DNA from: Glycomyces sp. L485
GTDB lineage: Bacteria > Actinomycetota > Actinomycetes > Mycobacteriales > Micromonosporaceae
DNA length: 64,000 nucleotides
Assembly: GCF_022548875.1 (NCBI RefSeq)
Contig: NZ_JAKZEW010000001.1
Coordinates: 124,264-188,263, forward strand
Direction: 5' to 3'
Shown here piece after piece: positions 1 to 64,000 of this stretch. How positions within the stretch are numbered: the first letter of the stretch is position 1; each line of letters begins with the position of its first letter. The notes beneath the pieces are model-generated. The model worked only from the letters and a program-made list of their open reading frames with translations. It did no database searches and was not told the origin of the DNA. A program made the translations under genes and the position numbers.

Positions 1-788
1 TGGCCGACCCAGTCCGACAGGGCGTCCACCCCGGACTGCTGGATGTGCTCGCCGACCTGCTTGGCGCCGGTCGCGACCGTGTTCCACATCGAGGCCGAGT
101 CCTTCATGCGGGTCTCGTTGCCCGACACCAGGCCCACCAGGTCCTCCAGCGGCTGGAACGCCTGGATGAGGAAGTCGATGAGCGTGCCGGCCAGCCACTG
201 CACCGGGTCGAACTTCGGGTTGGTGATGTGCTCGACGAACGCGTTGTACTCATCGACCATGTTGCCGACCGCCGCCAGGTCCCCGGCCAAGCCGGTGGCG
301 AGGCCCGTCCAGCCGTCCCAGTCGTTCAGGCTGTCGATCTTGCCGATGTTCTGGATGGTGTTCTGGCCCAGAGTGAGCGGTGCCGCGGCACTCTGGAGCA
401 TGTTCATGCCCGTGGCGCTGCTCTGCGGTCCGCCCTCATAGCGGATGTCGCCCCCGTTCGGGTACCGGCCGCTCACTCGCTGGGAGTTGTCGACCGTGTC
501 ACCGTCGGTCCGGATGTGCGCCGGCAGGCCGCCGAACATGCCGAAGCGCTGGTGGGTGTTGGTGTACTCCGTGTCCGCATCGTTGGGGATGAACCCCGTT
601 GATATCTCCGGAGGGACGATGGCGGTTTCCTTGTCGAAGCTGGCGTTGCGCGAGCCCCCGCCGGTGACAGCGTCGTAGTAGTTCTTCCAGTCACCGCCCC
701 ATGCGCCGTCCTCCGCGACGGTCGGCTTCTGGTTCGGGGCGTTCTCGTCCCAGTCGAGGTTGTCGGAGTTCGTCTCCTGGTCGGACAT
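1..788 (-). CDS. WXG100/ESX-like large protein, N-terminal part (3' end outside window)
   Basis: The frame is open from an ATG at 788 to the window edge (262 codons), so this is the N-terminal part of a longer protein. About 150 polar Gly/Asn/Asp-rich residues come first. A helical region follows with repeated Trp-containing turns (NDWDGWTGLATG, FDPVQWLAGTLIDF) and a stretch ending SDWVG, the style of WXG100/PPE-like N-terminal domains of actinobacterial type VII effectors. The start overlaps the stop of the upstream small gene by one base (TGATG), so the two are translationally coupled. That layout, a small ESX-like chaperone partner then a large substrate, suits a secreted effector or polymorphic toxin. 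The C-terminal activity domain is not in the window, so no toxin function can be named. Confidence 0.75.
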   Translation of the reverse strand, partial: MSDQETNSDNLDWDENAPNQKPTVAEDGAWGGDWKNYYDAVTGGGSRNASFDKETAIVPPEISTGFIPNDADTEYTNTHQRFGMFGGLPAHIRTDGDTVDNSQRVSGRYPNGGDIRYEGGPQSSATGMNMLQSAAAPLTLGQNTIQNIGKIDSLNDWDGWTGLATGLAGDLAAVGNMVDEYNAFVEHITNPKFDPVQWLAGTLIDFLIQAFQPLEDLVGLVSGNETRMKDSASMWNTVATGAKQVGEHIQQSGVDALSDWVG

Positions 789-1117
789 CAGGCCCCTCCT
801 GTCTCGAGCTCGTCGGCGATCCTGGCGAGGTCGCCGGCGATCTCTTCGTCATTGCCCTCGTGGTCGTCGGCGCACTTCTCGAGGCTCGCGGCCAGGCCCT
901 CGATGGCGTCCACCGCCTCCTTGAACGCAGGGTGGACATGGCTTTCGGCGATGTAGAAGTAGGCGGCGGCGAATGCGAGGCCTCCCAGTCCCCACGTCCA
1001 CCAGTCGGGGTCGGCCTCCTGGGCATAATCCGCGAGCGAGGCGGCCTCCGCCGACACTCCGCGAAGGGAGGTGGCTGCCGCTCTGAGTTGCGCTGCGTCG
1101 ATGTCGATCGAGCTCAT
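788..1117 (-). CDS. Small ESX/WXG100-like protein
   Basis: A 109-residue, mostly helical acidic protein of the size of EsxA/EspC-type type VII partners. It starts MSSIDIDAAQLRAAATSLRG, has a central hydrophobic aromatic stretch (WWTWGLGGLAFAAAYFYIA), and ends in an acidic helix with ADDHEGNDEEIAGDLARIAD. There is no strict WXG turn. AGGAG lies 6-7 nt upstream of the ATG. It is the first gene of a two-gene unit whose second member is the large partial protein at the window start, overlapping by one base. The likely role is a heterodimer partner or chaperone for that protein; this is inferred from size, composition and coupling only. Confidence 0.7.
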   Translation of the reverse strand: MSSIDIDAAQLRAAATSLRGVSAEAASLADYAQEADPDWWTWGLGGLAFAAAYFYIAESHVHPAFKEAVDAIEGLAASLEKCADDHEGNDEEIAGDLARIADELETGGA

Positions 1118-1297
1118 TCGGGGGCTCCTCGATGTGCCGACCTCCGGCTGCGGCCGGACCGTTCCTCGAAGCCCGGGCCGTCGGAGTTCAGCTTGGGACG
1201 GACATTGGCATCAGCCTCGGTGGTCGCGACGAAGCGTCACGTGAATCGGGCTTGCAGTGAATGATAGGGAGTCGCCGCAACCCGGCATCGACCCGTG

Positions 1298-1900
1298 TCA
1301 ACCCGAGTCACTCCAAGGGCCGCGGACGGCCCGGATCCGGCCGGAGTACTCCGTCAGCGCGGTGCCGTCCTCGTTCATACGCGTCCGCAACCGGGCATGC
1401 GCCTCGATCGTCGTCGTGGTGCTGGCCTCGAGATCGAGCTCGTACAACAGCGTCGCGTCGCTTCGCAGACCGACCGCCGTGCCCCGGTCCAGGTGCCCCG
1501 GCGGCCCGGGGACCGCGATCTCCACGAGATAGCTCCCCGCGGGCAGCTCATACTCGTTCTCGCCCCAGATCGCCGGGAGCTCCCCGTCCTCGACCGTGAC
1601 GCGAGGAGGGGCGATCCAGGGGGCCGTCCAACGGTTCGTCTCCTCCCGCTCGCCGCGGCCCAAGGCCCGCAGCAGAGCACGCCACTCCCACTTGAGCCAG
1701 CGCGCGAATCCCTCCAACTCTTCGGCGAAGCCCCGATCGCGGTCGCCCGGAAGCGGCTGCGAGCCGACCGGAACCGGGTCGGGCCTCGACCTCCGGCCTC
1801 GGCGACCAGCGTCCGGGCCGGCCGACTCGTGCTCCAGGACCGCGTGGATCCGGAGCAGCGCCGTGCCCGGTCCCGCGTCGCTGCGGCGTTCGTGCGGCAA
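1298..1900 (-). CDS. Uncharacterised protein with C-terminal beta-type repeat motif
   Basis: A 200-residue protein I do not recognise. It begins at a TTG codon at 1900 with a very strong ribosome site (AGGAGGT, 4 nt spacing), which decides the start. The first 60 residues are Arg/Pro-rich. The C-terminal half carries ENEYELPAGSYLVEIAVPGP, a motif that recurs as ELPVGDHVVEAATP and LREGTHLVEVQSL in the gene at 3984 and as ELAPGEHRLEVQGS in the gene at 5849-7027. These look like one small beta-sandwich unit shared by three proteins. There is no signal peptide or membrane segment. It lies divergent from the YbaB-like/ESX-like unit at 2015. Confidence 0.65.
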   Translation of the reverse strand: MPHERRSDAGPGTALLRIHAVLEHESAGPDAGRRGRRSRPDPVPVGSQPLPGDRDRGFAEELEGFARWLKWEWRALLRALGRGEREETNRWTAPWIAPPRVTVEDGELPAIWGENEYELPAGSYLVEIAVPGPPGHLDRGTAVGLRSDATLLYELDLEASTTTTIEAHARLRTRMNEDGTALTEYSGRIRAVRGPWSDSG

Positions 1901-2014
1901 TGGAACCTCCTGAGGTCACTCCGGCCAGGCTATCCGCCCGATGTCCTCACACGCTAAGTCCGGAACGGATTCGGCTATCGTCAGACCCACTGCCCGAGCG
2001 ACGAACGAGGAGCG

Positions 2015-2761
2015 ATGGTGGACCCGGCCTCTGAGCGAACCCTGACGGACATCGACGAGTACGTGACCGTTCGGACCGCCCAGGACGGGTCGATCGCCGT
2101 CGAGCCTTCCGCCGCCGGATTCCGCCGGCCCCCGAGCGAGCTCGCACGCGTCATCGTCGAGACCGCCTCGCGCCTGCCAGAGCCCGCCTCCGAAAGCCGC
2201 AAGACCATCGAGTCCGGCGCCGACGCCGTGGCCGACATGCACCGGGCGCTGGCCACAGGCGGCTTCGAGGCCGTCTCCGAGATGATGCGCCGACGGCTCG
2301 GCATCGAGGCCCCGGCCAACGCGCTGCCGCGCAACCCCGACCTCGACGCGACGCTCGCCGCCGCGCTCGGCTCCACCCTAGACACCATGCGGCAGAGCGT
2401 GGCGGGCGCGGACACCGTCGCGCCCGCCGAGATCCTCGAGGCCACCGCCACCACCGAGGAGGGCGACGTCGGCGTCACGACCAGCTCCGCCCGACTCATC
2501 GCGGCGGTCTGGATCGGCCCGGCCGCGCGGCGGCGAGGCGTCGAAGGGCTCGGCGAGACCCTCACCTCGCTGCTCGCCAAGGCCCGTGCCGCACTGGAGG
2601 AGAAATCCCGCGAGCGGCTCGGCCCCGAACTGCCCGAAGAGGTTGTCGAGACCATGGACACTGCACCGGAGGAAGGCGAGAAGGCCGGTCAGACCACCGC
2701 CCGGATGATGGACGAGGCCGTCCGGAGAACCGAATCACTGCGACGAAAGGCAGGCAAGTAG
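2015..2761 (+). CDS. YbaB/EbfC-like protein, two-domain
   Basis: A 248-residue protein that appears to contain two YbaB-like segments. Residues about 10-55 have the strand-strand-helix order (VTVRTAQDGSIAVEPSA then a helix), and residues about 150-200 repeat it (VGVTTSSARLIAAVWIGPAA then a long helix). The charged C-terminal helix is Lys/Arg-rich. GAGGAG lies just before the ATG. YbaB proteins are small nucleoid-associated dimers, and distant relatives are common in actinobacterial WXG100 gene clusters, where their role is unproved. The stop overlaps the GTG of the next gene (TAGTG), so it is the first gene of a four-gene unit with ESX-like proteins. Confidence 0.6.
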   Translation: MVDPASERTLTDIDEYVTVRTAQDGSIAVEPSAAGFRRPPSELARVIVETASRLPEPASESRKTIESGADAVADMHRALATGGFEAVSEMMRRRLGIEAPANALPRNPDLDATLAAALGSTLDTMRQSVAGADTVAPAEILEATATTEEGDVGVTTSSARLIAAVWIGPAARRRGVEGLGETLTSLLAKARAALEEKSRERLGPELPEEVVETMDTAPEEGEKAGQTTARMMDEAVRRTESLRRKAGK

Positions 2762-3063
2762 TGGGTACCGTCTGCGACACCGAATTCGTGAGACAGCTCG
2801 GCGTCGACATCGAGAACCAGGTCGTTCCCATCCTGGAGGAGGCCGCCGAGATCCTCCCCGATCTCAGGGACGCCGACCGCGGCCTCTACACGGCCGTCAC
2901 CCTCCCGATGGCCGCCGCGTACACCGCGGCGGTTTCGACCGTGGCCGAGTCGATGGCCGGTGCAGCCGAGTGCTTCCGCGACATGCACGGCGCCCTCGAA
3001 GACTGCGCGAGCGACTACGAGGCGTGCGACGCGGCCGTGGCCCAAGCGTTCGGCGGAGAGTAG
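2761..3063 (+). CDS. Small ESX/EspC-like type VII protein
   Basis: A 100-residue acidic helical protein beginning at GTG 2761, whose first base is the last base of the upstream stop codon. It resembles the small EspC-like proteins of actinobacterial type VII clusters: two long helices with a polar turn and an Ala-rich second helix (PMAAAYTAAVSTVAESMAGA), ending in a charged tail. No WXG motif is visible. It probably forms a complex with the WXG-containing membrane protein encoded 8 bp downstream. Identity rests on length, composition and context. Confidence 0.7.
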   Translation: MGTVCDTEFVRQLGVDIENQVVPILEEAAEILPDLRDADRGLYTAVTLPMAAAYTAAVSTVAESMAGAAECFRDMHGALEDCASDYEACDAAVAQAFGGE

Positions 3064-3071
3064 GGAACCGC

Positions 3072-3974
3072 ATGTCGACGGGAGACACCTTCTACGACAT
3101 GGGCGAGTCCATGTCGGGGCCCTGCGAGGAGATCATCAAGAGCTGCGCCATCGCGATCGCCCCGCCCGCCCTGACGTTCGGGCTGTCGGTCCAGGCGCTC
3201 GCCACCAGCATCTACATGAACCAGTGCAACCCCGGCGACATGGTCAAGGCCGGGGGCTCCTGGATCAAGTTCGCCGAGAAGAACTGGGAGGCGCTCGAAG
3301 AGCTGGGAGCCCAGACCGATCGGGTCGACGACGACAACTGGAAGGGCGAGGACGCCGAGGCGTTCAAGGGCGCCTCCCGCAACGTCGGACTCCAGCTCGG
3401 CGAGCTCGCGGTCACCGCCACGCTCATCGGCGTCCAGCTCATCGCGCTCGGCTTCTGCCTCGCCGTCTACTGGGTGTTCCTGCTGGCCTGCGCGGTCGTC
3501 ATGGAAGCCTTCCTCGTCGCCTACGTCGCCGCCTACGCAGGCGTGGCCACCGCCGTCGGCGCCGAGTCGATCCGGGCCGGCTGCCTGACCGTGGCGACAT
3601 CGCTGTGCGCCTCGGTGAAGAGCTTCGAGGCAGTGCTCAAGTCGATCTCGACCGGATGCGCCGCCATGACCGGTGCCATGACGGCGTTCACGTTCGGATT
3701 CCAGAAGGGCGCCGGGAACCCGGTCTCCCCGGTCGACATCGCAGGGTCAGGTCTCACCGACTTGCTCATCGGCCTGGGCACCTACGCCGAGCGGGCCCTC
3801 ACCATGACACCCGGCGGCAGGCACGCCTCGGTGACCGGCGGCGCCGCGGCCCGCCACGGCGTCCAGAGCCAGGGCAACGGCGGCTTCGGCCTGGTCAGTG
3901 CCGGAGGGGACCGGCTGCTCGCGAACGGGCCCGATGCGGTGGGGGACCCCGGCGACATCAAGTGGACCGACTGA
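3072..3974 (+). CDS. WXG100-domain protein with membrane segments
   Basis: A 300-residue protein starting at ATG 3072, 8 bp after the previous stop; an earlier ATG at 2970 would lie wholly inside the preceding gene. Residues about 20-130 form a WXG100-like helical hairpin with a recognisable turn, DDDNWKGEDAEAFKGASRN. Hydrophobic helices follow at about 115-160 (VQLIALGFCLAVYWVFLLAC and onward), then an Ala/Thr-rich segment and a Gly-rich C-terminus. WXG100 domains mark substrates or partners of type VII secretion. Here the fused hydrophobic region suggests membrane association or pore-type insertion. It sits in the middle of the 2015-5252 unit. Confidence 0.7.
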   Translation: MSTGDTFYDMGESMSGPCEEIIKSCAIAIAPPALTFGLSVQALATSIYMNQCNPGDMVKAGGSWIKFAEKNWEALEELGAQTDRVDDDNWKGEDAEAFKGASRNVGLQLGELAVTATLIGVQLIALGFCLAVYWVFLLACAVVMEAFLVAYVAAYAGVATAVGAESIRAGCLTVATSLCASVKSFEAVLKSISTGCAAMTGAMTAFTFGFQKGAGNPVSPVDIAGSGLTDLLIGLGTYAERALTMTPGGRHASVTGGAAARHGVQSQGNGGFGLVSAGGDRLLANGPDAVGDPGDIKWTD

Positions 3975-3983
3975 GGCGCCGCC

Positions 3984-5252
3984 GTGTCGGATCCGGGTCC
4001 GCGATTCCGCTCCCCAGCGCGAGGGTGGGGACTGACCAGATTCGACGGCTGCCCGTTCCCCGAGCCCGACGCTCCAGGCACCGGAGCGCTGGACCTGCGC
4101 GTCGGGTACTGCCGGTTCGGTGAGGACGGCAGGCTCGTGCGACGGGCCCGCCAGACCGACCGGCGTCGGACCGGCGAACTCATGGCGACCCTCAACCGAC
4201 TGCGGACGAGCCTGGTCCCGGTCGTGGTCGTCGACGGCGAACCGGTGGCCTCCGGTTGGGGCAGGACCAAGCTCCGCCTGCGCGAGGGCACGCACCTGGT
4301 GGAGGTCCAGAGCCTGCACTCCAGGGCCCATCACATGGTGCGGGTCGAACCCGGCCGCACCGTGAAGCTCGACTACGTCGGCGTGCTCGGACAGGCGCAC
4401 CGCCGCGACCGGGCCGCCCCGCAGCCCGGGCCGTACGACGGCTGCGCACTGGGGCCGCGCGGGCGACTGCACTTGCGTCAGCTCGGTCTCGCCCACGCCA
4501 GGGACCGGCGGGAGAACGCCGCGCTCATCGCGGTGATGGCGGCGGTCGCGGTCGCCGCGGCTTTCGCCTACCGCGATTTCGCGGACGAGGACCAGCGACT
4601 CTGGGTCGTGCCGATCGCCACCGCCGTCGCGGCGCTGCTGCTGGCCGTAGGTGGCGCGACGGCACTGTGGAAGCACCTGCGGTCGAACCGGACGCCGCCG
4701 TTCCCGCCCACCGAGTACCGCCCCTATCGCGGGACGGCCGCGCCGGTCACGGTCGTGGACGCGCACGGCGCGTCGCCGGAGCCGAGCCCCGGCACGGGCG
4801 CGGTGCTGATCGACGCGCGCTTCGCCAAGGACGACCTCGAACTGGAGGCGCTGGCACGGCAACTGCCCGAAGGCGTCCGCGGCCTCGCAGCCCCGCACGA
4901 CCGGCACCTGGCCGACACCGGGGAGGCGGTCCCGATCCGGCACCGGTTCGCCGTGCCGCCGCCGAGGATCGCGATCGACGGCCGGCACGTCGCCGCCGCC
5001 TGGACTCGCATGTGGATCGAACTGCCTGTGGGCGACCACGTCGTTGAGGCCGCCACTCCGTCGTCGCCGATGCCCGTGGTCGGACCTGAAGCGCCCGCCG
5101 AGTCGCGGCGGATCGCCTTCCGCGTCGAGCCTGGGCGCACGACCGCGCTGGCCCTGCGAGTCGACGTCTACGCCGTGCCGGACCCCACCGAGCGGTACCT
5201 GCACGGCTGGCGGTGCTCCTTCGGCGAGGCCACGGTCAGCGAAGCCGGTTGA
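3984..5252 (+). CDS. Two-TM protein with duplicated beta-type motif
   Basis: A 422-residue protein starting at GTG 3984, 9 bp after the preceding stop. The N-terminal part (about 1-135) contains LREGTHLVEVQSL followed by VEPGRTVKLDY. Two membrane helices lie at about 180-225 (ALIAVMAAVAVAAAFAY and VPIATAVAALLLAVGGA). The C-terminal part repeats the pattern as ELPVGDHVVEAATP followed by VEPGRTTALALRV. The cytoplasmic and external halves thus seem to carry the same unit, duplicated around a membrane hairpin. The same module occurs in the genes at 1298 and 5849. Function unknown; the context is ESX-like proteins. Its 3' end overlaps the convergent gene at 5236 by 17 bp. Confidence 0.65.
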   Translation: MSDPGPRFRSPARGWGLTRFDGCPFPEPDAPGTGALDLRVGYCRFGEDGRLVRRARQTDRRRTGELMATLNRLRTSLVPVVVVDGEPVASGWGRTKLRLREGTHLVEVQSLHSRAHHMVRVEPGRTVKLDYVGVLGQAHRRDRAAPQPGPYDGCALGPRGRLHLRQLGLAHARDRRENAALIAVMAAVAVAAAFAYRDFADEDQRLWVVPIATAVAALLLAVGGATALWKHLRSNRTPPFPPTEYRPYRGTAAPVTVVDAHGASPEPSPGTGAVLIDARFAKDDLELEALARQLPEGVRGLAAPHDRHLADTGEAVPIRHRFAVPPPRIAIDGRHVAAAWTRMWIELPVGDHVVEAATPSSPMPVVGPEAPAESRRIAFRVEPGRTTALALRVDVYAVPDPTERYLHGWRCSFGEATVSEAG

Positions 5253-5697
5253 GCGCCCTGCGGTCGGCGCCCGACATCACCGCCCACACGCCGAGCGAGC
5301 CGAGCCCGAGCGGCAGCGTCCACCACAGGTAGGCGACCAGAGCGAACGGCATCGGCGCCGCGGACGTCGCCTCCCGCACCGACCCCCACAGGACGGCCGC
5401 CGCGACCGCCCCGAGAACGAACAGGACGGCGAAGGCCTTGAGCGAGAGGCGGATCGCCAGGTGGTCGACGGCCCGCGGCCCCGGCACGTCGACGCCGGAC
5501 CGGAGCACGCCTACCGGTTCGCGGTGCGTCGCGGCGCATTCGGCGGTGTAGCAGCGCAGCCGCGGGGAGCGGGCCTCGCGGAGGTTCCCCTTGAGAGCCC
5601 ACAGTGTTACCGCCAGAAAGATGAGGTAGGCGCCGACCAGGACGACGAACACCACCCGAGGCGTCCGCTCGATCGTTTCCAGCCACCGCTGCGGCAT
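5236..5697 (-). CDS. Uncharacterised three-TM membrane protein
   Basis: A 153-residue protein with three hydrophobic helices: VVFVVLVGAYLIFLAVTLWA near the N-terminus, LKAFAVLFVLGAVAAAVLW in the middle, and a C-terminal one around FALVAYLWWTLPLGLGSLG. I chose ATG 5697 because GGAAGGGGG lies 5 nt upstream; a longer start at 5736 has no such site. A loop with two cysteines (RCYTAECAATH) lies between helices 1 and 2. Family not recognised. It converges on and overlaps the previous gene by 17 bp. Confidence 0.6.
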   Translation of the reverse strand: MPQRWLETIERTPRVVFVVLVGAYLIFLAVTLWALKGNLREARSPRLRCYTAECAATHREPVGVLRSGVDVPGPRAVDHLAIRLSLKAFAVLFVLGAVAAAVLWGSVREATSAAPMPFALVAYLWWTLPLGLGSLGVWAVMSGADRRALNRLR

Positions 5698-5848
5698 CGC
5701 GCCCCCTTCCGATTGATCGCCGCCCAGAGTAGCCAAACGGCACAGTCGTCTCCGCCTGGCGTGATCAGGAGGTTCGACGACGATCGACGACGGCGGCGAA
5801 GCGGACGACCGGGTGGTCGTCCACGGGCAGGCTCCCCGAGGACGGGGT

Positions 5849-7027
5849 CTACGCCTGATCCTCCGCGTAGTGCGAGATCCGGGGCGTCAACCGGGAGAGC
5901 AGCCCGGTCGACTCGTCGAAGACCCGGAAGGCCCGTACGGGGACATGAACCGTGGCGGTCTCGCCGACATCGAGCGTGAACTCGTGGACCGCGGCGTCGC
6001 CCTCGGCGTCGGGCCCGTACTCGACCCTGAACACGTGGATCCCGGTGGTCAGCGGGTAGAACCAGACCGACCAATCACAAGGGACTTCGACACCGTCGAT
6101 CCGCAGTCGCACTTCCCCGGCATGCGCGAGCGCGAGCGACGCCCCGCTCCCGGAATAGGCGACGCCGTCGGATGCCCGTGCGACCCGGTACAGCAGCAGG
6201 TCGAACACAAGGGAGACGCCGCTCTCCTCGGCGGGCCACAGGTGCAGGTCGTGCGTCGAGGGGAACGCGACGGCCTCCCCTCTCAGGCACGTTGCCGAGT
6301 CCGCTCGCCGCCAAGTCCCCACCCGGCTCGCCTCCAGGTCCCGCTGCATCCGCTGCGCGGTCCGAACTCCCATGGCGACTCCCGTCACCAGACCGACCGC
6401 GCTCAGCACCACCGCCAGCGCCGCGACGGTCTCGGCGTCCCGGCTTCCGGTGGAGGCGGCCCATACCGCCGCGACCATCACGGCGATCAGCCCGGCGACC
6501 GTCAGCAGGCATCCGAGGCTCGCGCTCCGGGCCGCCTTCCGGGTGACCGCCGGAAAGAAACACGAATCGTCTTCCACTTGGTACAGCCACACCCGGAATC
6601 CGGGCTGCTGCGGAATCGCCACCGCATGGGCGCTGGTGAAGTACACCCGCTCGCCTGCCGCGACCGAGAACGCCCAAGTAGCCGCCTCGGAGCCCTGGAC
6701 CTCCAGTCGATGCTCTCCGGGCGCCAGTTCCACCTGGTAGCGGCCGTCCCCGGCCCCGACGACGTCGCCATCGACCAACAGCACCCCGGCCCCGGTGGCC
6801 GAACCGTTGGTGCACACGAAGACATCCAGCATGCCGAGGCCGGCTCCGGGTTCGACGGCCACCGACGCTCCGTCCCGGTACACCTTGGCCGGCTCGTACC
6901 GCACCGAGAACCGCTCCGAGCCAGCGAACCACCGGCCGGACCCATCACGGTAAGCGGCCCGAGGCATCGGGTCGATATCGTCGATGGACGTGAAACCAGC
7001 GCCTGTCGGCTTCATTGAATATGGCAT
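5849..7027 (-). CDS. Two-TM protein, paralogue of the genes at 1298 and 3984
   Basis: About 392 residues from ATG 7027; ATGs at 7015 and 6967 are alternatives and none has a clear ribosome site. The order is the same as in the gene at 3984. It has an N-terminal beta region with ELAPGEHRLEVQGSEA, a membrane hairpin (LTVAGLIAVMVAAVWAAS and VAALAVVLSAVGLVTGVAMG), then a second beta region with LRIDGVEVPCDWSVWFYPL and EFTLDVGETATVHVPV. This makes it a true paralogue and suggests a conserved scaffold of two extracytoplasmic or cytosolic beta units around two helices. Function unknown. Confidence 0.6.
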   Translation of the reverse strand: MPYSMKPTGAGFTSIDDIDPMPRAAYRDGSGRWFAGSERFSVRYEPAKVYRDGASVAVEPGAGLGMLDVFVCTNGSATGAGVLLVDGDVVGAGDGRYQVELAPGEHRLEVQGSEAATWAFSVAAGERVYFTSAHAVAIPQQPGFRVWLYQVEDDSCFFPAVTRKAARSASLGCLLTVAGLIAVMVAAVWAASTGSRDAETVAALAVVLSAVGLVTGVAMGVRTAQRMQRDLEASRVGTWRRADSATCLRGEAVAFPSTHDLHLWPAEESGVSLVFDLLLYRVARASDGVAYSGSGASLALAHAGEVRLRIDGVEVPCDWSVWFYPLTTGIHVFRVEYGPDAEGDAAVHEFTLDVGETATVHVPVRAFRVFDESTGLLSRLTPRISHYAEDQA

Positions 7028-7255
7028 CCGATCTGCGAGCCAGCGTGATCCACCCCTGACACTACCGGTGCACCACGGCCTCGCGGTGCCCAAATGGCGC
7101 TGTGGACCCCGGCCCGGAGGGCCGTCGAAAGACCCTGTGGCCAGCGGTTTCAGCACACTCTCGGGTGCGCCCCTTCAGGCCTGCAGTGTTTGCGGGCCCC
7201 TGCTAACCTGAATCTGACCTATCACCCATGACCCGCCATACCTCGGAGGATCCCC

Positions 7256-7654
7256 GTGGCAGAGCGCAAGTTCGACCCCGACTCTGTAGTGAGCTTTCGC
7301 GACTACCTCATTGGCAAGCTCGACGAGCTGGAGGGCGACGGCGGTCCGATTGAGACCATGAAGAACGGCGAACTGAAGTATGCTCCGGCGTTCGGACTGA
7401 CAGATTCGGCGAAGCAGACGGCGATTCCCACGTACAAGCAATCGCATCAAACGATCTGGAACAACGTCCAAGCGCTTCGACAGACCTTCTACGCCCTCAT
7501 CGACGCGCTGAACAAGTCGCTGGAAGACCACGGGTATTCGGAGGAGGCGAACGTTCAGGAGATGAGCGATCGCGAAGACCAGGTCGGCGACACCGGGTCT
7601 TCGAACCTCAATACTGACAACATGTACCAAGGCGGCGGCTACTACGCGGTCTGA
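7256..7654 (+). CDS. Small helical protein of the ESX-like cluster
   Basis: A 132-residue protein starting at GTG 7256 with a strong ribosome site (CGGAGG, 7 nt spacing). It is helical and charged, with a central segment FGLTDSAKQTAIPTYKQSHQ that resembles ESX-1 EspA/EspC-like helical hairpins, and a Gly/Tyr tail MYQGGGYYAV. Together with the next two genes it forms an operon: small helical protein, lipoprotein, large Gly-rich protein. Base use in this operon is less extreme in third-position G/C than in its neighbours, which may indicate later acquisition. Not recognised beyond type VII-like character. Confidence 0.6.
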   Translation: MAERKFDPDSVVSFRDYLIGKLDELEGDGGPIETMKNGELKYAPAFGLTDSAKQTAIPTYKQSHQTIWNNVQALRQTFYALIDALNKSLEDHGYSEEANVQEMSDREDQVGDTGSSNLNTDNMYQGGGYYAV

Positions 7655-7689
7655 TCGCGTTCCGCAGTTCCGAAAGGACGATTCACGAG

Positions 7690-8415
7690 ATGAAGCACAA
7701 GCTCACAGGTATGGCCGCCTCGATGGGCGCGCTCCTGATCGCCGCCACCGCCTGCAGTGGAGGCGCAACCGGTGACGGCCCGCCGCTGGACGCCGGGAAC
7801 GAAGGCGACGACGGCAGCTCTACTGCCAACGCGGCCTATGTCCTCCGTGATTGGGAGGAGCCGTGCGAGACATTCGACTTCGACGAACTCGCCGAATGGT
7901 TCGACTACGCGGAGTACCGCGGTGATGGCAAGATCAACTCTCCCTATGGGGTTGGCTTGGATCAGCCGGCAGTGATGTGTCAGACGCTGATCAACTACAC
8001 CAAGTGGACCAATGATCGTGGGCACGAGCGCACAGGCGACGGCATGCTATTGGTAGCGGTCGTCCCTTGGGAGGACGCCGAGACGGCGGCGACAGATTTC
8101 GCTGATCGCGTGCAGGTCCGAAAGGACAGTCTCGGAAACGCGACTGAATCCGAGCTTCCGGGCGCCTGGGATGAGGGAGTCTACCTGCGCGACGAGGACG
8201 ACACGGGTGACGCTTGGGAGCTTCTGGCCAGAGACGGTGCTTACATCCTCTGGGTGTATGTCGAGATAGGTCCTGATCCGGCACACGATGAAGGCGACCC
8301 CTCCTACTCCTGGACCAACGATGAAGTCACGGACTACCTCATCAATTCGTACTTTCCCCAGGAACACAAGCTGGTAGAGGACGCCCTTCAGGAAGCGGGT
8401 GTTAAGAATGAGTGA
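7690..8415 (+). CDS. Exported lipoprotein, DUF3558-like
   Basis: A 241-residue protein with a bacterial lipoprotein signal peptide: positively charged MKHK, a hydrophobic stretch (GMAASMGALLIAATACSGG), and a lipobox ATAC placing the lipidated cysteine at residue 22. The mature part is acidic, with cysteines in EEPCETFDF and PAVMCQTLINY, the two-cysteine pattern seen in DUF3558-type actinobacterial lipoproteins. It sits between two ESX-like genes. Its end overlaps the start of the next gene by 8 bp. It probably sits on the outer face of the membrane; no enzymatic motif is visible. Confidence 0.7.
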   Translation: MKHKLTGMAASMGALLIAATACSGGATGDGPPLDAGNEGDDGSSTANAAYVLRDWEEPCETFDFDELAEWFDYAEYRGDGKINSPYGVGLDQPAVMCQTLINYTKWTNDRGHERTGDGMLLVAVVPWEDAETAATDFADRVQVRKDSLGNATESELPGAWDEGVYLRDEDDTGDAWELLARDGAYILWVYVEIGPDPAHDEGDPSYSWTNDEVTDYLINSYFPQEHKLVEDALQEAGVKNE

Positions 8416-10111
8416 CTCCGGCGAATCACACGACTTCGATGCCGGACCTGGTGATTACCAGCAGGAGACGTACAGTCAGACATGGGATTCGCACCTCTCC
8501 ATCGATGAGACCGCGATCCAGAACGTCGAGCAGTCCGTTTCTGGAAACCAGTGCGATGAGGATGGTTGCTCCCTTGGCGACCACCCGGCTCAACAGTACT
8601 GGGAGAAACTGATGTCGGCGGTCCCCGTCGAGGACTTCGCGGAGTCCGGCCATATTCGGCCGAAGAACATCGACAGACTCGCGGCTCCCAAGGAAGAACA
8701 CTTCAGCACGATCGTCGAGGCGATGCGTCCGTCCGGATGCAGCGACCATGCGCTGGACAGAATCGGTGTAGAATGGGACCTCAAGGTCTACACAGCTTGG
8801 CAGGACTTCCCTGACGAGCTCAAGTCCAAGGCTGAGGAACTTTCACTGGAGTGGGTCGGTGATGACTTTGACGCTTTCGCCGAATCCATCACCGACACCA
8901 TCGGTCTCGCTGAGGGCATCCTGGATGACGTCGATGGAGTCATGACTCTGCTCAATTCGGAGCAGGAGAACATCTTCTCCCTCCAAGGCGGCTACGACGG
9001 ACAGGTCCCGTTCCCGTCGCCGCAGTTCTACACCGAGGACAACTGGTTCTGCGAGGACGAGGTCCACTGCCGTCCTCCGTGGTGGGACGAGGGCACTTGC
9101 CGGAAGATCAATCCGGAGGACGCGATTTACATGGTCGGCGTCGACCCCTCGTACCTCAACGAGGTCAACAGCGCGATCGACGCGCGCTACCAGGATCTGG
9201 TCGAGTACCACCAGGAACAGCAGCAGCTGCACGCAAACAACCCACAAAGTTACTACCTCACGCCGAGCGACGAAGCTCTTCGGCAGCAGGCACGCAGCGA
9301 GATCCTGACTGAAACCGACGAGTTCCAGAGCCAGGTTCGTGACGACTACCAGCAGGCGTCGCAGGAGAACAACGACGACATCGTCGGCCGTTCCAACGAC
9401 ATGGACCGCAGCCTGTCCCGCTACGAGGACCCGACCGAGCCCCGCCAGCCGGCCCTGTCCGACGGCGGTTCGATGCCTGACGACGGCGGCTACGGCGGCG
9501 TGAGCGATCCGCCCACCCCGAGTGTCCCGTCTGGGAGCGGGGCCGGGCTCGGGGACGCCGGCGGGTACTCCCCGCCGGCCGGTGTTGACACCCCGACGCC
9601 CCCTGATGGTTCGTCGCTCAACCCACCCGGCTCGAGCGGCGTGGGAGGCACAGGCGGCATCGGCTCCGATAATCCTTGGAGTTCTGGAATCTCCGATCCT
9701 GACGACGTCTCCGGTGGTCTCGCCAGTGGTGGCAGTTTCAGCAGCGGTTCGGGACTCGGCGGTGCCGGCGGCAGCCCAGGCGGCGCTGGAGGCGGCCTCG
9801 GCGGAGGTGCCGGTGGTCCTGGAGCCGGCCCCGGTGGCGTGGGCGGCATGATGGGCGCCGGTGGCGCCGGCCGGGGAGCCGGCGCTGGAGCCGGTGGTCG
9901 CGGCGCTGGCGGCATGAAGGGTGCCGGAGCCGGAGCTGGTGGCGCCGGTCGTGGTGGCGGCGGCCGCGGTGGCGGCATGGGCGGCATGATGGGCGGTGGC
10001 GGCCGCGGCATGGGCGGAGCCGGAGAGAACCAAGACGGCAAGGACACCTGGCTCGTCGAAGACGATGACGTCTGGGGTATCGGCAACGAAGACGAAGACC
10101 CCTATGCCTAG
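8408..10111 (+). CDS. PPE/WXG100-like protein with Gly-rich C-terminus
   Basis: A 567-residue protein from ATG 8408. The first 300 residues are acidic and helical, including a long helix with ESITDTIGLAEGILDDVDGV typical of PPE/WXG100-type domains. A Pro/Ser/Gly linker follows, then about 130 residues of Gly-Ala-Met-Arg low complexity (residues about 430-540). It ends DTWLVEDDDVWGI, close to the (Y/T)LVEDEDxWG terminal signature seen in many actinobacterial PPE-like type VII proteins. It overlaps the lipoprotein stop by 8 bp. Likely a type VII substrate or surface protein; what it does after export is not deducible. Confidence 0.72.
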   Translation: MSDSGESHDFDAGPGDYQQETYSQTWDSHLSIDETAIQNVEQSVSGNQCDEDGCSLGDHPAQQYWEKLMSAVPVEDFAESGHIRPKNIDRLAAPKEEHFSTIVEAMRPSGCSDHALDRIGVEWDLKVYTAWQDFPDELKSKAEELSLEWVGDDFDAFAESITDTIGLAEGILDDVDGVMTLLNSEQENIFSLQGGYDGQVPFPSPQFYTEDNWFCEDEVHCRPPWWDEGTCRKINPEDAIYMVGVDPSYLNEVNSAIDARYQDLVEYHQEQQQLHANNPQSYYLTPSDEALRQQARSEILTETDEFQSQVRDDYQQASQENNDDIVGRSNDMDRSLSRYEDPTEPRQPALSDGGSMPDDGGYGGVSDPPTPSVPSGSGAGLGDAGGYSPPAGVDTPTPPDGSSLNPPGSSGVGGTGGIGSDNPWSSGISDPDDVSGGLASGGSFSSGSGLGGAGGSPGGAGGGLGGGAGGPGAGPGGVGGMMGAGGAGRGAGAGAGGRGAGGMKGAGAGAGGAGRGGGGRGGGMGGMMGGGGRGMGGAGENQDGKDTWLVEDDDVWGIGNEDEDPYA

Positions 10112-10121
10112 CGATTCAGAT

Positions 10122-10149
10122 GTCCGGGCTGGGAGGCTCCGGCCCGGAC
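10122..10149 (+). terminator. Hairpin after the Gly-rich protein gene
   Basis: A perfect 8-bp stem (GTCCGGGC/GCCCGGAC) with a 12-nt loop begins 10 nt after the stop codon at 10111. There is no T-tract, so it may be an actinobacterial 'I-shaped' terminator or a 3'-end stabiliser. Confidence 0.45.
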
Positions 10150-10516
10150 GTACTTCCAGCGCATTGGTCGAGTGAAGTGGCGGTGATTCTCAGATCCCGG
10201 CGCTGTCTATTTCGAGTCTGCCTACAAGGAGAACTGCGATCGGATCGTCTTCCAAGGTGGATCTGCTGTAGAGCTCCGCAATCGCATCCAGCGTAAGTTG
10301 TAGATGACATCACGAGAATGCCTCCGAAATCGCGGAGGTCGATGGGAATCTCGTGACTCGAGTTCTCGGTCGGCGACGACGTGCGAGACACCGGCGAAGG
10401 ACCGCCCGTAGCTGCGCCGCATGGACGGCGAGGAACGGCGGCACCGTGGCTAAAGCATCAGCGCGCAGCCGTGTCCCCGCGGGTTTCGCGGTCGTGCTCG
10501 TATAGCACGCATCGGT

Positions 10517-10522
10517 TACGGT
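10517..10522 (+). promoter_or_regulatory. -10 TACGGT of a leaderless promoter
   Basis: TACGGT, 7 nt before ATG 10530. It fits TANNNT with transcription starting at or very near the start codon; no ribosome site is present. Confidence 0.5.
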
Positions 10523-10529
10523 ACAAGGC

Positions 10530-10856
10530 ATGGACCAGCAAGGAAATATGCCCGACGCGGCTGCGATCCAGCGATTGGTGGCGGAGGCCGAGGCCGAGGC
10601 CGTTTCAGACAACGCGGCCGTCCGAGTGGTCGCCGGCCCGGGTGGTCAGATCAAGGACTTGGACTTGCGGCACAACGCGTTCAAGATGAGCGGCGTCGAG
10701 CTCGGCGAGATGATCGTCGAGACGATCAAGGCCGCGAACAGTGCTGTCGACCGCGAGCTGAGTGAGGCGATCGGCCGCGAGACCGGCATGACGCTTCCCT
10801 CCGACGTCTTCGGCGGAGGCATGCCCACGCGCGAGGAACTCGAGGAGGAACGGTGA
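10530..10856 (+). CDS. YbaB/EbfC family protein
   Basis: A 108-residue protein with the YbaB fold order: N-terminal helix (AAAIQRLVAEAEAEA), a strand hairpin (VRVVAGPGGQIKDLDLRH), then a long helix (GVELGEMIVETIKAANSAVD). YbaB proteins are dimeric nucleoid-associated DNA-binding proteins. This actinobacterial subfamily is often found beside WXG100 genes, with unproven function. The start lacks a ribosome site but follows TACGGT by 7 nt, so the transcript is probably leaderless. The stop overlaps the next start (TGATG), coupling it to a second YbaB-like gene. Confidence 0.72.
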   Translation: MDQQGNMPDAAAIQRLVAEAEAEAVSDNAAVRVVAGPGGQIKDLDLRHNAFKMSGVELGEMIVETIKAANSAVDRELSEAIGRETGMTLPSDVFGGGMPTREELEEER

Positions 10857-11260
10857 TGAGCGACCGCAACCAGCGTCCCGACCCGGAGGAGATGCTCGCG
10901 AAGCTTCAGCAGATGCAGCGCGACGCGGAGCAGACCCTCCAGAAGTACGAGGACTTGCGCGCCGAGATGGGCGCCGAGGCCGTCGAGGCCTACTCCGAGG
11001 ACGGCCTGGTCCGAGTCAGGCTCGATGAGGACGGCCGCGTCGCCGAGATCGGCATCGACGAGATGGCCATGCGCCACCGCCATGCTCTCGGCGGCATCAT
11101 CCGCTCGACCATCGACGAGGCCGTCGCCACCCACGCCATGAAGATGGCCGACATGGCGCAGGCGCTCGTCGGCGACCGGATCGACGTCATGGGGATGGTC
11201 ACCCGCGACATGCCCGAGCATCTGCGCGACCGCGCGAGGGACAACCTCGACCGCGACTGA
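10856..11260 (+). CDS. YbaB/EbfC family protein, second copy
   Basis: A 134-residue YbaB-like protein from ATG 10856, whose A is the last base of the upstream TGA. AGGAGG lies 7 nt before it; GTG at 10853 is a less well spaced alternative. The coiled N-terminal helix (EEMLAKLQQMQRDAEQTLQK) is typical of YbaB. It is followed by the strand hairpin VRVRLDEDGRVAEIGIDE and a helix GGIIRSTIDEAVATHAMKMA. Side-by-side YbaB paralogues suggest a heterodimer. They follow the 7256-10111 type VII-like operon, as the YbaB-like gene at 2015 precedes its own ESX-like set. Confidence 0.75.
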   Translation: MSDRNQRPDPEEMLAKLQQMQRDAEQTLQKYEDLRAEMGAEAVEAYSEDGLVRVRLDEDGRVAEIGIDEMAMRHRHALGGIIRSTIDEAVATHAMKMADMAQALVGDRIDVMGMVTRDMPEHLRDRARDNLDRD

Positions 11261-11294
11261 GGTGAGGTCCCCACGCGCGCTTGCGGCGCGTGGG

Positions 11295-11300
11295 TATCTT
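11295..11300 (+). promoter_or_regulatory. -10 TATCTT of a leaderless promoter
   Basis: TATCTT ends 6 nt before ATG 11307, with no ribosome site between them. Confidence 0.5.
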
Positions 11301-11306
11301 TCCTGC

Positions 11307-12155
11307 ATGGGAATGAAGGACCGCCTGGACCAGATCAAGCAGCGCGCTCAGGACGCGGGCAGGACGGTCGTCGACGTCGGCGTCGAGACCGCCCGCGAGA
11401 AGCGCGACGCCGCGACCGGTCTGGCCCGCGGCAAGGTCGATGCCGCGACGGGCTTCGCCGGGGAACTGAAGACCTCCATCTCCGAGGGCGACGTCGAGGA
11501 GCTGCTGAAGCGGCTCCCGCTGCCGGCCGACCCCGTCGTCGAGCCGTGGCAGTGGAGTCTGTCCAAGCTGGTCACCGCCGGGTCGAAGCCGCCCACCGGC
11601 ACCGGAGTGCTGCTGCGCCAGCTCGACCGGTTCGGCACCATCGACATCGGACCCGAAGAGGTCGGTTTCGACGGCGACACCGCCAAGTGGGGCAAGGTGC
11701 AGGCGATCCGCACCCGCACGCTCGACGGGATCGTCGAGAAGCTCAGCACCGACAACTTCATCGACAGGATCTCGACGGTGCTGCCGCCGGTTCCCGGCCG
11801 CTCCTGGGCCGCCGAGAAGGCCACCGAGGCGGTCTTCACACTGTGGGCACTGGTCTCCGAACTGGCCATCAAGGACCCCGAGGCCGGAAGCCGCCAGGTC
11901 GTCTGCGAGATCGAGTACAAAGGCTGGATCCGCACCAGAGAAGCCGAGACCGGCTTCTTCACCGGTCCGGTGATGGCGCTCCTGCCCGGCCTCGACCAGA
12001 TCATCCGCGGCGAGGCCGGACGGCGCGGTGTCCAAGTGGAAGCCGCGCCGTCCACCTCGACCGCGAGCGCCGAGCAGCGGGCCGCCTGGCTTCGCGAGAA
12101 GCACGCGGCGATCGTCGCGAAACGCGAGCGGCTCCAAGAGAAGGTCGAGAACTAG
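11307..12155 (+). CDS. Uncharacterised cytosolic protein
   Basis: A 282-residue protein starting at ATG 11307, directly behind a TATCTT -10 hexamer (6 nt). The first 60 residues form an amphipathic Lys/Ala/Arg helix (GRTVVDVGVETAREKRDAAT), followed by a globular part with LPLPADPVVEPWQWSL and ISTVLPPVPGRSWAAEKATE, and a C-terminal charged helix. There are no membrane or export signals. It follows the two YbaB genes but has its own promoter. Its stop overlaps the convergent oxidoreductase stop (CTAG, 3 bp shared on both strands). Family not recognised. Confidence 0.6.
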   Translation: MGMKDRLDQIKQRAQDAGRTVVDVGVETAREKRDAATGLARGKVDAATGFAGELKTSISEGDVEELLKRLPLPADPVVEPWQWSLSKLVTAGSKPPTGTGVLLRQLDRFGTIDIGPEEVGFDGDTAKWGKVQAIRTRTLDGIVEKLSTDNFIDRISTVLPPVPGRSWAAEKATEAVFTLWALVSELAIKDPEAGSRQVVCEIEYKGWIRTREAETGFFTGPVMALLPGLDQIIRGEAGRRGVQVEAAPSTSTASAEQRAAWLREKHAAIVAKRERLQEKVEN

Positions 12156-13144
12156 AGCGGGCGGGTCTCACCCGGGTAGTGCAGGCCGATCTGCCCCCGC
12201 ACCTCGTCCATGATCTCCATCACCTCGATGGTGCTCGAAGGCGGGACCAGTGTGGACTCGAGACGCCCCTGGCGCAATGCCCTGTGGACCTCGAGCGCCT
12301 CGTGGACGTAACCGTGGCCGACGTACGGAGCCTCGAAGTCCCGGGGCGCCTCGCCGTACCGGATCAGCGTGTAGCCGCTGGGCCTGTAGGCGTAGTCGTA
12401 CAGCTCGATGCGGCCCTCGGAGCCCGAGATGGTGACCGCGTTCGACGCCCCGCCGATGAACGAGCACGACAGCTGGGCGATCGCATTCGGGTACCGCAGG
12501 GTCAACGCCGTGTACGAGTCGACGCTCTCGGGCGTCATGATCGATTCCGCGTGGATGCTCTCAGGCACCCCGAGCGCCAAGTGGGCCAGCGTGATCGGAT
12601 AGACGCCGAGGTCGAGCAGTGCGCCCCCGGCGAGATCCGGGTTGCGCAGGCGGTGCTTCGGGCCGAAGTCACCGTGCAGCGCGAAGTTGCCGTGAACGGC
12701 GATGACCTCGCCGATCATGCCCTCCTTGATCGCGCGACGCATCTCGCGGATCGCGGGATTGCAGCGGGTCCACATGGCCTCCATGAGGAACCGCTGGTGC
12801 TCGCGGGCGACGTTGAACATGGTCTTGGCCTGGCCGGCGTTGTAGGCGAACGCCTTCTCGCACAGCACGTGCTTCCCGGCCTCGAGCAGTTGGATGGTCG
12901 GAATGTAATGGTGGGAATGGGGAGTGGCGACGTAGACGATGTCCACGTCAGGGTCTTGGGCAAGCGCTTGGACGGAATCCCAAGCATGGGGAATGTCGTA
13001 CTTCTTGGCAAAAGCGGCAGCACGCTCGGCCGATCTGGAGGCCACAGCGGTGACCCGGCAGTCGTCGAGCAGGGCAAGATCTTCTACATAGGTCGATGCA
13101 ATGTTGCCGGTCGCCAGGATTCCCCATCGGATCGGTTCAACCAT
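12152..13144 (-). CDS. Gfo/Idh/MocA family NAD(P)-dependent oxidoreductase
   Basis: A 330-residue protein from ATG 13144; an upstream GTG extension to 13210 has no homologous character. The N-terminal Rossmann fold shows WGILATGNIASTYVEDL (GxGxxA-type dinucleotide motif, here ATGNIA). VYVATPHSHHYIPTIQLLEA and GKHVLCEKAFAYN follow; the usual EKP is EKA here, keeping the catalytic lysine. The C-terminal alpha/beta domain contains GGALLDLGVYPITLAHLALG. The family oxidises or reduces sugars, inositols or dihydrodiols. The sequence is nearest in style to dihydrodiol/1,5-anhydrofructose reductase-like members; the substrate is unknown. Monocistronic, convergent with 11307-12155. Confidence 0.85.
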   Translation of the reverse strand: MVEPIRWGILATGNIASTYVEDLALLDDCRVTAVASRSAERAAAFAKKYDIPHAWDSVQALAQDPDVDIVYVATPHSHHYIPTIQLLEAGKHVLCEKAFAYNAGQAKTMFNVAREHQRFLMEAMWTRCNPAIREMRRAIKEGMIGEVIAVHGNFALHGDFGPKHRLRNPDLAGGALLDLGVYPITLAHLALGVPESIHAESIMTPESVDSYTALTLRYPNAIAQLSCSFIGGASNAVTISGSEGRIELYDYAYRPSGYTLIRYGEAPRDFEAPYVGHGYVHEALEVHRALRQGRLESTLVPPSSTIEVMEIMDEVRGQIGLHYPGETRPL

Positions 13145-13325
13145 GGACGTAAGCACATCACAACTTCCGGCGATCGTCAACACGCGGGTTAGGCGGACTA
13201 TCCGCACCAAGTGCGCAATTCAATGGATGTTTCGCGCACGTATTGTAACCGCATGCCTGTGACCTGCGACGGCGTGTGACTCGTCGCGCAATCGGGAACC
13301 GCGGCGGCTGTGACACCATGGCCTC

Positions 13326-13931
13326 ATGTCGCAAGGTTCTCTCAGACTCGCCGTGAAGACCCTCCTCGCCGCAGGCTGCGGCGCGGCCCTGGCCGTCGCG
13401 ACCGCCTCGTCGGCGTCAGCGCACGCCGCCCTGGTCGGCACCGACCCCGAAGACGGCTCGACCCTGGACACCGCCCCGGCTTCGGTCTCGGCCACCTTCT
13501 CCGAGCTCCTCGACGGGCCCTCCACCGAGATCGCCGTCACCGACCCGGCCGGCCAGGTCCTCGAAGTCGACGAGCCGACGTTCGACGGCGACACCTTCAC
13601 ACAGCCGATGCTGTACACCGCACCCGGCGAGTACACCGTGGCGTTCCGCGTGATCTCCGAGGACGGCCACCGCGTCGACGACTCGCTGGTCTTCACCGTC
13701 GAATCCGTCCCCGACGAGCTGCTCGCCGAGGGCGCAGGGCCTCAGGATCCGACGGCCGAGGCCCCGGCCACGACCGGCGCCGAGGAAGCGCCCACCGAGA
13801 CGGCCGCCGAAGAAGACGAGTCGAACACCGGCGCCGCGCTGGCGATGATCCTGCTCGCCGCCCTCGTCGTCGTAGTCGGCGGCGTGCTGCTGGTGAAACT
13901 TCTCGGCCGGAAGACTCCTACGGACAGTTGA
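13326..13931 (+). CDS. copC: CopC-domain copper-binding exported protein
   Basis: A 201-residue protein with a Sec signal peptide cleaved after SSASA, so the mature protein would begin with His (HAALVGTDPEDGSTL). That N-terminal histidine is the copper-brace ligand of CopC/YobA/PcoC proteins. The second expected His lies in ISEDGHRVDDSL. An acidic Thr/Glu linker and a C-terminal membrane helix (ALAMILLAALVVVVGGVLLVKLL) with a short basic tail anchor it in the membrane. No CopD/YcnJ partner is adjacent, so it may act alone in periplasmic copper binding or delivery. The 3' end overlaps moaE by 14 bp in convergent orientation. Confidence 0.85.
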   Translation: MSQGSLRLAVKTLLAAGCGAALAVATASSASAHAALVGTDPEDGSTLDTAPASVSATFSELLDGPSTEIAVTDPAGQVLEVDEPTFDGDTFTQPMLYTAPGEYTVAFRVISEDGHRVDDSLVFTVESVPDELLAEGAGPQDPTAEAPATTGAEEAPTETAAEEDESNTGAALAMILLAALVVVVGGVLLVKLLGRKTPTDS

Positions 13932-14331
13932 CCCATTCGTCGCCGCCGTCGGTGAAGAACTGGTGCTTCCAGATCGGCAGCCGCGACTTCACCTCGTCGA
14001 CCAGGTCCGCGCAGGCCTCGAAGGCCTCGCGCCGGTGCTCGGCCGAGACGGCGGCGACCAGCGCCGCGTCCCCGATCGCGAGATCCCCGACCCGGTGCGA
14101 CACGGCGACGCCGTGGACACCGGGACGGGACACGATCTCCTCGGCGATCTCGCGAAGAATCGGCTCGGCCGACGGGTGCCCCTCGTAGCCGAGGGCCTTG
14201 ACACCGCGGCCGTGGTCGTGGTCCCTGACGTTCCCCGAGAAGGTCACCACCGCTCCGGCGACGTCGACTGAGACGGCCCGTTCGTGCTCGGCGACCTCGA
14301 TGGTCGCCTCACTGATCCGCGCCCTGATCAT
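13918..14331 (-). CDS. moaE: Molybdopterin synthase catalytic subunit MoaE
   Basis: A 137-residue protein, the usual MoaE length. It converts precursor Z to molybdopterin using sulfur carried on the MoaD thiocarboxylate. Visible landmarks are GAVVTFSGNVRDHDHGRGV (substrate Arg region), LGYEGHPSAEPILREIAEEI, VHGVAVSHRVGDLAIGDAAL and DEVKSRLPIWKHQFF with the active-site Lys. It is the last gene of the moaC-mogA-moeA-moaE unit and overlaps moeA by 4 bp (ATGA). No moaD or moaA is in this window, so the pathway must be completed elsewhere. Confidence 0.92.
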   Translation of the reverse strand: MIRARISEATIEVAEHERAVSVDVAGAVVTFSGNVRDHDHGRGVKALGYEGHPSAEPILREIAEEIVSRPGVHGVAVSHRVGDLAIGDAALVAAVSAEHRREAFEACADLVDEVKSRLPIWKHQFFTDGGDEWVNCP

Positions 14332-15491
14332 GCCGTCACCCCGGGCACCGTAGCGAGCGGCACCGTCTGCCCGGCCCCGGCCTCGCTGCCCGGCGCGACG
14401 ACTGCGAAGCCCGCGGCACTCGCCAGACCGCGCAGCATCGCCGAGCCGTGATGGCCGAGCCGGTTCCCGCCCCGGTCCACCAGTGCCAGATGCGTCGCCT
14501 CGCCCCGCCCCGGGACGTGCTCGGCGAGCGTGACCAGGCCGAGCTCCGGCAGCGGCAGCCCGCGCAGCCCCGCCAGCAGCGGTGCCACGAGCGTCACCAC
14601 GGCGATCACCGCCGACTGCGGGTTGCCGGGCAGCCCGGCGATGAAGCGGCCCTCATCGGTGCGCGCCAACAGCATCGGGAACCCCGGGCGCACCGACACG
14701 GTGTTGACCACGTAGCTCGCGCCGATCTCCTTCAGCGAGGCGTGGAGATGGTCGACCGGGCCGACCATGGTCCCCCCGGTCGTGCAGGTGAGGTCCGCGT
14801 CGGCGGTGGAGACTCGCAGCGCGGCGACGTGCTCGTCGAGAGTGTCGGCGACCGGCCCGATAGCGCCGACGGTGAAGCGAGCGCCCGCGGCGTCGAGCAT
14901 GTGGGGGATCATCGGGCCCAGCGAGTCGCGGACACGCCCCTCACGGGAGACGCCGCCGGTCAGCAGCTCGTCGCCGAAGACGACGATCCGCGCCTGCGGG
15001 CGCGGGTGGGCCGGCAGAGCCGAGTGCCCTGCCGCGGCGGCGAGGCCGATGACCGGCGGCGTGATCCTGGCGCCGCCCGGCAGCAGCTCCTCCCCGGCCT
15101 TGGCCTCCTCGCCGGGCTCGCGCCATTCGCGTGCGGGCGATCCGGTGACGGCCCCGCCCGACACCTCGGCGTTCTCGATCCGGATGAGACCCTCGGTTCC
15201 CGCGGGGACCTGCGCGCCGGTGGCGATCTTGACGGCCTCACCCGGCCCCATGGGCGCCGGGACCGAACCGGCCAGCACCTCCGCCCCGGTGATGCGCCAC
15301 GGACCCTCCCCGGCGACCGCCCAGGCGTCCACTGCGGAGGTCGGGAACGCCGGGAGATCGGAGGCGGCCGTGAGCGGGGCGGCCAGCCCCGAGCCGGCCG
15401 CCGCGTCGAACGGCAGAACCTCGGCGGCCCCGCGGGCCTCGTACCCGGCCCGCCAAGCGGTCTCGCGGGCCTCGGCCCAGCTGATCGGCAT
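14328..15491 (-). CDS. moeA: Molybdopterin molybdenumtransferase MoeA
   Basis: 387 residues, full length for MoeA, which inserts molybdate into adenylylated molybdopterin. Typical features are AFPTSAVDAWAV (family SAMDGYA), VKIATGAQVPAGTEGLIRIE, an MPT-binding loop TCTTGGTMVGPVDHLHASLK, and FIAGLPGNPQSAVIAVVTLV. The C-terminal domain IV is short. It overlaps mogA by 1 bp and moaE by 4 bp. The GGTMVG loop replaces the more usual GGVSVG, which is common in actinobacterial MoeA2-type proteins. Confidence 0.92.
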   Translation of the reverse strand: MPISWAEARETAWRAGYEARGAAEVLPFDAAAGSGLAAPLTAASDLPAFPTSAVDAWAVAGEGPWRITGAEVLAGSVPAPMGPGEAVKIATGAQVPAGTEGLIRIENAEVSGGAVTGSPAREWREPGEEAKAGEELLPGGARITPPVIGLAAAAGHSALPAHPRPQARIVVFGDELLTGGVSREGRVRDSLGPMIPHMLDAAGARFTVGAIGPVADTLDEHVAALRVSTADADLTCTTGGTMVGPVDHLHASLKEIGASYVVNTVSVRPGFPMLLARTDEGRFIAGLPGNPQSAVIAVVTLVAPLLAGLRGLPLPELGLVTLAEHVPGRGEATHLALVDRGGNRLGHHGSAMLRGLASAAGFAVVAPGSEAGAGQTVPLATVPGVTA

Positions 15492-15982
15492 CAGTCCGAC
15501 CTCCCGTGGTCGCCGTCGTGCAGCTGCGACACGGCGTGATCGATCAGCTCGCTACTGAGCACCTCGAGCGCGTCCTTGGCGGCGCCGGTCGACCCGGCGA
15601 TGTTGACGATGAGCGTCTTGCCCTTCGCCCCGGCGAGGCCGCGCGACAGGGCCGCGAGCGGAGTCTTCGCCGCGCCCGCGGCACGGATCGCCTCGGCGAT
15701 GCCGGGGACCTCGCGGTCGATGACGCGGCGCGTCATCTCGGGAGTGAGGTCCTTGGAGGTCAAACCGGTGCCGCCGGAGGTGATGACCAGGTCGTACCCG
15801 TCGTCGACCGCGTCGCGCAGGGCCTGCTCGACCTCGTCGCCGTCGTGGACCACGACCGGCCCGGCCACGTTGAAGCCGCGTGAAGCGAGTTCATCGACCA
15901 GGACCGGCCCGGAAGTGTCTTCGTAGACGCCGTCGGCGGCCCTGTTCGAGGCCACCACGACGACAGCGCTTATCGGTGCCAT
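15491..15982 (-). CDS. mogA: Molybdopterin adenylyltransferase MogA/MoaB
   Basis: 163 residues from ATG 15982, chosen because the MogA fold begins at ISAVVVVASNRAADGVYEDT; an upstream frame extension is a shadow of moaC. The MPT-binding signature is DLVITSGGTGLTSKDLTPE, followed by EVPGIAEAIRAAG and SRGLAGAKGKTLIVNIAGST. It adenylylates molybdopterin before MoeA acts. The start lies inside the 3' end of moaC (13 bp overlap) and its stop abuts the moeA start, so translation is coupled. Confidence 0.9.
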   Translation of the reverse strand: MAPISAVVVVASNRAADGVYEDTSGPVLVDELASRGFNVAGPVVVHDGDEVEQALRDAVDDGYDLVITSGGTGLTSKDLTPEMTRRVIDREVPGIAEAIRAAGAAKTPLAALSRGLAGAKGKTLIVNIAGSTGAAKDALEVLSSELIDHAVSQLHDGDHGRSD

Positions 15983-16437
15983 TCGCCCGTCTTCCCTCCT
16001 ACCTTCTCCTCGACTTGGACGTCGGTGATCCGCGCGGCCGGGTCCAGCGCCTTGACCATGTCCACCAAGGTAAGCCCCGCCACCGACACCGCCGTCAACG
16101 CTTCCATCTCGACCCCGGTGCGGTCGGCGGTCTTGACGCGCGCGGCGATGTCGACGCCGTCGTCGGTCACGGCCAGCTCGACCTTCACGCCGGTGATCGC
16201 GATCGGGTGGCACAGCGGCACCAGGTCCGACGTGCGCTTGGCCCCCATGATTCCGGCGATCCGGGCCGTCGCCAGCGCGTCCCCCTTCGCCAGGGAGTTC
16301 TCGCGCAGCGCCGCCACCACCTCCGGCGTCGTGCGAAGCCGCCCGGTCGCCCAGGCGATGCGGTTGGAGACGTCCTTGTCCGAGACGTCGACCATGCGGG
16401 CAGCGCCCGTGGAGTCGACGTGCGTGAGGTCAGCCAT
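15970..16437 (-). CDS. moaC: Cyclic pyranopterin monophosphate synthase MoaC
   Basis: 155 residues, first gene of the cofactor operon. Landmarks are DSTGAARMVDVSDKDVSNRI at the N-terminus, KRTSDLVPLCHPIAITGVKV (the DLxPLCHP active-site motif), and GVEMEALTAVSVAGLTLVDM with KALDPAA. With MoaA it builds precursor Z from GTP. The small intergenic region 16438-16489 must hold promoters for both this gene and the divergent membrane-protein gene. Confidence 0.93.
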   Translation of the reverse strand: MADLTHVDSTGAARMVDVSDKDVSNRIAWATGRLRTTPEVVAALRENSLAKGDALATARIAGIMGAKRTSDLVPLCHPIAITGVKVELAVTDDGVDIAARVKTADRTGVEMEALTAVSVAGLTLVDMVKALDPAARITDVQVEEKVGGKTGEWHR

Positions 16438-16476
16438 GCCCCGAAGTCTAGCCGCGGAGGCCGATCCCGGCTGGGC

Positions 16477-16482
16477 TAGCGT
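16477..16482 (+). promoter_or_regulatory. -10 TAGCGT of a leaderless promoter
   Basis: TAGCGT ends 7 nt before GTG 16490. The same GCTAGCGT...GGGGC block precedes the NUDIX gene at 53885. Confidence 0.5.
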
Positions 16483-16489
16483 TTGGGGC

Positions 16490-16861
16490 GTGATCGAATG
16501 GCTCTACCTCACGGTGCAGGCCGCCGCGCTGGCGCTGGCCGCGTGGTTCTTCGTCGACACCGCGCGGTCCAAGGAGGTCGGCCCCGCGAACGTCGTGGGC
16601 GTCGGCGTCCTGGAGGTGCTCCTGCTCGCGCAGCTGGTCACCTCGATCGTCCTCGTCCCCGGCGCCTCCGGGAGCGGCAAGGCGCTGTTCTTCTCTTATC
16701 TCGTCACCACGCTGCTGGTGCCGGTCGCAGCCCTGTTCTGGGGCTCGATCGACCGCAGTCGCTGGGGCATCGGCACGGTCGCCGCCTCCGGCCTGATCGT
16801 GGCCGCGCTGATGCTGCGGATCCACCAGATTTGGGAGTTCCAGATCGATGTCGTCGCCTGA
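16490..16861 (+). CDS. Small four-TM membrane protein
   Basis: A 123-residue protein from GTG 16490 with four predicted helices: IEWLYLTVQAAALALAAWFF, ANVVGVGVLEVLLLAQLVTS, ALFFSYLVTTLLVPVAALFW and IGTVAASGLIVAALMLRI. It ends with a short soluble tail. Its length and four-helix layout match a conserved actinobacterial membrane protein usually paired with another small membrane gene, as here: the next gene overlaps by 14 bp. Role unknown. Confidence 0.7.
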   Translation: MIEWLYLTVQAAALALAAWFFVDTARSKEVGPANVVGVGVLEVLLLAQLVTSIVLVPGASGSGKALFFSYLVTTLLVPVAALFWGSIDRSRWGIGTVAASGLIVAALMLRIHQIWEFQIDVVA

Positions 16862-17249
16862 AGCCCCGCCCGCGAAGCGGGCCCTGTCGGCCGGGTTCGG
16901 CCGGCTCATCGTCCTGCTCTACGTCGTATTCGCCGTCTCCGCCGGGGTGCGGGCGGGCTACCAGCTGTCGACGAAGTTCGACCAGGCCCCTGTCAGTTAC
17001 GGCCTCAGTGCGATCGCCGCGTTGATCTACCTGGTGGCCGCGGTGGCGATCGTGCGCGGGGCCGCCGGGGTCGCGCTCGCGGCGGTGAGCGTCGAACTGG
17101 TCGGCGTCGTCGGCGTGGGCGCGCTGAGCTTCGCGGTGCCGGAGTGGTTCCCCGAGGCGTCGGTGTGGTCCCACTTCGGCTCGGGGTACGGGTTCGTGCC
17201 GCTCGTCCTTCCCGCGGCCGGCCTGGTCTATCTGTTGCGGCGAAGGTAG
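16848..17249 (+). CDS. Small integral membrane protein, partner of the previous gene
   Basis: A 133-residue protein with helices around GRLIVLLYVVFAVSAGVRAG, LSAIAALIYLVAAVAIVRGA, GVALAAVSVELVGVVGVGAL and FVPLVLPAAGLVYLLRRR. Its ATG lies 14 bp inside the upstream gene, a tight coupling that suggests a two-subunit membrane complex. No catalytic motif. The final Arg-rich end is on the cytoplasmic side by the positive-inside rule. Confidence 0.7.
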   Translation: MSSPEAPPAKRALSAGFGRLIVLLYVVFAVSAGVRAGYQLSTKFDQAPVSYGLSAIAALIYLVAAVAIVRGAAGVALAAVSVELVGVVGVGALSFAVPEWFPEASVWSHFGSGYGFVPLVLPAAGLVYLLRRR

Positions 17250-17307
17250 AGACAACTCCACCGTGAAGTCGGCGGCCCGCGGCAATGCGCAGGTCCGGAG
17301 CCGCCAA

Positions 17308-17313
17308 TAGTGT
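17308..17313 (+). promoter_or_regulatory. -10 TAGTGT of a leaderless promoter
   Basis: TAGTGT ends 7 nt before ATG 17321; there is no ribosome site. Confidence 0.5.
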
Positions 17314-17320
17314 TCACAGC

Positions 17321-18580
17321 ATGGAACGCACAGCGACGTCCGGCCGATGGCACGGCGTCCCCCTCGCCGCCGTGGGAGCACTGTGGGCAGCGCCCACCTG
17401 GCTCGCGCTCATGCACCTGGTGACCGGCTCCATCGTCGGCGTCACCGGCGGAGTCGCGATCCTCATCCTGGTGAGCACGGCCGCCGCCGGCATCCCGACG
17501 GTCATCGTCACGATCGCCGCCCTCATCGCGGTGTTCCCCTCCAGTGCGGTGCTCGCGGATCTCCAACGCTCCCGCCACACCGCCTTCCTGCGTCTGCGGT
17601 GGCCGAACGCCCCTTCGAGGCCGCTGACGTTCGCCCCCCGCGCCCTCGTCGCCTACCTTCGCGGTCCGAAGACGTGGCGTCAGCTCTCGTACCACCTCGT
17701 CGCCTCCGTTTACGGCCCCGTCTCGGCAGTCGTCGCGGTCGCGCCCTGGGCCCTCGGCGCGGCAATGGTGCCGGCGCCGCTGTACTGGATCGGGGCCGGT
17801 CCCGGCGGCCCCGGCCATCCTTGGGCGGTCAGCGGGGTCGGACTGGCGATGCTGCTGGTCGCTCCCTGGGCGACCCGCGGCCTGGCCGGGCTGGACGCGG
17901 CGATGGCGCGGCGGCTGCTGGGCACCACCCGCAACGAGGAGCTGGCGCTGCGGGTCAGCGACCTGGCGGCCAGTCGAGACTCCACAGTCGACGCCGCCGA
18001 TGCCGAGCGTCGCCGCATCGAGCGCGACCTCCACGACGGCGCGCAGCAGCGGCTCACCTCGCTGGCCATGAACCTCGGCATCGCCCGGGCCACGCTCACC
18101 GACGCCTCCGAGCCCGCCACGCGCGCCATCGAGCAGGCCCATGAGGAGGCCAAGCAGGCCTTGGGGGAGCTGCGGGACCTCGTCCGGGGCCTGCACCCGG
18201 CGGTGCTGGAGGACCGGGGGCTCGACGCGGCACTGTCGGCGGTGGCGGCGCGATCGCCGGTGCCGGTGCGACTGCGCGTCGACATGGACCGACGGGTGGC
18301 CCGGGATCTGGAGGCGGTGGCCTACTTCGTCGTCTCCGAGGCTTTGACGAACGCGGCCAGGCACGCCTCCGCCGAGCACGCGTCCGTCGAGGTCGCGCTG
18401 AGTGACGACCTGCTGCGGCTGGCGATCACCGACGACGGGGCCGGTGGCGCCGACCCTGATCGCGGCACCGGCCTGCGCGGACTGGCCGACCGGGTCAGGT
18501 CCGTCGACGGGACGTTCAGATTGACCAGCCCCGCAGGGGGTCCGACCACCGTTGAAGTGGAGTTGCCATGCGCGTCGTGA
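17321..18580 (+). CDS. Sensor histidine kinase, HisKA_3/NarL-partner type
   Basis: 419 residues from ATG 17321, placed by the TAGTGT hexamer 7 nt upstream. The N-terminal half has about five membrane helices and no sizeable extracellular domain, so it may sense a membrane signal. The phosphoacceptor motif is DAERRRIERDLHDGAQQRLT at about residue 235. LRDLVRGLHPAVLEDRGLDA follows, then the ATPase N-box VVSEALTNAARHASAEHASV and the G-box DDGAGGADPDRGTGLRGLAD. It overlaps its response regulator by 13 bp. A downstream adhesin-like membrane protein completes the operon. Confidence 0.9.
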   Translation: MERTATSGRWHGVPLAAVGALWAAPTWLALMHLVTGSIVGVTGGVAILILVSTAAAGIPTVIVTIAALIAVFPSSAVLADLQRSRHTAFLRLRWPNAPSRPLTFAPRALVAYLRGPKTWRQLSYHLVASVYGPVSAVVAVAPWALGAAMVPAPLYWIGAGPGGPGHPWAVSGVGLAMLLVAPWATRGLAGLDAAMARRLLGTTRNEELALRVSDLAASRDSTVDAADAERRRIERDLHDGAQQRLTSLAMNLGIARATLTDASEPATRAIEQAHEEAKQALGELRDLVRGLHPAVLEDRGLDAALSAVAARSPVPVRLRVDMDRRVARDLEAVAYFVVSEALTNAARHASAEHASVEVALSDDLLRLAITDDGAGGADPDRGTGLRGLADRVRSVDGTFRLTSPAGGPTTVEVELPCAS

Positions 18581-19221
18581 TCGCCGAGGACTCGGTCCTG
18601 CTGCGGGAGGGCCTCGCCCGGTTGATGGAGATCGGCGGCATCGAGGTCGTCGACACCGTGGGCGACGCCGAGCAGTTGCTCCGGTCGGTGGAGGGCGACT
18701 GCCCCGACCTGGTGGTCGCCGATGTGCGGATGCCGCCCGACCAGAGCGACGAGGGGGTCCGCGCAGCGCTGGTGCTGCGCCGCCGGTTCCCGGATCTGGC
18801 CGTGCTCCTGCTTTCCCAGTACGTCGAGGAGCGTTACGCCGTCGAACTGCTGACCGGGCAGATGCGAGGCATCGGCTACCTGCTGAAGGACCGTGTCGCC
18901 GACGTCGAGGAGTTCCTCGACTCGCTGCGCCGGGTGGCCGGCGGCGGGACCGCGCTCGACCCCGAGGTCGTGTCCCAGCTGCTGGTCCGCCGAGACGGGG
19001 ACGAACTGGACCGGCTCACCAGGCGGGAACGGGAGGTCTTGTCGCACATGGCCGAGGGCCGTTCGAACAGCGGCATCGCCGACGTCCTCGTGCTCAGCGA
19101 AGGCGCTGTCAGCAAGCACATCAACAGCATCTTCTCGAAGCTCGGTCTCCCGCCGACCGAGAGCGGCAACCGTCGCGTACTCGCCATTCTGAAGTTCCTG
19201 CAGGGGAATGCGAAGGACTGA
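18568..19221 (+). CDS. NarL/FixJ-family response regulator
   Basis: 217 residues: a receiver domain (1-125) with acidic pocket ED at 8-9, phosphoacceptor Asp in DLVVADVRMPPDQ and conserved Lys in GYLLKDRVADVEEF, then a LuxR helix-turn-helix (about 145-210) with LTRREREVLSHMAEGRSN and LSEGAVSKHINSIFSKLGL. The partner of the upstream kinase; the 13-bp overlap implies coupled translation. The expected outcome is control of its own operon and envelope-related genes, but no target is visible. Confidence 0.92.
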   Translation: MRVVIAEDSVLLREGLARLMEIGGIEVVDTVGDAEQLLRSVEGDCPDLVVADVRMPPDQSDEGVRAALVLRRRFPDLAVLLLSQYVEERYAVELLTGQMRGIGYLLKDRVADVEEFLDSLRRVAGGGTALDPEVVSQLLVRRDGDELDRLTRREREVLSHMAEGRSNSGIADVLVLSEGAVSKHINSIFSKLGLPPTESGNRRVLAILKFLQGNAKD

Positions 19222-19223
19222 CC

Positions 19224-20018
19224 ATGATCGATACGAGAGCCTCCACTCCCACTACCCCCGATCCTCCGCGCTCGCGCCACAAGGCCTGGTGGATCCTCGG
19301 CGGCATCCTCACCGGCGTGGTGCTCCTGACGGGGGCGGCCACAGCGGGTCTGCTGCTGTGGACGCTCCCGTCACCGGAGAAGATGGAGTTCCACTCCGAG
19401 GACTTCCAGCGGGCCGTCGCCAACGTGGACGTCGATGTGTCGATGGGTGCGGTGAACCTGACCTCGGACGACGACGGTGGGTTCGGGGTGCACCGCGAAT
19501 CGACTTGGCGGGGGGACGCGCCGGCCATCACCGAGGAGTGGGTCGACGACGACTCTTTCGCGGTCGACGCCGAATGCGACACGGGCTTCCCGATCGACTT
19601 CGGCGTCGACCTGTGCTCGGTGGAGTACTGGATGAGTCTGCCCAGCGGCACCGCCGCCGATGTGCGCACCGATCTCGCCGACATCCGCGCCGACGGTCTC
19701 GACGGCGAGATGCGCCTGCTTTCGAGCGCCGGCACGATCGAAGCGGAGCGCCTGCGCACGACCGAGACGGTCGTCGAGAACAGCGTCGGCGACGTCTCTT
19801 TGCGCTTCGCGGAAGTGCTGGGCGACGTCACCGTCACCACGAGCGTCGGCAATGTGACCATCGTGGTGCCCGACGACGGCACCACCTACGAGGTGCGGTT
19901 CGAGTCCAGCATCGGCGAGCAGAACATCGACATCGCCACCGACCGCGCCGCAGAGGCCGACTACCTGATCCAGGTGAGCACCAGCGTCGGCGACCTGGAC
20001 GTCCGCTACGCGTCATAG
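19224..20018 (+). CDS. Membrane-anchored DUF4097-like beta-helix protein
   Basis: 264 residues, starting 2 nt after the response-regulator stop. One N-terminal membrane helix (ILGGILTGVVLLTGAATAGL) is followed by an extracytoplasmic beta-repeat domain. It has internal repeats of the type SVGDVSLRF, TSVGNVTIVV, SIGEQNIDIA and STSVGDLDVRYA. This repeating 'S-G-x-hydrophobic' pattern is that of DUF4097-type putative adhesin or surface-sensing proteins. Two cysteines (AECDTGFP and DLCSVEY) could form a disulfide. It is probably an output or accessory sensor of the two-component system. Confidence 0.75.
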   Translation: MIDTRASTPTTPDPPRSRHKAWWILGGILTGVVLLTGAATAGLLLWTLPSPEKMEFHSEDFQRAVANVDVDVSMGAVNLTSDDDGGFGVHRESTWRGDAPAITEEWVDDDSFAVDAECDTGFPIDFGVDLCSVEYWMSLPSGTAADVRTDLADIRADGLDGEMRLLSSAGTIEAERLRTTETVVENSVGDVSLRFAEVLGDVTVTTSVGNVTIVVPDDGTTYEVRFESSIGEQNIDIATDRAAEADYLIQVSTSVGDLDVRYAS

Positions 20019-20080
20019 GAACGGACCGGAGCCGGAATCGGACTCGAAGCAGCCGGGCAGTGCCGGCAGCGGTCAGACGG

Positions 20081-20743
20081 TCAGCCGAGGTAGCCCATTG
20101 CGGCGACGATCAGGGTCGAGCAGCAGACGACCAGGCCGAGCCGGTAGTTCCGTTCGAGGCGCTTCTCGTCGTCGGCGATGGCGGGGCGCCCGGCGACGCC
20201 GATGGTGAGCCAGGCGAGTCCGAACGTCAGCAGCGGAATGAACACGACGATGGCGATGAAGAGCAGTTGCGTGGCGATGCCGACGGTGACTTCCGCTCCG
20301 AACTGGTCGGTGGGGCTCAGGCCGTGCCAGATCCGCAGGACCGTGAACTGCACCAGCAGCGAGGCGAGGGCGAACAGGCCATAGAGGAGACCGTTGCGCT
20401 CGTCGGTGCGCCAGCGCGGGAGCCACGGTGGGCGGTAGGCCAGGAATCGCGCCTCCTCGAATTCCACCGCGGCCGTCCGCAAGTCGGCCTCGGCGGCGCC
20501 GATCTCGGTGGCCGCGTCCCCGCCGAGCGGCTGGGCGGTGGTGCGCGGAGGGGGGGCGACGCGGGCGGTTCCGGCGAGTTCGTCGACGGCGGCGCGCTGT
20601 GCGGTGGCCTGCTGGGCGAGTCTCTCGGCCCGCTGGCCGAGCGATTCGGTCCGGGAGGCGGCGAGGGTGGCGGCCTCGTCGGCGCTGCGGCGAGTCTCGT
20701 CGAGGCGGCGCAGCTGGGCGAGGTAGTCGTCGAACGCGCTCAC
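20081..20743 (-). CDS. Coiled-coil membrane protein coupled to the FtsK-like ATPase
   Basis: 220 residues from GTG 20743, with AAAGGA 8 nt upstream. The first 100 residues form a charged coiled coil (LAQLRRLDETRRSADEAATL and onward). Three membrane helices follow: LLYGLFALASLLVQFTVLRI, LLFIAIVVFIPLLTFGLAWL, and a C-terminal YRLGLVVCCSTLIVAAMGYL. Its start overlaps the stop of the FtsK-like gene by 4 bp (GTGA), so the two products are probably made in fixed ratio and interact. It could anchor the P-loop ATPase to the membrane, replacing the TM domain that classical FtsK carries itself. Family not recognised. Confidence 0.7.
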   Translation of the reverse strand: MSAFDDYLAQLRRLDETRRSADEAATLAASRTESLGQRAERLAQQATAQRAAVDELAGTARVAPPPRTTAQPLGGDAATEIGAAEADLRTAAVEFEEARFLAYRPPWLPRWRTDERNGLLYGLFALASLLVQFTVLRIWHGLSPTDQFGAEVTVGIATQLLFIAIVVFIPLLTFGLAWLTIGVAGRPAIADDEKRLERNYRLGLVVCCSTLIVAAMGYLG

Positions 20744-23118
20744 GCGTGTTCCTTTCTCGTGAAGGGCACGAGCAGCCGTCCCGAGCCTGTGTCGGCGTGG
20801 CGGTCGATGAGCAGGGCGCGTCCGGGGCGCGGGCTCCAGTGCTGGAACTGCTGTCCGAAGTGGCTGGATATCTCCGCTCCGGGGAGGTTGAGGACGAGCG
20901 AGCAGGCGATGTCCTCGCGTCCGGCGCTGCCGCCGATGTCGTCGAGGAAGCGTCGGTAGATCCGCCACCAGGCGAGCAGGTGGACGCCGCGGGCCGGTCC
21001 GGTGCGCAGCAGGTTGCGGAGTGCCTGCTGGCCCTTCATGTCGAGCGCGGCGGCTTCGAGTCCCCAGGCGAGGATCGTCGTGTCGTCGGGGACTTCGCCG
21101 AGCTTGGCCGCGAACTCCTGGGGTGAAATCCTATTGGATACATCCTGTGCAGTCGCGGTCCCGGTGTAGTCCACTGTCCACAACTGCCGGCTCGGCGGCG
21201 CGTGGAAGGCCAGGCTCTGCGCCGCAGCCTCCAAGACCTCCCCGCCGGCCGGGTCCGAGCCGAGGACCGCCAGGTGGCGTCCCGGCCGCTGATCGAGGTC
21301 GACGCCCGCGGCTTCGAGCCGCAGCGAGACCTCCCGGCCGAGCAGCACCCGCCCCGGCCTGCGCTCCTCCGGCAGCGTCTCGGTGAAGTGGACGGGCCGG
21401 TAGCCGTAGAACACGCACGGCGCCTCGTGCGTCGAGTGCGCGGCCCGCAGCTGCTCGCGCAGGCGCAGCATCACCTCCGCGTCGGTGTCGGGGAAGCGCG
21501 CCACCCGGTCGGCCCCGGCGGTGCCGCCCTCGGTGTTGACCACGACCTGCCCCAACGAGATCCTGGTCGCCGCGTCGTTGTTCGGCTCCAGGATCGTCCG
21601 CGCTCCCGGCAGTGCCACGCGCATCGGGAACTGCCCGAAGATCGAGTCCTTCTTCGCCCAGAGCGCCTCGATGCCCGAGATCGTCTGCGACGCCAGCACC
21701 AGGTGCACGCCGTACGACCGGCCTTTGCGCGCCAGGTTCTCCAGCAGCGCCACGGCCTCGGCGGCGACCTTGTCGTTCCCGGCCAGAAGCACCTGGAACT
21801 CGTCGGCCACGCACACGATCCGCGGATACGACTCGTGGCGCCGCAGCCCCGCGAACGAGGACACGCCGAAGCGCTTCATGACCGCCGACCGGTTCGTCAT
21901 CTCCTCGTTCAGGGCCCTGAGCACCGCCAGCCCGTACTCCCGGTCGGACTCGACGCCGACCGCGCGAGCGTGGGGAATGAAGGTGTCGTCGCGGTCGGTC
22001 GGAATGAACTCGGTGAAGGAGACGCCCTCCTTGAAGTCGAGCAGGAACAGCGCCAGGTCCGAAGGGGAGTAGCGCGAGGCCAGGCCGTAGAGCACGTCGA
22101 GCAGGAACACCGTCTTGCCGCCGCCGGTGCGCCCGCCGACGAGCCAGTGCGGCGTAGCGTCGTCGAAGCGCATCCGCACCTCTCCGGCGGCGTCGCGTCC
22201 GATGAGGATCTCCAGTCCGTCCGCGGGGTCCTGTGAGAGCGGCGCGTCGGGGATGAGGTCCTCGAACGTCAAGGTCGCCGCGGCCCTGGCCCGTTCGGCC
22301 AGCCGCGCGGCCTCCCCGGCCAGGAAGGTCGGGTCGGCGCCCGCGGGCCAGGCCACCGGTGCGGCCAGCCGCTCGTCGCGTGAGAACGGCGCCGCCGGCG
22401 GATTCGTGACCTCGACGTGGCCGTCGGCCTGGTGCAGCACCGTCGCCTGCGGCAGATCGGGGATCCCGGCTGCGAGCACGGTGACCCCGTGCGCGAGTCC
22501 CGAACGCGCCAACGCGTGGATCCGCTCGATGAGCGACTTCGGCGCCTCCCCAATGGAGGCGATCGCCAGCAGCAGTCGGTCGGTGCGGTGCCCGGCGATG
22601 CTTTCGGACACCTGGGTCTCGGCTGCGGCGATGACGTCGGCCGCGGCGCGCGCGTCGGTCGCGATCGCCTCGATGACGCCCGCGTCGGCCAGGGGGCGCA
22701 GCGGCGCGAACGTCGCGCCGAGCGTGGCGGTGTCGATGCCGGCGACTCGGACCTTGCCCGGGTCGTGGTGGGCGAGGGTGTGCAGGATCGCGCTCCTGAC
22801 CAGGGAGGCGACGCCGTCGACTCGGGCGTCGACGCTGGTCGCCAGGTGCCCGCGCTCGCCGAACGGCACTATCAGCGGGAGCTGCCGGCCCTCATGGAGG
22901 ATCACCTGCCCGGCGTGCAGCAGCTCGGCGTCGGTGCGCAGGTGCGCGGCGGATGCGGTGGCCGCGTCGGATATCCGACGTTCGGCCTCCAGCAGCGCCG
23001 GGTCCACCGGAGTCCGGAAGGCGGCCTCGCCCAACCGTCGGCGGGCCGCCGCGAGCCGGGCCGCGGCGATATCGCAGCCAGCGGCCGCTTTCGCCAGTGT
23101 GGAGCGGAAACCGGGCAC
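20740..23118 (-). CDS. FtsK/SpoIIIE-type P-loop ATPase without membrane domain
   Basis: 792 residues from GTG 23118, preceded by GAGGAGG at 5 nt. An N-terminal helical part leads into an alpha/beta domain (about 75-225), followed by the FtsK/HerA-type motor: Walker A HWLVGGRTGGGKTVF (about 324-338), Walker B RIVCVADEFQVLLAG (about 433-447), and a sensor-like VHLVLASQTISG. The C-terminal 250 residues form another P-loop-like fold without a clear Walker motif. It has no membrane helices and no DNA-reading gamma domain, unlike chromosome-segregating FtsK. It is also unlike EccC, which has three intact motors. It is divergent from the flotillin/ATPase unit and coupled to a membrane coiled-coil protein. 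A role in membrane-linked DNA or protein pumping is inferred. Confidence 0.85.
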   Translation of the reverse strand: MPGFRSTLAKAAAGCDIAAARLAAARRRLGEAAFRTPVDPALLEAERRISDAATASAAHLRTDAELLHAGQVILHEGRQLPLIVPFGERGHLATSVDARVDGVASLVRSAILHTLAHHDPGKVRVAGIDTATLGATFAPLRPLADAGVIEAIATDARAAADVIAAAETQVSESIAGHRTDRLLLAIASIGEAPKSLIERIHALARSGLAHGVTVLAAGIPDLPQATVLHQADGHVEVTNPPAAPFSRDERLAAPVAWPAGADPTFLAGEAARLAERARAAATLTFEDLIPDAPLSQDPADGLEILIGRDAAGEVRMRFDDATPHWLVGGRTGGGKTVFLLDVLYGLASRYSPSDLALFLLDFKEGVSFTEFIPTDRDDTFIPHARAVGVESDREYGLAVLRALNEEMTNRSAVMKRFGVSSFAGLRRHESYPRIVCVADEFQVLLAGNDKVAAEAVALLENLARKGRSYGVHLVLASQTISGIEALWAKKDSIFGQFPMRVALPGARTILEPNNDAATRISLGQVVVNTEGGTAGADRVARFPDTDAEVMLRLREQLRAAHSTHEAPCVFYGYRPVHFTETLPEERRPGRVLLGREVSLRLEAAGVDLDQRPGRHLAVLGSDPAGGEVLEAAAQSLAFHAPPSRQLWTVDYTGTATAQDVSNRISPQEFAAKLGEVPDDTTILAWGLEAAALDMKGQQALRNLLRTGPARGVHLLAWWRIYRRFLDDIGGSAGREDIACSLVLNLPGAEISSHFGQQFQHWSPRPGRALLIDRHADTGSGRLLVPFTRKEHA

Positions 23119-23325
23119 CGGACCTCCTCTTGGATCGCCCCCGGCCTCGGGGGGCTGTACAACCGGTCACAGGATAGTCCGTTCGGAGCAACCTTCCACC
23201 GCCCGCCCGCGTGCATTAACCTGAATGCAGACCCGAATCTTGTTGACCCTGACTGTGCCGCCCGCCCGTCGTACACCGTTCGCGCATGCGCCCGCGCGAA
23301 CGTGAGGACAAGGATCCGAAGACCC
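23119..23325. promoter_or_regulatory. Divergent promoter region between the FtsK-like and YqiJ-like genes
   Basis: 207 bp that must drive both arms of the FtsK/flotillin locus. A GAGGAGG ribosome site for the minus gene lies at its left edge. A TTGACC at about 23244 and an AT-richer GCATTAACCTGAATGCA patch near 23212-23229 are candidate promoter elements. That patch is partly palindromic (TGCATT...AATGCA). The shared region suggests co-regulation. Confidence 0.45.
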
Positions 23326-23985
23326 ATGAGCGAGTTCCTGACCATAGCCCTATCCTTTCCCCCGATCGTGTTCTCGTTCGGTCTCATCGTCGTGGTCCTG
23401 TACTGGATCACCGTCATCGTGGGCGCGCTCGACGTCGACATCGTCGATTTCGGCACCGATTCGGACGTCGAAGTGGAGGCGGGCGGATCGTTCTGGTCGG
23501 CGTTCGGTTTCGGAGCTGTGCCGTTCACTGTGGTGCTCTCCCTGTGGATCACCCTCGGTTGGATAGTGACGGTCCTCGGCACCACCTGGGTGCACAGTGC
23601 CGAAGAGATATTCATCCCCACCGCGGCCACGGGGACGGCCACGCTCGTCGCCGGAATCGGGGTCGGCATGCTGGGCGCCAAGCTCTTGTCCAGGCCGCTG
23701 TCGAAGATCTTCGCCGACGCCCCGGCCACTGCGCACCGCGACCTGATCGGAAAGGTCTGCGTGGTCAGGACGGGCACCGTGACCGTCGAGTCGGGTCAGG
23801 CCGAGATGACCGAAGAGGACGGCACGGTCCACCTCATCAACGTGCGCCGCTCGGCGCACGAGCCGGAGGGCATCGACGACGAGCACTTCTCACGTCATTC
23901 GAAACTGGTGATCTTCGACTACGATGAGGTCGCCAGGGTCTTCCTCGTCGTCCCGGTGGCGATGCCGCCGAGCCTCGAGATGTGA
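23326..23985 (+). CDS. YqiJ-like membrane protein with OB-fold (NfeD-type) domain
   Basis: 219 residues from ATG 23326. Three membrane helices lie at about 10-33 (PPIVFSFGLIVVVLYWITVI), 58-82 and 95-115. A C-terminal beta-rich domain follows (RDLIGKVCVVRTGTVTVESG to RVFLVVPVAM). Helices plus an NfeD/OB-fold domain directly upstream of a flotillin gene is the yqiJ-yqiK layout known from Escherichia coli. There the small partner helps place or cap the SPFH protein in membrane microdomains. Here the pair is followed by a giant AAA ATPase. Assignment comes from topology and gene order, not close sequence identity. Confidence 0.75.
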   Translation: MSEFLTIALSFPPIVFSFGLIVVVLYWITVIVGALDVDIVDFGTDSDVEVEAGGSFWSAFGFGAVPFTVVLSLWITLGWIVTVLGTTWVHSAEEIFIPTAATGTATLVAGIGVGMLGAKLLSRPLSKIFADAPATAHRDLIGKVCVVRTGTVTVESGQAEMTEEDGTVHLINVRRSAHEPEGIDDEHFSRHSKLVIFDYDEVARVFLVVPVAMPPSLEM

Positions 23986-24165
23986 GACCGCCGGCCTGCA
24001 GGCCACCCGCCCCCATCAGCTCGGGTGAGGGCACCCGGCGCCCTCCGCCCTGCCGAGCCCACCAGTCCGACCTCGAAAACGGTGAACCCCACCGATTGAC
24101 ATCGGCCAGTAGGGTTTGATCACGCCCGTACCCAGTCCCCCCTGAAGTCTCGTTAAGGAACCGAA

Positions 24166-26232
24166 ATGGAATCCCAATCGGCGTCGCTGCTGACCATTCT
24201 CGTGGTCGGGGCGATCATCTTCCTGGGCATACTGCTCATGATCGTCCGGCTCTACCGGAAGGTCGCTCCGGGGCAGGCCCTGGTCGTCACCAAGCTCCGC
24301 AACCGCAAGGTGTCCTTCACCTCGGCTCTGGTCCTCCCGATCATCCACAAGGCCGAGTACATGGACATCTCGGTCAAGACGATCGAGATCAACCGGGACG
24401 GCAAAGACGGCCTGATCTGCCAGGACAATATCCGCGCCGACATCTCCATCACGTTCTTCGTGCGCGTCAACGCCACCGCCGACGACGTCCGCAACGTCGC
24501 CAACTCGATCGGCACCAAGCGCGCCTCCGACCAGGACACGCTCCAGGAACTGTTCAACGCGAAGTTCTCCGAGGCGCTCAAGACCGTCGGCAAGCAGCTC
24601 GACTTCACGAGCCTGTACACCAACCGCGACGAGTTCCGCGACCGGATCATCCACGTCATCGGCACCGACCTCAACGGCTACAGCCTCGAAGACGCCGCCA
24701 TCGACTACCTCGAGCAGACCCCGATGTCCTCGCTCGACCCCCAGAACATCCTCGACGCCCAAGGCATCCGGAAGATCACGGAGCTGACCTCCCGCGAGTC
24801 GATCACGACCAACGAGCACCGGCGCCACGAGGAGAAGGAGATCAAGCGCCAGGACGTCGAGGCCCGCGAGGCAGTCCTGGAACTCGAGCGCCGCCAAGAA
24901 GAGGCCGAGATCCGCCAGCAGCGCGAGATCGAGACGCTGCGCGCCCGCGAGGCCGCCGAGGTCCAGAAGGTCCAGGCGGAGGAGCGGCTCAAGTCCGAGA
25001 CCGCGCGGATCCGGACCGAAGAGGCCACGGGCATCCAACACGAGAACCGCCTGCGCGAGATCGCCGTCGCCGAGAAGAACCGCGAGCGCGTCATCGCCGT
25101 CGAGACCGAGCGCATCGAGAAGGACCGCATCCTCGAAGTCGTCGGCCGCGAGCGCGAAGAGGAACTGGCGCGCATCGCCGCCAACAAGGAACTCGAAGCC
25201 GAGAAGCGCGACATCGCCGACGTCGTCCGCGAGCGCATCGCCGTGGAGAAGACCGTCGCCGAGCAGGAAGAGGGCATCAAGCGCCTGCGCGCCACCGAAG
25301 AGGCCGAGCGCGAGCGCCAGCAGGTCATCATCCGCGCCGAAGCCGAGGCGCAGGAGAACCTGGTCAAGGACATCAAGGCCGCCGAGGCCGCCGAGACCGC
25401 CTCGAAGTTCACCGCCCGCGAGCGCATCACCCTCGCCGAGGCCGCCCAGCAGGCCGCCGAGATGGAGGCACGCGCCAAGATCCGCCAAGCCGAGGGCGAG
25501 CAGGCGCTCGCCGCGGCCGAGGGCCTCGCCGAGGTGCAGATCCGCGAGGCCGACGCGACCGCGATCGAGAAGCAGGGCCTGGCCGAGGCCAAGGCCAAGG
25601 CCGCGCTCGCCGCAGCAGAGGCCGAGGCGACCGCTTCGCAGGGCAAGGCCCAGGCGCAGGCGACCAACGAGCAGGGCATGGCCGAAGCGGCCGTCATGCG
25701 CGAGAAGCTCATGAGCGAGTCCGCCGGCCTCACCGAGAAGGCCGAGGCGATGGACGCCCTCTCCGCCGCCTCCCAGGCGCACGAGGAGTACCGCCTCCGC
25801 CTCGACATGGAGAAGGAGCTGCGCGGCGCCGAGATCGAGGCCAGGCGCTCGATCGCCGAGCAGCAGGCGGCGGTCATCGCCGCCGGGCTCTCGAAGGCCG
25901 ACATCTCGCTTGTCGGCGGCGACACCCAGTTCTTCGACCGGGTCGTCGGCGCGATCGGCTACGGCAAGGCCGTCGACGGGTTCATGGAGCACTCCGAGTT
26001 GGCCTCCGGCCTCGCCGCCTCGTGGACGAACGGCTCTTCCTCGTTCTCCGAGGACCTCAAGAGCGTGCTGTCCGCGGTGGACACCGACGACGTCAGGAAC
26101 CTCACCGTCTCGGCCGCGCTGCTCAAGCTCATCCAGGGCGGCGGCGACCGCGACATGCTCAGCGGTCTGCTCGACAAGGCCAAGGAGCTCGGCGTCGCCG
26201 AGCGCCCCGCCGTCGAGATGACCGCCAACTAG
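24166..26232 (+). CDS. Flotillin-like SPFH-domain protein (YqiK type)
   Basis: 688 residues. One N-terminal membrane helix (LLTILVVGAIIFLGILLMIV, 5-25) is followed by the SPFH/band-7 domain (about 30-190), with YRKVAPGQALVVTK and INRDGKDGLICQDNIRADIS. Next come about 320 residues of almost uninterrupted Glu/Arg/Ala coiled coil ending in a flotillin-type Ala-Glu repeat region (EAKAKAALAAAEAEATASQG). The C-terminal domain includes DISLVGGDTQFFDRVVGAIG. Such proteins oligomerise into cage-like membrane scaffolds. It is gene 2 of the plus-strand unit, 84 bp before the large ATPase with a strong hairpin in the gap. It likely organises the ATPase at the membrane. Confidence 0.92.
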   Translation: MESQSASLLTILVVGAIIFLGILLMIVRLYRKVAPGQALVVTKLRNRKVSFTSALVLPIIHKAEYMDISVKTIEINRDGKDGLICQDNIRADISITFFVRVNATADDVRNVANSIGTKRASDQDTLQELFNAKFSEALKTVGKQLDFTSLYTNRDEFRDRIIHVIGTDLNGYSLEDAAIDYLEQTPMSSLDPQNILDAQGIRKITELTSRESITTNEHRRHEEKEIKRQDVEAREAVLELERRQEEAEIRQQREIETLRAREAAEVQKVQAEERLKSETARIRTEEATGIQHENRLREIAVAEKNRERVIAVETERIEKDRILEVVGREREEELARIAANKELEAEKRDIADVVRERIAVEKTVAEQEEGIKRLRATEEAERERQQVIIRAEAEAQENLVKDIKAAEAAETASKFTARERITLAEAAQQAAEMEARAKIRQAEGEQALAAAEGLAEVQIREADATAIEKQGLAEAKAKAALAAAEAEATASQGKAQAQATNEQGMAEAAVMREKLMSESAGLTEKAEAMDALSAASQAHEEYRLRLDMEKELRGAEIEARRSIAEQQAAVIAAGLSKADISLVGGDTQFFDRVVGAIGYGKAVDGFMEHSELASGLAASWTNGSSSFSEDLKSVLSAVDTDDVRNLTVSAALLKLIQGGGDRDMLSGLLDKAKELGVAERPAVEMTAN

Positions 26233-26246
26233 GACACCGACCCGCC

Positions 26247-26279
26247 GACCGGGATCCCATGGGACATGGGATCCCGGTC
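26247..26279 (+). repeat. Perfect 15-bp hairpin between flotillin and ATPase genes
   Basis: Arms 26247-26261 and 26265-26279 are fully complementary (GACCGGGATCCCATG and its reverse complement) around a 3-nt loop. There is no T-tract. The hairpin lies 14 nt after the flotillin stop and 37 nt before the ATPase start, so it could attenuate transcription or protect the 3' end of the upstream message. Confidence 0.7.
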
Positions 26280-26316
26280 CGGTCGCCGCCTTCCGCTCGT
26301 TCACTGGGGAAACGTC

Positions 26317-29300
26317 ATGGCCGAAGAGACCGCCACCGCCGCCACCGCGCTCGACGCCGGCACCTACGAAGTCCTGTCCAAGCGCCTCGCCGACTTCGCC
26401 ACCGAGCTGACAGACCGGGCCGAGACGCTCAACGCCGCCCGCACCGACGCGTTCGGCGGCACCGAGCTGAGCCTGCTGGGCACCACCCGCATCCGCACCG
26501 CCAACAACTGCGTCCCCCGCGACATGGTGCAGGTCGGCGGGCACCTCCTCTTCGGCTACAACGTCCACATGGGCCTCAAATCGCACACCGATGTGGGCGA
26601 GGTCTTCACCGTCCACGACTTCCTGCGCCAGGACGGCAAGTTCTCGTTCGGCGACGTCGACGCCCCGGGGCACGTCCTCGACGACGCCCGCTTCATCGCC
26701 GACTTCACCGAGATGTACCGCTACTACCGCTCGACCGAGCTGCTCCAGGTGCGCCAGGTCGAGACCCGGCTGCTCGCGGTCTTCCGCATCGGCGAGAACC
26801 TCGCCGACCAGCGCGTCTTGCGCTGGCAGCTGCGCCCCGACGGCTCCGCGGAGTACATGGACGCCCGCGGCGAGGCCGACAACACCTGGCCTGAGCCGCA
26901 TGACTTCGAGTGGACCGATACCACCCGCGACCAGCACGTGACCGGCCGCCACCCGCACGTGTCCATCGAGGACGAGATCTTCGTCGAGTGCCTGGGCGGC
27001 ACACTCACGATCAAGGTCGAGGACAACACCGATTCGGGCGAGGGCGTCTTCTCCGAGCCGGTCGCCGAGCGCCTTCAGTCCCTCGCCGACGCCTCGATCG
27101 CATACGCCCGGGTCGGGCCGCTCATCCTGTTGAAGATCCTGCCCTACAACGAGACCCAGACCCGCTACCTCATCTACAACACCCGCACCGGCGACGTCCG
27201 GCGCGCCGACGCCATCGGCGCCGCCTGCCGGCGCCTGCCCGAGGACCACGGCGTCATCTTCCCCGGCGGCTACTACCTCAACGAGGGCAAGCTCAAGACC
27301 TTCGACCACGACACGGCCGACCTGCGCTTCAAAAGAGTCATCCGCTCCCCCAACGGCGAGGACGTCCTCTTCGTCTTCTACCACGAGGCCGAGGGCCGCT
27401 CGCTGCTGCTGCCCTACAACGTCATCCGCAAGGAAGTCGCGGCGCCGATGAGCGTCCACGGCTACTCGATCTTCGAGGACGGCACCCTCGTCGCCTTCCG
27501 CTTCACCGGCGAGGAAGCCACCCGCGTCCACCCGATGCAGGTGTGGGCCACGCCGTTCGTCTCCGAGGCGCACGCCGCCGCCAACGAGTCGGGCGACACC
27601 CCGATCCACCGCATCGGCAACGCCGAGGCCGTCCGCGCCGTCTCCGACGCCCTCACCGTGGCGCGCATGGTCCGCGAGATGCAGCCCGGACAGGCCGTGT
27701 TCGAGGCCCTCATCGCCGCGGCCACCCGCTGCCTCGACGACTACCCGTGGCTCGGCGACGAGGGCCTGTTCGGCCTCGACGCGACCCTGCGCAGCGTCCG
27801 CGACACCGCCGAGTCCGTCCTCGACGAGTACGCCACCGTCGCCGAGTTGACCGCCGAGGCGGGCAAGGCCCTGGCGCAGGCCGACGCCGACACGCTCAAG
27901 CTCCTGCGCCGCGCCCGAGGCGAGGCCCCGAAGTCCGCCGAGGACTGGGTCACCCTCCTCACCGATCTGCGTGGCGCCCAAGGGCACCTGGTGACCCTGC
28001 GCGACGTCCGCTACATCGACACGGATCGCATCGGCGAGATCGAGGCCGACCTGACCGGGTGCCTCGACCAGACCGGCCGCCGCGCCGTCGCCTTCCTCGA
28101 ACTCGAGGACTCCTTCGCCCCGTACTTCGCCGAGATCGGGGAACTGGAGCACAAAGCCGAGCGCATCGAGACCGTCGCCGAATCGACGCCCCTGGTCGAG
28201 GACCTCGACGCCCGCCAGCACGGCCTTGAGACCCTCACCGAGGTCGTCTCCACACTGGAGATCGGCGACGCCACGGTCCGCACCGCGATCCTCGGGCGCG
28301 TCTCCGAGGTCCTGGCCGCCGTCAACCGCACCCGCGCGGCCCTCGCCGCCCGCCGCCGGGAGCTGTCGGTCGGCGAGGGCCGCGCGGAGTTCGCCGCCGA
28401 GTACGCCCTCCTCGGCCAGGCCGTGACCGCCGCGCTCGCCGCCGCCGACACGCCCTCCGCCTGCGACGAGCAGCTCGGCCGGCTGCTGCTCACCGTCGAG
28501 AACCTCGAGACCCGCTTCGCCGACTTCGACGACTTCCTCACCCAGCTCGCCGACAAGCGCACCGACGTCTACGAGGCGTTCTCCTCGCGCAAGCAGAACC
28601 TGCTCGACGAGGCCGCCCGCCGCGCCGAGACCCTCGCGGCCTCGGCCGACCGCATCCTCGAAGCGGTCGCCCGCCGCAGCGCCTCGCTGTCCTCACTGGA
28701 CGAGGTCAACACGTACTTCGCGACCGACCCGATGGTCGAGCGTCTGCGGCGCGTCGTCGCCGAACTGCGCGATCTCGACGACACCGTCCGCGCCGAGGAG
28801 ATCGAGGGCCGCATCCAGGCCGCACGCTCAGAGGCCGGCCGCGCCCTCCAGGACCAGATCGACCTGTTCGACGGCGACGCGATCCGCTTCGGCGAGCACC
28901 GCATCCCGGTCAACACCCAGCCGCTCGACCTCACCCTCGTCCCCTCCGGCGGTCAGCTCGCGTTCTCCCTCACCGGTACCGACTACCGCCAGATCGTCGA
29001 CGACCCGGCCTTCGCCGACACCAAGCCCTACTGGAGCCAGTTCCTGGCCTCGGAGAACCCCGAGGTCTACCGCGCCGAGCACCTCGCCGCCTCTCTGCTG
29101 GCCGAGCACGGATCCGCGAAGCTCCTCGCCGAGGACCTGCCGCGGTTCGTGTCGGCCGCCGCGGCCGAACGCTACGACGAGGGCTACGAGCGGGGCGTAC
29201 ACGACGCCGACGCCGCCGCGATCCTCGCCGAAGTCCTGCGCCTTCACGCCGCCGCCGGGAACCTCCGCTACCGGGCCGCCGAGCGCGCCGCCGCCCAGCT

Positions 29301-31209
29301 GTACTGGGGCCACGGCGCCCCGAAGGAGCTGCAGGACGCCTGGAGCGCCCAGGCCCGCTCCCTCCACCGCGTCCGCGAGACCTTCGGCAGGACCGACGCC
29401 CTCGACCGCCTCGCCTCCGAAGCAGCCGACCGCCTCGGCGCCTGGCTCGCCGAATCCGGTGTGGCCCTGGAGATCGACTCGCCTCTCGCCGGCGAGTACC
29501 TCGTCGAGGAGCTCGCCGTATCAACCGACGGCTTCGCTTCCTCCGCCCGGGCACGCGACCTCGTCGCCGCCTTCGAACGCCACATCGGCCCGGGCGCCAA
29601 GCAGGCCTTCGACGACGACCTGCGCGCCATCGAGGCAGAGCCGGCCTCCCAGTGGGCGCTCGCCGCCGCCTGGGTCGAGTCCTATCTGCAAGGCGCCGAC
29701 GCTGAGCGCTTCGACATCGCCGACCTGCCCGAGGCCCTCGCGCTCATCCTCGCCGGCGTCGACGTCTACGAGGTCACCGCCGAACTCACCACCGAGGTCA
29801 CCGGGCTGCTTGGCACCCACGGCCGCGTCGAGAACCGCGTCCTGGCCATCCGCCTGGACGAGTTCCTCGCCCGCACCGGGCACTTCCGCCGCGTCACCGT
29901 CCCCGGCTACCGCGCCTACCAGTCCCGGCGCGGCGAGATCGTCGAGTCGCACCGCCGGAATCTGCGCGTCGACGAGTTCAAGCCGAAGGTCATGTCGGGC
30001 TTCGTGCGCAACCAGCTCATCGACGAGGTCTACCTGCCGCTCATCGGTTCCAACCTCGCCAAGCAGATCGGCGCGGGAACCGGCGACGCCCGCCGCACCG
30101 ACCAGTCGGGCATGCTCATGCTCATCTCCCCGCCCGGCTACGGAAAGACGACGCTCATGGAGTACGTCGCCGACCGGCTCGGGATGCTCCTGGTCAAGGT
30201 CAACGGGCCCTCGCTCGGCCACGAGACCGTCTCGGTCGACCCGGGCGACGCGCCGAACGCGACCGCCCGCCAAGAGGTCGAGAAGATCAACTTCGCGCTC
30301 GAATGCGGCAACAACGTCCTGCTGTACCTCGACGACATCCAGCACACCAACCCCGAGCTGCTGCAGAAGTTCATCTCGCTGTGCGACGCCCAGCGCAAGA
30401 TGGAAGGCGTGTGGAACGGCCGCACCCGCACCTACGACCTGCGCGGGAAGCGGTTCGCCGTCTGCATGGCCGGCAACCCGTACACCGAGGCGGGCCAGCG
30501 CTTCCGCATCCCGGACATGCTCGCCAACCGCGCCGACGTGTGGAACCTCGGCGACGTCCTCTCCGGACGCGATGAGGTCTTCGCCCAGTCATACATCGAG
30601 AACGCGCTCACCTCGAACGCCGTGCTCGCCCCGTTGGCCGGGCGCGACCGCGCCGACGTGCAGGTGCTCATCCGTCTCGCCGCAGAGGATCCGACCGCGA
30701 ACCCCGACAGCCTGCGGCATGCCTACTCCGCCGGCGAGCTCGACCAGATCCTCTCGGTCCTGCGCAAGCTCATCCACGTCCAGCAGACCGTGCTGCGCAA
30801 CAACCTCGCGTACATCGCCTCGGCCGCCACGGACAACGCCGCCCGCACCGAGCCGCCGTTCCTGCTCCAGGGCTCCTACCGGAACATGAACCGGCTCACC
30901 GAAAGGGTGGTTCCGGTCATGAACGACGACGAGCTCGAAGCGGTCATCGACGACCACTACGCCGGCGAGGCGCAGACGCTCGCCTCGGGCGCGGAGGCGA
31001 ACCTCCTCAAACTCGCCGAACTCCGGGGACGTCTGACCGAAGAGCAGGCGGCTCGTTGGGAGGCGGTCAAGGAGGCGTTCCGCCGCGAGCAGACCCTCGG
31101 CGGCGGGGACGACGATCCTATGTCGAGAGCGGTCGGGGCGATCACCATGCTCTCCGATCGCGTCGGCGGCATCGAAACGGCCCTGAACCGCCACGCGCCG
31201 AGGATCTGA
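26317..31209 (+). CDS. Giant AAA ATPase, 'DNA-repair ATPase' (DUF3686-type) family
   Basis: 1630 residues from ATG 26317, preceded by GGGGAAA. An N-terminal mixed domain (about 1-420) contains TRIRTANNCVPRDMVQVGGH and YLIYNTRTGDVRRADAIGAA. Long helical/coiled regions of about 800 residues follow. A C-terminal AAA+ domain has Walker A ISPPGYGKTTLMEY near 1270-1280, Walker B VLLYLDDIQHTNPELLQ, sensor-1 FAVCMAGNPYTEAGQRF and a late Arg-containing RNMNRLTERVV. The GNPYT sensor resembles MoxR/dynein-like AAA clades. The family is annotated as DNA-repair ATPase and frequently follows a flotillin gene; its biochemistry is not established. Here flotillin, a YqiJ-like partner and an FtsK-like motor are all adjacent. 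Confidence 0.88.
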   Translation: MAEETATAATALDAGTYEVLSKRLADFATELTDRAETLNAARTDAFGGTELSLLGTTRIRTANNCVPRDMVQVGGHLLFGYNVHMGLKSHTDVGEVFTVHDFLRQDGKFSFGDVDAPGHVLDDARFIADFTEMYRYYRSTELLQVRQVETRLLAVFRIGENLADQRVLRWQLRPDGSAEYMDARGEADNTWPEPHDFEWTDTTRDQHVTGRHPHVSIEDEIFVECLGGTLTIKVEDNTDSGEGVFSEPVAERLQSLADASIAYARVGPLILLKILPYNETQTRYLIYNTRTGDVRRADAIGAACRRLPEDHGVIFPGGYYLNEGKLKTFDHDTADLRFKRVIRSPNGEDVLFVFYHEAEGRSLLLPYNVIRKEVAAPMSVHGYSIFEDGTLVAFRFTGEEATRVHPMQVWATPFVSEAHAAANESGDTPIHRIGNAEAVRAVSDALTVARMVREMQPGQAVFEALIAAATRCLDDYPWLGDEGLFGLDATLRSVRDTAESVLDEYATVAELTAEAGKALAQADADTLKLLRRARGEAPKSAEDWVTLLTDLRGAQGHLVTLRDVRYIDTDRIGEIEADLTGCLDQTGRRAVAFLELEDSFAPYFAEIGELEHKAERIETVAESTPLVEDLDARQHGLETLTEVVSTLEIGDATVRTAILGRVSEVLAAVNRTRAALAARRRELSVGEGRAEFAAEYALLGQAVTAALAAADTPSACDEQLGRLLLTVENLETRFADFDDFLTQLADKRTDVYEAFSSRKQNLLDEAARRAETLAASADRILEAVARRSASLSSLDEVNTYFATDPMVERLRRVVAELRDLDDTVRAEEIEGRIQAARSEAGRALQDQIDLFDGDAIRFGEHRIPVNTQPLDLTLVPSGGQLAFSLTGTDYRQIVDDPAFADTKPYWSQFLASENPEVYRAEHLAASLLAEHGSAKLLAEDLPRFVSAAAAERYDEGYERGVHDADAAAILAEVLRLHAAAGNLRYRAAERAAAQLYWGHGAPKELQDAWSAQARSLHRVRETFGRTDALDRLASEAADRLGAWLAESGVALEIDSPLAGEYLVEELAVSTDGFASSARARDLVAAFERHIGPGAKQAFDDDLRAIEAEPASQWALAAAWVESYLQGADAERFDIADLPEALALILAGVDVYEVTAELTTEVTGLLGTHGRVENRVLAIRLDEFLARTGHFRRVTVPGYRAYQSRRGEIVESHRRNLRVDEFKPKVMSGFVRNQLIDEVYLPLIGSNLAKQIGAGTGDARRTDQSGMLMLISPPGYGKTTLMEYVADRLGMLLVKVNGPSLGHETVSVDPGDAPNATARQEVEKINFALECGNNVLLYLDDIQHTNPELLQKFISLCDAQRKMEGVWNGRTRTYDLRGKRFAVCMAGNPYTEAGQRFRIPDMLANRADVWNLGDVLSGRDEVFAQSYIENALTSNAVLAPLAGRDRADVQVLIRLAAEDPTANPDSLRHAYSAGELDQILSVLRKLIHVQQTVLRNNLAYIASAATDNAARTEPPFLLQGSYRNMNRLTERVVPVMNDDELEAVIDDHYAGEAQTLASGAEANLLKLAELRGRLTEEQAARWEAVKEAFRREQTLGGGDDDPMSRAVGAITMLSDRVGGIETALNRHAPRI

Positions 31210-31215
31210 CCGGTA

Positions 31216-31250
31216 ATCATGCAGTTCAACATAATGTCGGACTGCATGAT
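31216..31250 (+). repeat. 10-bp inverted repeat directly after the ATPase gene
   Basis: ATCATGCAGT (31216-31225) and ACTGCATGAT (31241-31250) are perfect reverse complements 15 nt apart, starting 7 nt after the ATPase stop. It may be a terminator without a T-tract or an operator for the downstream BRCT gene. The rest of 31251-31516 shows no gene; it is poorer in GC than its surroundings. Confidence 0.5.
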
Positions 31251-31516
31251 CCGCTTTCATTTCCACTTCATCGAGGCCGGGCGGACTCTGAACCGCACGA
31301 GTGGCGAACCGCTGCAGTTCTTATTCTCACGTACCGGCTTCTGCTCGGCTCCGCGATTACGAAGAGATCGACGAGCGTTTGCGGCTTGTAGTCCCCGCTG
31401 ACGGCTCCACCTAATAGCGTGGCGATCGAGGGCTGTCGAAGCTGCCGGTACGATCAGCTGGTAAAGCTATCCGTTGTGCCCTCAAGCTTGTAAACCATCG
31501 AATAAGGGAGGTCCCC

Positions 31517-32251
31517 GTGCCGACGAAGACGGGAGCGAAGATCCGGATCATCGTCTTGGGCACTGGCCCAGACGCCGAAGAGGCCCGCGAGATCGCCGCG
31601 GCAGATGCAGATGTCGCGATCGCCGCCAAGTTCACGAAGACGGTGACGCATCTGGTCATCGATGACACGGTGAAGTCGTCCGAAGCTCGTGTGAAGAAGG
31701 CCGAGGAGTCCGGCGTGCCCGTGCTCAAGCTCGACGACCTGAAGGAACTCCTCGTCGCGGACGAGGCTCCCGAGGCCGCCGACGAGCCCGAGCCGGCCGA
31801 AGAGGCGGCTCCCGAGCCCGTCGCGGAAGCGGAGCCCGAGCCTGAACCGGAGCCGGTACCCGCGGCCGAGGCCGAGCCGGAGCCTACGCCTGTCGAGGAG
31901 CCCGTCGCCGAAGCCGAGCCCGAGTCTGAGGCCAAGTCCGAGCCTGTCGCCGAAGTCGAAGTCGAAGTCGAAGCCAAGTCCGAACCTGTCGCCGAAGCCG
32001 AAGCCGAAGCCGAAGCCGAAGCCGAGCCCGAGGCCAAGACCGAGCCCGTAGCCGAAGCCGAGCCCGAGCCGACCGTCCCGTCCCAGGCCGAAGCGCCGAG
32101 GGCCGAGAGCGAGCCCGAGATCGATGAGATCGAGAAGCCCGCGGAGAAGGCCGAGGAGATCAAGGCCGACGAGGAGACCGCCACTTCGCCGAAGCCGGGA
32201 CTGGTGGCCAAACTCAAGTCCATCTTCAACCTGACCGGCGCCCGCAAGTAG
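31517..32251 (+). CDS. BRCT-domain protein with Glu/Pro/Ala-rich tail
   Basis: 244 residues from GTG 31517 with a strong AAGGGAGG ribosome site. Residues 1-80 resemble a BRCT domain: KIRIIVLGTGPDAEEAREIA, then VTHLVIDDTVKSSEARVKKA and SGVPVLKLDDLKELL, the usual alternation with a final Leu-Leu helix. About 130 residues of Glu-Pro-Ala-Val-Lys low complexity follow, built from near-perfect EP(V/E)AEAE units. The protein ends in a basic helix KPGLVAKLKSIFNLTGARK that could contact membrane or nucleic acid. BRCT domains bind phosphopeptides or DNA ends. It may be functionally tied to the upstream ATPase, though a 307-bp gap separates them. A hairpin terminator follows. Confidence 0.8.
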   Translation: MPTKTGAKIRIIVLGTGPDAEEAREIAAADADVAIAAKFTKTVTHLVIDDTVKSSEARVKKAEESGVPVLKLDDLKELLVADEAPEAADEPEPAEEAAPEPVAEAEPEPEPEPVPAAEAEPEPTPVEEPVAEAEPESEAKSEPVAEVEVEVEAKSEPVAEAEAEAEAEAEPEAKTEPVAEAEPEPTVPSQAEAPRAESEPEIDEIEKPAEKAEEIKADEETATSPKPGLVAKLKSIFNLTGARK

Positions 32252-32265
32252 CGCGGACCCGAACG

Positions 32266-32296
32266 AAAGCCCCGAGCCCTTGCGGCCCGGGGCTTT
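32266..32296 (+). terminator. Intrinsic terminator after the BRCT gene
   Basis: AAAGCCCCG (32266-32274) pairs perfectly with CGGGGCTTT (32288-32296), extended by inner G/C pairs. The 3' arm ends in TTT, so it can act in both directions. It separates the BRCT gene from the clpB promoter. Confidence 0.8.
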
Positions 32297-32331
32297 ACGC
32301 TGTGGGCGGAACCGTCGATTGGATCGTGAAA

Positions 32332-32352
32332 CCTGAGTCGGTTAGACTCAAC
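32332..32352 (+). promoter_or_regulatory. HAIR-like HspR operator upstream of clpB
   Basis: CCTGAGT - 7 nt - ACTCAAC closely matches the HspR-associated inverted repeat CTTGAGT-N7-ACTCAAG (12 of 14 arm positions). It lies 57 bp before the clpB start and overlaps a TTAGACT region suited to a -10 element. HspR repression of clpB/dnaK through HAIR is established in Streptomyces and mycobacteria. No hspR gene is in this window. Confidence 0.8.
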
Positions 32353-32408
32353 TCTGCGGTGGTTCCAGCCGCCGTGCTCCGTATCGCGTCAGGAAGGCAG
32401 ACAGACCC

Positions 32409-35012
32409 GTGGACGTCAATCGTTTGACCACCAAGAGCCGCGAAGTCATCTCCCAAGCCGCCCGCTCCGCCGCCGCCCACGGCAACGCGACCGTCGACCC
32501 GTGGCACCTGCTGGACGCGCTGATCACCGTCGACGGCTCCACGGCCCCGGGCCTGCTTCAGCTCGTCGGCGTCACGCCCGGCACCGTCTCGGCCGAGACA
32601 GAGCGCCGCCTCGACGACATGCCCTCCGCCTCCGGTCCCTCCGTGTCCGAGCCGTCGATGGGCCGCGAGTCGCTGCGCGCGATCAACGCCGCCGACAAGA
32701 TCGCCACCGACTACGGAGACGAGTACGTCTCCACCGAGCACATCCTCACCGGCCTCGTCCAGGCCGGCGGCGAGGTCGGCACCTACCTGTCCGACCAGGG
32801 CGCCACCGAGAAGAAGCTGATCGGCGCCTTCCCGACTCTGCGGGGCGGCGACCGCAAGATCTCCAGCGCCGACCCCGAGCAGGGCTACAAGGCCCTCCAG
32901 AAGTACGGCGTCGACCTCACCGAGAACGCCCGATCTGGCAAAGTGGACCCGGTCATCGGGCGCGACACCGAGATCCGGCGCGTCATCCAGGTACTGTCCC
33001 GCCGCACCAAGAACAACCCGGTCCTCATCGGCGAGCCCGGCGTCGGAAAGACCGCCATCGTCGAGGGACTCGCCCAGCGCATCGTCGCCGGGGACGTCCC
33101 CGAGTCGCTGCGCGACCGGAGGGTCATCCTCCTCGATCTCGCCAGCATGATCGCCGGCGCCCAGTACCGCGGCCAGTTCGAGGAGCGGTTCAAGTCCGTC
33201 CTCGAAGAGATCAAGTCCTCCGACGGCCAGATCATCCCGTTCATGGACGAGCTCCACACCATGGTCGGCGCCGGTAAGTCCGAGGGCTCGATGGACGCCG
33301 GGAACATGCTCAAGCCGGCGCTCGCCCGCGGCGAGCTTCACATGATCGGCGCGACCACGCTCAACGAATACCGCGAGCACATCGAGAAGGACGCGGCCCT
33401 GGAACGCCGCTTCCAGCAGGTGTACGTCGGCGAGCCGTCTATCGAGGACACCGTCGCGATCCTGCGCGGCCTCAAGGAGCGCTACGAGGTCCACCACGGC
33501 GTGCGCATCACCGACTCCGCGCTGGTGGCCGCCTCGCAGCTCTCGGCGCGGTACATCCCCGACCGGTTCCTGCCCGACAAGGCCATCGACCTGGTCGACG
33601 AGGCCGCCAGCCGCCTGCGCATCGAGATCGACTCGCGGCCCGAGGCGATCGACGAGGTCGAGCGGGCCGTCCGCCGTCTGGAGATCGAGGAGACCGCGCT
33701 CCAGAACGAGACCGACGACCCGGCCTCGGCCGAGCGGCTCTCGGCGCTCCAGCGCGAACTCGCCGACGCGCGCGAGCGCCTCTCGGCACTGTCGCGCCAA
33801 TGGGAGTCCGAGAAGGGGCGCATCTCGAAGGTCTCCGACCTCAAGGAGCAGCTCGACGACCTTCGCACCCAGGCCGAACGCGCCGAACGCGAATACGACC
33901 TGGAGAAGGCCGCGCAACTGCGCTACGGCAAGATCCCCGAGCTCGAACAGGCGCTGACGGCCGCCGAGGCCGAACTGGAGCACACCGACCAGCCTGCGGC
34001 CCAGGCCCCGATGCTCAAGGAGGAGATCGACGCCGAGGAGATCGCCGAGGTCATCTCGGCCTGGACCGGCATCCCCGCCGGGCGACTCCAGGAGTCGGAG
34101 AGCCACAAGCTGCTCAACGCCGAGAGCGCCCTCGCCGAACGTGTCGTCGGCCAGACCGAGGCCGTCACCGTCGTCGCCGACGCGCTTCGCCGCGCCCGCG
34201 CGGGCTTGTCGGACCCGAACCGGCCCACCGGCTCGTTCGTCTTCGCCGGTCCGACCGGCGTCGGCAAGACCGAGCTGGCGAAGGCCCTCGCGGGGTTCAT
34301 GTTCGACGACGACCGGGCGATGATCCGCATCGACATGGGCGAGTACACCGAGCAGCACTCGGTGGCGCGACTCATCGGCGCCCCGCCCGGCTACGTCGGC
34401 TACGAGGAGGGCGGCCAGCTCACCGAACCGGTCCGCCGCCGCCCGTACTCCGTCGTGCTCCTCGACGAGGTCGAGAAGGCCCACACCAGGGTCTTCGACA
34501 CGCTGCTCCAGGTGCTGGACGACGGGCGACTCACCGACGGCCAGGGCCGCACGGTCGACTTCCGCAACGTCATCCTCATCATGACCTCCAACCTCGGGTC
34601 CCAGTCGCTGACGGACCCGACCCTGGAGGACGAGGCGAAGCGCGAATCGGTGCTGGGGGCGATCCGGGGCCACTTCAAGCCGGAGTTCCTCAACCGGCTC
34701 GACGACATCGTCATCTTCCACGCCCTCGAACACGACGACCTCAAGTCGATCGTGGACGTGCAGTTGCGCCAGCTCCAGAAGCGCATGGACTCCCGCAGAC
34801 TCAAGCTCGCGGTCAACGACTCGGCCAAGTCCTGGCTCGCCGACCGCGGCTTCGACCCGGTGTACGGGGCCCGTCCGCTCCGCCGCCTGATCCAGTCCTC
34901 CGTCGGCGACCCTCTCTCCCGGGAGCTCCTGGAAGGCAAGATCATCGACGGCGACACCGTCAAGGTCGGCACCGCCGACCTGGGCGACAAGCTCATCGTC
35001 TCCAGGGGGTAG
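32409..35012 (+). CDS. clpB: ATP-dependent disaggregase ClpB
   Basis: 867 residues, full length, from GTG 32409 with AGGAAGG upstream. The Clp N-terminal repeat domain (1-145) begins [23 protein letters not shown]1 has Walker [10 protein letters not shown] (208-216). Its Walker B reads [11 protein letters not shown], where most ClpBs have ILFIDELHT; the catalytic DE is kept. The middle coiled-coil arm (about 400-525) that binds DnaK is present. NBD2 has Walker [10 protein letters not shown] at 614-622 and [11 protein letters not shown]. It rescues aggregated proteins with DnaK. The HAIR-like element upstream predicts HspR control and heat induction. Confidence 0.96.
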
Positions 35013-35164
35013 AAGCGGGACCGGGCCCGAGTCCTCGGCGGGTTCCGTCGTGGCCCGGCCGTCTTCACCGGCTCCGCGCCGGGACCCCCTTAAAGCCGGA
35101 AAGCGCGCGGCACGTGCCCCAGAGTGGATGAAGTTCGCCGTTCAGCGGACTAACTCTACGATAT

Positions 35165-35187
35165 TGGCCATAGTGCATTCATGGCCA
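35165..35187 (+). repeat. Inverted repeat spanning a start codon
   Basis: TGGCCAT (35165-35171) and ATGGCCA (35181-35187) pair perfectly around a 9-nt loop. The right arm contains the ATG of the exported-protein gene. If transcribed, the hairpin would hide the start codon; on DNA it could be an operator. Confidence 0.45.
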
Positions 35188-36239
35188 CTATCGAGTATTC
35201 GCGTTTCTCGCGACGGACCGCGCTGACCGGCGCGGCGGCGGTGCTCGCCGCGGGGATCACCGCCGCTCCGCCGCGGGCGGGCGCGGCCGGACCGGCCTCG
35301 GTGATCCGCTCGGCCGCGGCCCGCGGGGCCGAACGTCTGGCGTTGACCGCCGACGGCGATCCCTCTGATGCCTACGAGATCCGGCACTTCACCGTCGACG
35401 CAGACCGAAGGGTCGCACTCGGCGAGCGGCTCGCGATCGATCTCCCCGCAGGGTTCCATCCGCACTCGATGGCGGCCCGCGGCGAGACGCTCTGGATCAC
35501 CGGAGCAGTCGACGAGTTCGTCAAGACCGTCACCGTCGACAACCGATTCGACGCCCTCCCTGAGCGGCTCCGCGACCTCGCCGACCCGGACGACGCCGAC
35601 CCCTACCTGCCTGACGGCATCGTCGACATCGACGTCTACCGGGCGCGCCCGGCCCTGCTCCGCGTCCAGGATTCCCGGCCTGCTTTCGTCGAACTCCCGA
35701 CGCCCGAACAGATGGGTTCCGGGGCGGCCATGGCCATAGCACTGCTAGGAAACGACGACATCGCCATCGCGATCGAAGGCTGCTCGGACCCCGACCTCGC
35801 CGTGATTTCGCGCAGTCACCTCGCCGTCAGCGTCGATGACGGACGTACTTGGCGGTACCAGTCGGCTGCCGTGGGTCTCGGCGAGGGCTACGGCACCGTC
35901 CTCGCCTCCGTCGGCGACCGCATTCTCGCCGTCACCGCCGACGGCGACGGCACCCAGACGCTCCACGTCGGCCGTCCAGGCATCGGCTTCGAGCGGGCGG
36001 CGGCCCAGACCGGCGCAGGACGCCCCATGGCAGCGATACCCACTGCCGAAGGCAGCGTCAGCGTCTACAGCGACCGCGACGGCAAGGTGAGCGAAGCCCG
36101 TTTCACCGCCGAGGGACGCGCCCTCGAATCGGCCGGCGCCGCGTGCGGCTGCGCCGGGGAGGTCCTCGCGGTCCAGGGACTCGCAGACGCCTGGCTCGAA
36201 GCCGACGGCGACGAGACCCGCGCCCAAGGAATGGAGTGA
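35181..36239 (+). CDS. Tat-exported protein, probably beta-propeller
   Basis: 352 residues with a twin-arginine signal: FSRRTALTGAAAVLAAGITA at residues 9-28, ending near AGA-AGP. The mature part has repeated short beta motifs (AARGETLWITGAV, SHLAVSVDDGRTWRYQ, ASVGDRILAVTADGDGTQTL, TAEGSVSVYSDRDGKV) in the manner of Asp-box/sialidase-like propellers. There is no catalytic signature. A two-cysteine CGCAG near the end is unusual. No ribosome site is seen; the ATG lies in an inverted repeat. It is followed 9 bp later by an extensin/M15-like protein and then a lipoprotein, so the three may work together at the cell surface. Confidence 0.7.
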   Translation: MATIEYSRFSRRTALTGAAAVLAAGITAAPPRAGAAGPASVIRSAAARGAERLALTADGDPSDAYEIRHFTVDADRRVALGERLAIDLPAGFHPHSMAARGETLWITGAVDEFVKTVTVDNRFDALPERLRDLADPDDADPYLPDGIVDIDVYRARPALLRVQDSRPAFVELPTPEQMGSGAAMAIALLGNDDIAIAIEGCSDPDLAVISRSHLAVSVDDGRTWRYQSAAVGLGEGYGTVLASVGDRILAVTADGDGTQTLHVGRPGIGFERAAAQTGAGRPMAAIPTAEGSVSVYSDRDGKVSEARFTAEGRALESAGAACGCAGEVLAVQGLADAWLEADGDETRAQGME

Positions 36240-36248
36240 GGAGCAACG

Positions 36249-37028
36249 ATGGGCTTTCCGAGCAGCAGCAAGGCATTCGCGTCGTCGAAATGCGCCCTGC
36301 CGGACATCACTCGCAACTGGCTGCACAAGACGTCGTGGAAGATGAGGCAGCGAGCCGGTCTCAACGGCAACGGGTACGGGGTTCACCCGTCGACCTCGTC
36401 TTTGACGATGCACCGGGAAACGCATGACCGGGCGAGCAGACTCGTCCAGAACCTCCACATCCTCGGCCTGTACTTCCCTCCGGACAACGACCCTTGGTCG
36501 TTCCGCTGGGCGGGGGTGGCCGGAGCCAAAGTCTGCAAGCCGGGCTACCACCGCTACGGCGCGGCCATCGATTTCACCAAGTTCGCCTGGGGCCCGGGAC
36601 GGTACGTCGACCTGGCCGTCCACGGGAAGGACCGGCGCCGCCGCCTGCGCCGCCGGTACCTCGCGGTCATCGCGATCTGCCGCAAATACTTCGGCACGGT
36701 CCTGCACACCCACAACGATCCAGACGGGACGCACTGGAACCACATCCACGTGGATCGCGGTCGACAGGCCGTCGCGCTCGACTTCGACTACGGCACAGAC
36801 TGCACTATCATCCAGTGGGCCGCGAGGGATCTAGCCGGGATGACCGATATGAGGATCGACGGCCACTGGGGTCCGCAGGCGCTGGAGGGGCTCCGGCTTC
36901 TGCGCACCCGGTTCCAGGCCGAAGAGGTCCGACCGACTGTCACGGCCGTGGAAGGACGCGTCTGGCTCGATCTGATCGCCAGGCACGCCATGGCCGACGA
37001 GAACGCCGGAACGTTCACGGTGAAGTGA
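36249..37028 (+). CDS. Extensin-like/M15-type putative zinc peptidase
   Basis: 259 residues from ATG 36249 with GAGGAGC upstream. The zinc motif set of the D-Ala-D-Ala carboxypeptidase/extensin-like fold is visible: HRYGAAIDFTKFAWG (H-x6-D) and, about 60 residues on, GTHWNHIHVDRG (the HxH pair). These proteins trim peptidoglycan peptides or are inactive relatives. No signal peptide is visible, which is odd for a wall enzyme. The neighbours on both sides are exported, so export by another route or a longer N-terminus should be considered. The C-terminal 70 residues (TIIQWAARDLAGMTDMRIDG and beyond) resemble a peptidoglycan-binding-like helical repeat. Confidence 0.7.
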   Translation: MGFPSSSKAFASSKCALPDITRNWLHKTSWKMRQRAGLNGNGYGVHPSTSSLTMHRETHDRASRLVQNLHILGLYFPPDNDPWSFRWAGVAGAKVCKPGYHRYGAAIDFTKFAWGPGRYVDLAVHGKDRRRRLRRRYLAVIAICRKYFGTVLHTHNDPDGTHWNHIHVDRGRQAVALDFDYGTDCTIIQWAARDLAGMTDMRIDGHWGPQALEGLRLLRTRFQAEEVRPTVTAVEGRVWLDLIARHAMADENAGTFTVK

Positions 37029-37037
37029 GGGGACGAC

Positions 37038-38057
37038 ATGGCCGAGCGACGACGCGAAATCCGACTCATGGCGGGCGGGCTGCTGCTGGCCGCCGGCCTC
37101 ACGGCCTGCGATGCCGGCTCGGCGGGCGACGACGGGGGCGAGGACGGGGGCGAGGACGACCACGGCGTGCTGTACGGCGTGGGCGACGACCATACGCTGT
37201 GGCGCTGGGAGGTCGGCTCCGACGAGGTGGAGGCGGTGTTCGACCTGGGCGGCGTCTGGGAGCGGGAGGGCGACGTGGGCGCGGTCCTCCGGGCCTCGCT
37301 GAGCGTGGCTCCCGACCAGAGGCACGCGTCGTGGATCGCGGGCGGAGGCCCGAACGCCGAGCTCCAGATCGGCGATTTGGAATCCGGCGAGATCAGTGGA
37401 ACCGTGCCGTACCCGGTCGACCACGCCTGCCTGGACCCGGTATGGGCCCCGGAAGGGAAGTCCCTACTGGTCCACCGAACGGAAGTCTGGGGCGCGGCGT
37501 CGCAAGGCGACGGGATGCCGGGCGAAGTCTGGGGGTCGACGGAGTGGCTCTCGCCCGAGGGAGACCGGCTGCCGTCCGAGAACGATCTCGAAGACGGCTG
37601 CAGGCTGCGCTGGTACGAGGCCGATGGTGCCGTCGAAGGGATCTACCACGATCTCGGGGTGAGCGAACTGTACCGAGTGGACGAGACCGGCGAGCGGTTC
37701 GAGACGATTTCGCTTGACGAGCTCGGCGGTGTCGAGCCCGAGGTCACCGGCCTGGTCGCGGTCGACCCGTCGGGCCGGTACGTGTGCCTGGCCGACGGCT
37801 ACGACGAATTTGGGACCTATGGAGGAGGCTTCACGATCCGCCCGCAGACTGGAACCAAGGTGATCGACCTGGCCTCCGGCGAAACCGCCGGAAAGCAGGG
37901 CGCGACCTGCGAATCCCTGGCGGCCGGGGGCTACCTCTCCAGAGGCGACACGGAAGTCGAGCTCATCGACTACCAGGGCGAATCCAAATGGAAGACGAGC
38001 CTCCCACCCGAGATCGAGAACTCACCGAACCTGTTCTACTTCTCCGCAACGCCATGA
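37038..38057 (+). CDS. Lipoprotein with beta-propeller-like body
   Basis: 339 residues from ATG 37038, 9 bp after the previous stop, with GAGGGG as ribosome site. Lipoprotein signal: RRREIRLMAGGLLLAAGLTAC with lipobox LTAC, then a disordered Gly/Asp/Glu linker. The body has WD/PQQ-like blades (LYGVGDDHTLWRWEVGSDEV, DQRHASWIAGGGPNAELQIG) and ends FYFSATP. Three cysteines beyond the lipid-linked one are spaced far apart. Last gene of the 35181-38057 surface operon. Function unknown. Confidence 0.72.
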   Translation: MAERRREIRLMAGGLLLAAGLTACDAGSAGDDGGEDGGEDDHGVLYGVGDDHTLWRWEVGSDEVEAVFDLGGVWEREGDVGAVLRASLSVAPDQRHASWIAGGGPNAELQIGDLESGEISGTVPYPVDHACLDPVWAPEGKSLLVHRTEVWGAASQGDGMPGEVWGSTEWLSPEGDRLPSENDLEDGCRLRWYEADGAVEGIYHDLGVSELYRVDETGERFETISLDELGGVEPEVTGLVAVDPSGRYVCLADGYDEFGTYGGGFTIRPQTGTKVIDLASGETAGKQGATCESLAAGGYLSRGDTEVELIDYQGESKWKTSLPPEIENSPNLFYFSATP

Positions 38058-38299
38058 CACCTTCTGTCGAACGTGCCGTCGTTCATCTGAGGTCACGATC
38101 CTCTTCGGGCGGACACTGAACCCTTGGGACAGTGCCGAGAGCGCCTCGGCCTGGTTCGACCCGATGGTCTCAGCGGTCGTCGAGTGCGCTGTCCGGGAGC
38201 CAAGTGGACGAAGCGCAGGCGACGGCCGGTCCGCTCGGCGGCCACCGCCTCGTCTACGTTGCGGGGGAGGCGGATCGCATCGGACACGGCCTCACCTTG

Positions 38300-40546
38300 T
38301 CACAAGGGATGCGGTCGCGGCAACGCGATTGCCTGGACCCACCCTTGCCCAGCGTCGATGTCGATGAGCTTGTCGTCGCCGTTCAAGTCGCGCACGACGA
38401 TCCGTCCGTTCCGGTCGCCGGTGAGGATCAGCGGAGCGTCGCCTCTGGTGTCGATCTCCAAAGCATAGACGGGGTCCGAATGGTCGTTGAAGACCTTGCG
38501 TTCGATGCCGTCCTCCAAGTCCCACACGCGGACCGAGCCGTCGTCTCCGGACGAGACGGCCAGCAGACCCTCATCGGTCTCGACCAGCTCGATTACCCGC
38601 ACTCTTGCGGTGTGGCCGGTGAGCGGATCGCCGACGACCTCGCCGCTCGCCAGGTCCCGGACCAACAGCGCGGCGTCGTCATCGGCGCTGATCACCACCT
38701 GATTCCCCTCGAGGACGCCGGTGGTCATGCCGCGGATGGTCGAGTCGGTGTCGACGGCTCGGGCGGCCTCGTCTCCCGTGTTCGGGTCCCACACCCGCAT
38801 GAACCCGTCATTGCCACCGGTGACCACCACGGGGCGACCGTCGAGCTCTGAGACGGCGATGGACCGCACGTCGGCGGTGTGGCCCTCGAACTTCGAGACG
38901 GGTTCGCCGCTGGCCAGGTCCCACACCCTCGCCAGATCGTCGTTGCCGGCCGACACGATCACGGGCCTGCCGTCGAGGTCGAACACGGCGATAGACCCGA
39001 TCGAGTCCGTGTGCGCCTCCTCGATGGTTCTGGGCTCGGCCGGCTCGTCGAGGTCCCAGATTCGGATCGTGTGGTCCTGGCCGCTGGAGACGAGTACGCC
39101 ACTACCGTCGAGTTCCGCGAAGGCGGCGGCGAAGACGTAGCCGTCGTGCGCCGGGATCGGATCGCCGACCGCCTCCCCTTCAAGGTTCCACGTCCGCAAA
39201 GTGCCGTCGGTGCCGGTCGAGACGAACCTTGAGGCCCATTCATCCATAGTGTTCGCTTGTCCGGGAGGCTCCTCGCCCGGACGTTCACCGTCCGGCCACC
39301 AGACGTACGCTGCCGCCACCATGCCCAGCACCAGCGCGACCGTGGCGAGTGCCGTGAGGGCTCGGCGATGTCGGGGAGCCGGACCGGATGGTGGCGTCGG
39401 AGTCGGCGCCGGTGGAAGCCGCTGCGTCACCGCCGTCGGAGGCGACACAGGCGAAACCGCGGGCGGTGGCGGTTCCCCGGCTATGAGCAGGCAGCCTTCC
39501 GCGACTACGAGCTCTGGTTGTTCCAACACCGTGGGCGGTGTGCCGAGCTCCCGATGCAGCATCGTCGCCACCAGCGGCATCCGCGAGGCCCCGCCGACGA
39601 GGAACACCCCCGCCGTCCGTTCCGGAGTCAGACGCGCCTCCCTGATCGCACCGCCGGTCACCTTGACCGCCCGCGCCAGCAGCGGTCCCACGACCTGCTC
39701 GAGTTCGCCTCGTGTCAGATGCGCGTTCGTGTCGAGCAGCGGCACGAGCAGGTCGGCCCGCTGCTGGCGCGACAGCTGCTCCTTGGCCACCCGCACCTCC
39801 TCGTAGAGCGTCCTGCGGTGGCGGCGGTCCGACGACGTGGTCGGGTCGACCAGGCGAGGCCAGTCCTCCTTTTCCGACATCTGCCGGCCCAGGTATTCGA
39901 CCAGCGCCGCGTCGAGGTCGAGCCCGCCCAGATCGTCCAGACCGTCCACCGCGAGGACATCGAAGCCCCGCGGGCTTCGCTGCACGACGCTCGCGTCGAA
40001 CGTGCCCGCCCCGAAGTCGTGGATCACGACGGCCGAACCGGTCGGCACCGCGTGTTCGAGCGCGGTCGTGAAGTACGCGGCCGCCGCCACCGGTTCGGTT
40101 TCCACGGCGGTGACCCGAAGACCGGCAGCGCCGGCGGCGTCGATCAGCAGCTGTCGCCTCGCCGGGCCCCAGGTTGCGGGGACGGTCAACGCCACCTGGT
40201 CGAGTCGGCCCACCACCTGCAGCGCCTCCTCGCGGACGCGCGCCAGCACCGCCGAGAACAGATCGACCACCGTATATTCCCGCCGCCCGAGCAGCGTGTA
40301 CTCATCGGCGATGCGGCGCTTGGGGTTCGGTTCGAGACACTCCGGGCGGAGCACACCCGCCCGCAGGGCGTCTCGCCCGGTGACGAGTCGGCCGTCTTCC
40401 TCGGCGAACACTGCCGACGGGAGTAGTGGCGATCCGTCGAACAGCAGTGGTCGGGTGCGGCCGCCCCTGCCGTGTACCGCGACCGTGTGGGAGGTCCCGA
40501 AATCGACGCCGAGAGCGATCGGGCCGGATGAGGAGGGGGAATCCAT
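38300..40546 (-). CDS. Hsp70-like ATPase fused through a TM helix to a WD40 propeller
   Basis: 748 residues from ATG 40546 (TAACTT lies 6 nt upstream, so probably leaderless; a GTG two codons earlier is possible). Residues 1-355 are an Hsp70-type actin fold: GVDFGTSHTVAVHGRGGR phosphate-1 loop, VIHDFGAGTFDASVV phosphate-2, and FLVGGASRMPLVATML adenosine motif. A Pro-rich linker leads to one membrane helix (ALTALATVALVLGMVAAAYV, about 397-417). About seven WD40 blades follow, each with an (I/V)R(I/V)WDL-type end such as DHTIRIWDLDEP and DGSVRVWDLEDG. There is no peptide-binding domain. The ATPase would be cytosolic and the propeller outside, suggesting signalling or cell-wall assembly across the membrane rather than chaperoning. 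Confidence 0.85.
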   Translation of the reverse strand: MDSPSSSGPIALGVDFGTSHTVAVHGRGGRTRPLLFDGSPLLPSAVFAEEDGRLVTGRDALRAGVLRPECLEPNPKRRIADEYTLLGRREYTVVDLFSAVLARVREEALQVVGRLDQVALTVPATWGPARRQLLIDAAGAAGLRVTAVETEPVAAAAYFTTALEHAVPTGSAVVIHDFGAGTFDASVVQRSPRGFDVLAVDGLDDLGGLDLDAALVEYLGRQMSEKEDWPRLVDPTTSSDRRHRRTLYEEVRVAKEQLSRQQRADLLVPLLDTNAHLTRGELEQVVGPLLARAVKVTGGAIREARLTPERTAGVFLVGGASRMPLVATMLHRELGTPPTVLEQPELVVAEGCLLIAGEPPPPAVSPVSPPTAVTQRLPPAPTPTPPSGPAPRHRRALTALATVALVLGMVAAAYVWWPDGERPGEEPPGQANTMDEWASRFVSTGTDGTLRTWNLEGEAVGDPIPAHDGYVFAAAFAELDGSGVLVSSGQDHTIRIWDLDEPAEPRTIEEAHTDSIGSIAVFDLDGRPVIVSAGNDDLARVWDLASGEPVSKFEGHTADVRSIAVSELDGRPVVVTGGNDGFMRVWDPNTGDEAARAVDTDSTIRGMTTGVLEGNQVVISADDDAALLVRDLASGEVVGDPLTGHTARVRVIELVETDEGLLAVSSGDDGSVRVWDLEDGIERKVFNDHSDPVYALEIDTRGDAPLILTGDRNGRIVVRDLNGDDKLIDIDAGQGWVQAIALPRPHPL

Positions 40547-40552
40547 AATCAC

Positions 40553-40558
40553 AAGTTA
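40553..40558 (-). promoter_or_regulatory. -10 TAACTT of a leaderless promoter (Hsp70-WD40 gene)
   Basis: On the minus strand TAACTT ends 6 nt before ATG 40546. The remainder of the divergent 313-bp region to 40859 holds a 10-bp direct repeat GGCCGCGATC (about 40822 and 40836) and no gene. Confidence 0.5.
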
Positions 40559-40859
40559 ACGACGGGCCACCACTTTGTCACCACCCACAACGGCCACAAA
40601 TCGGTCCCGACACTGGGGACGACACGCGACAGCTGATTCTTCTGATTTTTGTAGGAATGCTGCAATCGTGGATTTCTACGTCCCGGCACTTGTCTCCTAC
40701 GGTCGAAAAGGCGTCGGGCAGGTGGATTCCAATGTCTACAGATTCGGCGCTCCCACGGAGGTGACCGGGGCGGCACCGTGATTGAAATTACCCAGGGTCA
40801 TGTCTAAGTTACTGAGTCGTAGGCCGCGATCTGGCGGCCGCGATCCTTAGGAGTCAGCC

Positions 40860-41240
40860 ATGACTTGTAATGAGCAGCAACGAGTCCCAGCTCCCCGCGT
40901 CTCGCCGCGACAGGCGGCGGGCTTCTCCTGCCAGTTCCTGAACGTCCTGGCGGGCAGGCGCCCGGCGCTAGACCTGGAGCGGTACGCCACGCCGCGGGGC
41001 TGGGCCGCGTTCTGTCGCGTCCGACGGCAGATCCCCAACCGTCTCAGCGAGACGCGCATCCGTCGCATGTCCTGTCCGACCGAGCACACGGCCGAGCTCG
41101 TCGCGCTCATCGGCGACGGGCGTACCCGCCGGGCGATGACGTTGACGTTCCGGCTCGTCCGCGAGGGATGGCGACTCGACGACTGCGCCGTCCTGACCGT
41201 CGATCACAACCGGCGCAGACGCCTGGGTGCGCCTGCCTGA
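40860..41240 (+). CDS. Rv3235-family protein
   Basis: 126 residues from ATG 40860 with AGGAG at 6 nt. It matches the small actinobacterial family named after Mycobacterium tuberculosis Rv3235: a helix AAGFSCQFLNVLAGRRPALD, then LERYATPRGWAAFCRVRRQI, a strand set VALIGDGRTRRAMTLTFRLV and the closing REGWRLDDCAVL. The family usually sits near secA. Its function is unknown, possibly tied to SecA-dependent export. secA is not adjacent here; downstream is degraded sequence. Confidence 0.75.
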   Translation: MTCNEQQRVPAPRVSPRQAAGFSCQFLNVLAGRRPALDLERYATPRGWAAFCRVRRQIPNRLSETRIRRMSCPTEHTAELVALIGDGRTRRAMTLTFRLVREGWRLDDCAVLTVDHNRRRRLGAPA

Positions 41241-41283
41241 CGAGTCCGGTGAGGGGCGGGGCGCCCGCCCCTCACCGGGTCGA

Positions 41284-41445
41284 TCAAGCCGTGATGCACT
41301 CGCGGCCGTCAACGAAGACGCGGATGGCGGACAGCGGCTCGCCGCTCCCGGTGAAGCCGCCGGGATGCTCCCGTTCCATTCCGTGTTGGTCATGGTCACC
41401 GCCGAGCCGTTCTGGGTCCATTCGGCATTCCACGCGCCTAAACCC
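41284..41445 (-). pseudogene. Remnant of a CBM2 cellulose-binding module
   Basis: Reading the minus strand from about 41445, the sequence encodes GAWNAEWTQNGSAVTMTN and then TEWNGSIPA, the hallmark of family 2 carbohydrate-binding modules. After a deletion and frame change it continues GFTGSGEPLSAIRVFVDGRE and ends CITA-stop at 41284. That is the normal CBM2 end pattern (GF-x-G...F-x-x-(D/N)G-x-x-C). Only about 50 residues survive, with no upstream catalytic domain, so this is a decayed 3' fragment of a secreted polysaccharide-degrading enzyme. Confidence 0.6.
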
Positions 41446-41597
41446 AGCCGAGAAACGCGATGCCTCAAGCCGCAGAGCTGGACTGCTGCGCGCTACGGGG
41501 TTCTACCGCGACGCGGTTTGCATGCGGCTCTGGTGGTGCCAGTGAGTTCCAAGTTCGCGGGAAGCTTCGGGTCGTCGATGAGGTGTGCGGCAATGTG

Positions 41598-41603
41598 GAT
41601 AAT
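41598..41603 (+). promoter_or_regulatory. -10 GATAAT, leaderless start of the acetyltransferase gene
   Basis: GATAAT ends 6 nt before ATG 41610; no ribosome site is present. Confidence 0.45.
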
Positions 41604-41609
41604 GAAGCC

Positions 41610-42167
41610 ATGCTGACACCGTCGCTTCCGCCTTGGCCGCTTACGCCGCCTGCGCACGGCGGTGTTGTGCTGCGTCGGGCGTGTGAGAGCGATGCCGCGA
41701 TGGCTCGGGAACTTTCAACCGACGCTTACGTGCCGACGATCGGCACGCTTCCTTCGCACGCCAGCGATGCGGAGGCCCTGGCGTGGATAGGTCGGCAACA
41801 CCGGCGCTATGACGAAGGCACCGGTTTCTCCTTCGTAATCGCAGCGGCGGGAACCGATGTGGCGGTCGGCCAATGCGGACTTTGGCTCAGCGAACTCGCA
41901 GACGGCAGGGCTACGGCCGGGTACTCGATTGTGCCGTCCGCCCGAGGGCGCGGGTTCGCCGCCGATGCGCTTACCGCGCTCACCGCCTTCGGATGGACGG
42001 TGCCGGACCTGTTCCGGATCGCGCTGTACATCGAGCCTTGGAACATCGGCTCGATACGGACCGCTGAGCGTGCCGGATATGCCCGTGAAGGACTACTGCG
42101 AAGCCATCAGGTGATTGCCGGAGTCCGCCGAGACATGCTGCTGTTGGCGGCTGTCCGGCCCGAATAG
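41610..42167 (+). CDS. GNAT-family N-acetyltransferase (RimJ/RimL-like)
   Basis: 185 residues from ATG 41610. Typical order: GVVLRRACESDAAMARELST, then the aromatic FSFVIAAAGTDVAVGQCGLW, the acetyl-CoA site ATAGYSIVPSARGRGFAADAL (R-G-x-G-x-A), the helix FGWTVPDLFRIALYIEPWN, and NIGSIRTAERAGYAREGLLR at the C-terminus. This subgroup acetylates N-terminal alanines, ribosomal proteins or small amines; the target is unknown. It is flanked by a CBM2 remnant on the left and an integrase remnant on the right, so it may be cargo of a lost mobile element. Confidence 0.85.
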   Translation: MLTPSLPPWPLTPPAHGGVVLRRACESDAAMARELSTDAYVPTIGTLPSHASDAEALAWIGRQHRRYDEGTGFSFVIAAAGTDVAVGQCGLWLSELADGRATAGYSIVPSARGRGFAADALTALTAFGWTVPDLFRIALYIEPWNIGSIRTAERAGYAREGLLRSHQVIAGVRRDMLLLAAVRPE

Positions 42168-42203
42168 TTTGAGTCGCATGCGGGCTACGTCTGTAGTCCG
42201 ACA

Positions 42204-42332
42204 CGGATGCTTGGGCACGCGAGCGCCACCGTGACCCTCGATGTCTACGGGCACCTATTCCCCGACCGCTTCGATGAGGTCGCCGACGCAATGAGCGCGA
42301 AGCGGGCCGAGGCGCTGGCGCTCGCAGCCTAG
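42204..42332 (+). pseudogene. Tyrosine-recombinase C-terminal remnant next to tRNA-Arg
   Basis: About 43 codons reading RMLGHASATVTLDVYGHLF, then PDRFDEVADAMSAKRAEALA and a stop at 42332. This is the C-terminal box of phage-type integrases: the LGH histidine and the catalytic Tyr in VYGHLF. Nothing upstream extends the domain, so it is a 3' fragment. It ends 79 bp from the 3' end of tRNA-Arg, the usual attachment site for such elements. Confidence 0.75.
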
Positions 42333-42372
42333 CCGTCCGGGATATATCCGGGATGGTGGGTTTCGAGGAACA

Positions 42373-42397
42373 GAAAAGCCGGGTTAAAAACCCGGCT
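42373..42397 (-). terminator. Intrinsic terminator of tRNA-Arg
   Basis: On the minus strand AGCCGGG pairs with CCCGGCT around a T/A-rich loop and is followed by TTTTC, a classical rho-independent terminator 14-38 nt beyond the tRNA 3' end. Confidence 0.85.
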
Positions 42398-42410
42398 CTA
42401 CCTGTGATGA

Positions 42411-42486
42411 TGGCGCGCCCCGAGGGATTCGAACCCCCAACCTTCTGATCCGTAGTCAGATGCTCTATCCGTTGAGCTAGGGGCGC
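42411..42486 (-). tRNA. tRNA-Arg(ACG)
   Basis: 76 nt with encoded CCA. The acceptor GCGCCCC pairs with GGGGCGC. The anticodon loop is CTACGGA (anticodon ACG, read as ICG after deamination). The T-arm is GTTGGGGGTTCGAATCCC-like, with a canonical TTCGAAT. It is flanked by an integrase remnant, suggesting use as an attachment site. Confidence 0.95.
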
Positions 42487-42652
42487 CTGTCTGGCCCGTT
42501 CGACCAGGCCGCGCACCAGCTTACCCGGGCGTGAAAGCAAGCTGCAAGCGGGTATCCGGTTGTGCGCTAGGTCATTGGAGGTCACTTCACGGGTGCGACG
42601 ACGGCCGCTTCGTAGAATGGGCGTTCGGGACGAGGAGAAGGAGACGGGGCAT

Positions 42653-44155
42653 ATGGGCAAGCAGTTGCGGGTGAGCACCAGGAACGCGCGGTTCCAGCAG
42701 TGGGAGGCACTGCTCGCCAACAGGAAGAAGCGGAACCAGCTCGGCGGATTCCTGGTGCAGGGCGTGCGGCCGATCGATATGGCACTCGAGCACGGCTGGG
42801 AGTTCCTGGAGATCCTGTTCGACGCCGATCGGAAGCCGTCGGCCTGGGCCCAGGGAGTGCTGGAGGCGTGCCGAGCCGACCGGTACGCCGTCTCGCGGGA
42901 ACTCATGGCCGAGCTCGGGGAGAAGGACGACGAGGTGCCCGAACTGCTGGCCGTCGTCTCCCTGCCCGATCTCAGTCTCGGCAGCCTCGAGTTCGGACCG
43001 AACTTCCTGGGTGTGGCGTTCGACCGGCCCGGCAGCCCCGGGAATCTCGGGTCCTTGATCCGGTCCGCCGACGCCTTCGGGTCCGACCTCGTCATCACCA
43101 CCGGACACGGCGCAGACCCGTTCGATCCCCGCTCCGTGCGCGCCTCCACCGGCTCACTGTTCTCCACCCGCGTCGCCCACGTCGACCGCCCTCAGGACGT
43201 CGCCGCCTGGCTCGCGAGGCAGGCCGGCGAGCCGGTCCGCATGGTCGGCACCGACGAACACGGCGGCGGCGACCTCGCCGAATGCGACCTGACGCTCCCG
43301 ACACTGCTCGTCATCGGCCGCGAAGCCGACGGCATGTCACGCGCCTGGAAGGAGACTGTGGACACCATGGTCCGGATCCCGATCGGCGGCGCCGCCTCAT
43401 CGCTGAACGCCGCCGCGGCCGGCTCCATCGCGCTCTACGAGGCCGCCAGGCAGCGCTCCGGCCGCTCGTTAGCAGTTGGCCAGCACCTCGCCGGCAAACG
43501 CACGCCACGCCTGGGGCAGCACCTGCGGCCGCTCCCGCGGGGCCGCCTCCGCCGCAGCCCACAAGGCCGCCTCGGCCTCCAGCACCTCGACGCCCAGCAT
43601 GTAGCGCTCGATGAACTCCTTGCGGTGCTCCCGGCCGGGGAAGAAATACCCGCCTGCGGCGAACAGCGCCACATACGCCCGGTGCAGCCCGCCGGTCAGG
43701 ATCTCGGCCAGTTCCCATGGGTCCTCGGCGTCGCCGAGCCGTTTCGCGATCTCCTCGGCCTCGCGCTCGACGACGGTCCTCGCCGCGTCCGCGAGCGCCT
43801 GCGGGAACTCGGTCACGTCGGCGCGCGCCCGCGACCCCAGCTCGGAGTCGTCGGCCAGCAGCGAGCCCTCGGCGAAGCGCGCGATCACGTGCAGCGCCTC
43901 GTCGCCCGGCTGCTCCCAGCCCTCGCCGCGCATGAGGGCGGCGAGCAGCGTCTCGAACCGTTCGACGGTCAAATGCACCGCCTCGTCGTCGGCCTCGTCC
44001 GGGACCGTATCGGTCTCCCACACGCACACGAGTTCGGCGTCGTCGCCGAAGCCCGACAGCGCCGGGCCGTGCGCGTACGCGAATGCGAGTCGATCGTCGT
44101 CGTTCATTTCGGCGAGGACGTCGGTCGACAGTCTGAGAACCGCTTGAGGCAGTGA
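42653..44155 (+). CDS. SpoU/TrmH-family RNA methyltransferase with missing stop codon
   Basis: From ATG 42653 (AGGAGA upstream) the first about 272 residues are a complete SpoU-type 2'-O-ribose methyltransferase. The N-terminal substrate domain has ALLANRKKRNQLGGFLVQGV. The trefoil-knot SAM domain has FDRPGSPGNLGSLIRSADAF (motif 1 N-LGS-R), LLVIGREADGMSRAW (motif 2) and IPIGGAASSLNAAAAGSIAL (motif 3). The family end would be near 43470, but no in-frame stop occurs until 44155. The frame therefore runs antisense through the whole gene at 43469-44158, giving a 228-residue tail of shadow-like Arg/Leu-rich composition. Either the protein carries this tail or a stop was lost; at 43470-43472 a TAG exists one frame over. 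Confidence 0.8.
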   Translation: MGKQLRVSTRNARFQQWEALLANRKKRNQLGGFLVQGVRPIDMALEHGWEFLEILFDADRKPSAWAQGVLEACRADRYAVSRELMAELGEKDDEVPELLAVVSLPDLSLGSLEFGPNFLGVAFDRPGSPGNLGSLIRSADAFGSDLVITTGHGADPFDPRSVRASTGSLFSTRVAHVDRPQDVAAWLARQAGEPVRMVGTDEHGGGDLAECDLTLPTLLVIGREADGMSRAWKETVDTMVRIPIGGAASSLNAAAAGSIALYEAARQRSGRSLAVGQHLAGKRTPRLGQHLRPLPRGRLRRSPQGRLGLQHLDAQHVALDELLAVLPAGEEIPACGEQRHIRPVQPAGQDLGQFPWVLGVAEPFRDLLGLALDDGPRRVRERLRELGHVGARPRPQLGVVGQQRALGEARDHVQRLVARLLPALAAHEGGEQRLEPFDGQMHRLVVGLVRDRIGLPHAHEFGVVAEARQRRAVRVRECESIVVVHFGEDVGRQSENRLRQ

Positions 44156-44158
44156 CAT
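43469..44158 (-). CDS. Uncharacterised acidic protein
   Basis: 229 residues from ATG 44158, with strong third-position G/C in this frame, so this strand is the likelier coding strand for 43470-44158. It is acidic and helical. Its N-terminal segment LAFAYAHGPALSGFGDDAEL is faintly like a degenerate nucleotidyltransferase G-S...D pattern, but the catalytic Asp pair is not convincing. The C-terminal half holds ALFAAGGYFFPGREHRKEFI. There is no export signal. It converges on, and is wholly overlapped by, the read-through frame of the SpoU gene. Family not recognised. Confidence 0.6.
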   Translation of the reverse strand: MSLPQAVLRLSTDVLAEMNDDDRLAFAYAHGPALSGFGDDAELVCVWETDTVPDEADDEAVHLTVERFETLLAALMRGEGWEQPGDEALHVIARFAEGSLLADDSELGSRARADVTEFPQALADAARTVVEREAEEIAKRLGDAEDPWELAEILTGGLHRAYVALFAAGGYFFPGREHRKEFIERYMLGVEVLEAEAALWAAAEAAPRERPQVLPQAWRAFAGEVLANC

Positions 44159-44240
44159 ATATCCAGTGTGACTGCATTTCGCAATCCGTGTCCACCGGAC
44201 TCGAATGAATCTGCAGATGGTTCATGTCGGTTGCCGCCTA

Positions 44241-44246
44241 TAGCAT
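44241..44246 (+). promoter_or_regulatory. -10 TAGCAT of a leaderless promoter
   Basis: TAGCAT ends 6 nt before ATG 44253, supporting that codon over the GTG at 44247. Confidence 0.45.
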
Positions 44247-44252
44247 GTGCGG

Positions 44253-45386
44253 ATGGAGAAAACCAGCCGACGGACTCGGGAGTTCACACCAGGTGAGATC
44301 GCCGCCTGGCGCGCCCGTTCCCAACGGCTGTGGGGCGAGAAATGGCGCTCCCCGCTGGAGGCCTTCGCGCATCTGGGCGCGGTCCAGTCGCAGGAGTACC
44401 ACCCGTCGAAGCTCACGCCCGCGATGCGGACGGCCCCGGCCGACGGCGCGTTCGCCCCGGCCAGTGCCGTCGACGCGCTCATCGAGGACGGCACGGTGGT
44501 CCGCACCCACGTCCTGCGCACCACCTGGCACACCGTCCCGGCCACCGACCTGCGCATGATGCTGTCCGCCACCGCCGACCGAACCCTCCGGGTACTCGGC
44601 TCGATGACCCGCGGCCTCGGCCTAGACGAGCCCACCTTGGCGCGGTGCGACGAGATCCTCGCCGAAGGCACCGCACGCGGGAGGCACCTGACCCGGGACG
44701 AGGCCGCCGCCGAGCTCGCCGCGGCCGGGATCGAAGGCGCCACCGGGCAGCGGCTCGGCCACATCCTCATGCACGCCGAGTTCACCGCGGCGATCTGCTC
44801 GGGCGCGCCGAAGGGCAAGCAGCAGACCTACGCGAACTTCGACGAGCGCGTCCCGGCCGGGAGGATCGGCAGGGAGGACGCGATCCGGGAACTCGCCCGC
44901 CGGTTCTACGCCTCGCGCGGGCCGGCGACGCTGAAGGACTTCACGCGCTGGGCGAGCCTGACGGTCGCCGACGCGAAAGCCGCGATCGGCGACCTCGACC
45001 TCGAGTCGATCGAGATCGACGGCCGCATCTGCTACCTCGAAGGAGAGGCGCCCGCTCCGCGCGAGGACGGCCTCCCCGTCGTCGACTTCGTGCAGGGCTT
45101 CGACGAGATGATGTGCTCCTACACCGACACCAGGGACTGGGTGATCCACTCCTCGATCCCGCGCTCGGCCTTCCCCGAGCGCCCGCGCTTCAATTCCGCG
45201 ATCCTCCTCGACGGCCAGATCATCGGCCATTGGAAGGCCACGGTGCGCGCCAAGAAGGTGCAGATCGACTCCTACCGGCTGCGCGGCTTCACGGCCGCCG
45301 AGATCGCCGCGATGCGCCGAGGCGCCGACCGCCTCCGCGCCTGGTACGGCAAGGACGAGATGGAGCTCGGTCTCGACCATGCTTGA
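44253..45386 (+). CDS. Winged-helix DNA-binding-domain protein (HTH_42/AlkX-like)
   Basis: 377 residues. It belongs to the actinobacterial 'winged helix DNA-binding domain-containing protein' family. Signs are AAWRARSQRLWGEKWRSPLE, FAHLGAVQSQEYHPSKL, GTVVRTHVLRTTWHTVPATD (family hallmark T-W-H-x-V), the wHTH-like REDAIRELARRFYASRGPAT and DFTRWASLTVADAKAAIGDL, and a C-terminal FNSAILLDGQIIGHWKATV. Related proteins include glycosylase-like AlkX/YcaQ proteins that unhook DNA crosslinks, but the catalytic QxQ signature of YcaQ is not evident (AVQSQEY is close). Function is therefore unresolved. A strong terminator follows. Confidence 0.78.
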   Translation: MEKTSRRTREFTPGEIAAWRARSQRLWGEKWRSPLEAFAHLGAVQSQEYHPSKLTPAMRTAPADGAFAPASAVDALIEDGTVVRTHVLRTTWHTVPATDLRMMLSATADRTLRVLGSMTRGLGLDEPTLARCDEILAEGTARGRHLTRDEAAAELAAAGIEGATGQRLGHILMHAEFTAAICSGAPKGKQQTYANFDERVPAGRIGREDAIRELARRFYASRGPATLKDFTRWASLTVADAKAAIGDLDLESIEIDGRICYLEGEAPAPREDGLPVVDFVQGFDEMMCSYTDTRDWVIHSSIPRSAFPERPRFNSAILLDGQIIGHWKATVRAKKVQIDSYRLRGFTAAEIAAMRRGADRLRAWYGKDEMELGLDHA

Positions 45387-45403
45387 CGGCTCGCTCAAAG
45401 CAT

Positions 45404-45437
45404 GAGGGCCGCGGTCGGGTGTCCGACCGCGGCCCTC
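45404..45437 (+). terminator. Strong intrinsic terminator
   Basis: A perfect 15-bp G/C-rich stem (45404-45418 with 45423-45437) and 4-nt loop, followed by GTTT. It can serve both converging genes, the winged-helix gene on plus and DUF885 on minus. Confidence 0.85.
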
Positions 45438-45560
45438 GTTTCCGGGATTGTCAGGCGACTGAGTTCCTGCGGCGGCCGATCGTGACACGGAGCTGCGGTG
45501 GCAGGTCGCCCCTGCCGTCACCGGGGTACATGTCCGTGTCGCCCGAGGAGGTCGGCGGGA

Positions 45561-47249
45561 TCAGATGCGTTTGAGGGCGTCGGCGAAGGGCGCCAAGCCC
45601 ATCGAGCCGAGGTTCAGCGCGTCGGTGTGGAACTGCTTGAGGCTGAAGTCCGCGCTCTTGCGGGCCGCGTAGTCGTTGCGGGCGGCCATCCACAGGCGCT
45701 CGCCGACCTTGTACGACGGCGCCTGCCCGGCCCAGCCGAGGTAGCGGTTGCACTCGAACTGGAGCATGTCGTCCTCGATGCGGCAGTGCGCGCGCATGAA
45801 CTCGAACATCTTGTCCGCGTCCCACTGCTCGCCGGGCCGCCAGCCGAACGGGTTGTCCTCGGGGATCGCGAACTCGCAGTGCAGTCCGATGTCGACGACG
45901 ACGCGAGCGGCCCGGAACGCCTGCGCGTCGAGCATGCCGAGCTTCCCGGCCGGGTCGTCGTCGTAGTAGCCCAGCTCGTCCATGAGCCGCTCGGAGTACA
46001 GCGCCCAGCCCTCGGCGTGGCCGGAGGAGAAGATCATCGTGCGCTGGAAGCGGTTGAGCAGCTCAGAGCGCGCCTGCGTCTGTCCAATCTGGAGGTGGTG
46101 ACCGGGCACGCCCTCGTGGTAGACGGTCGTGACCTCGCGCCACTTCGCGAACGTCTCCTGCCCGCTCGGCACCGACCACCACATGCGGCCCGGGCGCGAG
46201 AAGTCCTCGCTGGGGCCGGTGTAGTAGATCGCCCCGTCCTCGGTCGGCGCGATCATGCACTCGATGCGGCGGATCTGCTCGGGGATGTCGAAGTGCTTGT
46301 CGGCGAGCTCGGCGACGGTGCGGTCAGCCAGCTCCTGCATCCAGTCGCGGAACGCCTCCTTGTCGGCGACGTTCTGCTCGGGGTCGGCGTCGAGTTGGGC
46401 GATCGCCTCTTCGAGCGTCGCGCCCGGCTTGATGGCCTCGGCCACGGCCGCCATCTCGCCCTCGATGCGCGCCAGCTCCTTCCAGCCCCACTCGTAGGTC
46501 TCGGCCAGGTCGACTTCGGCGCCGATGAAGTAGCGCGAGGCCCGCGAGTACCGGTCGCGTCCCACGGCGTCCTTCTCCGGCGCCTGCGGAGCGAGCTCCT
46601 CGCGCAGGAACTGGGCGAACTTCGTCGTCGCCGCCCGCGCCCAGGCCGCGCTGTTGCCCAAGTCGATCTTCAGCCTGCCTCGGGTGAGGGGCTCGCCGTC
46701 GACCGTGACGCGGCTGATCAGGCCCTGCCAGAAGTCGTCGCCGTTGGCGCCGTTCCAGTTGTCGCAGTGCTTGGCGACTTCGAGGACTTGCCGTTTGGAG
46801 GCGACGCGCCCGGCGGCGGCCTCGGAGCGCAGTGTCTCGGTGTACTGGGCGTAGGCCTTGGTGACGGCCGCGAGGCGCTTCGCGATGTTCTCGGCGGCCT
46901 GCTCGCCCTCGACGGGCATGAGATCGAAGATCTGACGCACACTGTGGACGCCGGAGGTCAGGACGTTGAGGGAGAGGTAGGCGTCGCCCGCGTCGTAGCG
47001 CTCGACCTCCAGCCGCAGCCGTTCGAGCATGGCCTCCTTGGCCACCCGCTCGCGCTCGTCGACCGGTTCGGCGGCCTCCGCGTCGGCGATGGCCCGGCGG
47101 GCCAACTCGGCCTCCTCCGCGATGCCGCCGGGCGAGAGGTCGTCGAGCAGGTGGTCAGAACCGGGCACACCCATGTAGGTGGCCATCATCGGGCTGCGCG
47201 CCAAGACGTCATCGACGTATTTGTCAGCGATCTGATCGATTTTTCTCAT
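45561..47249 (-). CDS. DUF885 family protein, probable metallopeptidase
   Basis: 562 residues, the usual DUF885 length. Family landmarks are VYHEGVPGHHLQIGQTQAR, an inverted HExxH-like site with HEGxPGHH, and FSSGHAEGWALYSERLMDEL, which supplies the downstream acidic ligand (GHxEGWALY). The N-terminal half is helical. DUF885 proteins resemble gluzincin-type carboxypeptidases, but their substrates are mostly unknown. It has no signal peptide and should be cytosolic. Its start overlaps the tyrA stop by 4 bp, making it the last gene of the groES-like/tyrA/DUF885 unit. Confidence 0.9.
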   Translation of the reverse strand: MRKIDQIADKYVDDVLARSPMMATYMGVPGSDHLLDDLSPGGIAEEAELARRAIADAEAAEPVDERERVAKEAMLERLRLEVERYDAGDAYLSLNVLTSGVHSVRQIFDLMPVEGEQAAENIAKRLAAVTKAYAQYTETLRSEAAAGRVASKRQVLEVAKHCDNWNGANGDDFWQGLISRVTVDGEPLTRGRLKIDLGNSAAWARAATTKFAQFLREELAPQAPEKDAVGRDRYSRASRYFIGAEVDLAETYEWGWKELARIEGEMAAVAEAIKPGATLEEAIAQLDADPEQNVADKEAFRDWMQELADRTVAELADKHFDIPEQIRRIECMIAPTEDGAIYYTGPSEDFSRPGRMWWSVPSGQETFAKWREVTTVYHEGVPGHHLQIGQTQARSELLNRFQRTMIFSSGHAEGWALYSERLMDELGYYDDDPAGKLGMLDAQAFRAARVVVDIGLHCEFAIPEDNPFGWRPGEQWDADKMFEFMRAHCRIEDDMLQFECNRYLGWAGQAPSYKVGERLWMAARNDYAARKSADFSLKQFHTDALNLGSMGLAPFADALKRI

Positions 47250-48220
47250 GAAGTGGACTTTACGCGAGGGCGCCGTACCATGGCGACCTCGTTGTCCTGG
47301 ATCGACTCCACCCAGCCGCCCGCCTCGCCGAGCGCCAGCAGACCATCGCGGGTGAGCTCCATCCGCTCGGGCTCGCCCGGCTCCGGCGGCCAGGAGGCGC
47401 GCAACTCGTTGGCCCGCGACAGCCAGCCCCGCAGCGAGCTGTCCCGGCCCGCCATGTCGGTCGCGGCGGACCGGCCGATCAAGGTCCGGGCCGCGTCCAT
47501 TGAGCGTTCGAACTCGCGCAGGGCCTCGAGGACTCCGAGCCTGTTCCCGGCCACCATCCCCTCGATCAGTTCGGGCGCGCTCGCCGCCACCCTGGTGGCG
47601 TCCCGGAACGACCCGGCCCCGAGCGTGCGGGTCAGCGGGTCTGCCGCGTTGAGCGTCAGCGCAGCTGCCACGATGTGCTCGATGTGCGAGGACTTGGCGA
47701 CGGCCGCGTCATGGGCGGCGGCGGTCGTCGGCACCACCGTCGCGCCGATCGCGATCCACAACCGGGCCAACGCGACCCAGTCGCGCAGCTTGGTGTCCTC
47801 CTCGATGCACAGCACCCATTTGCGGCCCGCGAACAGACCCGGCTCGGCCGAGGCGAATCCCGCCGTCTCCTTGCCCGCCATGGGGTGTCCACCGACGAAG
47901 CGCGCATGGCCGCGGAAGCGCCGGCGGACCGCGGCCTTCACGGACGCGACGTCGGTGATCAGCCCGCGGTACGTCTCGGCCGGCAGGACGTCCCGGGCGA
48001 CGGCCTCGACGTGCTCGTACGGGGTCGCCACGACCGCTATGTCGCTGTCGAGCAGTTCGGCGGGATCGGCGACCGCGGTGAACCTCCCGGCCACCGCCGC
48101 GCGCACGCCGGGGTCCGGGTCGTAGCCGATCACCTCGTGGTCCGAGCCGTGCATCTTCTCGCCTAGCGCGAGCGCCACGGACCCGCCGATGAGCCCCAGT
48201 CCCAGGACCGCGACGCGCAT
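47246..48220 (-). CDS. tyrA: Prephenate dehydrogenase
   Basis: 324 residues. The Rossmann start MRVAVLGLGLIGGSVALALG has the GxGxxG NAD(P) motif. LLDSDIAVVATPYEHVEAVA and YRGLITDVASVKAAVRRRFR follow, then the catalytic-His region RFVGGHPMAGKETAGFASAE. The helical C-terminal dimer domain includes AAVAKSSHIEHIVAAALTLN. It converts prephenate to 4-hydroxyphenylpyruvate in tyrosine synthesis. No ACT domain is visible, so feedback control by tyrosine would be through the active-site region. Overlaps DUF885 by 4 bp and its upstream neighbour by 1 bp. Confidence 0.92.
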   Translation of the reverse strand: MRVAVLGLGLIGGSVALALGEKMHGSDHEVIGYDPDPGVRAAVAGRFTAVADPAELLDSDIAVVATPYEHVEAVARDVLPAETYRGLITDVASVKAAVRRRFRGHARFVGGHPMAGKETAGFASAEPGLFAGRKWVLCIEEDTKLRDWVALARLWIAIGATVVPTTAAAHDAAVAKSSHIEHIVAAALTLNAADPLTRTLGAGSFRDATRVAASAPELIEGMVAGNRLGVLEALREFERSMDAARTLIGRSAATDMAGRDSSLRGWLSRANELRASWPPEPGEPERMELTRDGLLALGEAGGWVESIQDNEVAMVRRPRVKSTS

Positions 48221-48558
48221 TACAGGTACAACCCCGTGTCGCCGTCGTCGACGCGCTTGGCGGCCACGGCGTGGATGTCCCGCTCGCGCAGCAGGATGTA
48301 CATGTGGCCCTGCAGTTCGACCTCGGACTTGTCCTCGGGGTCGAACAGCACCCGGTCCCCGGCCTCGACCGAGCGGACCAGCGGGCCGACCCCGACGGCC
48401 TCGGCCCAGGCGAGTCGGCGCCCCATGACGGCGGTCGCGGGGATGACGATGCCGCCCGAGGAGCGGCGCTCGGATTCGGGATCCTGCCGCACCAGGAGCC
48501 GGTCGTGCAGCAGCCGGATCGGCAGCCCGGTCTCTGAGTCCAACGGTGTATCGGTCAC
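48220..48558 (-). CDS. GroES-like co-chaperonin family protein
   Basis: 112 residues from GTG 48558. The single GroES-type beta-barrel is recognisable by LPIRLLHDRLLVRQDPESER, a short mobile loop SGGIVIPATA, then AEAVGVGPLVRSVEAGDRVLF (family VG(x)G...GDxVlf) and HMYILLRERDIHAVAA. It is clearly divergent from canonical GroES and lies upstream of tyrA rather than next to groEL. This subfamily is typical of actinobacteria; its GroEL partnership is untested. The ribosome site is weak; a TAGGCT 8 nt upstream may indicate a near-leaderless start. Confidence 0.8.
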   Translation of the reverse strand: MTDTPLDSETGLPIRLLHDRLLVRQDPESERRSSGGIVIPATAVMGRRLAWAEAVGVGPLVRSVEAGDRVLFDPEDKSEVELQGHMYILLRERDIHAVAAKRVDDGDTGLYL

Positions 48559-48740
48559 AACGGATGAGCCTACCGCCTGCGTGTGCCGCTCGCTCCGCGC
48601 GAGCGGAGCCCGTTTGGGCTCGGCCACGCCCCGGTCAGTCTGTCCGGGTTCGCGCGGAGCCGGTACCGTACTGGAGACGTCACACCCGCGTCGGCGGCGA
48701 CGCTTGCGAAGCCGTGAACTTAGTGTTGTTTGGAGACAAG

Positions 48741-50069
48741 GTGAGCCGCTTCCGCCGAACCACCGAACGAGCGCGACGAATGTGGATCGGCATGCGCCTC
48801 AAACCGCACGCCGAACGCGCGGGGGACGGCCGCGACGAGGACGAGCCCGACATCCCCATGCCGTCCGCAGGCGACCTGCCCCCCGAGATCGCCGAGACCA
48901 ACGGTGAGGCCGACGAACCCCGATACGTCCCCACCGGCCTCGCAGTCGGCGCTGCCTGGTCCTGGCGCATGCTCGTCATCGCGATAGCCGTCGCGGCGGT
49001 GCTGTGGCTGCTCAGCCACGTCGCCGTAGTGGTCATCCCCATCGCGGTCTCGTTCCTGCTGGCGGCGATGCTCCAGCCCATGGCGGGCTGGCTGATCCGC
49101 CACGGCTGGAACAGGTCGCTGGCCTCGATCCTCGTACTCGTGGCCGGACTCGCCGTCGTCAGCGCCGTGTTGACATTCGTGGTGGACCAGTTCATCAGGG
49201 GCATTCCCGACTTCTACGAACAGATCACCGTGGGCCTGAGCCAAGCCCAAGAGTGGCTGGAGAGCGGCCCGTACGGACTCGACGGCGAGGACATGGCCGA
49301 GATCCTCGCCAACATGCAGACCAACATCGGTGACTGGTTCCGTGAGAACCAGGACACGCTCGTCCAGAGCGGCCTGGACATCGCCGGCTCGACCGCCTCG
49401 GGCCTCGGCTACTTCTTCACCGGTCTGTTCCTGGTGCTGTTCAGCACCTACTTCTTCATGCGCGACGGCCACAAGATCTGGCACTTCCTGACCGGCATGA
49501 TGCCGCGGGCCGCGCGCGAGCCGCTGCGCTACGCCGGCGGCGCCGGCTGGTCGACGCTCGTGCAGTACATGCGCACCATGGTGATCGTCGCCGCGGTCGA
49601 CGCGATCTTCATCGGCCTGGGCCTGTGGCTGCTCGACATCCCGCTCGCACTGCCGCTGGCGACGCTGGTGTTCCTCGGCGCGTTCGTCCCGATCGTCGGC
49701 GCCACGGTCTCCGGCGCCGTCGCCGTCGTCGTCGCCCTCGTCGGGACCGACAACGGCCTGGTGAACGCCCTGCTGGTGCTCGGCATCGTGCTGGTCGTCC
49801 AGCAGATCGAGTCGAACCTCCTGCAACCGGTCCTGATGAGCCGCGCGGTGAAGCTCCACCCGCTCGCGATCGTCCTGGCCGTCACCGGCGGCGGCTTCAC
49901 CTTCGGGATCGTCGGCGCCCTCATAGCCGTCCCGCTGCTGGCCATCGTCAACGGCACGGTCCGCGCGCTCAACCGCTTCAGGGCCAGGCAGCGCGAGATC
50001 GAGGCCCAGGAGTCCGACAGCGGCGAGGACTCGATCGACGCCGGCGAGGAGTCGGTGGAACGACGGTGA
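48741..50069 (+). CDS. AI-2E family transporter (PerM/TqsA-like)
   Basis: 442 residues from GTG 48741, chosen for GGAG 6 nt upstream. After an acidic N-terminus come eight predicted helices: WRMLVIAIAVAAVLWLLSHV, VVVIPIAVSFLLAAMLQPMA, ASILVLVAGLAVVSAVLTFV, then a large soluble loop (about 155-235), FTGLFLVLFSTYFFMRDGHK, and the conserved LVFLGAFVPIVGATVSGAVA and LVVQQIESNLLQPVLMSRAV. The family includes autoinducer-2 exporters and Na+/H+ antiporters; the substrate here is unknown. The stop overlaps the helicase start by 4 bp. Confidence 0.88.
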   Translation: MSRFRRTTERARRMWIGMRLKPHAERAGDGRDEDEPDIPMPSAGDLPPEIAETNGEADEPRYVPTGLAVGAAWSWRMLVIAIAVAAVLWLLSHVAVVVIPIAVSFLLAAMLQPMAGWLIRHGWNRSLASILVLVAGLAVVSAVLTFVVDQFIRGIPDFYEQITVGLSQAQEWLESGPYGLDGEDMAEILANMQTNIGDWFRENQDTLVQSGLDIAGSTASGLGYFFTGLFLVLFSTYFFMRDGHKIWHFLTGMMPRAAREPLRYAGGAGWSTLVQYMRTMVIVAAVDAIFIGLGLWLLDIPLALPLATLVFLGAFVPIVGATVSGAVAVVVALVGTDNGLVNALLVLGIVLVVQQIESNLLQPVLMSRAVKLHPLAIVLAVTGGGFTFGIVGALIAVPLLAIVNGTVRALNRFRARQREIEAQESDSGEDSIDAGEESVERR

Positions 50070-52015
50070 GCACAGCCCTTGAAGTTCTCGACGCGGCCGT
50101 AGCCGCCACCCCCGGCGGCAGTTCGCGCGAAGGCCAGCGAACCATGGCCGAAGCGGTCGCCGAGTCCATCTCGTCGGGCCGCCACCTGCTCGTCCAGGCC
50201 GGCACCGGCACCGGGAAGTCCCTCGCGTACCTGTGCGCCGCGCTCGCGGCCGGCGAGACGGTCGTGGTCTCCACCGCGACGCTCGCGCTCCAGCACCAGC
50301 TCGTCGCCGTCGACCTGCCGCGCCTGGTCGAGGCCGTCGCCCCGATCCTCGGCCGCAAGCCCACGTTCGCGCTGTTCAAGGGCCGCCACAACTACGTGTG
50401 CAAGCACAAGATCGCCGGCGACGACGAAGAGGACGACGGAGCCCTCGAAGGCACTGAGGAACTCAAGTGGGCCGGGCAGCAGAAGTCGTTCGCCAAGCAG
50501 GTGCAGCGGCTGTTCGACTGGGCCAACGACACCGACACCGGCGACCGCGACGACCTCGAACCGGGCGTGAGCGACCGCGCCTGGCGCCAGGGATCGACCT
50601 CGGCGACCGAATGCGTCGGCGCGAACAACTGCCCGCAGGGCTCGGACTGCTTCGCCGAGCTGGCCCGCTCGCGCGCACGCGAGGCGGACATCGTCGTCAC
50701 CAACCACGCGCTTCTGTCGATCGACATGATGCACGGCCGCACGGTTCTGCCCGAGCACACCGTGCTCATCGTCGACGAGGCGCACGAACTGGTCGACCGG
50801 GTCACCTCCGCGGCCCGCGCCGAGCTGAGCCCCGCGCGTCTGCGCTGGCTGGCCCAGCGCGGCCGGCGCCTGATCGACGCCGACGTGGCCGACCAGCTGC
50901 GCGAGGCCGCCGAGTCGCTCGAGAACGCGCTGAACATGGCCGGCGAGCGGCGGTTCCCCGACGAGCTGCCCGCGCCGCTGACGGAGTCGCTCCACCTCAT
51001 CAACAGCGCCTGCGTCAAGGCCACGACCGTCCTGGGCACCCTCGACGCCGAGACGAAGAAGCATCTGAGCACGCAGCAGCTCAAGGCCGGGCTCACCGAG
51101 ACGCAGACGACCGCCGGGCGCTGCGCCGCGCCCTCGGCCGACGACGTGATCTGGGCCGAGCCGAACGGCCCGCAGCTGGTGGCCGCGCCGCTGTCGGTCG
51201 GCGGCATGCTCTCGGAGCGGCTGTACGAGGATCGAACCGTCGTCGCCACGTCGGCGACGCTCACGCTCGGCGGGAAGTTCGACACCGTCGCCCGCGGCCT
51301 GGGCCTGCCCGACGACGGCGAGGACTGGACCTCGCTCGACGTCGGCTCCCCGTTCGACTACCGCAAGCAGGGCATCCTCTACGTCGCCTCCGGGCTGCCG
51401 AGGCCGACCGCCTCGGGGCTGTCCGAGGAGACCGGCAAGGAGCTGCTGCGCCTGGTCGAGGCCAGCCGGGGCGCAGCCCTGGGCCTGTTCTCCTCCAAGC
51501 GCGCCGCCGAGGCCGCCGCCGAGCTGCTGCGCGCCCACGTCGACTTCGACATCCTCCTCCAGGGCGAGGAGACGCTCGGGAGCCTCGTCAAGCGCTTCAA
51601 GGAGGAGGAGTCGACGTGCCTGCTCGGCGTCATGAGCCTGTGGCAGGGCGTCGACGTGCCCGGCATGACCTGCCGCCTGGTCGTGGTCGACCGGATCCCG
51701 TTCCCGCGCCCGACCGAGCCCCTGACCGCCGCCCGTGCGGAGGCCGCCGACAAAGCCGGGCGCTCGGGATTCGCCGAGGTCTCGGTGCCGTCCGCGGCCA
51801 TCCGGCTCGCCCAGGGGGCCGGGCGGCTCATCCGGCGCACCACCGACCGCGGTGTCGTCGCGATCCTCGACTCGCGGCTGGAGACCAGCCGCTCCTACGG
51901 CCGCTTCTTGAGGGACTCGCTGCCGCCGATGTGGTACACGACGAAGTCCGACTCCGTCATGGGCGCGCTCGGACGTCTCGCGGAAAAGCAAGGTGAACAA
52001 AAGGTGAATTCATAG
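50066..52015 (+). CDS. DinG/XPD-like superfamily 2 DNA helicase
   Basis: 649 residues from GTG 50066 (GTGA overlap with the transporter stop). Q-like motif REGQRTMAEAV; Walker A LVQAGTGTGKSLAY (about 42-55); motif II LIVDEAHELVDR (DEAH). Between them four cysteines sit in HNYVCKHK, TECVGANNC and SDCFAELA, which fits the 4Fe-4S cluster of XPD/DinG helicases. C-terminal motifs are GAALGLFSSKRAAEAAAELL, SLWQGVDVPGMTC and RLAQGAGRLIRRTTDRG. It is a 5'-3' helicase expected to act on R-loops or damaged forks. It lacks the exonuclease domain of some Gram-positive DinGs. The 3' end carries part of a PHO box for the next operon. Confidence 0.92.
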   Translation: MSTALEVLDAAVAATPGGSSREGQRTMAEAVAESISSGRHLLVQAGTGTGKSLAYLCAALAAGETVVVSTATLALQHQLVAVDLPRLVEAVAPILGRKPTFALFKGRHNYVCKHKIAGDDEEDDGALEGTEELKWAGQQKSFAKQVQRLFDWANDTDTGDRDDLEPGVSDRAWRQGSTSATECVGANNCPQGSDCFAELARSRAREADIVVTNHALLSIDMMHGRTVLPEHTVLIVDEAHELVDRVTSAARAELSPARLRWLAQRGRRLIDADVADQLREAAESLENALNMAGERRFPDELPAPLTESLHLINSACVKATTVLGTLDAETKKHLSTQQLKAGLTETQTTAGRCAAPSADDVIWAEPNGPQLVAAPLSVGGMLSERLYEDRTVVATSATLTLGGKFDTVARGLGLPDDGEDWTSLDVGSPFDYRKQGILYVASGLPRPTASGLSEETGKELLRLVEASRGAALGLFSSKRAAEAAAELLRAHVDFDILLQGEETLGSLVKRFKEEESTCLLGVMSLWQGVDVPGMTCRLVVVDRIPFPRPTEPLTAARAEAADKAGRSGFAEVSVPSAAIRLAQGAGRLIRRTTDRGVVAILDSRLETSRSYGRFLRDSLPPMWYTTKSDSVMGALGRLAEKQGEQKVNS

Positions 52016-52024
52016 TGAATTGAA
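51992..52024 (+). promoter_or_regulatory. PHO box (PhoP-type 11-bp direct repeats)
   Basis: Three abutting 11-bp units, GGTGAACAAAA, GGTGAATTCAT and AGTGAATTGAA, are reverse-strand forms of the actinomycete PhoP repeat GTTCACC-N4. They overlap the end of the helicase gene and precede the DUF47/phosphate-transporter operon. A further GTTCACC occurs at 52090-52096. Phosphate control is inferred from known Streptomyces pit regulation. Confidence 0.75.
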
Positions 52025-52026
52025 GT

Positions 52027-52050
52027 GTAACCGCAGCTTAGAGCGGTTAC
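52027..52050 (+). repeat. Inverted repeat next to the PHO box
   Basis: GTAACCGC (52027-52034) and GCGGTTAC (52043-52050) are perfect reverse complements 8 nt apart. It could be the helicase terminator or a second operator. Confidence 0.5.
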
Positions 52051-52189
52051 GTGTACCTGCACACAGCTTCATTCGACCTATTGGGTTCTGTTCACCAGGG
52101 TGTTACCTTCGGCTGGACGATTTCCAGCCCTCCTGTGACTGAATCGGTACAGTGAGGACAGCCCGACGACTGAAAGACCGAGGTGCCCA

Positions 52190-52819
52190 GTGCGCTTCTC
52201 TCTGAAACCTCAAGAAGGCGCGTTCTACGCCTTCTTCACCGAAGCCGCAGGGAACATCAAGCGCGGCGTCACGATCCTCTCCGAGCTGGGTGACGACAAG
52301 CCCGACTTCCAATCCATCTCCGAACGCCTCGTCGACGTCGAGCACGACAACGACCAGCTCACCCACCGGCTGTTCAACAAGATCAACTCCACGTTCGTCA
52401 CGCCGATGGACCGCAACGACATGCACGAGCTGGCCGGCAAGCTCGACGACGTCCTCGACCACGTCGAGGCCGCCGCCAACCTCGTCTACCTCTACGGGCT
52501 GTCCGAACTCCCGGCCATCCCCCGCGAGATGATCGAGCAGATCACGGTCCTCGACTCCCAGGCCGACCTGCTCGCCGAGTACATGCCCAAGCTCAAGGGC
52601 CTCAACTCCTCGATGAAGGAGTTCTGGGTCGAGTGCAACCGCCTCGAGAACGACGGCGACCGCGCCTACCGCATGCTGCTGGTTCGGCTCTACTCCGGCG
52701 AGTACGAGACCCTGACCGTCATGAAGCTCAAAGAGGTCGCCGACGAGCTCGAAGCCGCCTGCGACTCCTTCGAGCACGTCAGCAACGTGATCGAAGCCGT
52801 GTACGTCAAGGAATCCTGA
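52190..52819 (+). CDS. DUF47/PhoU-like phosphate transport regulator
   Basis: 209 residues from GTG 52190, with GAGGTGCCC as ribosome site. An all-helical PhoU-like bundle: SLKPQEGAFYAFFTEAAGNI, then DVEHDNDQLTHRLFNKINST, with the metal-binding-type TPMDRNDMHELAGKLDDVLD and a C-terminal DELEAACDSFEHVSNVIEAV. DUF47 proteins accompany PiT carriers and are thought to regulate them. The transporter gene starts 1 nt after this stop, and the PHO box upstream predicts induction by low phosphate. Confidence 0.93.
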   Translation: MRFSLKPQEGAFYAFFTEAAGNIKRGVTILSELGDDKPDFQSISERLVDVEHDNDQLTHRLFNKINSTFVTPMDRNDMHELAGKLDDVLDHVEAAANLVYLYGLSELPAIPREMIEQITVLDSQADLLAEYMPKLKGLNSSMKEFWVECNRLENDGDRAYRMLLVRLYSGEYETLTVMKLKEVADELEAACDSFEHVSNVIEAVYVKES

Positions 52820-52820
52820 C

Positions 52821-53834
52821 GTGGACGCCAATCTCATAGCAGTGGTCGTGGCTATCGCCGCGGCCCTTCTCTTCGCCTACACCAACGGCTTCCACGACTC
52901 GGCGAACGCCATCGCCACCTCCATCTCCACCCGGGCGCTCAAACCCCGGACCGCCCTGGCGATGGCCGCGGTCGGCAACTTCGTCGGCGCCCACCTCGGC
53001 GCCGCCGTCGCCAAGACCGTCGCCGACGGCCTCGTGGACCTCCCCGTCTCGATGACCGGCCTGGTCATCGTCATCGCCGGCGTGCTCGGCTCCATCGGCT
53101 GGAACTACGTCGCCTGGTGGTTCGGCTGGCCGATCTCCGCCTCGCACTCGCTGCTCGGCGGCGTCGCCGGCGCGACGCTCGCCGCCAGCTGGTTCGTAGG
53201 CGGCGCCCAGGTCATCTGGATGGGCTTCCTCGAGAAGGTCGCGATCCCGACCATCGTCTCGCCCCTCGTCGGCTTCGGATTCGGCTTCCTGGTGATGCTC
53301 GCCGTCTACTGGGTCTTCCGCAAGGGCCGGCCCGACAAGCTCAACCGCGGTTTCCGCCACGCCCAGTCCGTGTCGGCCGCCGCGATGGCCATCGGACACG
53401 GCATGCAGGACGCGGCCAAGACCATGGGCATCATCGTGCTCGCCCTGTACGTCGGCGGATACCAGGACTCCAGCACCGAGATCCCCGAGTGGGTGTACAT
53501 CGTCTCGGCGGTCGCGCTCGCGCTCGGCACCTACGCCGGCGGATGGCGCATCATCAAGACCCTCGGGCGCCGCATCATCGACCTGCACCCGCCGCAGGGC
53601 TTCGCCGCCGAGACCGTGGCCTCCGCGGTGCTGTTCGGCAACACCCTCATCGGTGCGCCGATCTCGACCACGCACATCATCACCTCCTCGATCATGGGCG
53701 TCGGCTCGACCGGCGGCAAGCGGGCCGTCAGATGGGGCGTCGCGCGCACCATCGTCATGGCGTGGATCCTCACCTTCCCCACAGCAGGGATCGTGGGCGC
53801 GCTCATGTACTTCCCCGTCAGCTGGATCTTCTAG
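52821..53834 (+). CDS. pit: PiT-family inorganic phosphate transporter
   Basis: 337 residues from GTG 52821. The N-terminal signature FAYTNGFHDSANAIATSIST and the repeated C-terminal AETVASAVLFGNTLIGAPIS/TTHIITSSIMGVGSTGG are the inverted PD001131-type PiT repeats (GxxNDxxN-like and S-T-H). About nine membrane helices. It carries metal-phosphate with H+ or Na+. Encoded directly after the DUF47 regulator in a PHO-box operon, so it is probably the low-affinity phosphate carrier, homologous to Streptomyces PitH-type proteins. Confidence 0.94.
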   Translation: MDANLIAVVVAIAAALLFAYTNGFHDSANAIATSISTRALKPRTALAMAAVGNFVGAHLGAAVAKTVADGLVDLPVSMTGLVIVIAGVLGSIGWNYVAWWFGWPISASHSLLGGVAGATLAASWFVGGAQVIWMGFLEKVAIPTIVSPLVGFGFGFLVMLAVYWVFRKGRPDKLNRGFRHAQSVSAAAMAIGHGMQDAAKTMGIIVLALYVGGYQDSSTEIPEWVYIVSAVALALGTYAGGWRIIKTLGRRIIDLHPPQGFAAETVASAVLFGNTLIGAPISTTHIITSSIMGVGSTGGKRAVRWGVARTIVMAWILTFPTAGIVGALMYFPVSWIF

Positions 53835-53872
53835 ATTCGCAGAATGCTCTAGGCCCGGCCCCACGCTTCAGC

Positions 53873-53878
53873 TAGCGT
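53873..53878 (+). promoter_or_regulatory. -10 TAGCGT of a leaderless promoter
   Basis: TAGCGT ends 6 nt before ATG 53885; the GCTAGCGT block is identical to that before the gene at 16490. Confidence 0.5.
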
Positions 53879-53884
53879 GGGGCT

Positions 53885-54640
53885 ATGTCCATCCAGCGCT
53901 ACGGGAAGTGGGACTTCAGGGCGGTCGACCGCGATGCCGCGGCCCGGGCCCGGGCCCGTCTCCAAGAGCAGGGCGCGCCGGCCGAGCCCGAGCGCGCCGC
54001 CGCGGTCGTCCTCCTGAGAGAGGCGCCGCTGCGCGTCTTCCTGCTGCGGCATACCGCCAAGGAGCCGTTCGGCGCGGTCGCCGAAGGCGAGCACGCGCCG
54101 CTCGAGACGGTGCGTGAACGCTGGGCCGACGCCGAGGCGGACTACGGCTCCGCAGGCGAACGGCATCGGCGCGGCAGCCGCTACGGCTTCCCGGGCGGGC
54201 GGTTCAAACCCGACGACCCCGACGTGGCGATGACCGGCGTCCGCGAGGTCGAGGAGGAGACCGGCGCGATGGTGGCGCTCCAGCGTGCCTGGTCGAGGTG
54301 GGTCACCCCCGAGTACGAGCCGGTGCGCTTCGACGCCTGGATCTATGTCGCCACCCTCGCCGAGGGCTTCCAGCCGCGCATCCGCGCGCGCGAACCGGAA
54401 TACATGACGTGGATCGGCCCTGAGCAGGCCGTCTGCCAGTACGGCGGCCAGATGTCGATGCCGGAGGCCACCACCTTGGCGGAACTGAGCCGCTACTCGA
54501 CCGTCGGCGAGGTCTTCGCCGCAGCCGAGCAGCGCGACATGTCGCCGATCCTGCCGCGGCTGGGCACCGGATGGGACCACCCGCGCCTCGTGCTGCCCGG
54601 TGAAGAGGGCTACCCGGAGGCGTCCCTCTCGCACCTCTGA
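53885..54640 (+). CDS. NUDIX hydrolase (NUDT19/RppH-remote type)
   Basis: 251 residues, leaderless start. N-terminal PERAAAVVLLREAPLRVFLL opens the NUDIX fold. The box reads YGFPGGRFKPDD...VREVEEETGAMV, with the REVEEETG core intact. A long insertion between strand and box (HTAKEPFGAVAEGEH to GERHRRGSRY) is typical of the NUDT19 (coenzyme A diphosphatase) subgroup. The substrate is uncertain. It ends 1 bp before the convergent mshD stop. Confidence 0.85.
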   Translation: MSIQRYGKWDFRAVDRDAAARARARLQEQGAPAEPERAAAVVLLREAPLRVFLLRHTAKEPFGAVAEGEHAPLETVRERWADAEADYGSAGERHRRGSRYGFPGGRFKPDDPDVAMTGVREVEEETGAMVALQRAWSRWVTPEYEPVRFDAWIYVATLAEGFQPRIRAREPEYMTWIGPEQAVCQYGGQMSMPEATTLAELSRYSTVGEVFAAAEQRDMSPILPRLGTGWDHPRLVLPGEEGYPEASLSHL

Positions 54641-54641
54641 G

Positions 54642-55577
54642 CTAACCGAGCCGTTTCGCCCACTGGACGTCGGACCGGGCGATCCCGAAGCCCTGCGAGC
54701 GGTACAGCTCGACGGCGCGGGCGTTCGACTCGTCGGTGTACAGCTCGACCTGATGGATCCCGTGAGTCGCCAGATGCGCCAGGCCCGCGAGCGTCAGGGT
54801 CTTGCCGAGCCCGGTGCCTTGGGCGCGCGGGTCGACGCCGAGGACGTAGATCTCGCCGACGCCGCCCTCGATCTTCGTCCAGTGGAAGCCGAGCAGCCCG
54901 TCGGCGTCCTCGGCGACGAGGAGCCCCTCGGGGTCGAACCAGGTCTCCTCCTGGCGGGCCCGCAGATCCTCGATCGTCCAGCGCCCCTGTTCGGGGTGGT
55001 GCGCGAACGCGGCGGCGTTGACCCGCAGCCACTCGTCCTCATCCTCACCGACCTCGAAGTCCCGCAACGACACCCCTGCGGGCAGGCTCACCGCCGGGCC
55101 GGTGCCCCGCGGCCAGTTCCCGGCCGTGCTCGAGGGCCACGACGAGGGCCATTCGAAGCCCTCCAAATCGCGACTGAGTTTGAAGAGCACTCGGTCGCGG
55201 ATAAAACCCTCCGAAGTGGCCAAAGCGGTCGCAGCGGGCAGATCGCCGTGTGCCCAGACCTTCAGTGAAGTGATTTCCGCCTCAAGTGAAGCGACGACCT
55301 CCCGCAGCAACGCGCGCCCCACACCACGCCTGCGATGGTCCGGATCGACCGCCAACTCCACTCCTGCGGCCTCCCCGACGATCTCCACACCGGCATAGCC
55401 GATGATCGTTTCATCATGGGGCGCAATGAAATGTCTGAACTCTGGAGACGGGGGACGGTGGAGCGCGAGCGTCGTCTGCTCGTTGAACGGCTCGATGTCG
55501 TCGACCTCGACGCACCGGAGCGCAAGGGTAACGATCTTGTGAACATCCCGACCCGAGAGTGAAGAGTGTTGCGGCAT
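54642..55577 (-). CDS. mshD: Mycothiol synthase
   Basis: 311 residues with two tandem GNAT domains. The N-terminal half has AGVELAVDPDHRRRGVGRAL; the C-terminal half has GEIYVLGVDPRAQGTGLGKT and VELYTDESNARAVELYRSQG. It acetylates Cys-GlcN-Ins, the last step of mycothiol synthesis. The QLDxWxVP-like linker is changed. The start ATG 55577 follows TAGAGT by 6 nt and is probably leaderless. Marker of an actinomycete host. Confidence 0.9.
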   Translation of the reverse strand: MPQHSSLSGRDVHKIVTLALRCVEVDDIEPFNEQTTLALHRPPSPEFRHFIAPHDETIIGYAGVEIVGEAAGVELAVDPDHRRRGVGRALLREVVASLEAEITSLKVWAHGDLPAATALATSEGFIRDRVLFKLSRDLEGFEWPSSWPSSTAGNWPRGTGPAVSLPAGVSLRDFEVGEDEDEWLRVNAAAFAHHPEQGRWTIEDLRARQEETWFDPEGLLVAEDADGLLGFHWTKIEGGVGEIYVLGVDPRAQGTGLGKTLTLAGLAHLATHGIHQVELYTDESNARAVELYRSQGFGIARSDVQWAKRLG

Positions 55578-55583
55578 TCAGCT

Positions 55584-55589
55584 ACTCTA
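55584..55589 (-). promoter_or_regulatory. -10 TAGAGT of a leaderless promoter (mshD)
   Basis: On the minus strand TAGAGT ends 6 nt before ATG 55577. Confidence 0.5.
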
Positions 55590-55595
55590 GGTGCC

Positions 55596-55628
55596 GGGAC
55601 TCAGCACCGTGCCGGGGTGCTGAGTCCC
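55596..55628 (+). repeat. 13-bp perfect hairpin upstream of mshD
   Basis: GGGACTCAGCACC and its exact reverse complement surround a short loop and, on the plus strand, are followed by a pyrimidine/T-rich tail (TCTATCTTTT). That is a terminator shape, but no plus-strand gene ends just before it. It may end antisense or read-through transcripts, or be part of mshD control. Confidence 0.55.
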
Positions 55629-55645
55629 TCTATCTTTTCCGGAGA

Positions 55646-55836
55646 CTTCTCCTCACCGCCTGTTGTGGCGGCGGTGATCCAGCACAGGTCGCCAGTGGGC
55701 CGGGCACAGCATCGAGACGCTGCCGCGGATCTACTCGAAGTGCATCGACGGCAGCGCGAAGCCTATGAAGCGCATCCTCGAAATGACGCCCTCCGACGAC
55801 CCCGACGAACAGGGCGAAGACAGCAAGGAATTCTGA
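55646..55836 (+). pseudogene. Frameshifted tyrosine-integrase remnant beside tRNA-Ser
   Basis: One frame reads CCGGGDPAQVA up to about 55696. After a single-base shift the next frame reads QWAGHSIETLPRIYSKCIDG followed by SAKPMKRILEM and an acidic tail to the stop at 55836. DPAQVA-QWAGHS...IYSKCIDG is the C-terminal box of actinobacterial tyrosine integrases, with the catalytic His and Tyr. Only this end survives, and it is frameshifted. The 3' end of tRNA-Ser lies 115 bp away. Confidence 0.75.
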
Positions 55837-55895
55837 CCGGCGAGCCGGAATCGGCCCTCCCCGGTCGGACTCAACCGGATTTCCCGAGACAGTCC

Positions 55896-55940
55896 AAAAA
55901 CAGCCCTTGGTCAAGGTTTCCCCTGGCCAAGAGCTGTTTT
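55896..55940 (-). terminator. Terminator of tRNA-Ser(TGA)
   Basis: An imperfect long stem (AACAGC-CTTGG... with CCAAG-GCTGTT) followed on the minus strand by TTTTT, 12 nt beyond the tRNA. Confidence 0.7.
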
Positions 55941-55951
55941 CGCTGGAATTG

Positions 55952-56040
55952 CGGAGAGGGTGGGATTCGAACCCACGGTAGGTTTTGACGCCTACGGCGG
56001 TTTTCAAGACCGCTGCACTAGTCCACTATGCGACCCCTCC
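55952..56040 (-). tRNA. tRNA-Ser(TGA)
   Basis: 89 nt class II tRNA. Acceptor GGAGGGG with CCTCTCC (one G-T pair), anticodon loop CTTGAAA, a long variable arm (CGTAGGCGTCAAAACCTACC) and T-loop TTCGAATC. CCA is not encoded. Flanked by an integrase remnant. Confidence 0.95.
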
Positions 56041-56074
56041 AGGCCCTCAGGGCAACCGCAAATCTACCAAACGG

Positions 56075-56914
56075 TCAGCGGTGCTCGGTCTGCACGCAGC
56101 AGGTGGCGCAGGTGCCGCACCCGTCGATGGTGAAGGCCAGGCAGCAGGTGTGGCGCTGGTAGACCAGGCGGCCGTCGGCGTCGGTGGCGATGTCGACCAG
56201 GTCGGCGACGTCGAAGGCCTCAAGGAGATTCTTCGCTACGACTTCGGCCGGCTCGCGGCCGGCGCTGGAGCAGGTTGCGGTGGCGTAGGCGATCCCCGAG
56301 GCCAGAGAGCCGAGCAGGGTGCGGCGCCCGATGCGGACCTCGCGCCGGATCGACTCCAGGACCGGGTCGAGGTGCCGATCGAACAGCGACTCGCGCATGC
56401 GCTCCAGCAGGACCGCCTCGTCGGCGGCGACCTCGACGCCGGGTGCCGTGGCCGTCGCGTCGTGGTCCAGCACCAGGAACCTCGGGCGGAGCTGCCTTCC
56501 TGAGAACATCGGCTCGCCCTCGGCGACGGTGAACACGAAGTTTTCGGCCTCCAGCAACGGCACGCGCCGGGCGGCGATGTAGCCGAGGACCGCAGGGAGG
56601 ACCACCCAGTAGCAGTAGGTCTTCCACGCGAGCGCGGCCGAGGCGTGCGGTGAACCGCCCCAAAGGCGCGCGGAGCCGGCCAGGAGTTCGGTGACACGGC
56701 TGCCGTCGGACAGCTCGGCGCCGGAGAACTCGACGCCGTCCACGGTGCCGCCGTCGAGCCAGGGGCGCAGACCCATGAGCGGTCGCGGTCCGTGGAGGCG
56801 TTCGACGTGGTCGGCGGCGGTGCGCAACGGCGCGGCCAGGTCCGGCAAGAAAGGGTGTCGCGGGACGAGTCCCCGCAGGCCGGGGCGCTGGAGATCGACG
56901 GCGGCGCTCAGCAC
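56075..56914 (-). CDS. FhuF-like ferric-siderophore reductase
   Basis: 279 residues from GTG 56914 (GAGGT 7 nt upstream). The C-terminus carries the FhuF-type 2Fe-2S cysteine cluster, RHTCCLAFTIDGCGTCATCC near residues 254-273 (CC-x9-C-x2-C). Upstream lie GSPHASAALAWKTYCYWVVL and PRFLVLDHDATA, as in siderophore-reductase proteins. It would reduce Fe(III)-siderophore in the cytosol. An iron box lies 38 bp upstream of the start. No siderophore biosynthesis gene is nearby. Confidence 0.88.
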   Translation of the reverse strand: MLSAAVDLQRPGLRGLVPRHPFLPDLAAPLRTAADHVERLHGPRPLMGLRPWLDGGTVDGVEFSGAELSDGSRVTELLAGSARLWGGSPHASAALAWKTYCYWVVLPAVLGYIAARRVPLLEAENFVFTVAEGEPMFSGRQLRPRFLVLDHDATATAPGVEVAADEAVLLERMRESLFDRHLDPVLESIRREVRIGRRTLLGSLASGIAYATATCSSAGREPAEVVAKNLLEAFDVADLVDIATDADGRLVYQRHTCCLAFTIDGCGTCATCCVQTEHR

Positions 56915-56951
56915 GTCACGACCTCGGCATCCATCTGCGACCCCTCTCAAG

Positions 56952-56970
56952 TAAGGCTGGGCTAACCTTA
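56952..56970 (-). promoter_or_regulatory. IdeR/DmdR-type iron box
   Basis: TAAGGCTGGGCTAACCTTA matches the 19-bp IdeR/DmdR consensus TTAGGTTAGGCTAACCTAA at 15 positions. It lies just upstream of the FhuF-like gene, so Fe(II)-dependent repression is expected. Confidence 0.8.
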
Positions 56971-57186
56971 CCTGACTCGAACCGCCGAATGTCACGGAGC
57001 CGACAGGCGAATCGAGAGCGGGAGACAGAAAAGCGAGGTGCTGCAGCGGTGAGCGTCGCCGAGTGGGATGAGTTTCACAGCACCTCGCCTCTCCGATTCG
57101 ATTCTGCGCTCGAAACGGTGCCGACCGTCGCACGCGCTGTGCGACCGAACTGGGAGTTCTCCGAAGAATCTGGCACTCTGACTCCC

Positions 57187-57978
57187 ATGACCACTCGCAC
57201 CGAGACCGAAGCGACCTCGCGGCCCGTCTTCACTCCGCGAGTCCTGCGCCGCGAGATCATCATCGTGCTCGCGCTGTCGCTGGGCGCCTCGGCGGTCTGG
57301 GCGGTCGTCGACATCATGGGGACGCTGACGCAGCCGGGCGGCCTCGCGGAGGCGACCGAGTCCATGAACGGCTCGCTCGCCGAGCCTGAGCGCCCCTGGC
57401 TCGACCTGACGATGCAGCTCGTGCGCCTCGCCGTCGCGATGGCCCCAGTGGCGCTCGCGCTGCACCTGCTCAGCCTCGACCGGGGTGCTCCGTTCCGCCT
57501 CATCGGACTCGACCGGACGCGCCCGGCCTTCGACCTCGCCGGCGGTGCGGCGCTCGCCGCCGCGATCGGCATCCCCGGAATCGCCCTCTACCTCACTGCC
57601 AAGGCACTGGGCCTGAACGCGACGATCGCGGCCGCGAGCCTCAACGATGTGTGGTGGGCGGTCCCGATCCTCGTCCTCGCCGCCGTGAAGAACGCCCTCG
57701 TCGAGGAGGTCATCGGCGTGGGGTATCTGGTGACGCGTCTGCGCCAACTGGCCTGGAGCCCGGTCGCGATCGTGGTGTCGCACTCGCTGCTCCGAGGCAC
57801 GTACCACCTCTACCAGGGCATCGGCGGCTTCGTGGGCAACGCGGTGATGGGCGCGGTCTTCGCCCTCGCCTTCCTGCGCTGGAAACGCACCGGTCCCCTG
57901 GTGGTGGCCCACACGATCCTCGACATCGCCGCCTTCGTCGGCTACCTCCTGGTCGCGCCCCATGTGGGCTGGCTCTGA
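57187..57978 (+). CDS. CPBP-family intramembrane metalloprotease
   Basis: 263 residues from ATG 57187. Six to seven helices. CPBP/Abi motifs: VKNALVEEVIGVGYLVTRLR (EExxxxR-like motif 1, spacing altered), SHSLLRGTYHLYQGIGGFVG (motif 2/3 with His) and VAHTILDIAAFVGYLL. The glutamate pair and two histidines needed for zinc are present. The family cleaves prenylated or immunity-linked membrane proteins; the substrate is unknown. Sited between two tRNA-Ser genes. Confidence 0.88.
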   Translation: MTTRTETEATSRPVFTPRVLRREIIIVLALSLGASAVWAVVDIMGTLTQPGGLAEATESMNGSLAEPERPWLDLTMQLVRLAVAMAPVALALHLLSLDRGAPFRLIGLDRTRPAFDLAGGAALAAAIGIPGIALYLTAKALGLNATIAAASLNDVWWAVPILVLAAVKNALVEEVIGVGYLVTRLRQLAWSPVAIVVSHSLLRGTYHLYQGIGGFVGNAVMGAVFALAFLRWKRTGPLVVAHTILDIAAFVGYLLVAPHVGWL

Positions 57979-58067
57979 CGGACCGGAGCCCGCCTCGCCG
58001 ACCTCGACCGGTGCCGGTATGCTCGTTTCTCGGTACGTGCCAAGACCGACAGGTATCGGCATGTCCC

Positions 58068-58158
58068 GGAGGATTCGCATAGTGGCCTAGTGCGCCCGCC
58101 TGCTAAGCGGGTTTCGGGTGATACCCGATCATGGGTTCAAATCCCATATCCTCCGCCA
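58068..58158 (+). tRNA. tRNA-Ser(GCT)
   Basis: 91 nt with encoded CCA. Acceptor GGAGGAT/ATCCTCC, anticodon stem CCCGC/GCGGG with loop CTGCTAA (GCT), a long variable arm and T-loop TTCAAATC. It is the intact left copy of a duplicated tRNA; a decayed copy lies at 62021-62111. Confidence 0.95.
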
Positions 58159-58184
58159 CTTTTGCGTGTAGCGACGTACATGAC

Positions 58185-58222
58185 CTGCGGGGACACTGTC
58201 ACAAGGGACAGTGTTCCCGCAG
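58185..58222 (+). terminator. Long hairpin after tRNA-Ser(GCT)
   Basis: A 16-bp stem (CTGCGGGGACACTGTC with GACAGTGTTCCCGCAG, one G-T pair) and 6-nt loop, 27 nt beyond the tRNA; probable terminator. A shorter form is kept in the second copy at about 62139-62171. Confidence 0.65.
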
Positions 58223-58344
58223 TCGTCTTCGAACATCCGCGACTGTATACGAAACGCCGACGTTCGAGTCCTCTGACCTGCTGAAACACTGCTTGTCTGA
58301 CTCTTCGTCGCCAGTTGTGTACAGCGCCGTCCAGTGGTCGCCAG

Positions 58345-59252
58345 TCAGGTTTCCGCCAAATACCCGCCAAAGTTTTGCAGCGAAGGCGACCGTTGTTCGG
58401 CATCCTTCACGTTATGATGAAATCTCCGACCTGTATCCCATAGTTTGAGACCACTTGGATATGTGGGCGTTCTGCCAGCAGAAACATCAGGAATCGGGTC
58501 ACGGGAATCTTTTGCTCCTTCGAAGCGGGTGAGGTCATCCGGCACGTCGGGCATGCCCGGCAGCTCCTTGAACGGGTTGACGGAGGCAGTATGGGCGCGG
58601 GCCCAGGCGAGCCATGCGCGAGCAGATTCGGTTTGGGCTGCTTGAGGATCCGCTGCTTCGATGTGCGCTTCGAGCTGGTCGCAATAGGCGGTGAGCAGGC
58701 GCCACCGCTCCAACGCCCGGGCTTGGCGGTCGAGTTCGCTTCCTAGGAAGGCCTGAACTGCCTGTGCTCGATTGCGGGTGGCGCTTGCTTCCCGGGTTTC
58801 CTGATGGGCGGCCCTTGCACCTGTTTCCGCTGCAGGTCGGTATGCGACTGGGGGAGCGTGATCTTGAGATGTCCGGCCTTAACCTGATCATTCGTCCGCG
58901 GAGACTTCTGGTCGATCGTGACCGCATAAATGCAATCGTCGATCGCGACCCGGACCACGCCTTCACGTGTGAGGCGAACCTGCTGCGTCTCCGATTGGAT
59001 GGCGACTCCGTGACTGGACTGGTCGCCGACCTCCCATCCGCGTTCGACTGCGGCCTGGGCGAGGCCCTGCAGAATGCAGAGACCGCGGTGGCGTACGTCG
59101 CCCGGCATGGTCATCCGCTCACTGTCGTCCCGGAGCCGGGCGATGACCGGGTGGGGCCGGTCCAGTCGGTCAGAGACCGCGACTGGCGGGAGCGTTCCGG
59201 CTTGATGCCGGGCAGCGGTGGGGTGGACCGTGGCGACGAGCCGGATGATCAT
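58345..59252 (-). pseudogene. Frameshifted actinobacterial mobile-element-associated protein
   Basis: The 5' part (from about 59252) reads LPPVAVSDRLDRPHPVIARL and MPGDVRHRGLCILQGLAQAA. One frame over, from about 58830, it continues AAHQETREASATRNRAQAVQ, then LERWRLLTAYCDQLEAHIEA and RAWLAWARAHTASVNPFKEL, with PGMPDVPDD. This is the order of a long protein common in Streptomyces and relatives (RLxRPHPVV...E.W...YC..L......WL.WA...DP...LP.MP) that usually has an N-terminal winged-helix. One frameshift splits it here and the N-terminus is absent. The natural function is unknown. Confidence 0.55.
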
Positions 59253-59337
59253 CGTGCTCGCTGAGGGATGGCCGCATTCGATCTGGTGGCCCTCCGTTGG
59301 CCGTTGCTGATCGCAACTGCTGCTAGGAGGATCGTAG

Positions 59338-60156
59338 GTGGAGCGCACTCGTCCGTTGAACGAACATCAGCTCAAGGTTCTCGGTCTCGTCGGTGGTGGC
59401 GATGACCTCAGCGGTGATGCTTCGGTGGGGCTTCGGAACACCGCCAGGGCGCTGCAGTCGCGCGGGTTGGTCTCGGTCAGCAGGCGCAGTGGCCGATGGC
59501 AGGCCCAGATCACCGAGGCCGGGCACTATTACCTCGAGCACGGCGTTCACCCCGAGGCCATGCTCCCAACCACAGCAGCGGATAGGACGCCACGACAGCG
59601 TGCCGACTGTGCCGATGATGCCGCGTCCAGGGCGAGTCCCCGGTATGGGCCGCCTGCGTTGAAGCGGCCGGCAGCAGCCGGTGAGCGGCAGCGTGACGCC
59701 GCTGCGCTCATCGAGCGGTTGCGCGAGGAGCGGATCGTGGACTTGCTGGGGTTGTCCGATGCCGAACGGGCCCGGTGGCGCAAGATCATCGACGGCCTCA
59801 TCGGCGGTCATCTCGGCTGCCATGATGACCGTGGTTGCGTCGAAGACGCCGTATTCCTCGTAGTCGACGCATTCCTCGTCGACCGCCGGTGCCGGGTCGG
59901 CCGTGTCGTCGTTCTGGGCCGATCCGGGGTCGGCGGCCAGGTCGTCCTCGGGATCGTCGGCGGTGTCGAAGACGGTATCCGCCAAAAGCACGGCGACGGC
60001 TCCTTCAAGCTCGGCTGGATTTCCCCTTGTCGACGTTCTTTATCCTTACGCCGCAACGCTTTCCATGCCAGAACCGCCCCAGGAAGGGTAAGAACGGTCG
60101 CTGATACGACTGAGGCGATTGCGATCCAGTCCGAGGGGCTCATGAAATCAGGTTAG
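59338..60156 (+). CDS. Winged-helix-like N-terminal domain protein, probably truncated
   Basis: Frame from GTG 59338 with AGGAGG at 6 nt. The first about 75 residues are a winged-helix: LNEHQLKVLGLVGGGDDLSG, then TARALQSRGLVSVSRRSGRW and QITEAGHYYLEHGVHPE. This is the N-terminal domain expected in the family whose middle and C-terminal parts lie frameshifted on the opposite strand at 58345-59252. A helical LIERLREERIVDLLG follows. After about 59810 the frame only mirrors the minus-strand coding sequence, so the last third is doubtful and the real gene is probably a broken fragment. Confidence 0.4.
   Translation: MERTRPLNEHQLKVLGLVGGGDDLSGDASVGLRNTARALQSRGLVSVSRRSGRWQAQITEAGHYYLEHGVHPEAMLPTTAADRTPRQRADCADDAASRASPRYGPPALKRPAAAGERQRDAAALIERLREERIVDLLGLSDAERARWRKIIDGLIGGHLGCHDDRGCVEDAVFLVVDAFLVDRRCRVGRVVVLGRSGVGGQVVLGIVGGVEDGIRQKHGDGSFKLGWISPCRRSLSLRRNAFHARTAPGRVRTVADTTEAIAIQSEGLMKSG
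59800..60143 (-). pseudogene. Single-TM protein with acidic tail, frameshifted
   Basis: Begins at ATG 60143, 6 nt behind TAACCT (leaderless layout), with SDWIAIASVVSATVLTLPGA forming a membrane helix and a basic stop-transfer RRKDKERR. At about 59998 the coding signal moves to another frame and continues with an acidic, high-GC3 stretch (ADDPEDDLAADPGSAQNDDT). A one-base shift is therefore likely. The true end is unclear. Family not recognised. Confidence 0.4.
60150..60155 (-). promoter_or_regulatory. -10 TAACCT of a leaderless promoter
   Basis: On the minus strand TAACCT ends 6 nt before ATG 60143. Confidence 0.4.
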
Positions 60157-60229
60157 CGGAATCGGACTATTCGTGAATAACTCTGTGAGACAACAACTTC
60201 GAACGGTCTGAGGCAGCCGCGAACGGGGG

Positions 60230-60380
60230 TCCGACCTGGACCTCATCGTCTACGAGGAGCTCGACGACGGGACCCTCCAGCTCCTGGACGCGCCGGAGCC
60301 GATCCGTTCGAAGGGAGGATCGCGATGAGACTCCTGCCTGGTCGACACCTCCGCGGGCACGCTGCGTCGCGGCCGGGACG
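60230..60380 (+). pseudogene. VapBC-like toxin-antitoxin remnant
   Basis: The end of a short protein, DLDLIVYEELDDGTLQLLDA then PEPIRSKGGSR-stop at 60328, overlaps an ATGA junction. It is followed in a broken frame by SCLVDTSAG, the N-terminal LVDTSA signature of PIN-domain VapC toxins. The PIN domain stops within 20 residues and neither gene is complete. 60381-60508 shows no further recognisable gene. Confidence 0.4.
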
Positions 60381-60508
60381 ATCACCAAACTCGGCCTGGC
60401 GCAGGCGATGATCGAACGCGCCCGAGCACTGGGTTGCCGTTCGACCGGCGGCCGCATCGCCGCACCCTGCGGTGAACTGTCCACCCGTTAAGCGACGAAT
60501 GGCGGGGC

Positions 60509-61756
60509 TCAGGACCAGAGTGTCGCGAGTGGAGCCGCCGCGATCTTCTCGTCCAGGGTGAAGACCTGCGGTCCGGTGTGCAGGACCGCACCTCCGATGA
60601 AACGATCGCCGTATTCGTCGCGAAGCCATATGAGGTGCTTGGCGTCTCGGCGGGTCGGCGCGCTGTTGGCCTTGATCTCGAAGGCGAAGATTCGGCCGCC
60701 GCCGTATTCGGCGATGAGGTCGACCTCGTGTCTGCCGGCGTCGTGGCGCAGATGGAACAGGCGCGGGGTGCTCTCGCAGGAGGAGAGCTGGGAGCGCAGC
60801 TGTGCCATGGCGAGGGTGTCGATGATCCTTCCCAGGAGGTCGCCATCGGTGAGCAGGCCGTCGGAATCGACACGGAGTGCGGCGAGCGCGAGGGAGGGGT
60901 CGACGATGTAGCGTTTCGGTGCCCGTGCCAGGCGCTTGAGCCGGTTGGTCCACCATGCCGGCACCGTATCGACTACCAGGAGGTTGCGCAGGAGGCCCTC
61001 GTAGGCATCGCCCGACTTGCGATTGACACCTGCGGCCTCAGCGATCGCCGTCTGGTCGACGACTCCGGCGGTGTTGAGGCAGAACGCCTCGAAATAGCGG
61101 CGAAGCAGGTGCGGATCGCGCTGTTCTCCCACGCTGGCGGCATCGCGAGTGAGGAGCTGATCGATATAGCTCTGGAGCCATGGGCCGTGTTCGGAGGCCG
61201 GCAGGCGGAGCACTGGCAGCGGGAAGCCGCCAGTCGCAGCGAGTTCGGCGTAGTTGCGCAGGTCCAATCTTTCGCCGTTGCCTGGAGTGGCGAACCCTTC
61301 GACGCCTTGGCGCGCGAGCCGGTCGAGCAGAGGTACGGCAGGCAGCTTGCCCTGGATCTCGGCGACTGTCATTCCGTACATCGGAATCCGCAGTAGGCGG
61401 CCGGTTCCGGGCCAGGTTTCGGCGTCGAGATCGCCGCGGACCGAGCCGGTTACGATGAATCGGCCGGGGCGCGGATCGGTGTCCACTGCGCGCTTGACTG
61501 CTCCGAGGACCTGTGGTGCGAGCTGCCATTCGTCGATCAGAACTGGTTCGGGCAAGCCGCGCAACAGTGCGTCCGGATCCGCTTCGGCCACGGCGGCTTG
61601 GCGTTGCTCGTCGAGGCGGATGACCGTTTTCGAGAATCTGGCGGCTGTGGTGGTCTTGCCGCTAGCACGCGGGCCGACCAGCAGTATGGCGCCGTGATGT
61701 CGCAGTCGCTGGCTGAGCAGGTCGTCGATGAGTCTTGGCTGGTATTCGGGCTGCAT
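60509..61756 (-). CDS. AAA_14/DUF4143 ATP-binding protein
   Basis: 415 residues, probably leaderless (TATCAT 6 nt before ATG 61756). Walker A ILLVGPRASGKTTTAARF (about 24-41), Walker B-like PEPVLIDEWQLAPQVL, sensor GRFIVTGSVRGDLDAETWPG. The C-terminal DUF4143 nuclease-like part has LRHDAGRHEVDLIAEYGGGR and IFAFEIKANSAPTRRD, where D-x..E-x-K is a PD-(D/E)XK-type pattern. The family is often mobile and has been linked to toxin-antitoxin-like or defence behaviour without firm proof. It lies inside the degenerate tRNA-bounded segment yet is intact, unlike its neighbours. Confidence 0.88.
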   Translation of the reverse strand: MQPEYQPRLIDDLLSQRLRHHGAILLVGPRASGKTTTAARFSKTVIRLDEQRQAAVAEADPDALLRGLPEPVLIDEWQLAPQVLGAVKRAVDTDPRPGRFIVTGSVRGDLDAETWPGTGRLLRIPMYGMTVAEIQGKLPAVPLLDRLARQGVEGFATPGNGERLDLRNYAELAATGGFPLPVLRLPASEHGPWLQSYIDQLLTRDAASVGEQRDPHLLRRYFEAFCLNTAGVVDQTAIAEAAGVNRKSGDAYEGLLRNLLVVDTVPAWWTNRLKRLARAPKRYIVDPSLALAALRVDSDGLLTDGDLLGRIIDTLAMAQLRSQLSSCESTPRLFHLRHDAGRHEVDLIAEYGGGRIFAFEIKANSAPTRRDAKHLIWLRDEYGDRFIGGAVLHTGPQVFTLDEKIAAAPLATLWS

Positions 61757-61762
61757 GCGACA

Positions 61763-61768
61763 ATGATA
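61763..61768 (-). promoter_or_regulatory. -10 TATCAT of a leaderless promoter (DUF4143 gene)
   Basis: On the minus strand TATCAT ends 6 nt before ATG 61756. Confidence 0.5.
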
Positions 61769-61771
61769 CCC

Positions 61772-61829
61772 AGATTACGCGCTACTCTCTGGTCATATTA
61801 CCCGCGTGTCGACTCCCATATTACGCAAG
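61772..61829. repeat. Three 23-bp-spaced ATTACSC repeats upstream of the DUF4143 gene
   Basis: ATTACGC at 61774, ATTACCC at 61797 and ATTACGC at 61820, each 23 bp apart and the last two within CATATTAC, lie just upstream of the DUF4143 promoter. This iteron-like array could be a regulator- or self-binding site. The rest of 61830-62020 shows no gene. Confidence 0.5.
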
Positions 61830-62020
61830 CGTCACTGGCCTCTGACGGCAACGGGTGGTTCCACGAGCGATGCTGGGCGGCTAGATCAGGGTCTCCCGGT
61901 CAGGTGGGTGAGCGAGGTCTGCGGCGGCCTCCAGGCCGCCGACACCACCAATGGCCGATGCCCGCAAGTCCCTCGTCGAGCCTGTTCGACCATCTGTGGC
62001 CGCCGAGTTTTCGCAGGTGG

Positions 62021-62111
62021 TCGGATGTTCGAGTGAAGAACCCGCAACCCGCCTCCCTAAGCGGGTTCCGGATGAAACCGATCGGGGGTTCGAATCCCCC
62101 ATCCTCCGCCA
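62021..62111 (+). pseudogene. Decayed tRNA-Ser copy
   Basis: The 3' half matches tRNA-Ser(GCT): anticodon stem CCCGC/GCGGG, variable arm, a perfect T-arm GGGGGTTCGAATCCCCC, ATCCTCC and CCA. The anticodon loop has 8 nt (CTCCCTAA) with no GCT, and the D-arm/5' acceptor is unrecognisable. It is probably non-functional. Confidence 0.7.
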
Positions 62112-62301
62112 CAACCTCACGAATAGATGCCGATGACCTGCGGGAACACTGAGACAAAGGACAGTGTCCCCGTGGTCGGATCGAACTTCCGTCGATATGT
62201 ACGAGTATTCGACATTCGAGGACTCTGACCTGCCAAAACGCTGCTTGTCGAACTTTGCATCTCCAGCTCCGTCCAGCGGTTGACAGCCGGTTTTCCGCCA
62301 A
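62021..62301 (+). repeat. Right copy of tRNA-Ser plus flank direct repeat
   Basis: Degenerate copy of 58068-58360, including the post-tRNA hairpin region. The two copies bound a 3.7-kb segment rich in broken genes. 62302-62485 shows no gene. Confidence 0.7.
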
Positions 62302-62485
62302 TGTGGGTGGAACCTGTGCCGTTGCATTGCCAGGCACCCTATCTCGACTTCGGAAACGGTCGTTCTTTCCTGGGGCCGAAGAACTCTGGGCCGCGAATCG
62401 ATTTATTCCGTAAACCGACCGAGCTGGTCAGGCAGGCGGTGGAAACACCGGTCGGCGGGTCGCTCGACCACACTGGCCCAGTCTC

Positions 62486-62520
62486 CACTAAACTACAGAT
62501 TACTAAACTGTGGTTTAGTG
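62486..62520. promoter_or_regulatory. 13-bp inverted repeat upstream of the second ATPase gene
   Basis: CACTAAACTACAG (62486-62498) and CTGTGGTTTAGTG (62508-62520) pair at 12 of 13 positions. The loop contains a third ACTAAA. It lies 14 bp before the ATG and next to the ribosome site, suiting an autoregulatory operator. Confidence 0.6.
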
Positions 62521-62534
62521 AGAGGGGAGCTGTC

Positions 62535-64000
62535 ATGGAGAAGCCGGCGTCCGTGTTCGATCGGCACCAGGAATGGGCCGGGCTCACGACCTTTCTCCCG
62601 GCAACGGGGTCCGCGGCGGGAGGAGCGACGCTTGGCGTCGTTTCGGGTCGTCGCCGTCAAGGCAAGAGTTACCTGCTCCGGGCCCTCGCCGAGGCGGCCC
62701 AGGGCGTGTACTTCGGCGCGACCGAGGCCACTGAAGCTGAGTCGATCCGCCAGTTCACGCGAGGCATCTCCCAGCAGACCGGCCACGTTCCCCAAGCCGA
62801 TGTCCACACCTGGGACGAGGCGGTTCGCCACATGTTCGCCAGTGTTCAAGGCCGCCCCCGCCCTGTAGTGATCGATGAGTTCCCGTTCCTGACCGCCGCC
62901 TCGCCCGCTTTGCCTTCGATACTGCAACGGGAACTCGGACCGGGCGGTTCCGGTGCCGACAGCAGCGCACGCCTGATCCTCTGCGGCTCTGCGCTCTCCG
63001 TCATGGGGAAGCTCCTGTCAGGGACCGCCCCGTTGCGTGGCCGCGTCGGCCTAGAGCTGATCATTAGACCATTCGGCTACCGCGACGCCGCCGAGTTCTG
63101 GGGCATCGGCGACCCGCGCCTGGCAATGCTCGTGCATTCGGTCGTCGGCGGCACCCCTGCATACCGGTATGAGTTCAACCGCGGTGACGTACCGGCTGGA
63201 CTGCAGGACTTCGATGCGTGGGTCACCCGTACCGTGCTCAATCCGCAGGTGCCTCTGTTCCGCGAAGCTCGCTACCTACTCTCCGAGGAGCCCGATATTC
63301 GGGACCTCGCTCTCTACCAGTCAGTGCTGGCCGCCATCGCCGCAGGCAACTGCACCAACGGCGGTATCGCGAACTACGTCGGCCGCAAGTCCGCCGAGAT
63401 CGCCCACCCGCTCCGAGTGCTTGAGGATTGCGGTCTCATCGAGCGTTATCCGGACACCTTCGGCGCCAAACGAGTCCAATACCATATCAGCGAACCATTG
63501 ATCACGTTCTATGAGGCGATCATGCGGACTCGATGGACGGCATTGGAGTCCGGCCGGGCCGCCCAGGTCTGGGAATCGGTTCAGCACACCTTCAAGACCC
63601 AGGTTCTGGGACCGCACTTCGAGGGCATTTGCCGCGCCTATGTTCGAGACCACGACCTGGAGATCCTTGGAGAGTTCGCGGATCGGGTCGGAAACGCCGT
63701 CGTCAACGACCCTGGCTCTCGCACCCAGATCGAGATCGACGTGGCGGTGACCGCCGCCGAGTCGACAGCGCGACGCCGGGTTCTAGCCTTGGGCGAGGCG
63801 AAATGGGGCGAAGTCATCAGCACCGGTCACCTCGACAGACTTCACAGAGCCCAATGGCTCCTCAACGAACGGAAATTCGACACCGCCGAGGCCCACCTCA
63901 TGCTCTTCAGCGCAGCGGGTTTCACCGAAGAAGTCCAGGCGGCGGCCGCATCGAACCCGCGCCTCCATCTCGTCGGCATCGAGGATCTTTACCTGGATGG
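62535..64000 (+). CDS. P-loop ATPase with C-terminal DUF234-type nuclease-like domain (3' end outside window)
   Basis: Open frame of 488 codons from ATG 62535 (GAGGGGAG, 7 nt) running off the window. Archaeal-ATPase family: Walker A LGVVSGRRRQGKSYLLRALA (about 33-52), Walker B RPVVIDEFPFLTAASPAL, sensor ARLILCGSALSVMGKLLSG. Next come a winged-helix (NCTNGGIANYVGRKSAEIAH, VLEDCGLIERYPD) and DUF234-like GPHFEGICRAYVRDH, QIEIDVAVTAAE and VLALGEAKWGE (E-x-K). Function is unproven; such ATPase-nuclease fusions are mobile and often adjoin defence genes. The operator-like repeat upstream suggests autoregulation. Confidence 0.88.
   Translation, partial: MEKPASVFDRHQEWAGLTTFLPATGSAAGGATLGVVSGRRRQGKSYLLRALAEAAQGVYFGATEATEAESIRQFTRGISQQTGHVPQADVHTWDEAVRHMFASVQGRPRPVVIDEFPFLTAASPALPSILQRELGPGGSGADSSARLILCGSALSVMGKLLSGTAPLRGRVGLELIIRPFGYRDAAEFWGIGDPRLAMLVHSVVGGTPAYRYEFNRGDVPAGLQDFDAWVTRTVLNPQVPLFREARYLLSEEPDIRDLALYQSVLAAIAAGNCTNGGIANYVGRKSAEIAHPLRVLEDCGLIERYPDTFGAKRVQYHISEPLITFYEAIMRTRWTALESGRAAQVWESVQHTFKTQVLGPHFEGICRAYVRDHDLEILGEFADRVGNAVVNDPGSRTQIEIDVAVTAAESTARRRVLALGEAKWGEVISTGHLDRLHRAQWLLNERKFDTAEAHLMLFSAAGFTEEVQAAAASNPRLHLVGIEDLYLD

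Follow-up and report, generated by a model that had tools for sequence, protein, structure and literature searches.

The genes at positions 20081–32251 of the window (the whole 64,000-nucleotide stretch of Glycomyces sp. L485 DNA that was analysed) are best explained as two independent conserved modules lying side by side, one a membrane-remodelling unit of flotillin, NfeD and AAA+ proteins and the other an EccC-like motor split from its anchor, which were joined by rearrangement; we give this reading a probability of about 0.65. Positions and strands were confirmed for the six genes of the region, which are listed here with the divergent intergenic region and the flanking clpB gene.

20081–20743, minus strand: coiled-coil membrane protein with three transmembrane (TM) stretches (the motor partner), 220 aa; its gene shares 4 bp with that of the ATPase
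20740–23118, minus strand: EccC/FtsK-type ATPase (the motor), GTG start, 792 aa; FtsK_SpoIIIE E = 1e-25 (Pfam)
23119–23325, no strand: divergent intergenic region between the two modules, 207 bp
23326–23985, plus strand: YqiJ-like NfeD-type membrane protein, 219 aa; three long helices and a C-terminal OB fold
24166–26232, plus strand: SPFH/flotillin-type protein, 688 aa; Band_7 4.9e-7
26317–31209, plus strand: DUF3686–DUF7902–AAA+ ATPase, 1630 aa; DUF3686 2.4e-199, AAA 1.2e-5 (Pfam)
31517–32251, plus strand: BRCT-like protein with an acidic repeat tail, 244 aa; weak BRCT matches
32409–35012, plus strand: ClpB, a conserved flank past the BRCT-like gene, outside the system

The layout given in the first-pass annotation (coordinates, 4-bp coupling, divergence and an AAA protein of 1630 residues) was correct for all six genes, the overlap between the motor and partner genes being the 4-bp GTGA. 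The divergent region measured 196–554 bp in the 10 Glycomyces genomes compared and 4.7 kb in G009, in which an insertion of that length separates the motor pair from YqiJ. Short conserved blocks are present in the 13 intergenic rows aligned (L003/L039 and L005/L033 are each one genome entered twice) but a common operator was rejected, as the blocks are not convincingly present in G042.

The YqiJ–SPFH–AAA+ cassette and the BRCT-like gene

A cassette of YqiJ/YuaF, band-7/flotillin and AAA+ genes has already been described (mSystems 2024, PMC11237479), and the available text of that paper reports an AAA+ protein with a coiled coil and a beta-propeller and abbreviated operons that are widespread among bacteria and archaea. 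The window carries the same three genes, whereas neither PspA nor CesT/Tir was matched by the window proteins scanned; a word search of the same text found none of FtsK, BRCT and Glycomyces. That the three genes form one unit, as the annotation had assumed, was borne out by their distribution: the SPFH gene adjoins DUF3686 in all named loci but two contig ends (78 of 80), YqiJ and SPFH lie upstream of DUF3686 in 20 of the 21 loci fetched outside Glycomyces, and presence of SPFH coincides with presence of DUF3686 in 14/14 genomes of a hand-chosen set. In the AAA+ protein PPGYGKTT and LYxDDI are invariant among the 7 members compared. No paper dealing with DUF3686 by name was found in the open-access literature, and neither the DUF3686 profile nor SPFH returned anything at the thresholds used against PDB sequences.

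The identity of the first gene as YqiJ stood only in part. It is not visible by sequence: Pfam gives no match for the window protein and a match for one of 10 members of its family (0.014), the YqiJ profile found nothing at threshold among PDB sequences, and proteobacterial and MAG YqiJ-like proteins likewise yield no YqiJ match in Pfam. The predicted model, on the other hand, matches the OB domains of the NfeD proteins 3cp0 and 3wwv, of YuaF and of the QmcA–YbbJ SPFH–NfeD complex (PDB 8z5g, at low Z), so that the cassette is predicted to begin with a three-TM protein carrying an NfeD-type OB fold. In the QmcA–YbbJ complex the SPFH protein is presumably a different one and the AAA+ partner presumably absent. 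From what is known of these families, the NfeD (YqiJ-like) and SPFH proteins would most likely build a membrane platform or cage, at which the AAA+ protein with its DUF3686 N-terminus would most likely carry out ATP-driven remodelling or extraction of a membrane-associated protein.

The BRCT-like gene, which lies between DUF3686 and clpB throughout the genus, is judged to be a neighbour that belongs to neither module. Its designation as a BRCT protein is tentative: PTCB-BRCT is matched weakly by 8/8 members of the family and BRCT by 7/8 (best 1.1e-4), the Pfam matches of the window protein itself being below cut-offs; against PDB its profile matched nothing but unrelated proteins, all of them weakly (E 0.13 or worse), and in PADLOC the protein matches PDC-S48 at 4.2e-9. 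Its supposed tie to DUF3686 did not hold: it occurs in 2 of 80 named DUF3686 loci, both from Glycomyces, and is retained in G002 (about 8 kb from clpB) and G042, both of which are without DUF3686.

The motor and its membrane partner

The motor consists of three RecA-like domains, of which only the middle one has an intact Walker A (residues 329–336) and Walker B (D439–E440). By sequence and domain layout it is nearer to the type VII secretion ATPases EccC/EssC than to FtsK. NCBIfam gave 7.9e-24 for EccCa and 1.5e-8 for FtsK, although the motor stays below the equivalog cut-offs (84.4 against 509.15 bits for EccCa, 59.6 against 346.55 for EccCb); EccCa was matched by 19/19 members of the motor family and FtsK by 9/19, and the motor profile searched against PDB gave 1.6e-34 for EccC and 1.5e-11 for FtsK. 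The predicted model aligns with Thermomonospora curvata EccC over residues 59–790 (668 positions), with a predicted C-terminus that is another RecA-like domain matching EssC D3. The label of FtsK/SpoIIIE-type ATPase was right in that an FtsK motor domain is present, but the motor matches FtsK/SpoIIIE more weakly by sequence and adds RecA-like domains on both flanks, and the gamma and N-terminal 4TM domains of FtsK are absent from its Pfam matches up to E 0.1. A role in DNA handling gains no support here: the sequence and three-domain layout point to the EccC/EssC type, though a single motor domain taken alone, in the predicted model, fits the FtsK fold at least as well.

The motor also departs from EccC/EssC. 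Those proteins share with it several tandem RecA-like domains and give its top match both among curated families and in the PDB profile search, but their ATPase chain contains two TM helices; the motor has none (no hydrophobic segment exceeds threshold, the maximum window being 1.18), as the annotation had noted, and has a separate membrane partner instead. Its Walker motifs are, moreover, intact in a single RecA domain, and it has one domain fewer than the D0–D3 described for EssC in the part of that report available (PMC10765036). Neither EccB/D/E, WXG100 nor other ESX components were matched among the six genes (Pfam, NCBIfam). An EspC-like gene lies at 788–1117 of the window, about 20 kb from the motor. 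In several loci a helical protein of 86–98 aa adjoins the motor; as two members scanned gave no convincing Pfam match we do not call it WXG100.

The partner has three predicted TM stretches within residues 117–220. It lies directly 3′ of the ATPase gene in 24 of 29 loci by profile search, with a profile made from 15 partner sequences (14 of these came from the same 29 loci), while tblastn with the window partner alone detected it in 12/20 loci (L041–L060). The proposal that this coiled-coil protein substitutes for the missing anchor is compatible with such a conserved association with a TM-less motor, and is consistent with the partner being the membrane anchor. The pair would then be a split form of single-chain EccC, a soluble three-RecA motor held at the membrane by a separate coiled-coil chain, most likely pumping or gating a polypeptide. 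The motor family is present in 113 of 298 genomes of this actinobacterial order at E 1e-40 (close orthologues were defined by E below 1e-200), and no description of the motor–partner pair was found in the open-access literature.

Neighbourhood of the modules and competing explanations

The two modules are adjacent and divergent in all 17 (of 19) Glycomyces genomes that hold both, an arrangement conserved across the genus, as are most of the flanks to about the same degree. G012 is without a motor orthologue, YqiJ, SPFH, DUF3686 and the BRCT-like gene; as the whole block is lacking this was treated as loss or an assembly gap and not as evidence of co-loss. Because the simple GC-based script used to call genes in the fetched loci missed some of them (e.g. 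YqiJ in G002), neighbour counts were redone by tblastn. Among named DUF3686 loci with 5 kb or more of upstream sequence the motor is present in one of 71, a Glycomyces locus, and it is present in 0/21 of the DUF3686 loci fetched outside the genus. Among the matches listed, motor and DUF3686 are about 0.1 Mb or more apart in 20/20 same-contig genomes outside Glycomyces (the table covers 65 genomes, 21 of them with no motor place among the matches listed or no motor; distances were computed on linear records, so that G127 appears at 5.8 Mb with another motor place about 0.1 Mb away across the record start). Co-occurrence of motor and DUF3686 in 121 genomes was not significant (Fisher p = 0.17). 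Among the genomes examined the junction is confined to Glycomyces and, in part (motor pair plus YqiJ), its sister genome G042; in the motor tree G042 groups with Glycomyces and has the motor–YqiJ adjacency, and G043 falls outside and lacks it. This suggests that the modules became neighbours through rearrangement near the origin of one lineage, and we infer a single event in the ancestor of Glycomyces and G042.

These counts speak against the idea put forward in the first-pass annotation, that the two ATPases are held at a flotillin platform, where they would move or survey DNA in the service of repair, segregation or defence, which we now consider highly improbable. The annotation had itself named rarity of adjacency as an outcome that would refute a single machine, and the outcome went against it. 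The constant divergent adjacency within Glycomyces, the fold match of the modelled motor domain to FtsK and matches of the motor in PADLOC (SspH and mad8 among the models) speak for it, but the adjacency belongs to a single lineage in which the flanks are conserved about as well, co-occurrence is not significant, no FtsK gamma domain is seen among the Pfam matches, and the BRCT-like gene outlasts DUF3686. The chromosomal place is also fixed in the genus, unlike that of a mobile defence island. A defence system was rejected on this ground too; there is no defence partner among the six genes, and the PADLOC matches of the motor (mad8 7.8e-17, SspH 3.2e-16, HerA weaker) are probably cross-matches of the FtsK–HerA domain. 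No description of flotillin–FtsK gene linkage was found in the open-access literature.

It is possible, though doubtful, that the motor and its partner form a DNA translocase directed to the septum, in the manner of SffA–SmeA of Streptomyces, and have no relation to the flotillin cassette. In that system, as far as the available text of a review goes (PMC4255298), the weakly FtsK-like SffA is brought to sporulation septa by a small membrane protein whose gene is adjacent, and by description the two pairs are alike in joining an FtsK-like protein to a small membrane protein. SffA and SmeA are, however, reported there to be absent from other actinobacteria, beyond streptomycetes and two named relatives, and members of the motor family match EccC better than FtsK. 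An unlikely alternative makes the YqiJ-like (NfeD) protein common to both modules, as membrane partner of the motor pair, with the flotillin cassette an optional extension. YqiJ may also serve the motor because in G002 and G042, where SPFH and DUF3686 are missing, an open YqiJ gene still diverges from the motor pair, and the reported support of type VII secretion assembly by the flotillin FloA in Staphylococcus aureus (PMC5718613, available text) points the same way. Yet these are two cases only, from related lineages with one common junction, in which YqiJ may merely have outlasted its partners; there is no YqiJ in the fetched stretch of 19 of the 20 motor loci L041–L060 (the exception is L042, and L058 is a contig edge) or at five further paralogue or distant loci, and in G009 the insertion stands between YqiJ and the motor pair. 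We regard as very unlikely a lineage-specific version, in which the split EccC-like motor of the Glycomyces–G042 lineage took over the NfeD of the flotillin cassette, the flotillin platform would help to assemble a minimal secretion-type exporter, and NfeD would stay with the motor once flotillin and AAA+ protein were lost.

Implications

Two independent modules thus remain the preferred reading, and a striking gene line-up can be just that, conserved modules brought together by rearrangement. The locus also shows that two labels which readily suggest themselves should be used with care: a flotillin-linked AAA+ protein is easily called a ‘DNA-repair ATPase’, and an EccC-like motor ‘FtsK’. What remains of use is the motor module, a widespread family that usually has a separate membrane partner where loci have been read, and the motor–partner pair offers an uncomplicated way to ask what an EccC-type system of the smallest size can do.

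Gene order at the locus

The first-pass annotation had described a six-gene line-up within this 4.4-Mb draft genome of Glycomyces sp. L485, and both the positions and the arrangement of these genes were confirmed (clpB is listed in addition):

20081–20743, minus strand: coiled-coil protein (partner); no Pfam match, three predicted TM segments
20740–23118, minus strand: FtsK-like ATPase (motor); Pfam FtsK_SpoIIIE 1e-25, no TM segment predicted
23326–23985, plus strand: YqiJ-like (NfeD-type) gene; no Pfam match
24166–26232, plus strand: SPFH gene; Pfam Band_7 4.9e-7
26317–31209, plus strand: AAA+ gene, 1630 residues; Pfam DUF3686 2.4e-199, DUF7902 4.7e-28, AAA 1.2e-5
31517–32251, plus strand: BRCT-like gene, 3' of the AAA+ gene
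32409–35012, plus strand: clpB, 3' of the BRCT-like gene

The motor and partner genes overlap by 4 bp; the motor gene and the YqiJ-like gene, first of the flotillin cassette (YqiJ-like, SPFH, AAA+), are divergent with 207 bp between them. Elsewhere the window encodes a small EspC-like protein (788–1117, minus strand; PF10824 1.3e-6) and a 750-aa protein in which an HSP70 region (1.3e-37) is fused to WD40 beta-propeller repeats (38300–40552, minus strand). The stretch 58000–64000, of lower G+C (0.625–0.645) and carrying a tRNA-Ser (58068) and an AAA_14/DUF4143 gene (60509–61756), is possibly an integrated element.

Linkage of motor and cassette

Motor and cassette are both present in 17 of the 19 Glycomyces genomes G000–G018, adjacent and divergent in all 17; in G014 SPFH, YqiJ and motor are contiguous, DUF3686 being found on the following contig, and in G009 motor and cassette are separated by an insertion carrying EspC-like and YbaB-domain genes (locus L034, 5003–7547). 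Three further Glycomyces genomes (G144–G146) also have the YqiJ, SPFH and BRCT-like genes. This adjacency is uninformative because the flanking genes are kept too: among 10 Glycomyces genomes checked, those on the clpB side are kept in all and those on the motor side in nine (exception G017). The BRCT-like gene is followed by clpB in 10 of 10 Glycomyces genomes examined for this order (gaps of ~0.1 to 8 kb).

Among 71 named DUF3686 loci (those with at least 5 kb upstream, out of 80) the motor is present in one, which is from Glycomyces (the same-genus contigs in this collection are G. luteolus and G. paridis), and none of 21 fetched loci from outside the genus contained motor or partner (tblastn, 1e-5). 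In the 65 non-genus genomes holding DUF3686, the motor is on the same contig in 20, at least 101 kb away by the listed coordinates (in G127 roughly 0.1 Mb across the start of the record), and on a separate contig in 24; for 21 there is no motor place among the matches listed. Presence of the two was not significantly associated (motor in 42/45 genomes with DUF3686 versus 64/76 without, p = 0.17), and outside the genus DUF3686 was found in 5/9 genomes whose motor is a close orthologue (E below 1e-200) versus 33/104 others (p = 0.16), both tests ignoring kinship among genomes. With adjacency so rare outside Glycomyces, the earlier proposal of a single DNA machine joining motor and flotillin cassette is not supported. 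A spacing of ~100–130 kb between motor and DUF3686 recurs in several genera (G142, G135, G084, G031, G034, G030) and is perhaps an old common chromosomal neighbourhood. The DUF3686 genes of G343 and G335 each have one in-frame stop, a possible sign of decay or sequencing error.

Origin of the junction

In the motor tree, genome G043 falls outside G042 plus Glycomyces (support 100/100 and 97/96). G043 has its flotillin cassette far from the motor pair and a BRCT-like gene 7.6 kb from DUF3686. G042 has a YqiJ-like gene (41% identity) divergent from the motor pair across a gap of about 0.29 kb, no match to SPFH or DUF3686 in its genome, and a BRCT-like gene 82 kb away. The complete line-up of both modules is found in Glycomyces; one member, G002, is without SPFH and DUF3686, its YqiJ-like reading frame being open. 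There the BRCT-like gene comes about 0.2 kb after YqiJ, and clpB lies roughly 8 kb further on. Given these arrangements, a single joining event in the common ancestor of G042 and Glycomyces would suffice to bring the modules together; the junction may instead be older and have been lost again in G043. Most likely, a known cassette and a motor-superfamily member with its own partner became neighbours by rearrangement.

A role for NfeD or flotillin with the EccC-like motor is suggested by the two lineages (G042, G002) that retain an NfeD-type gene adjoining the motor pair without SPFH–DUF3686, and by the support of type VII secretion assembly by the flotillin FloA in S. aureus, as described in PMC5718613. 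We consider it very improbable, since the two cases are related and, of the 20 motor loci L041–L060, 19 lack a YqiJ gene within the sequence fetched, the exception being that of G042.

The motor, its partner and their possible function

A homologue of the coiled-coil partner lies directly 3' of the motor in 24/29 motor loci (profile search), being missed at L032, L037, L038 (divergent motors), L044, L058 (contig edge), and a C-terminal hydrophobic region is conserved across the 15 partners compared. The suggestion that this protein replaces the missing FtsK anchor fits a conserved partner, with three predicted TM segments, beside a motor with none; it is supported in part, and the partner may anchor the motor. 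The motor family occurs in 106/121 genomes of the family sample (E 1e-30) and 113/298 of the order sample (E 1e-40). Two further motor paralogues in the L485 genome have no flotillin or YqiJ gene within the fetched stretch; a partner of this type accompanies C112, and the small neighbours of C110 are different.

A family of 86–98 aa helical proteins, with no convincing Pfam match in the two members scanned, is encoded near EccC-like motors in other genera and near one paralogue of the L485 genome (L052, L054, L055, L047, L048, L032). At L052, L054 and L055 a cluster encoding a VirB4-like (AAA_10) ATPase, a large membrane protein and an M23 peptidase is found close to the genes for the motor, its partner and an 86-aa helical protein (Pfam scan of this cluster from L055). 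The cluster appears similar in description to cmd of Streptomyces, in which CmdB is a protein that PMC2782261 calls VirB4-like.

The analysis shows the gene units, their conservation, fold and sequence class. A DNA role for the motor pair like that of SffA–SmeA (PMC4255298) is a serious rival to polypeptide movement. In the reading of two modules made neighbours by rearrangement, the NfeD–SPFH pair would form a platform in the membrane at which the AAA+ protein works, and the motor pair would move polypeptide.
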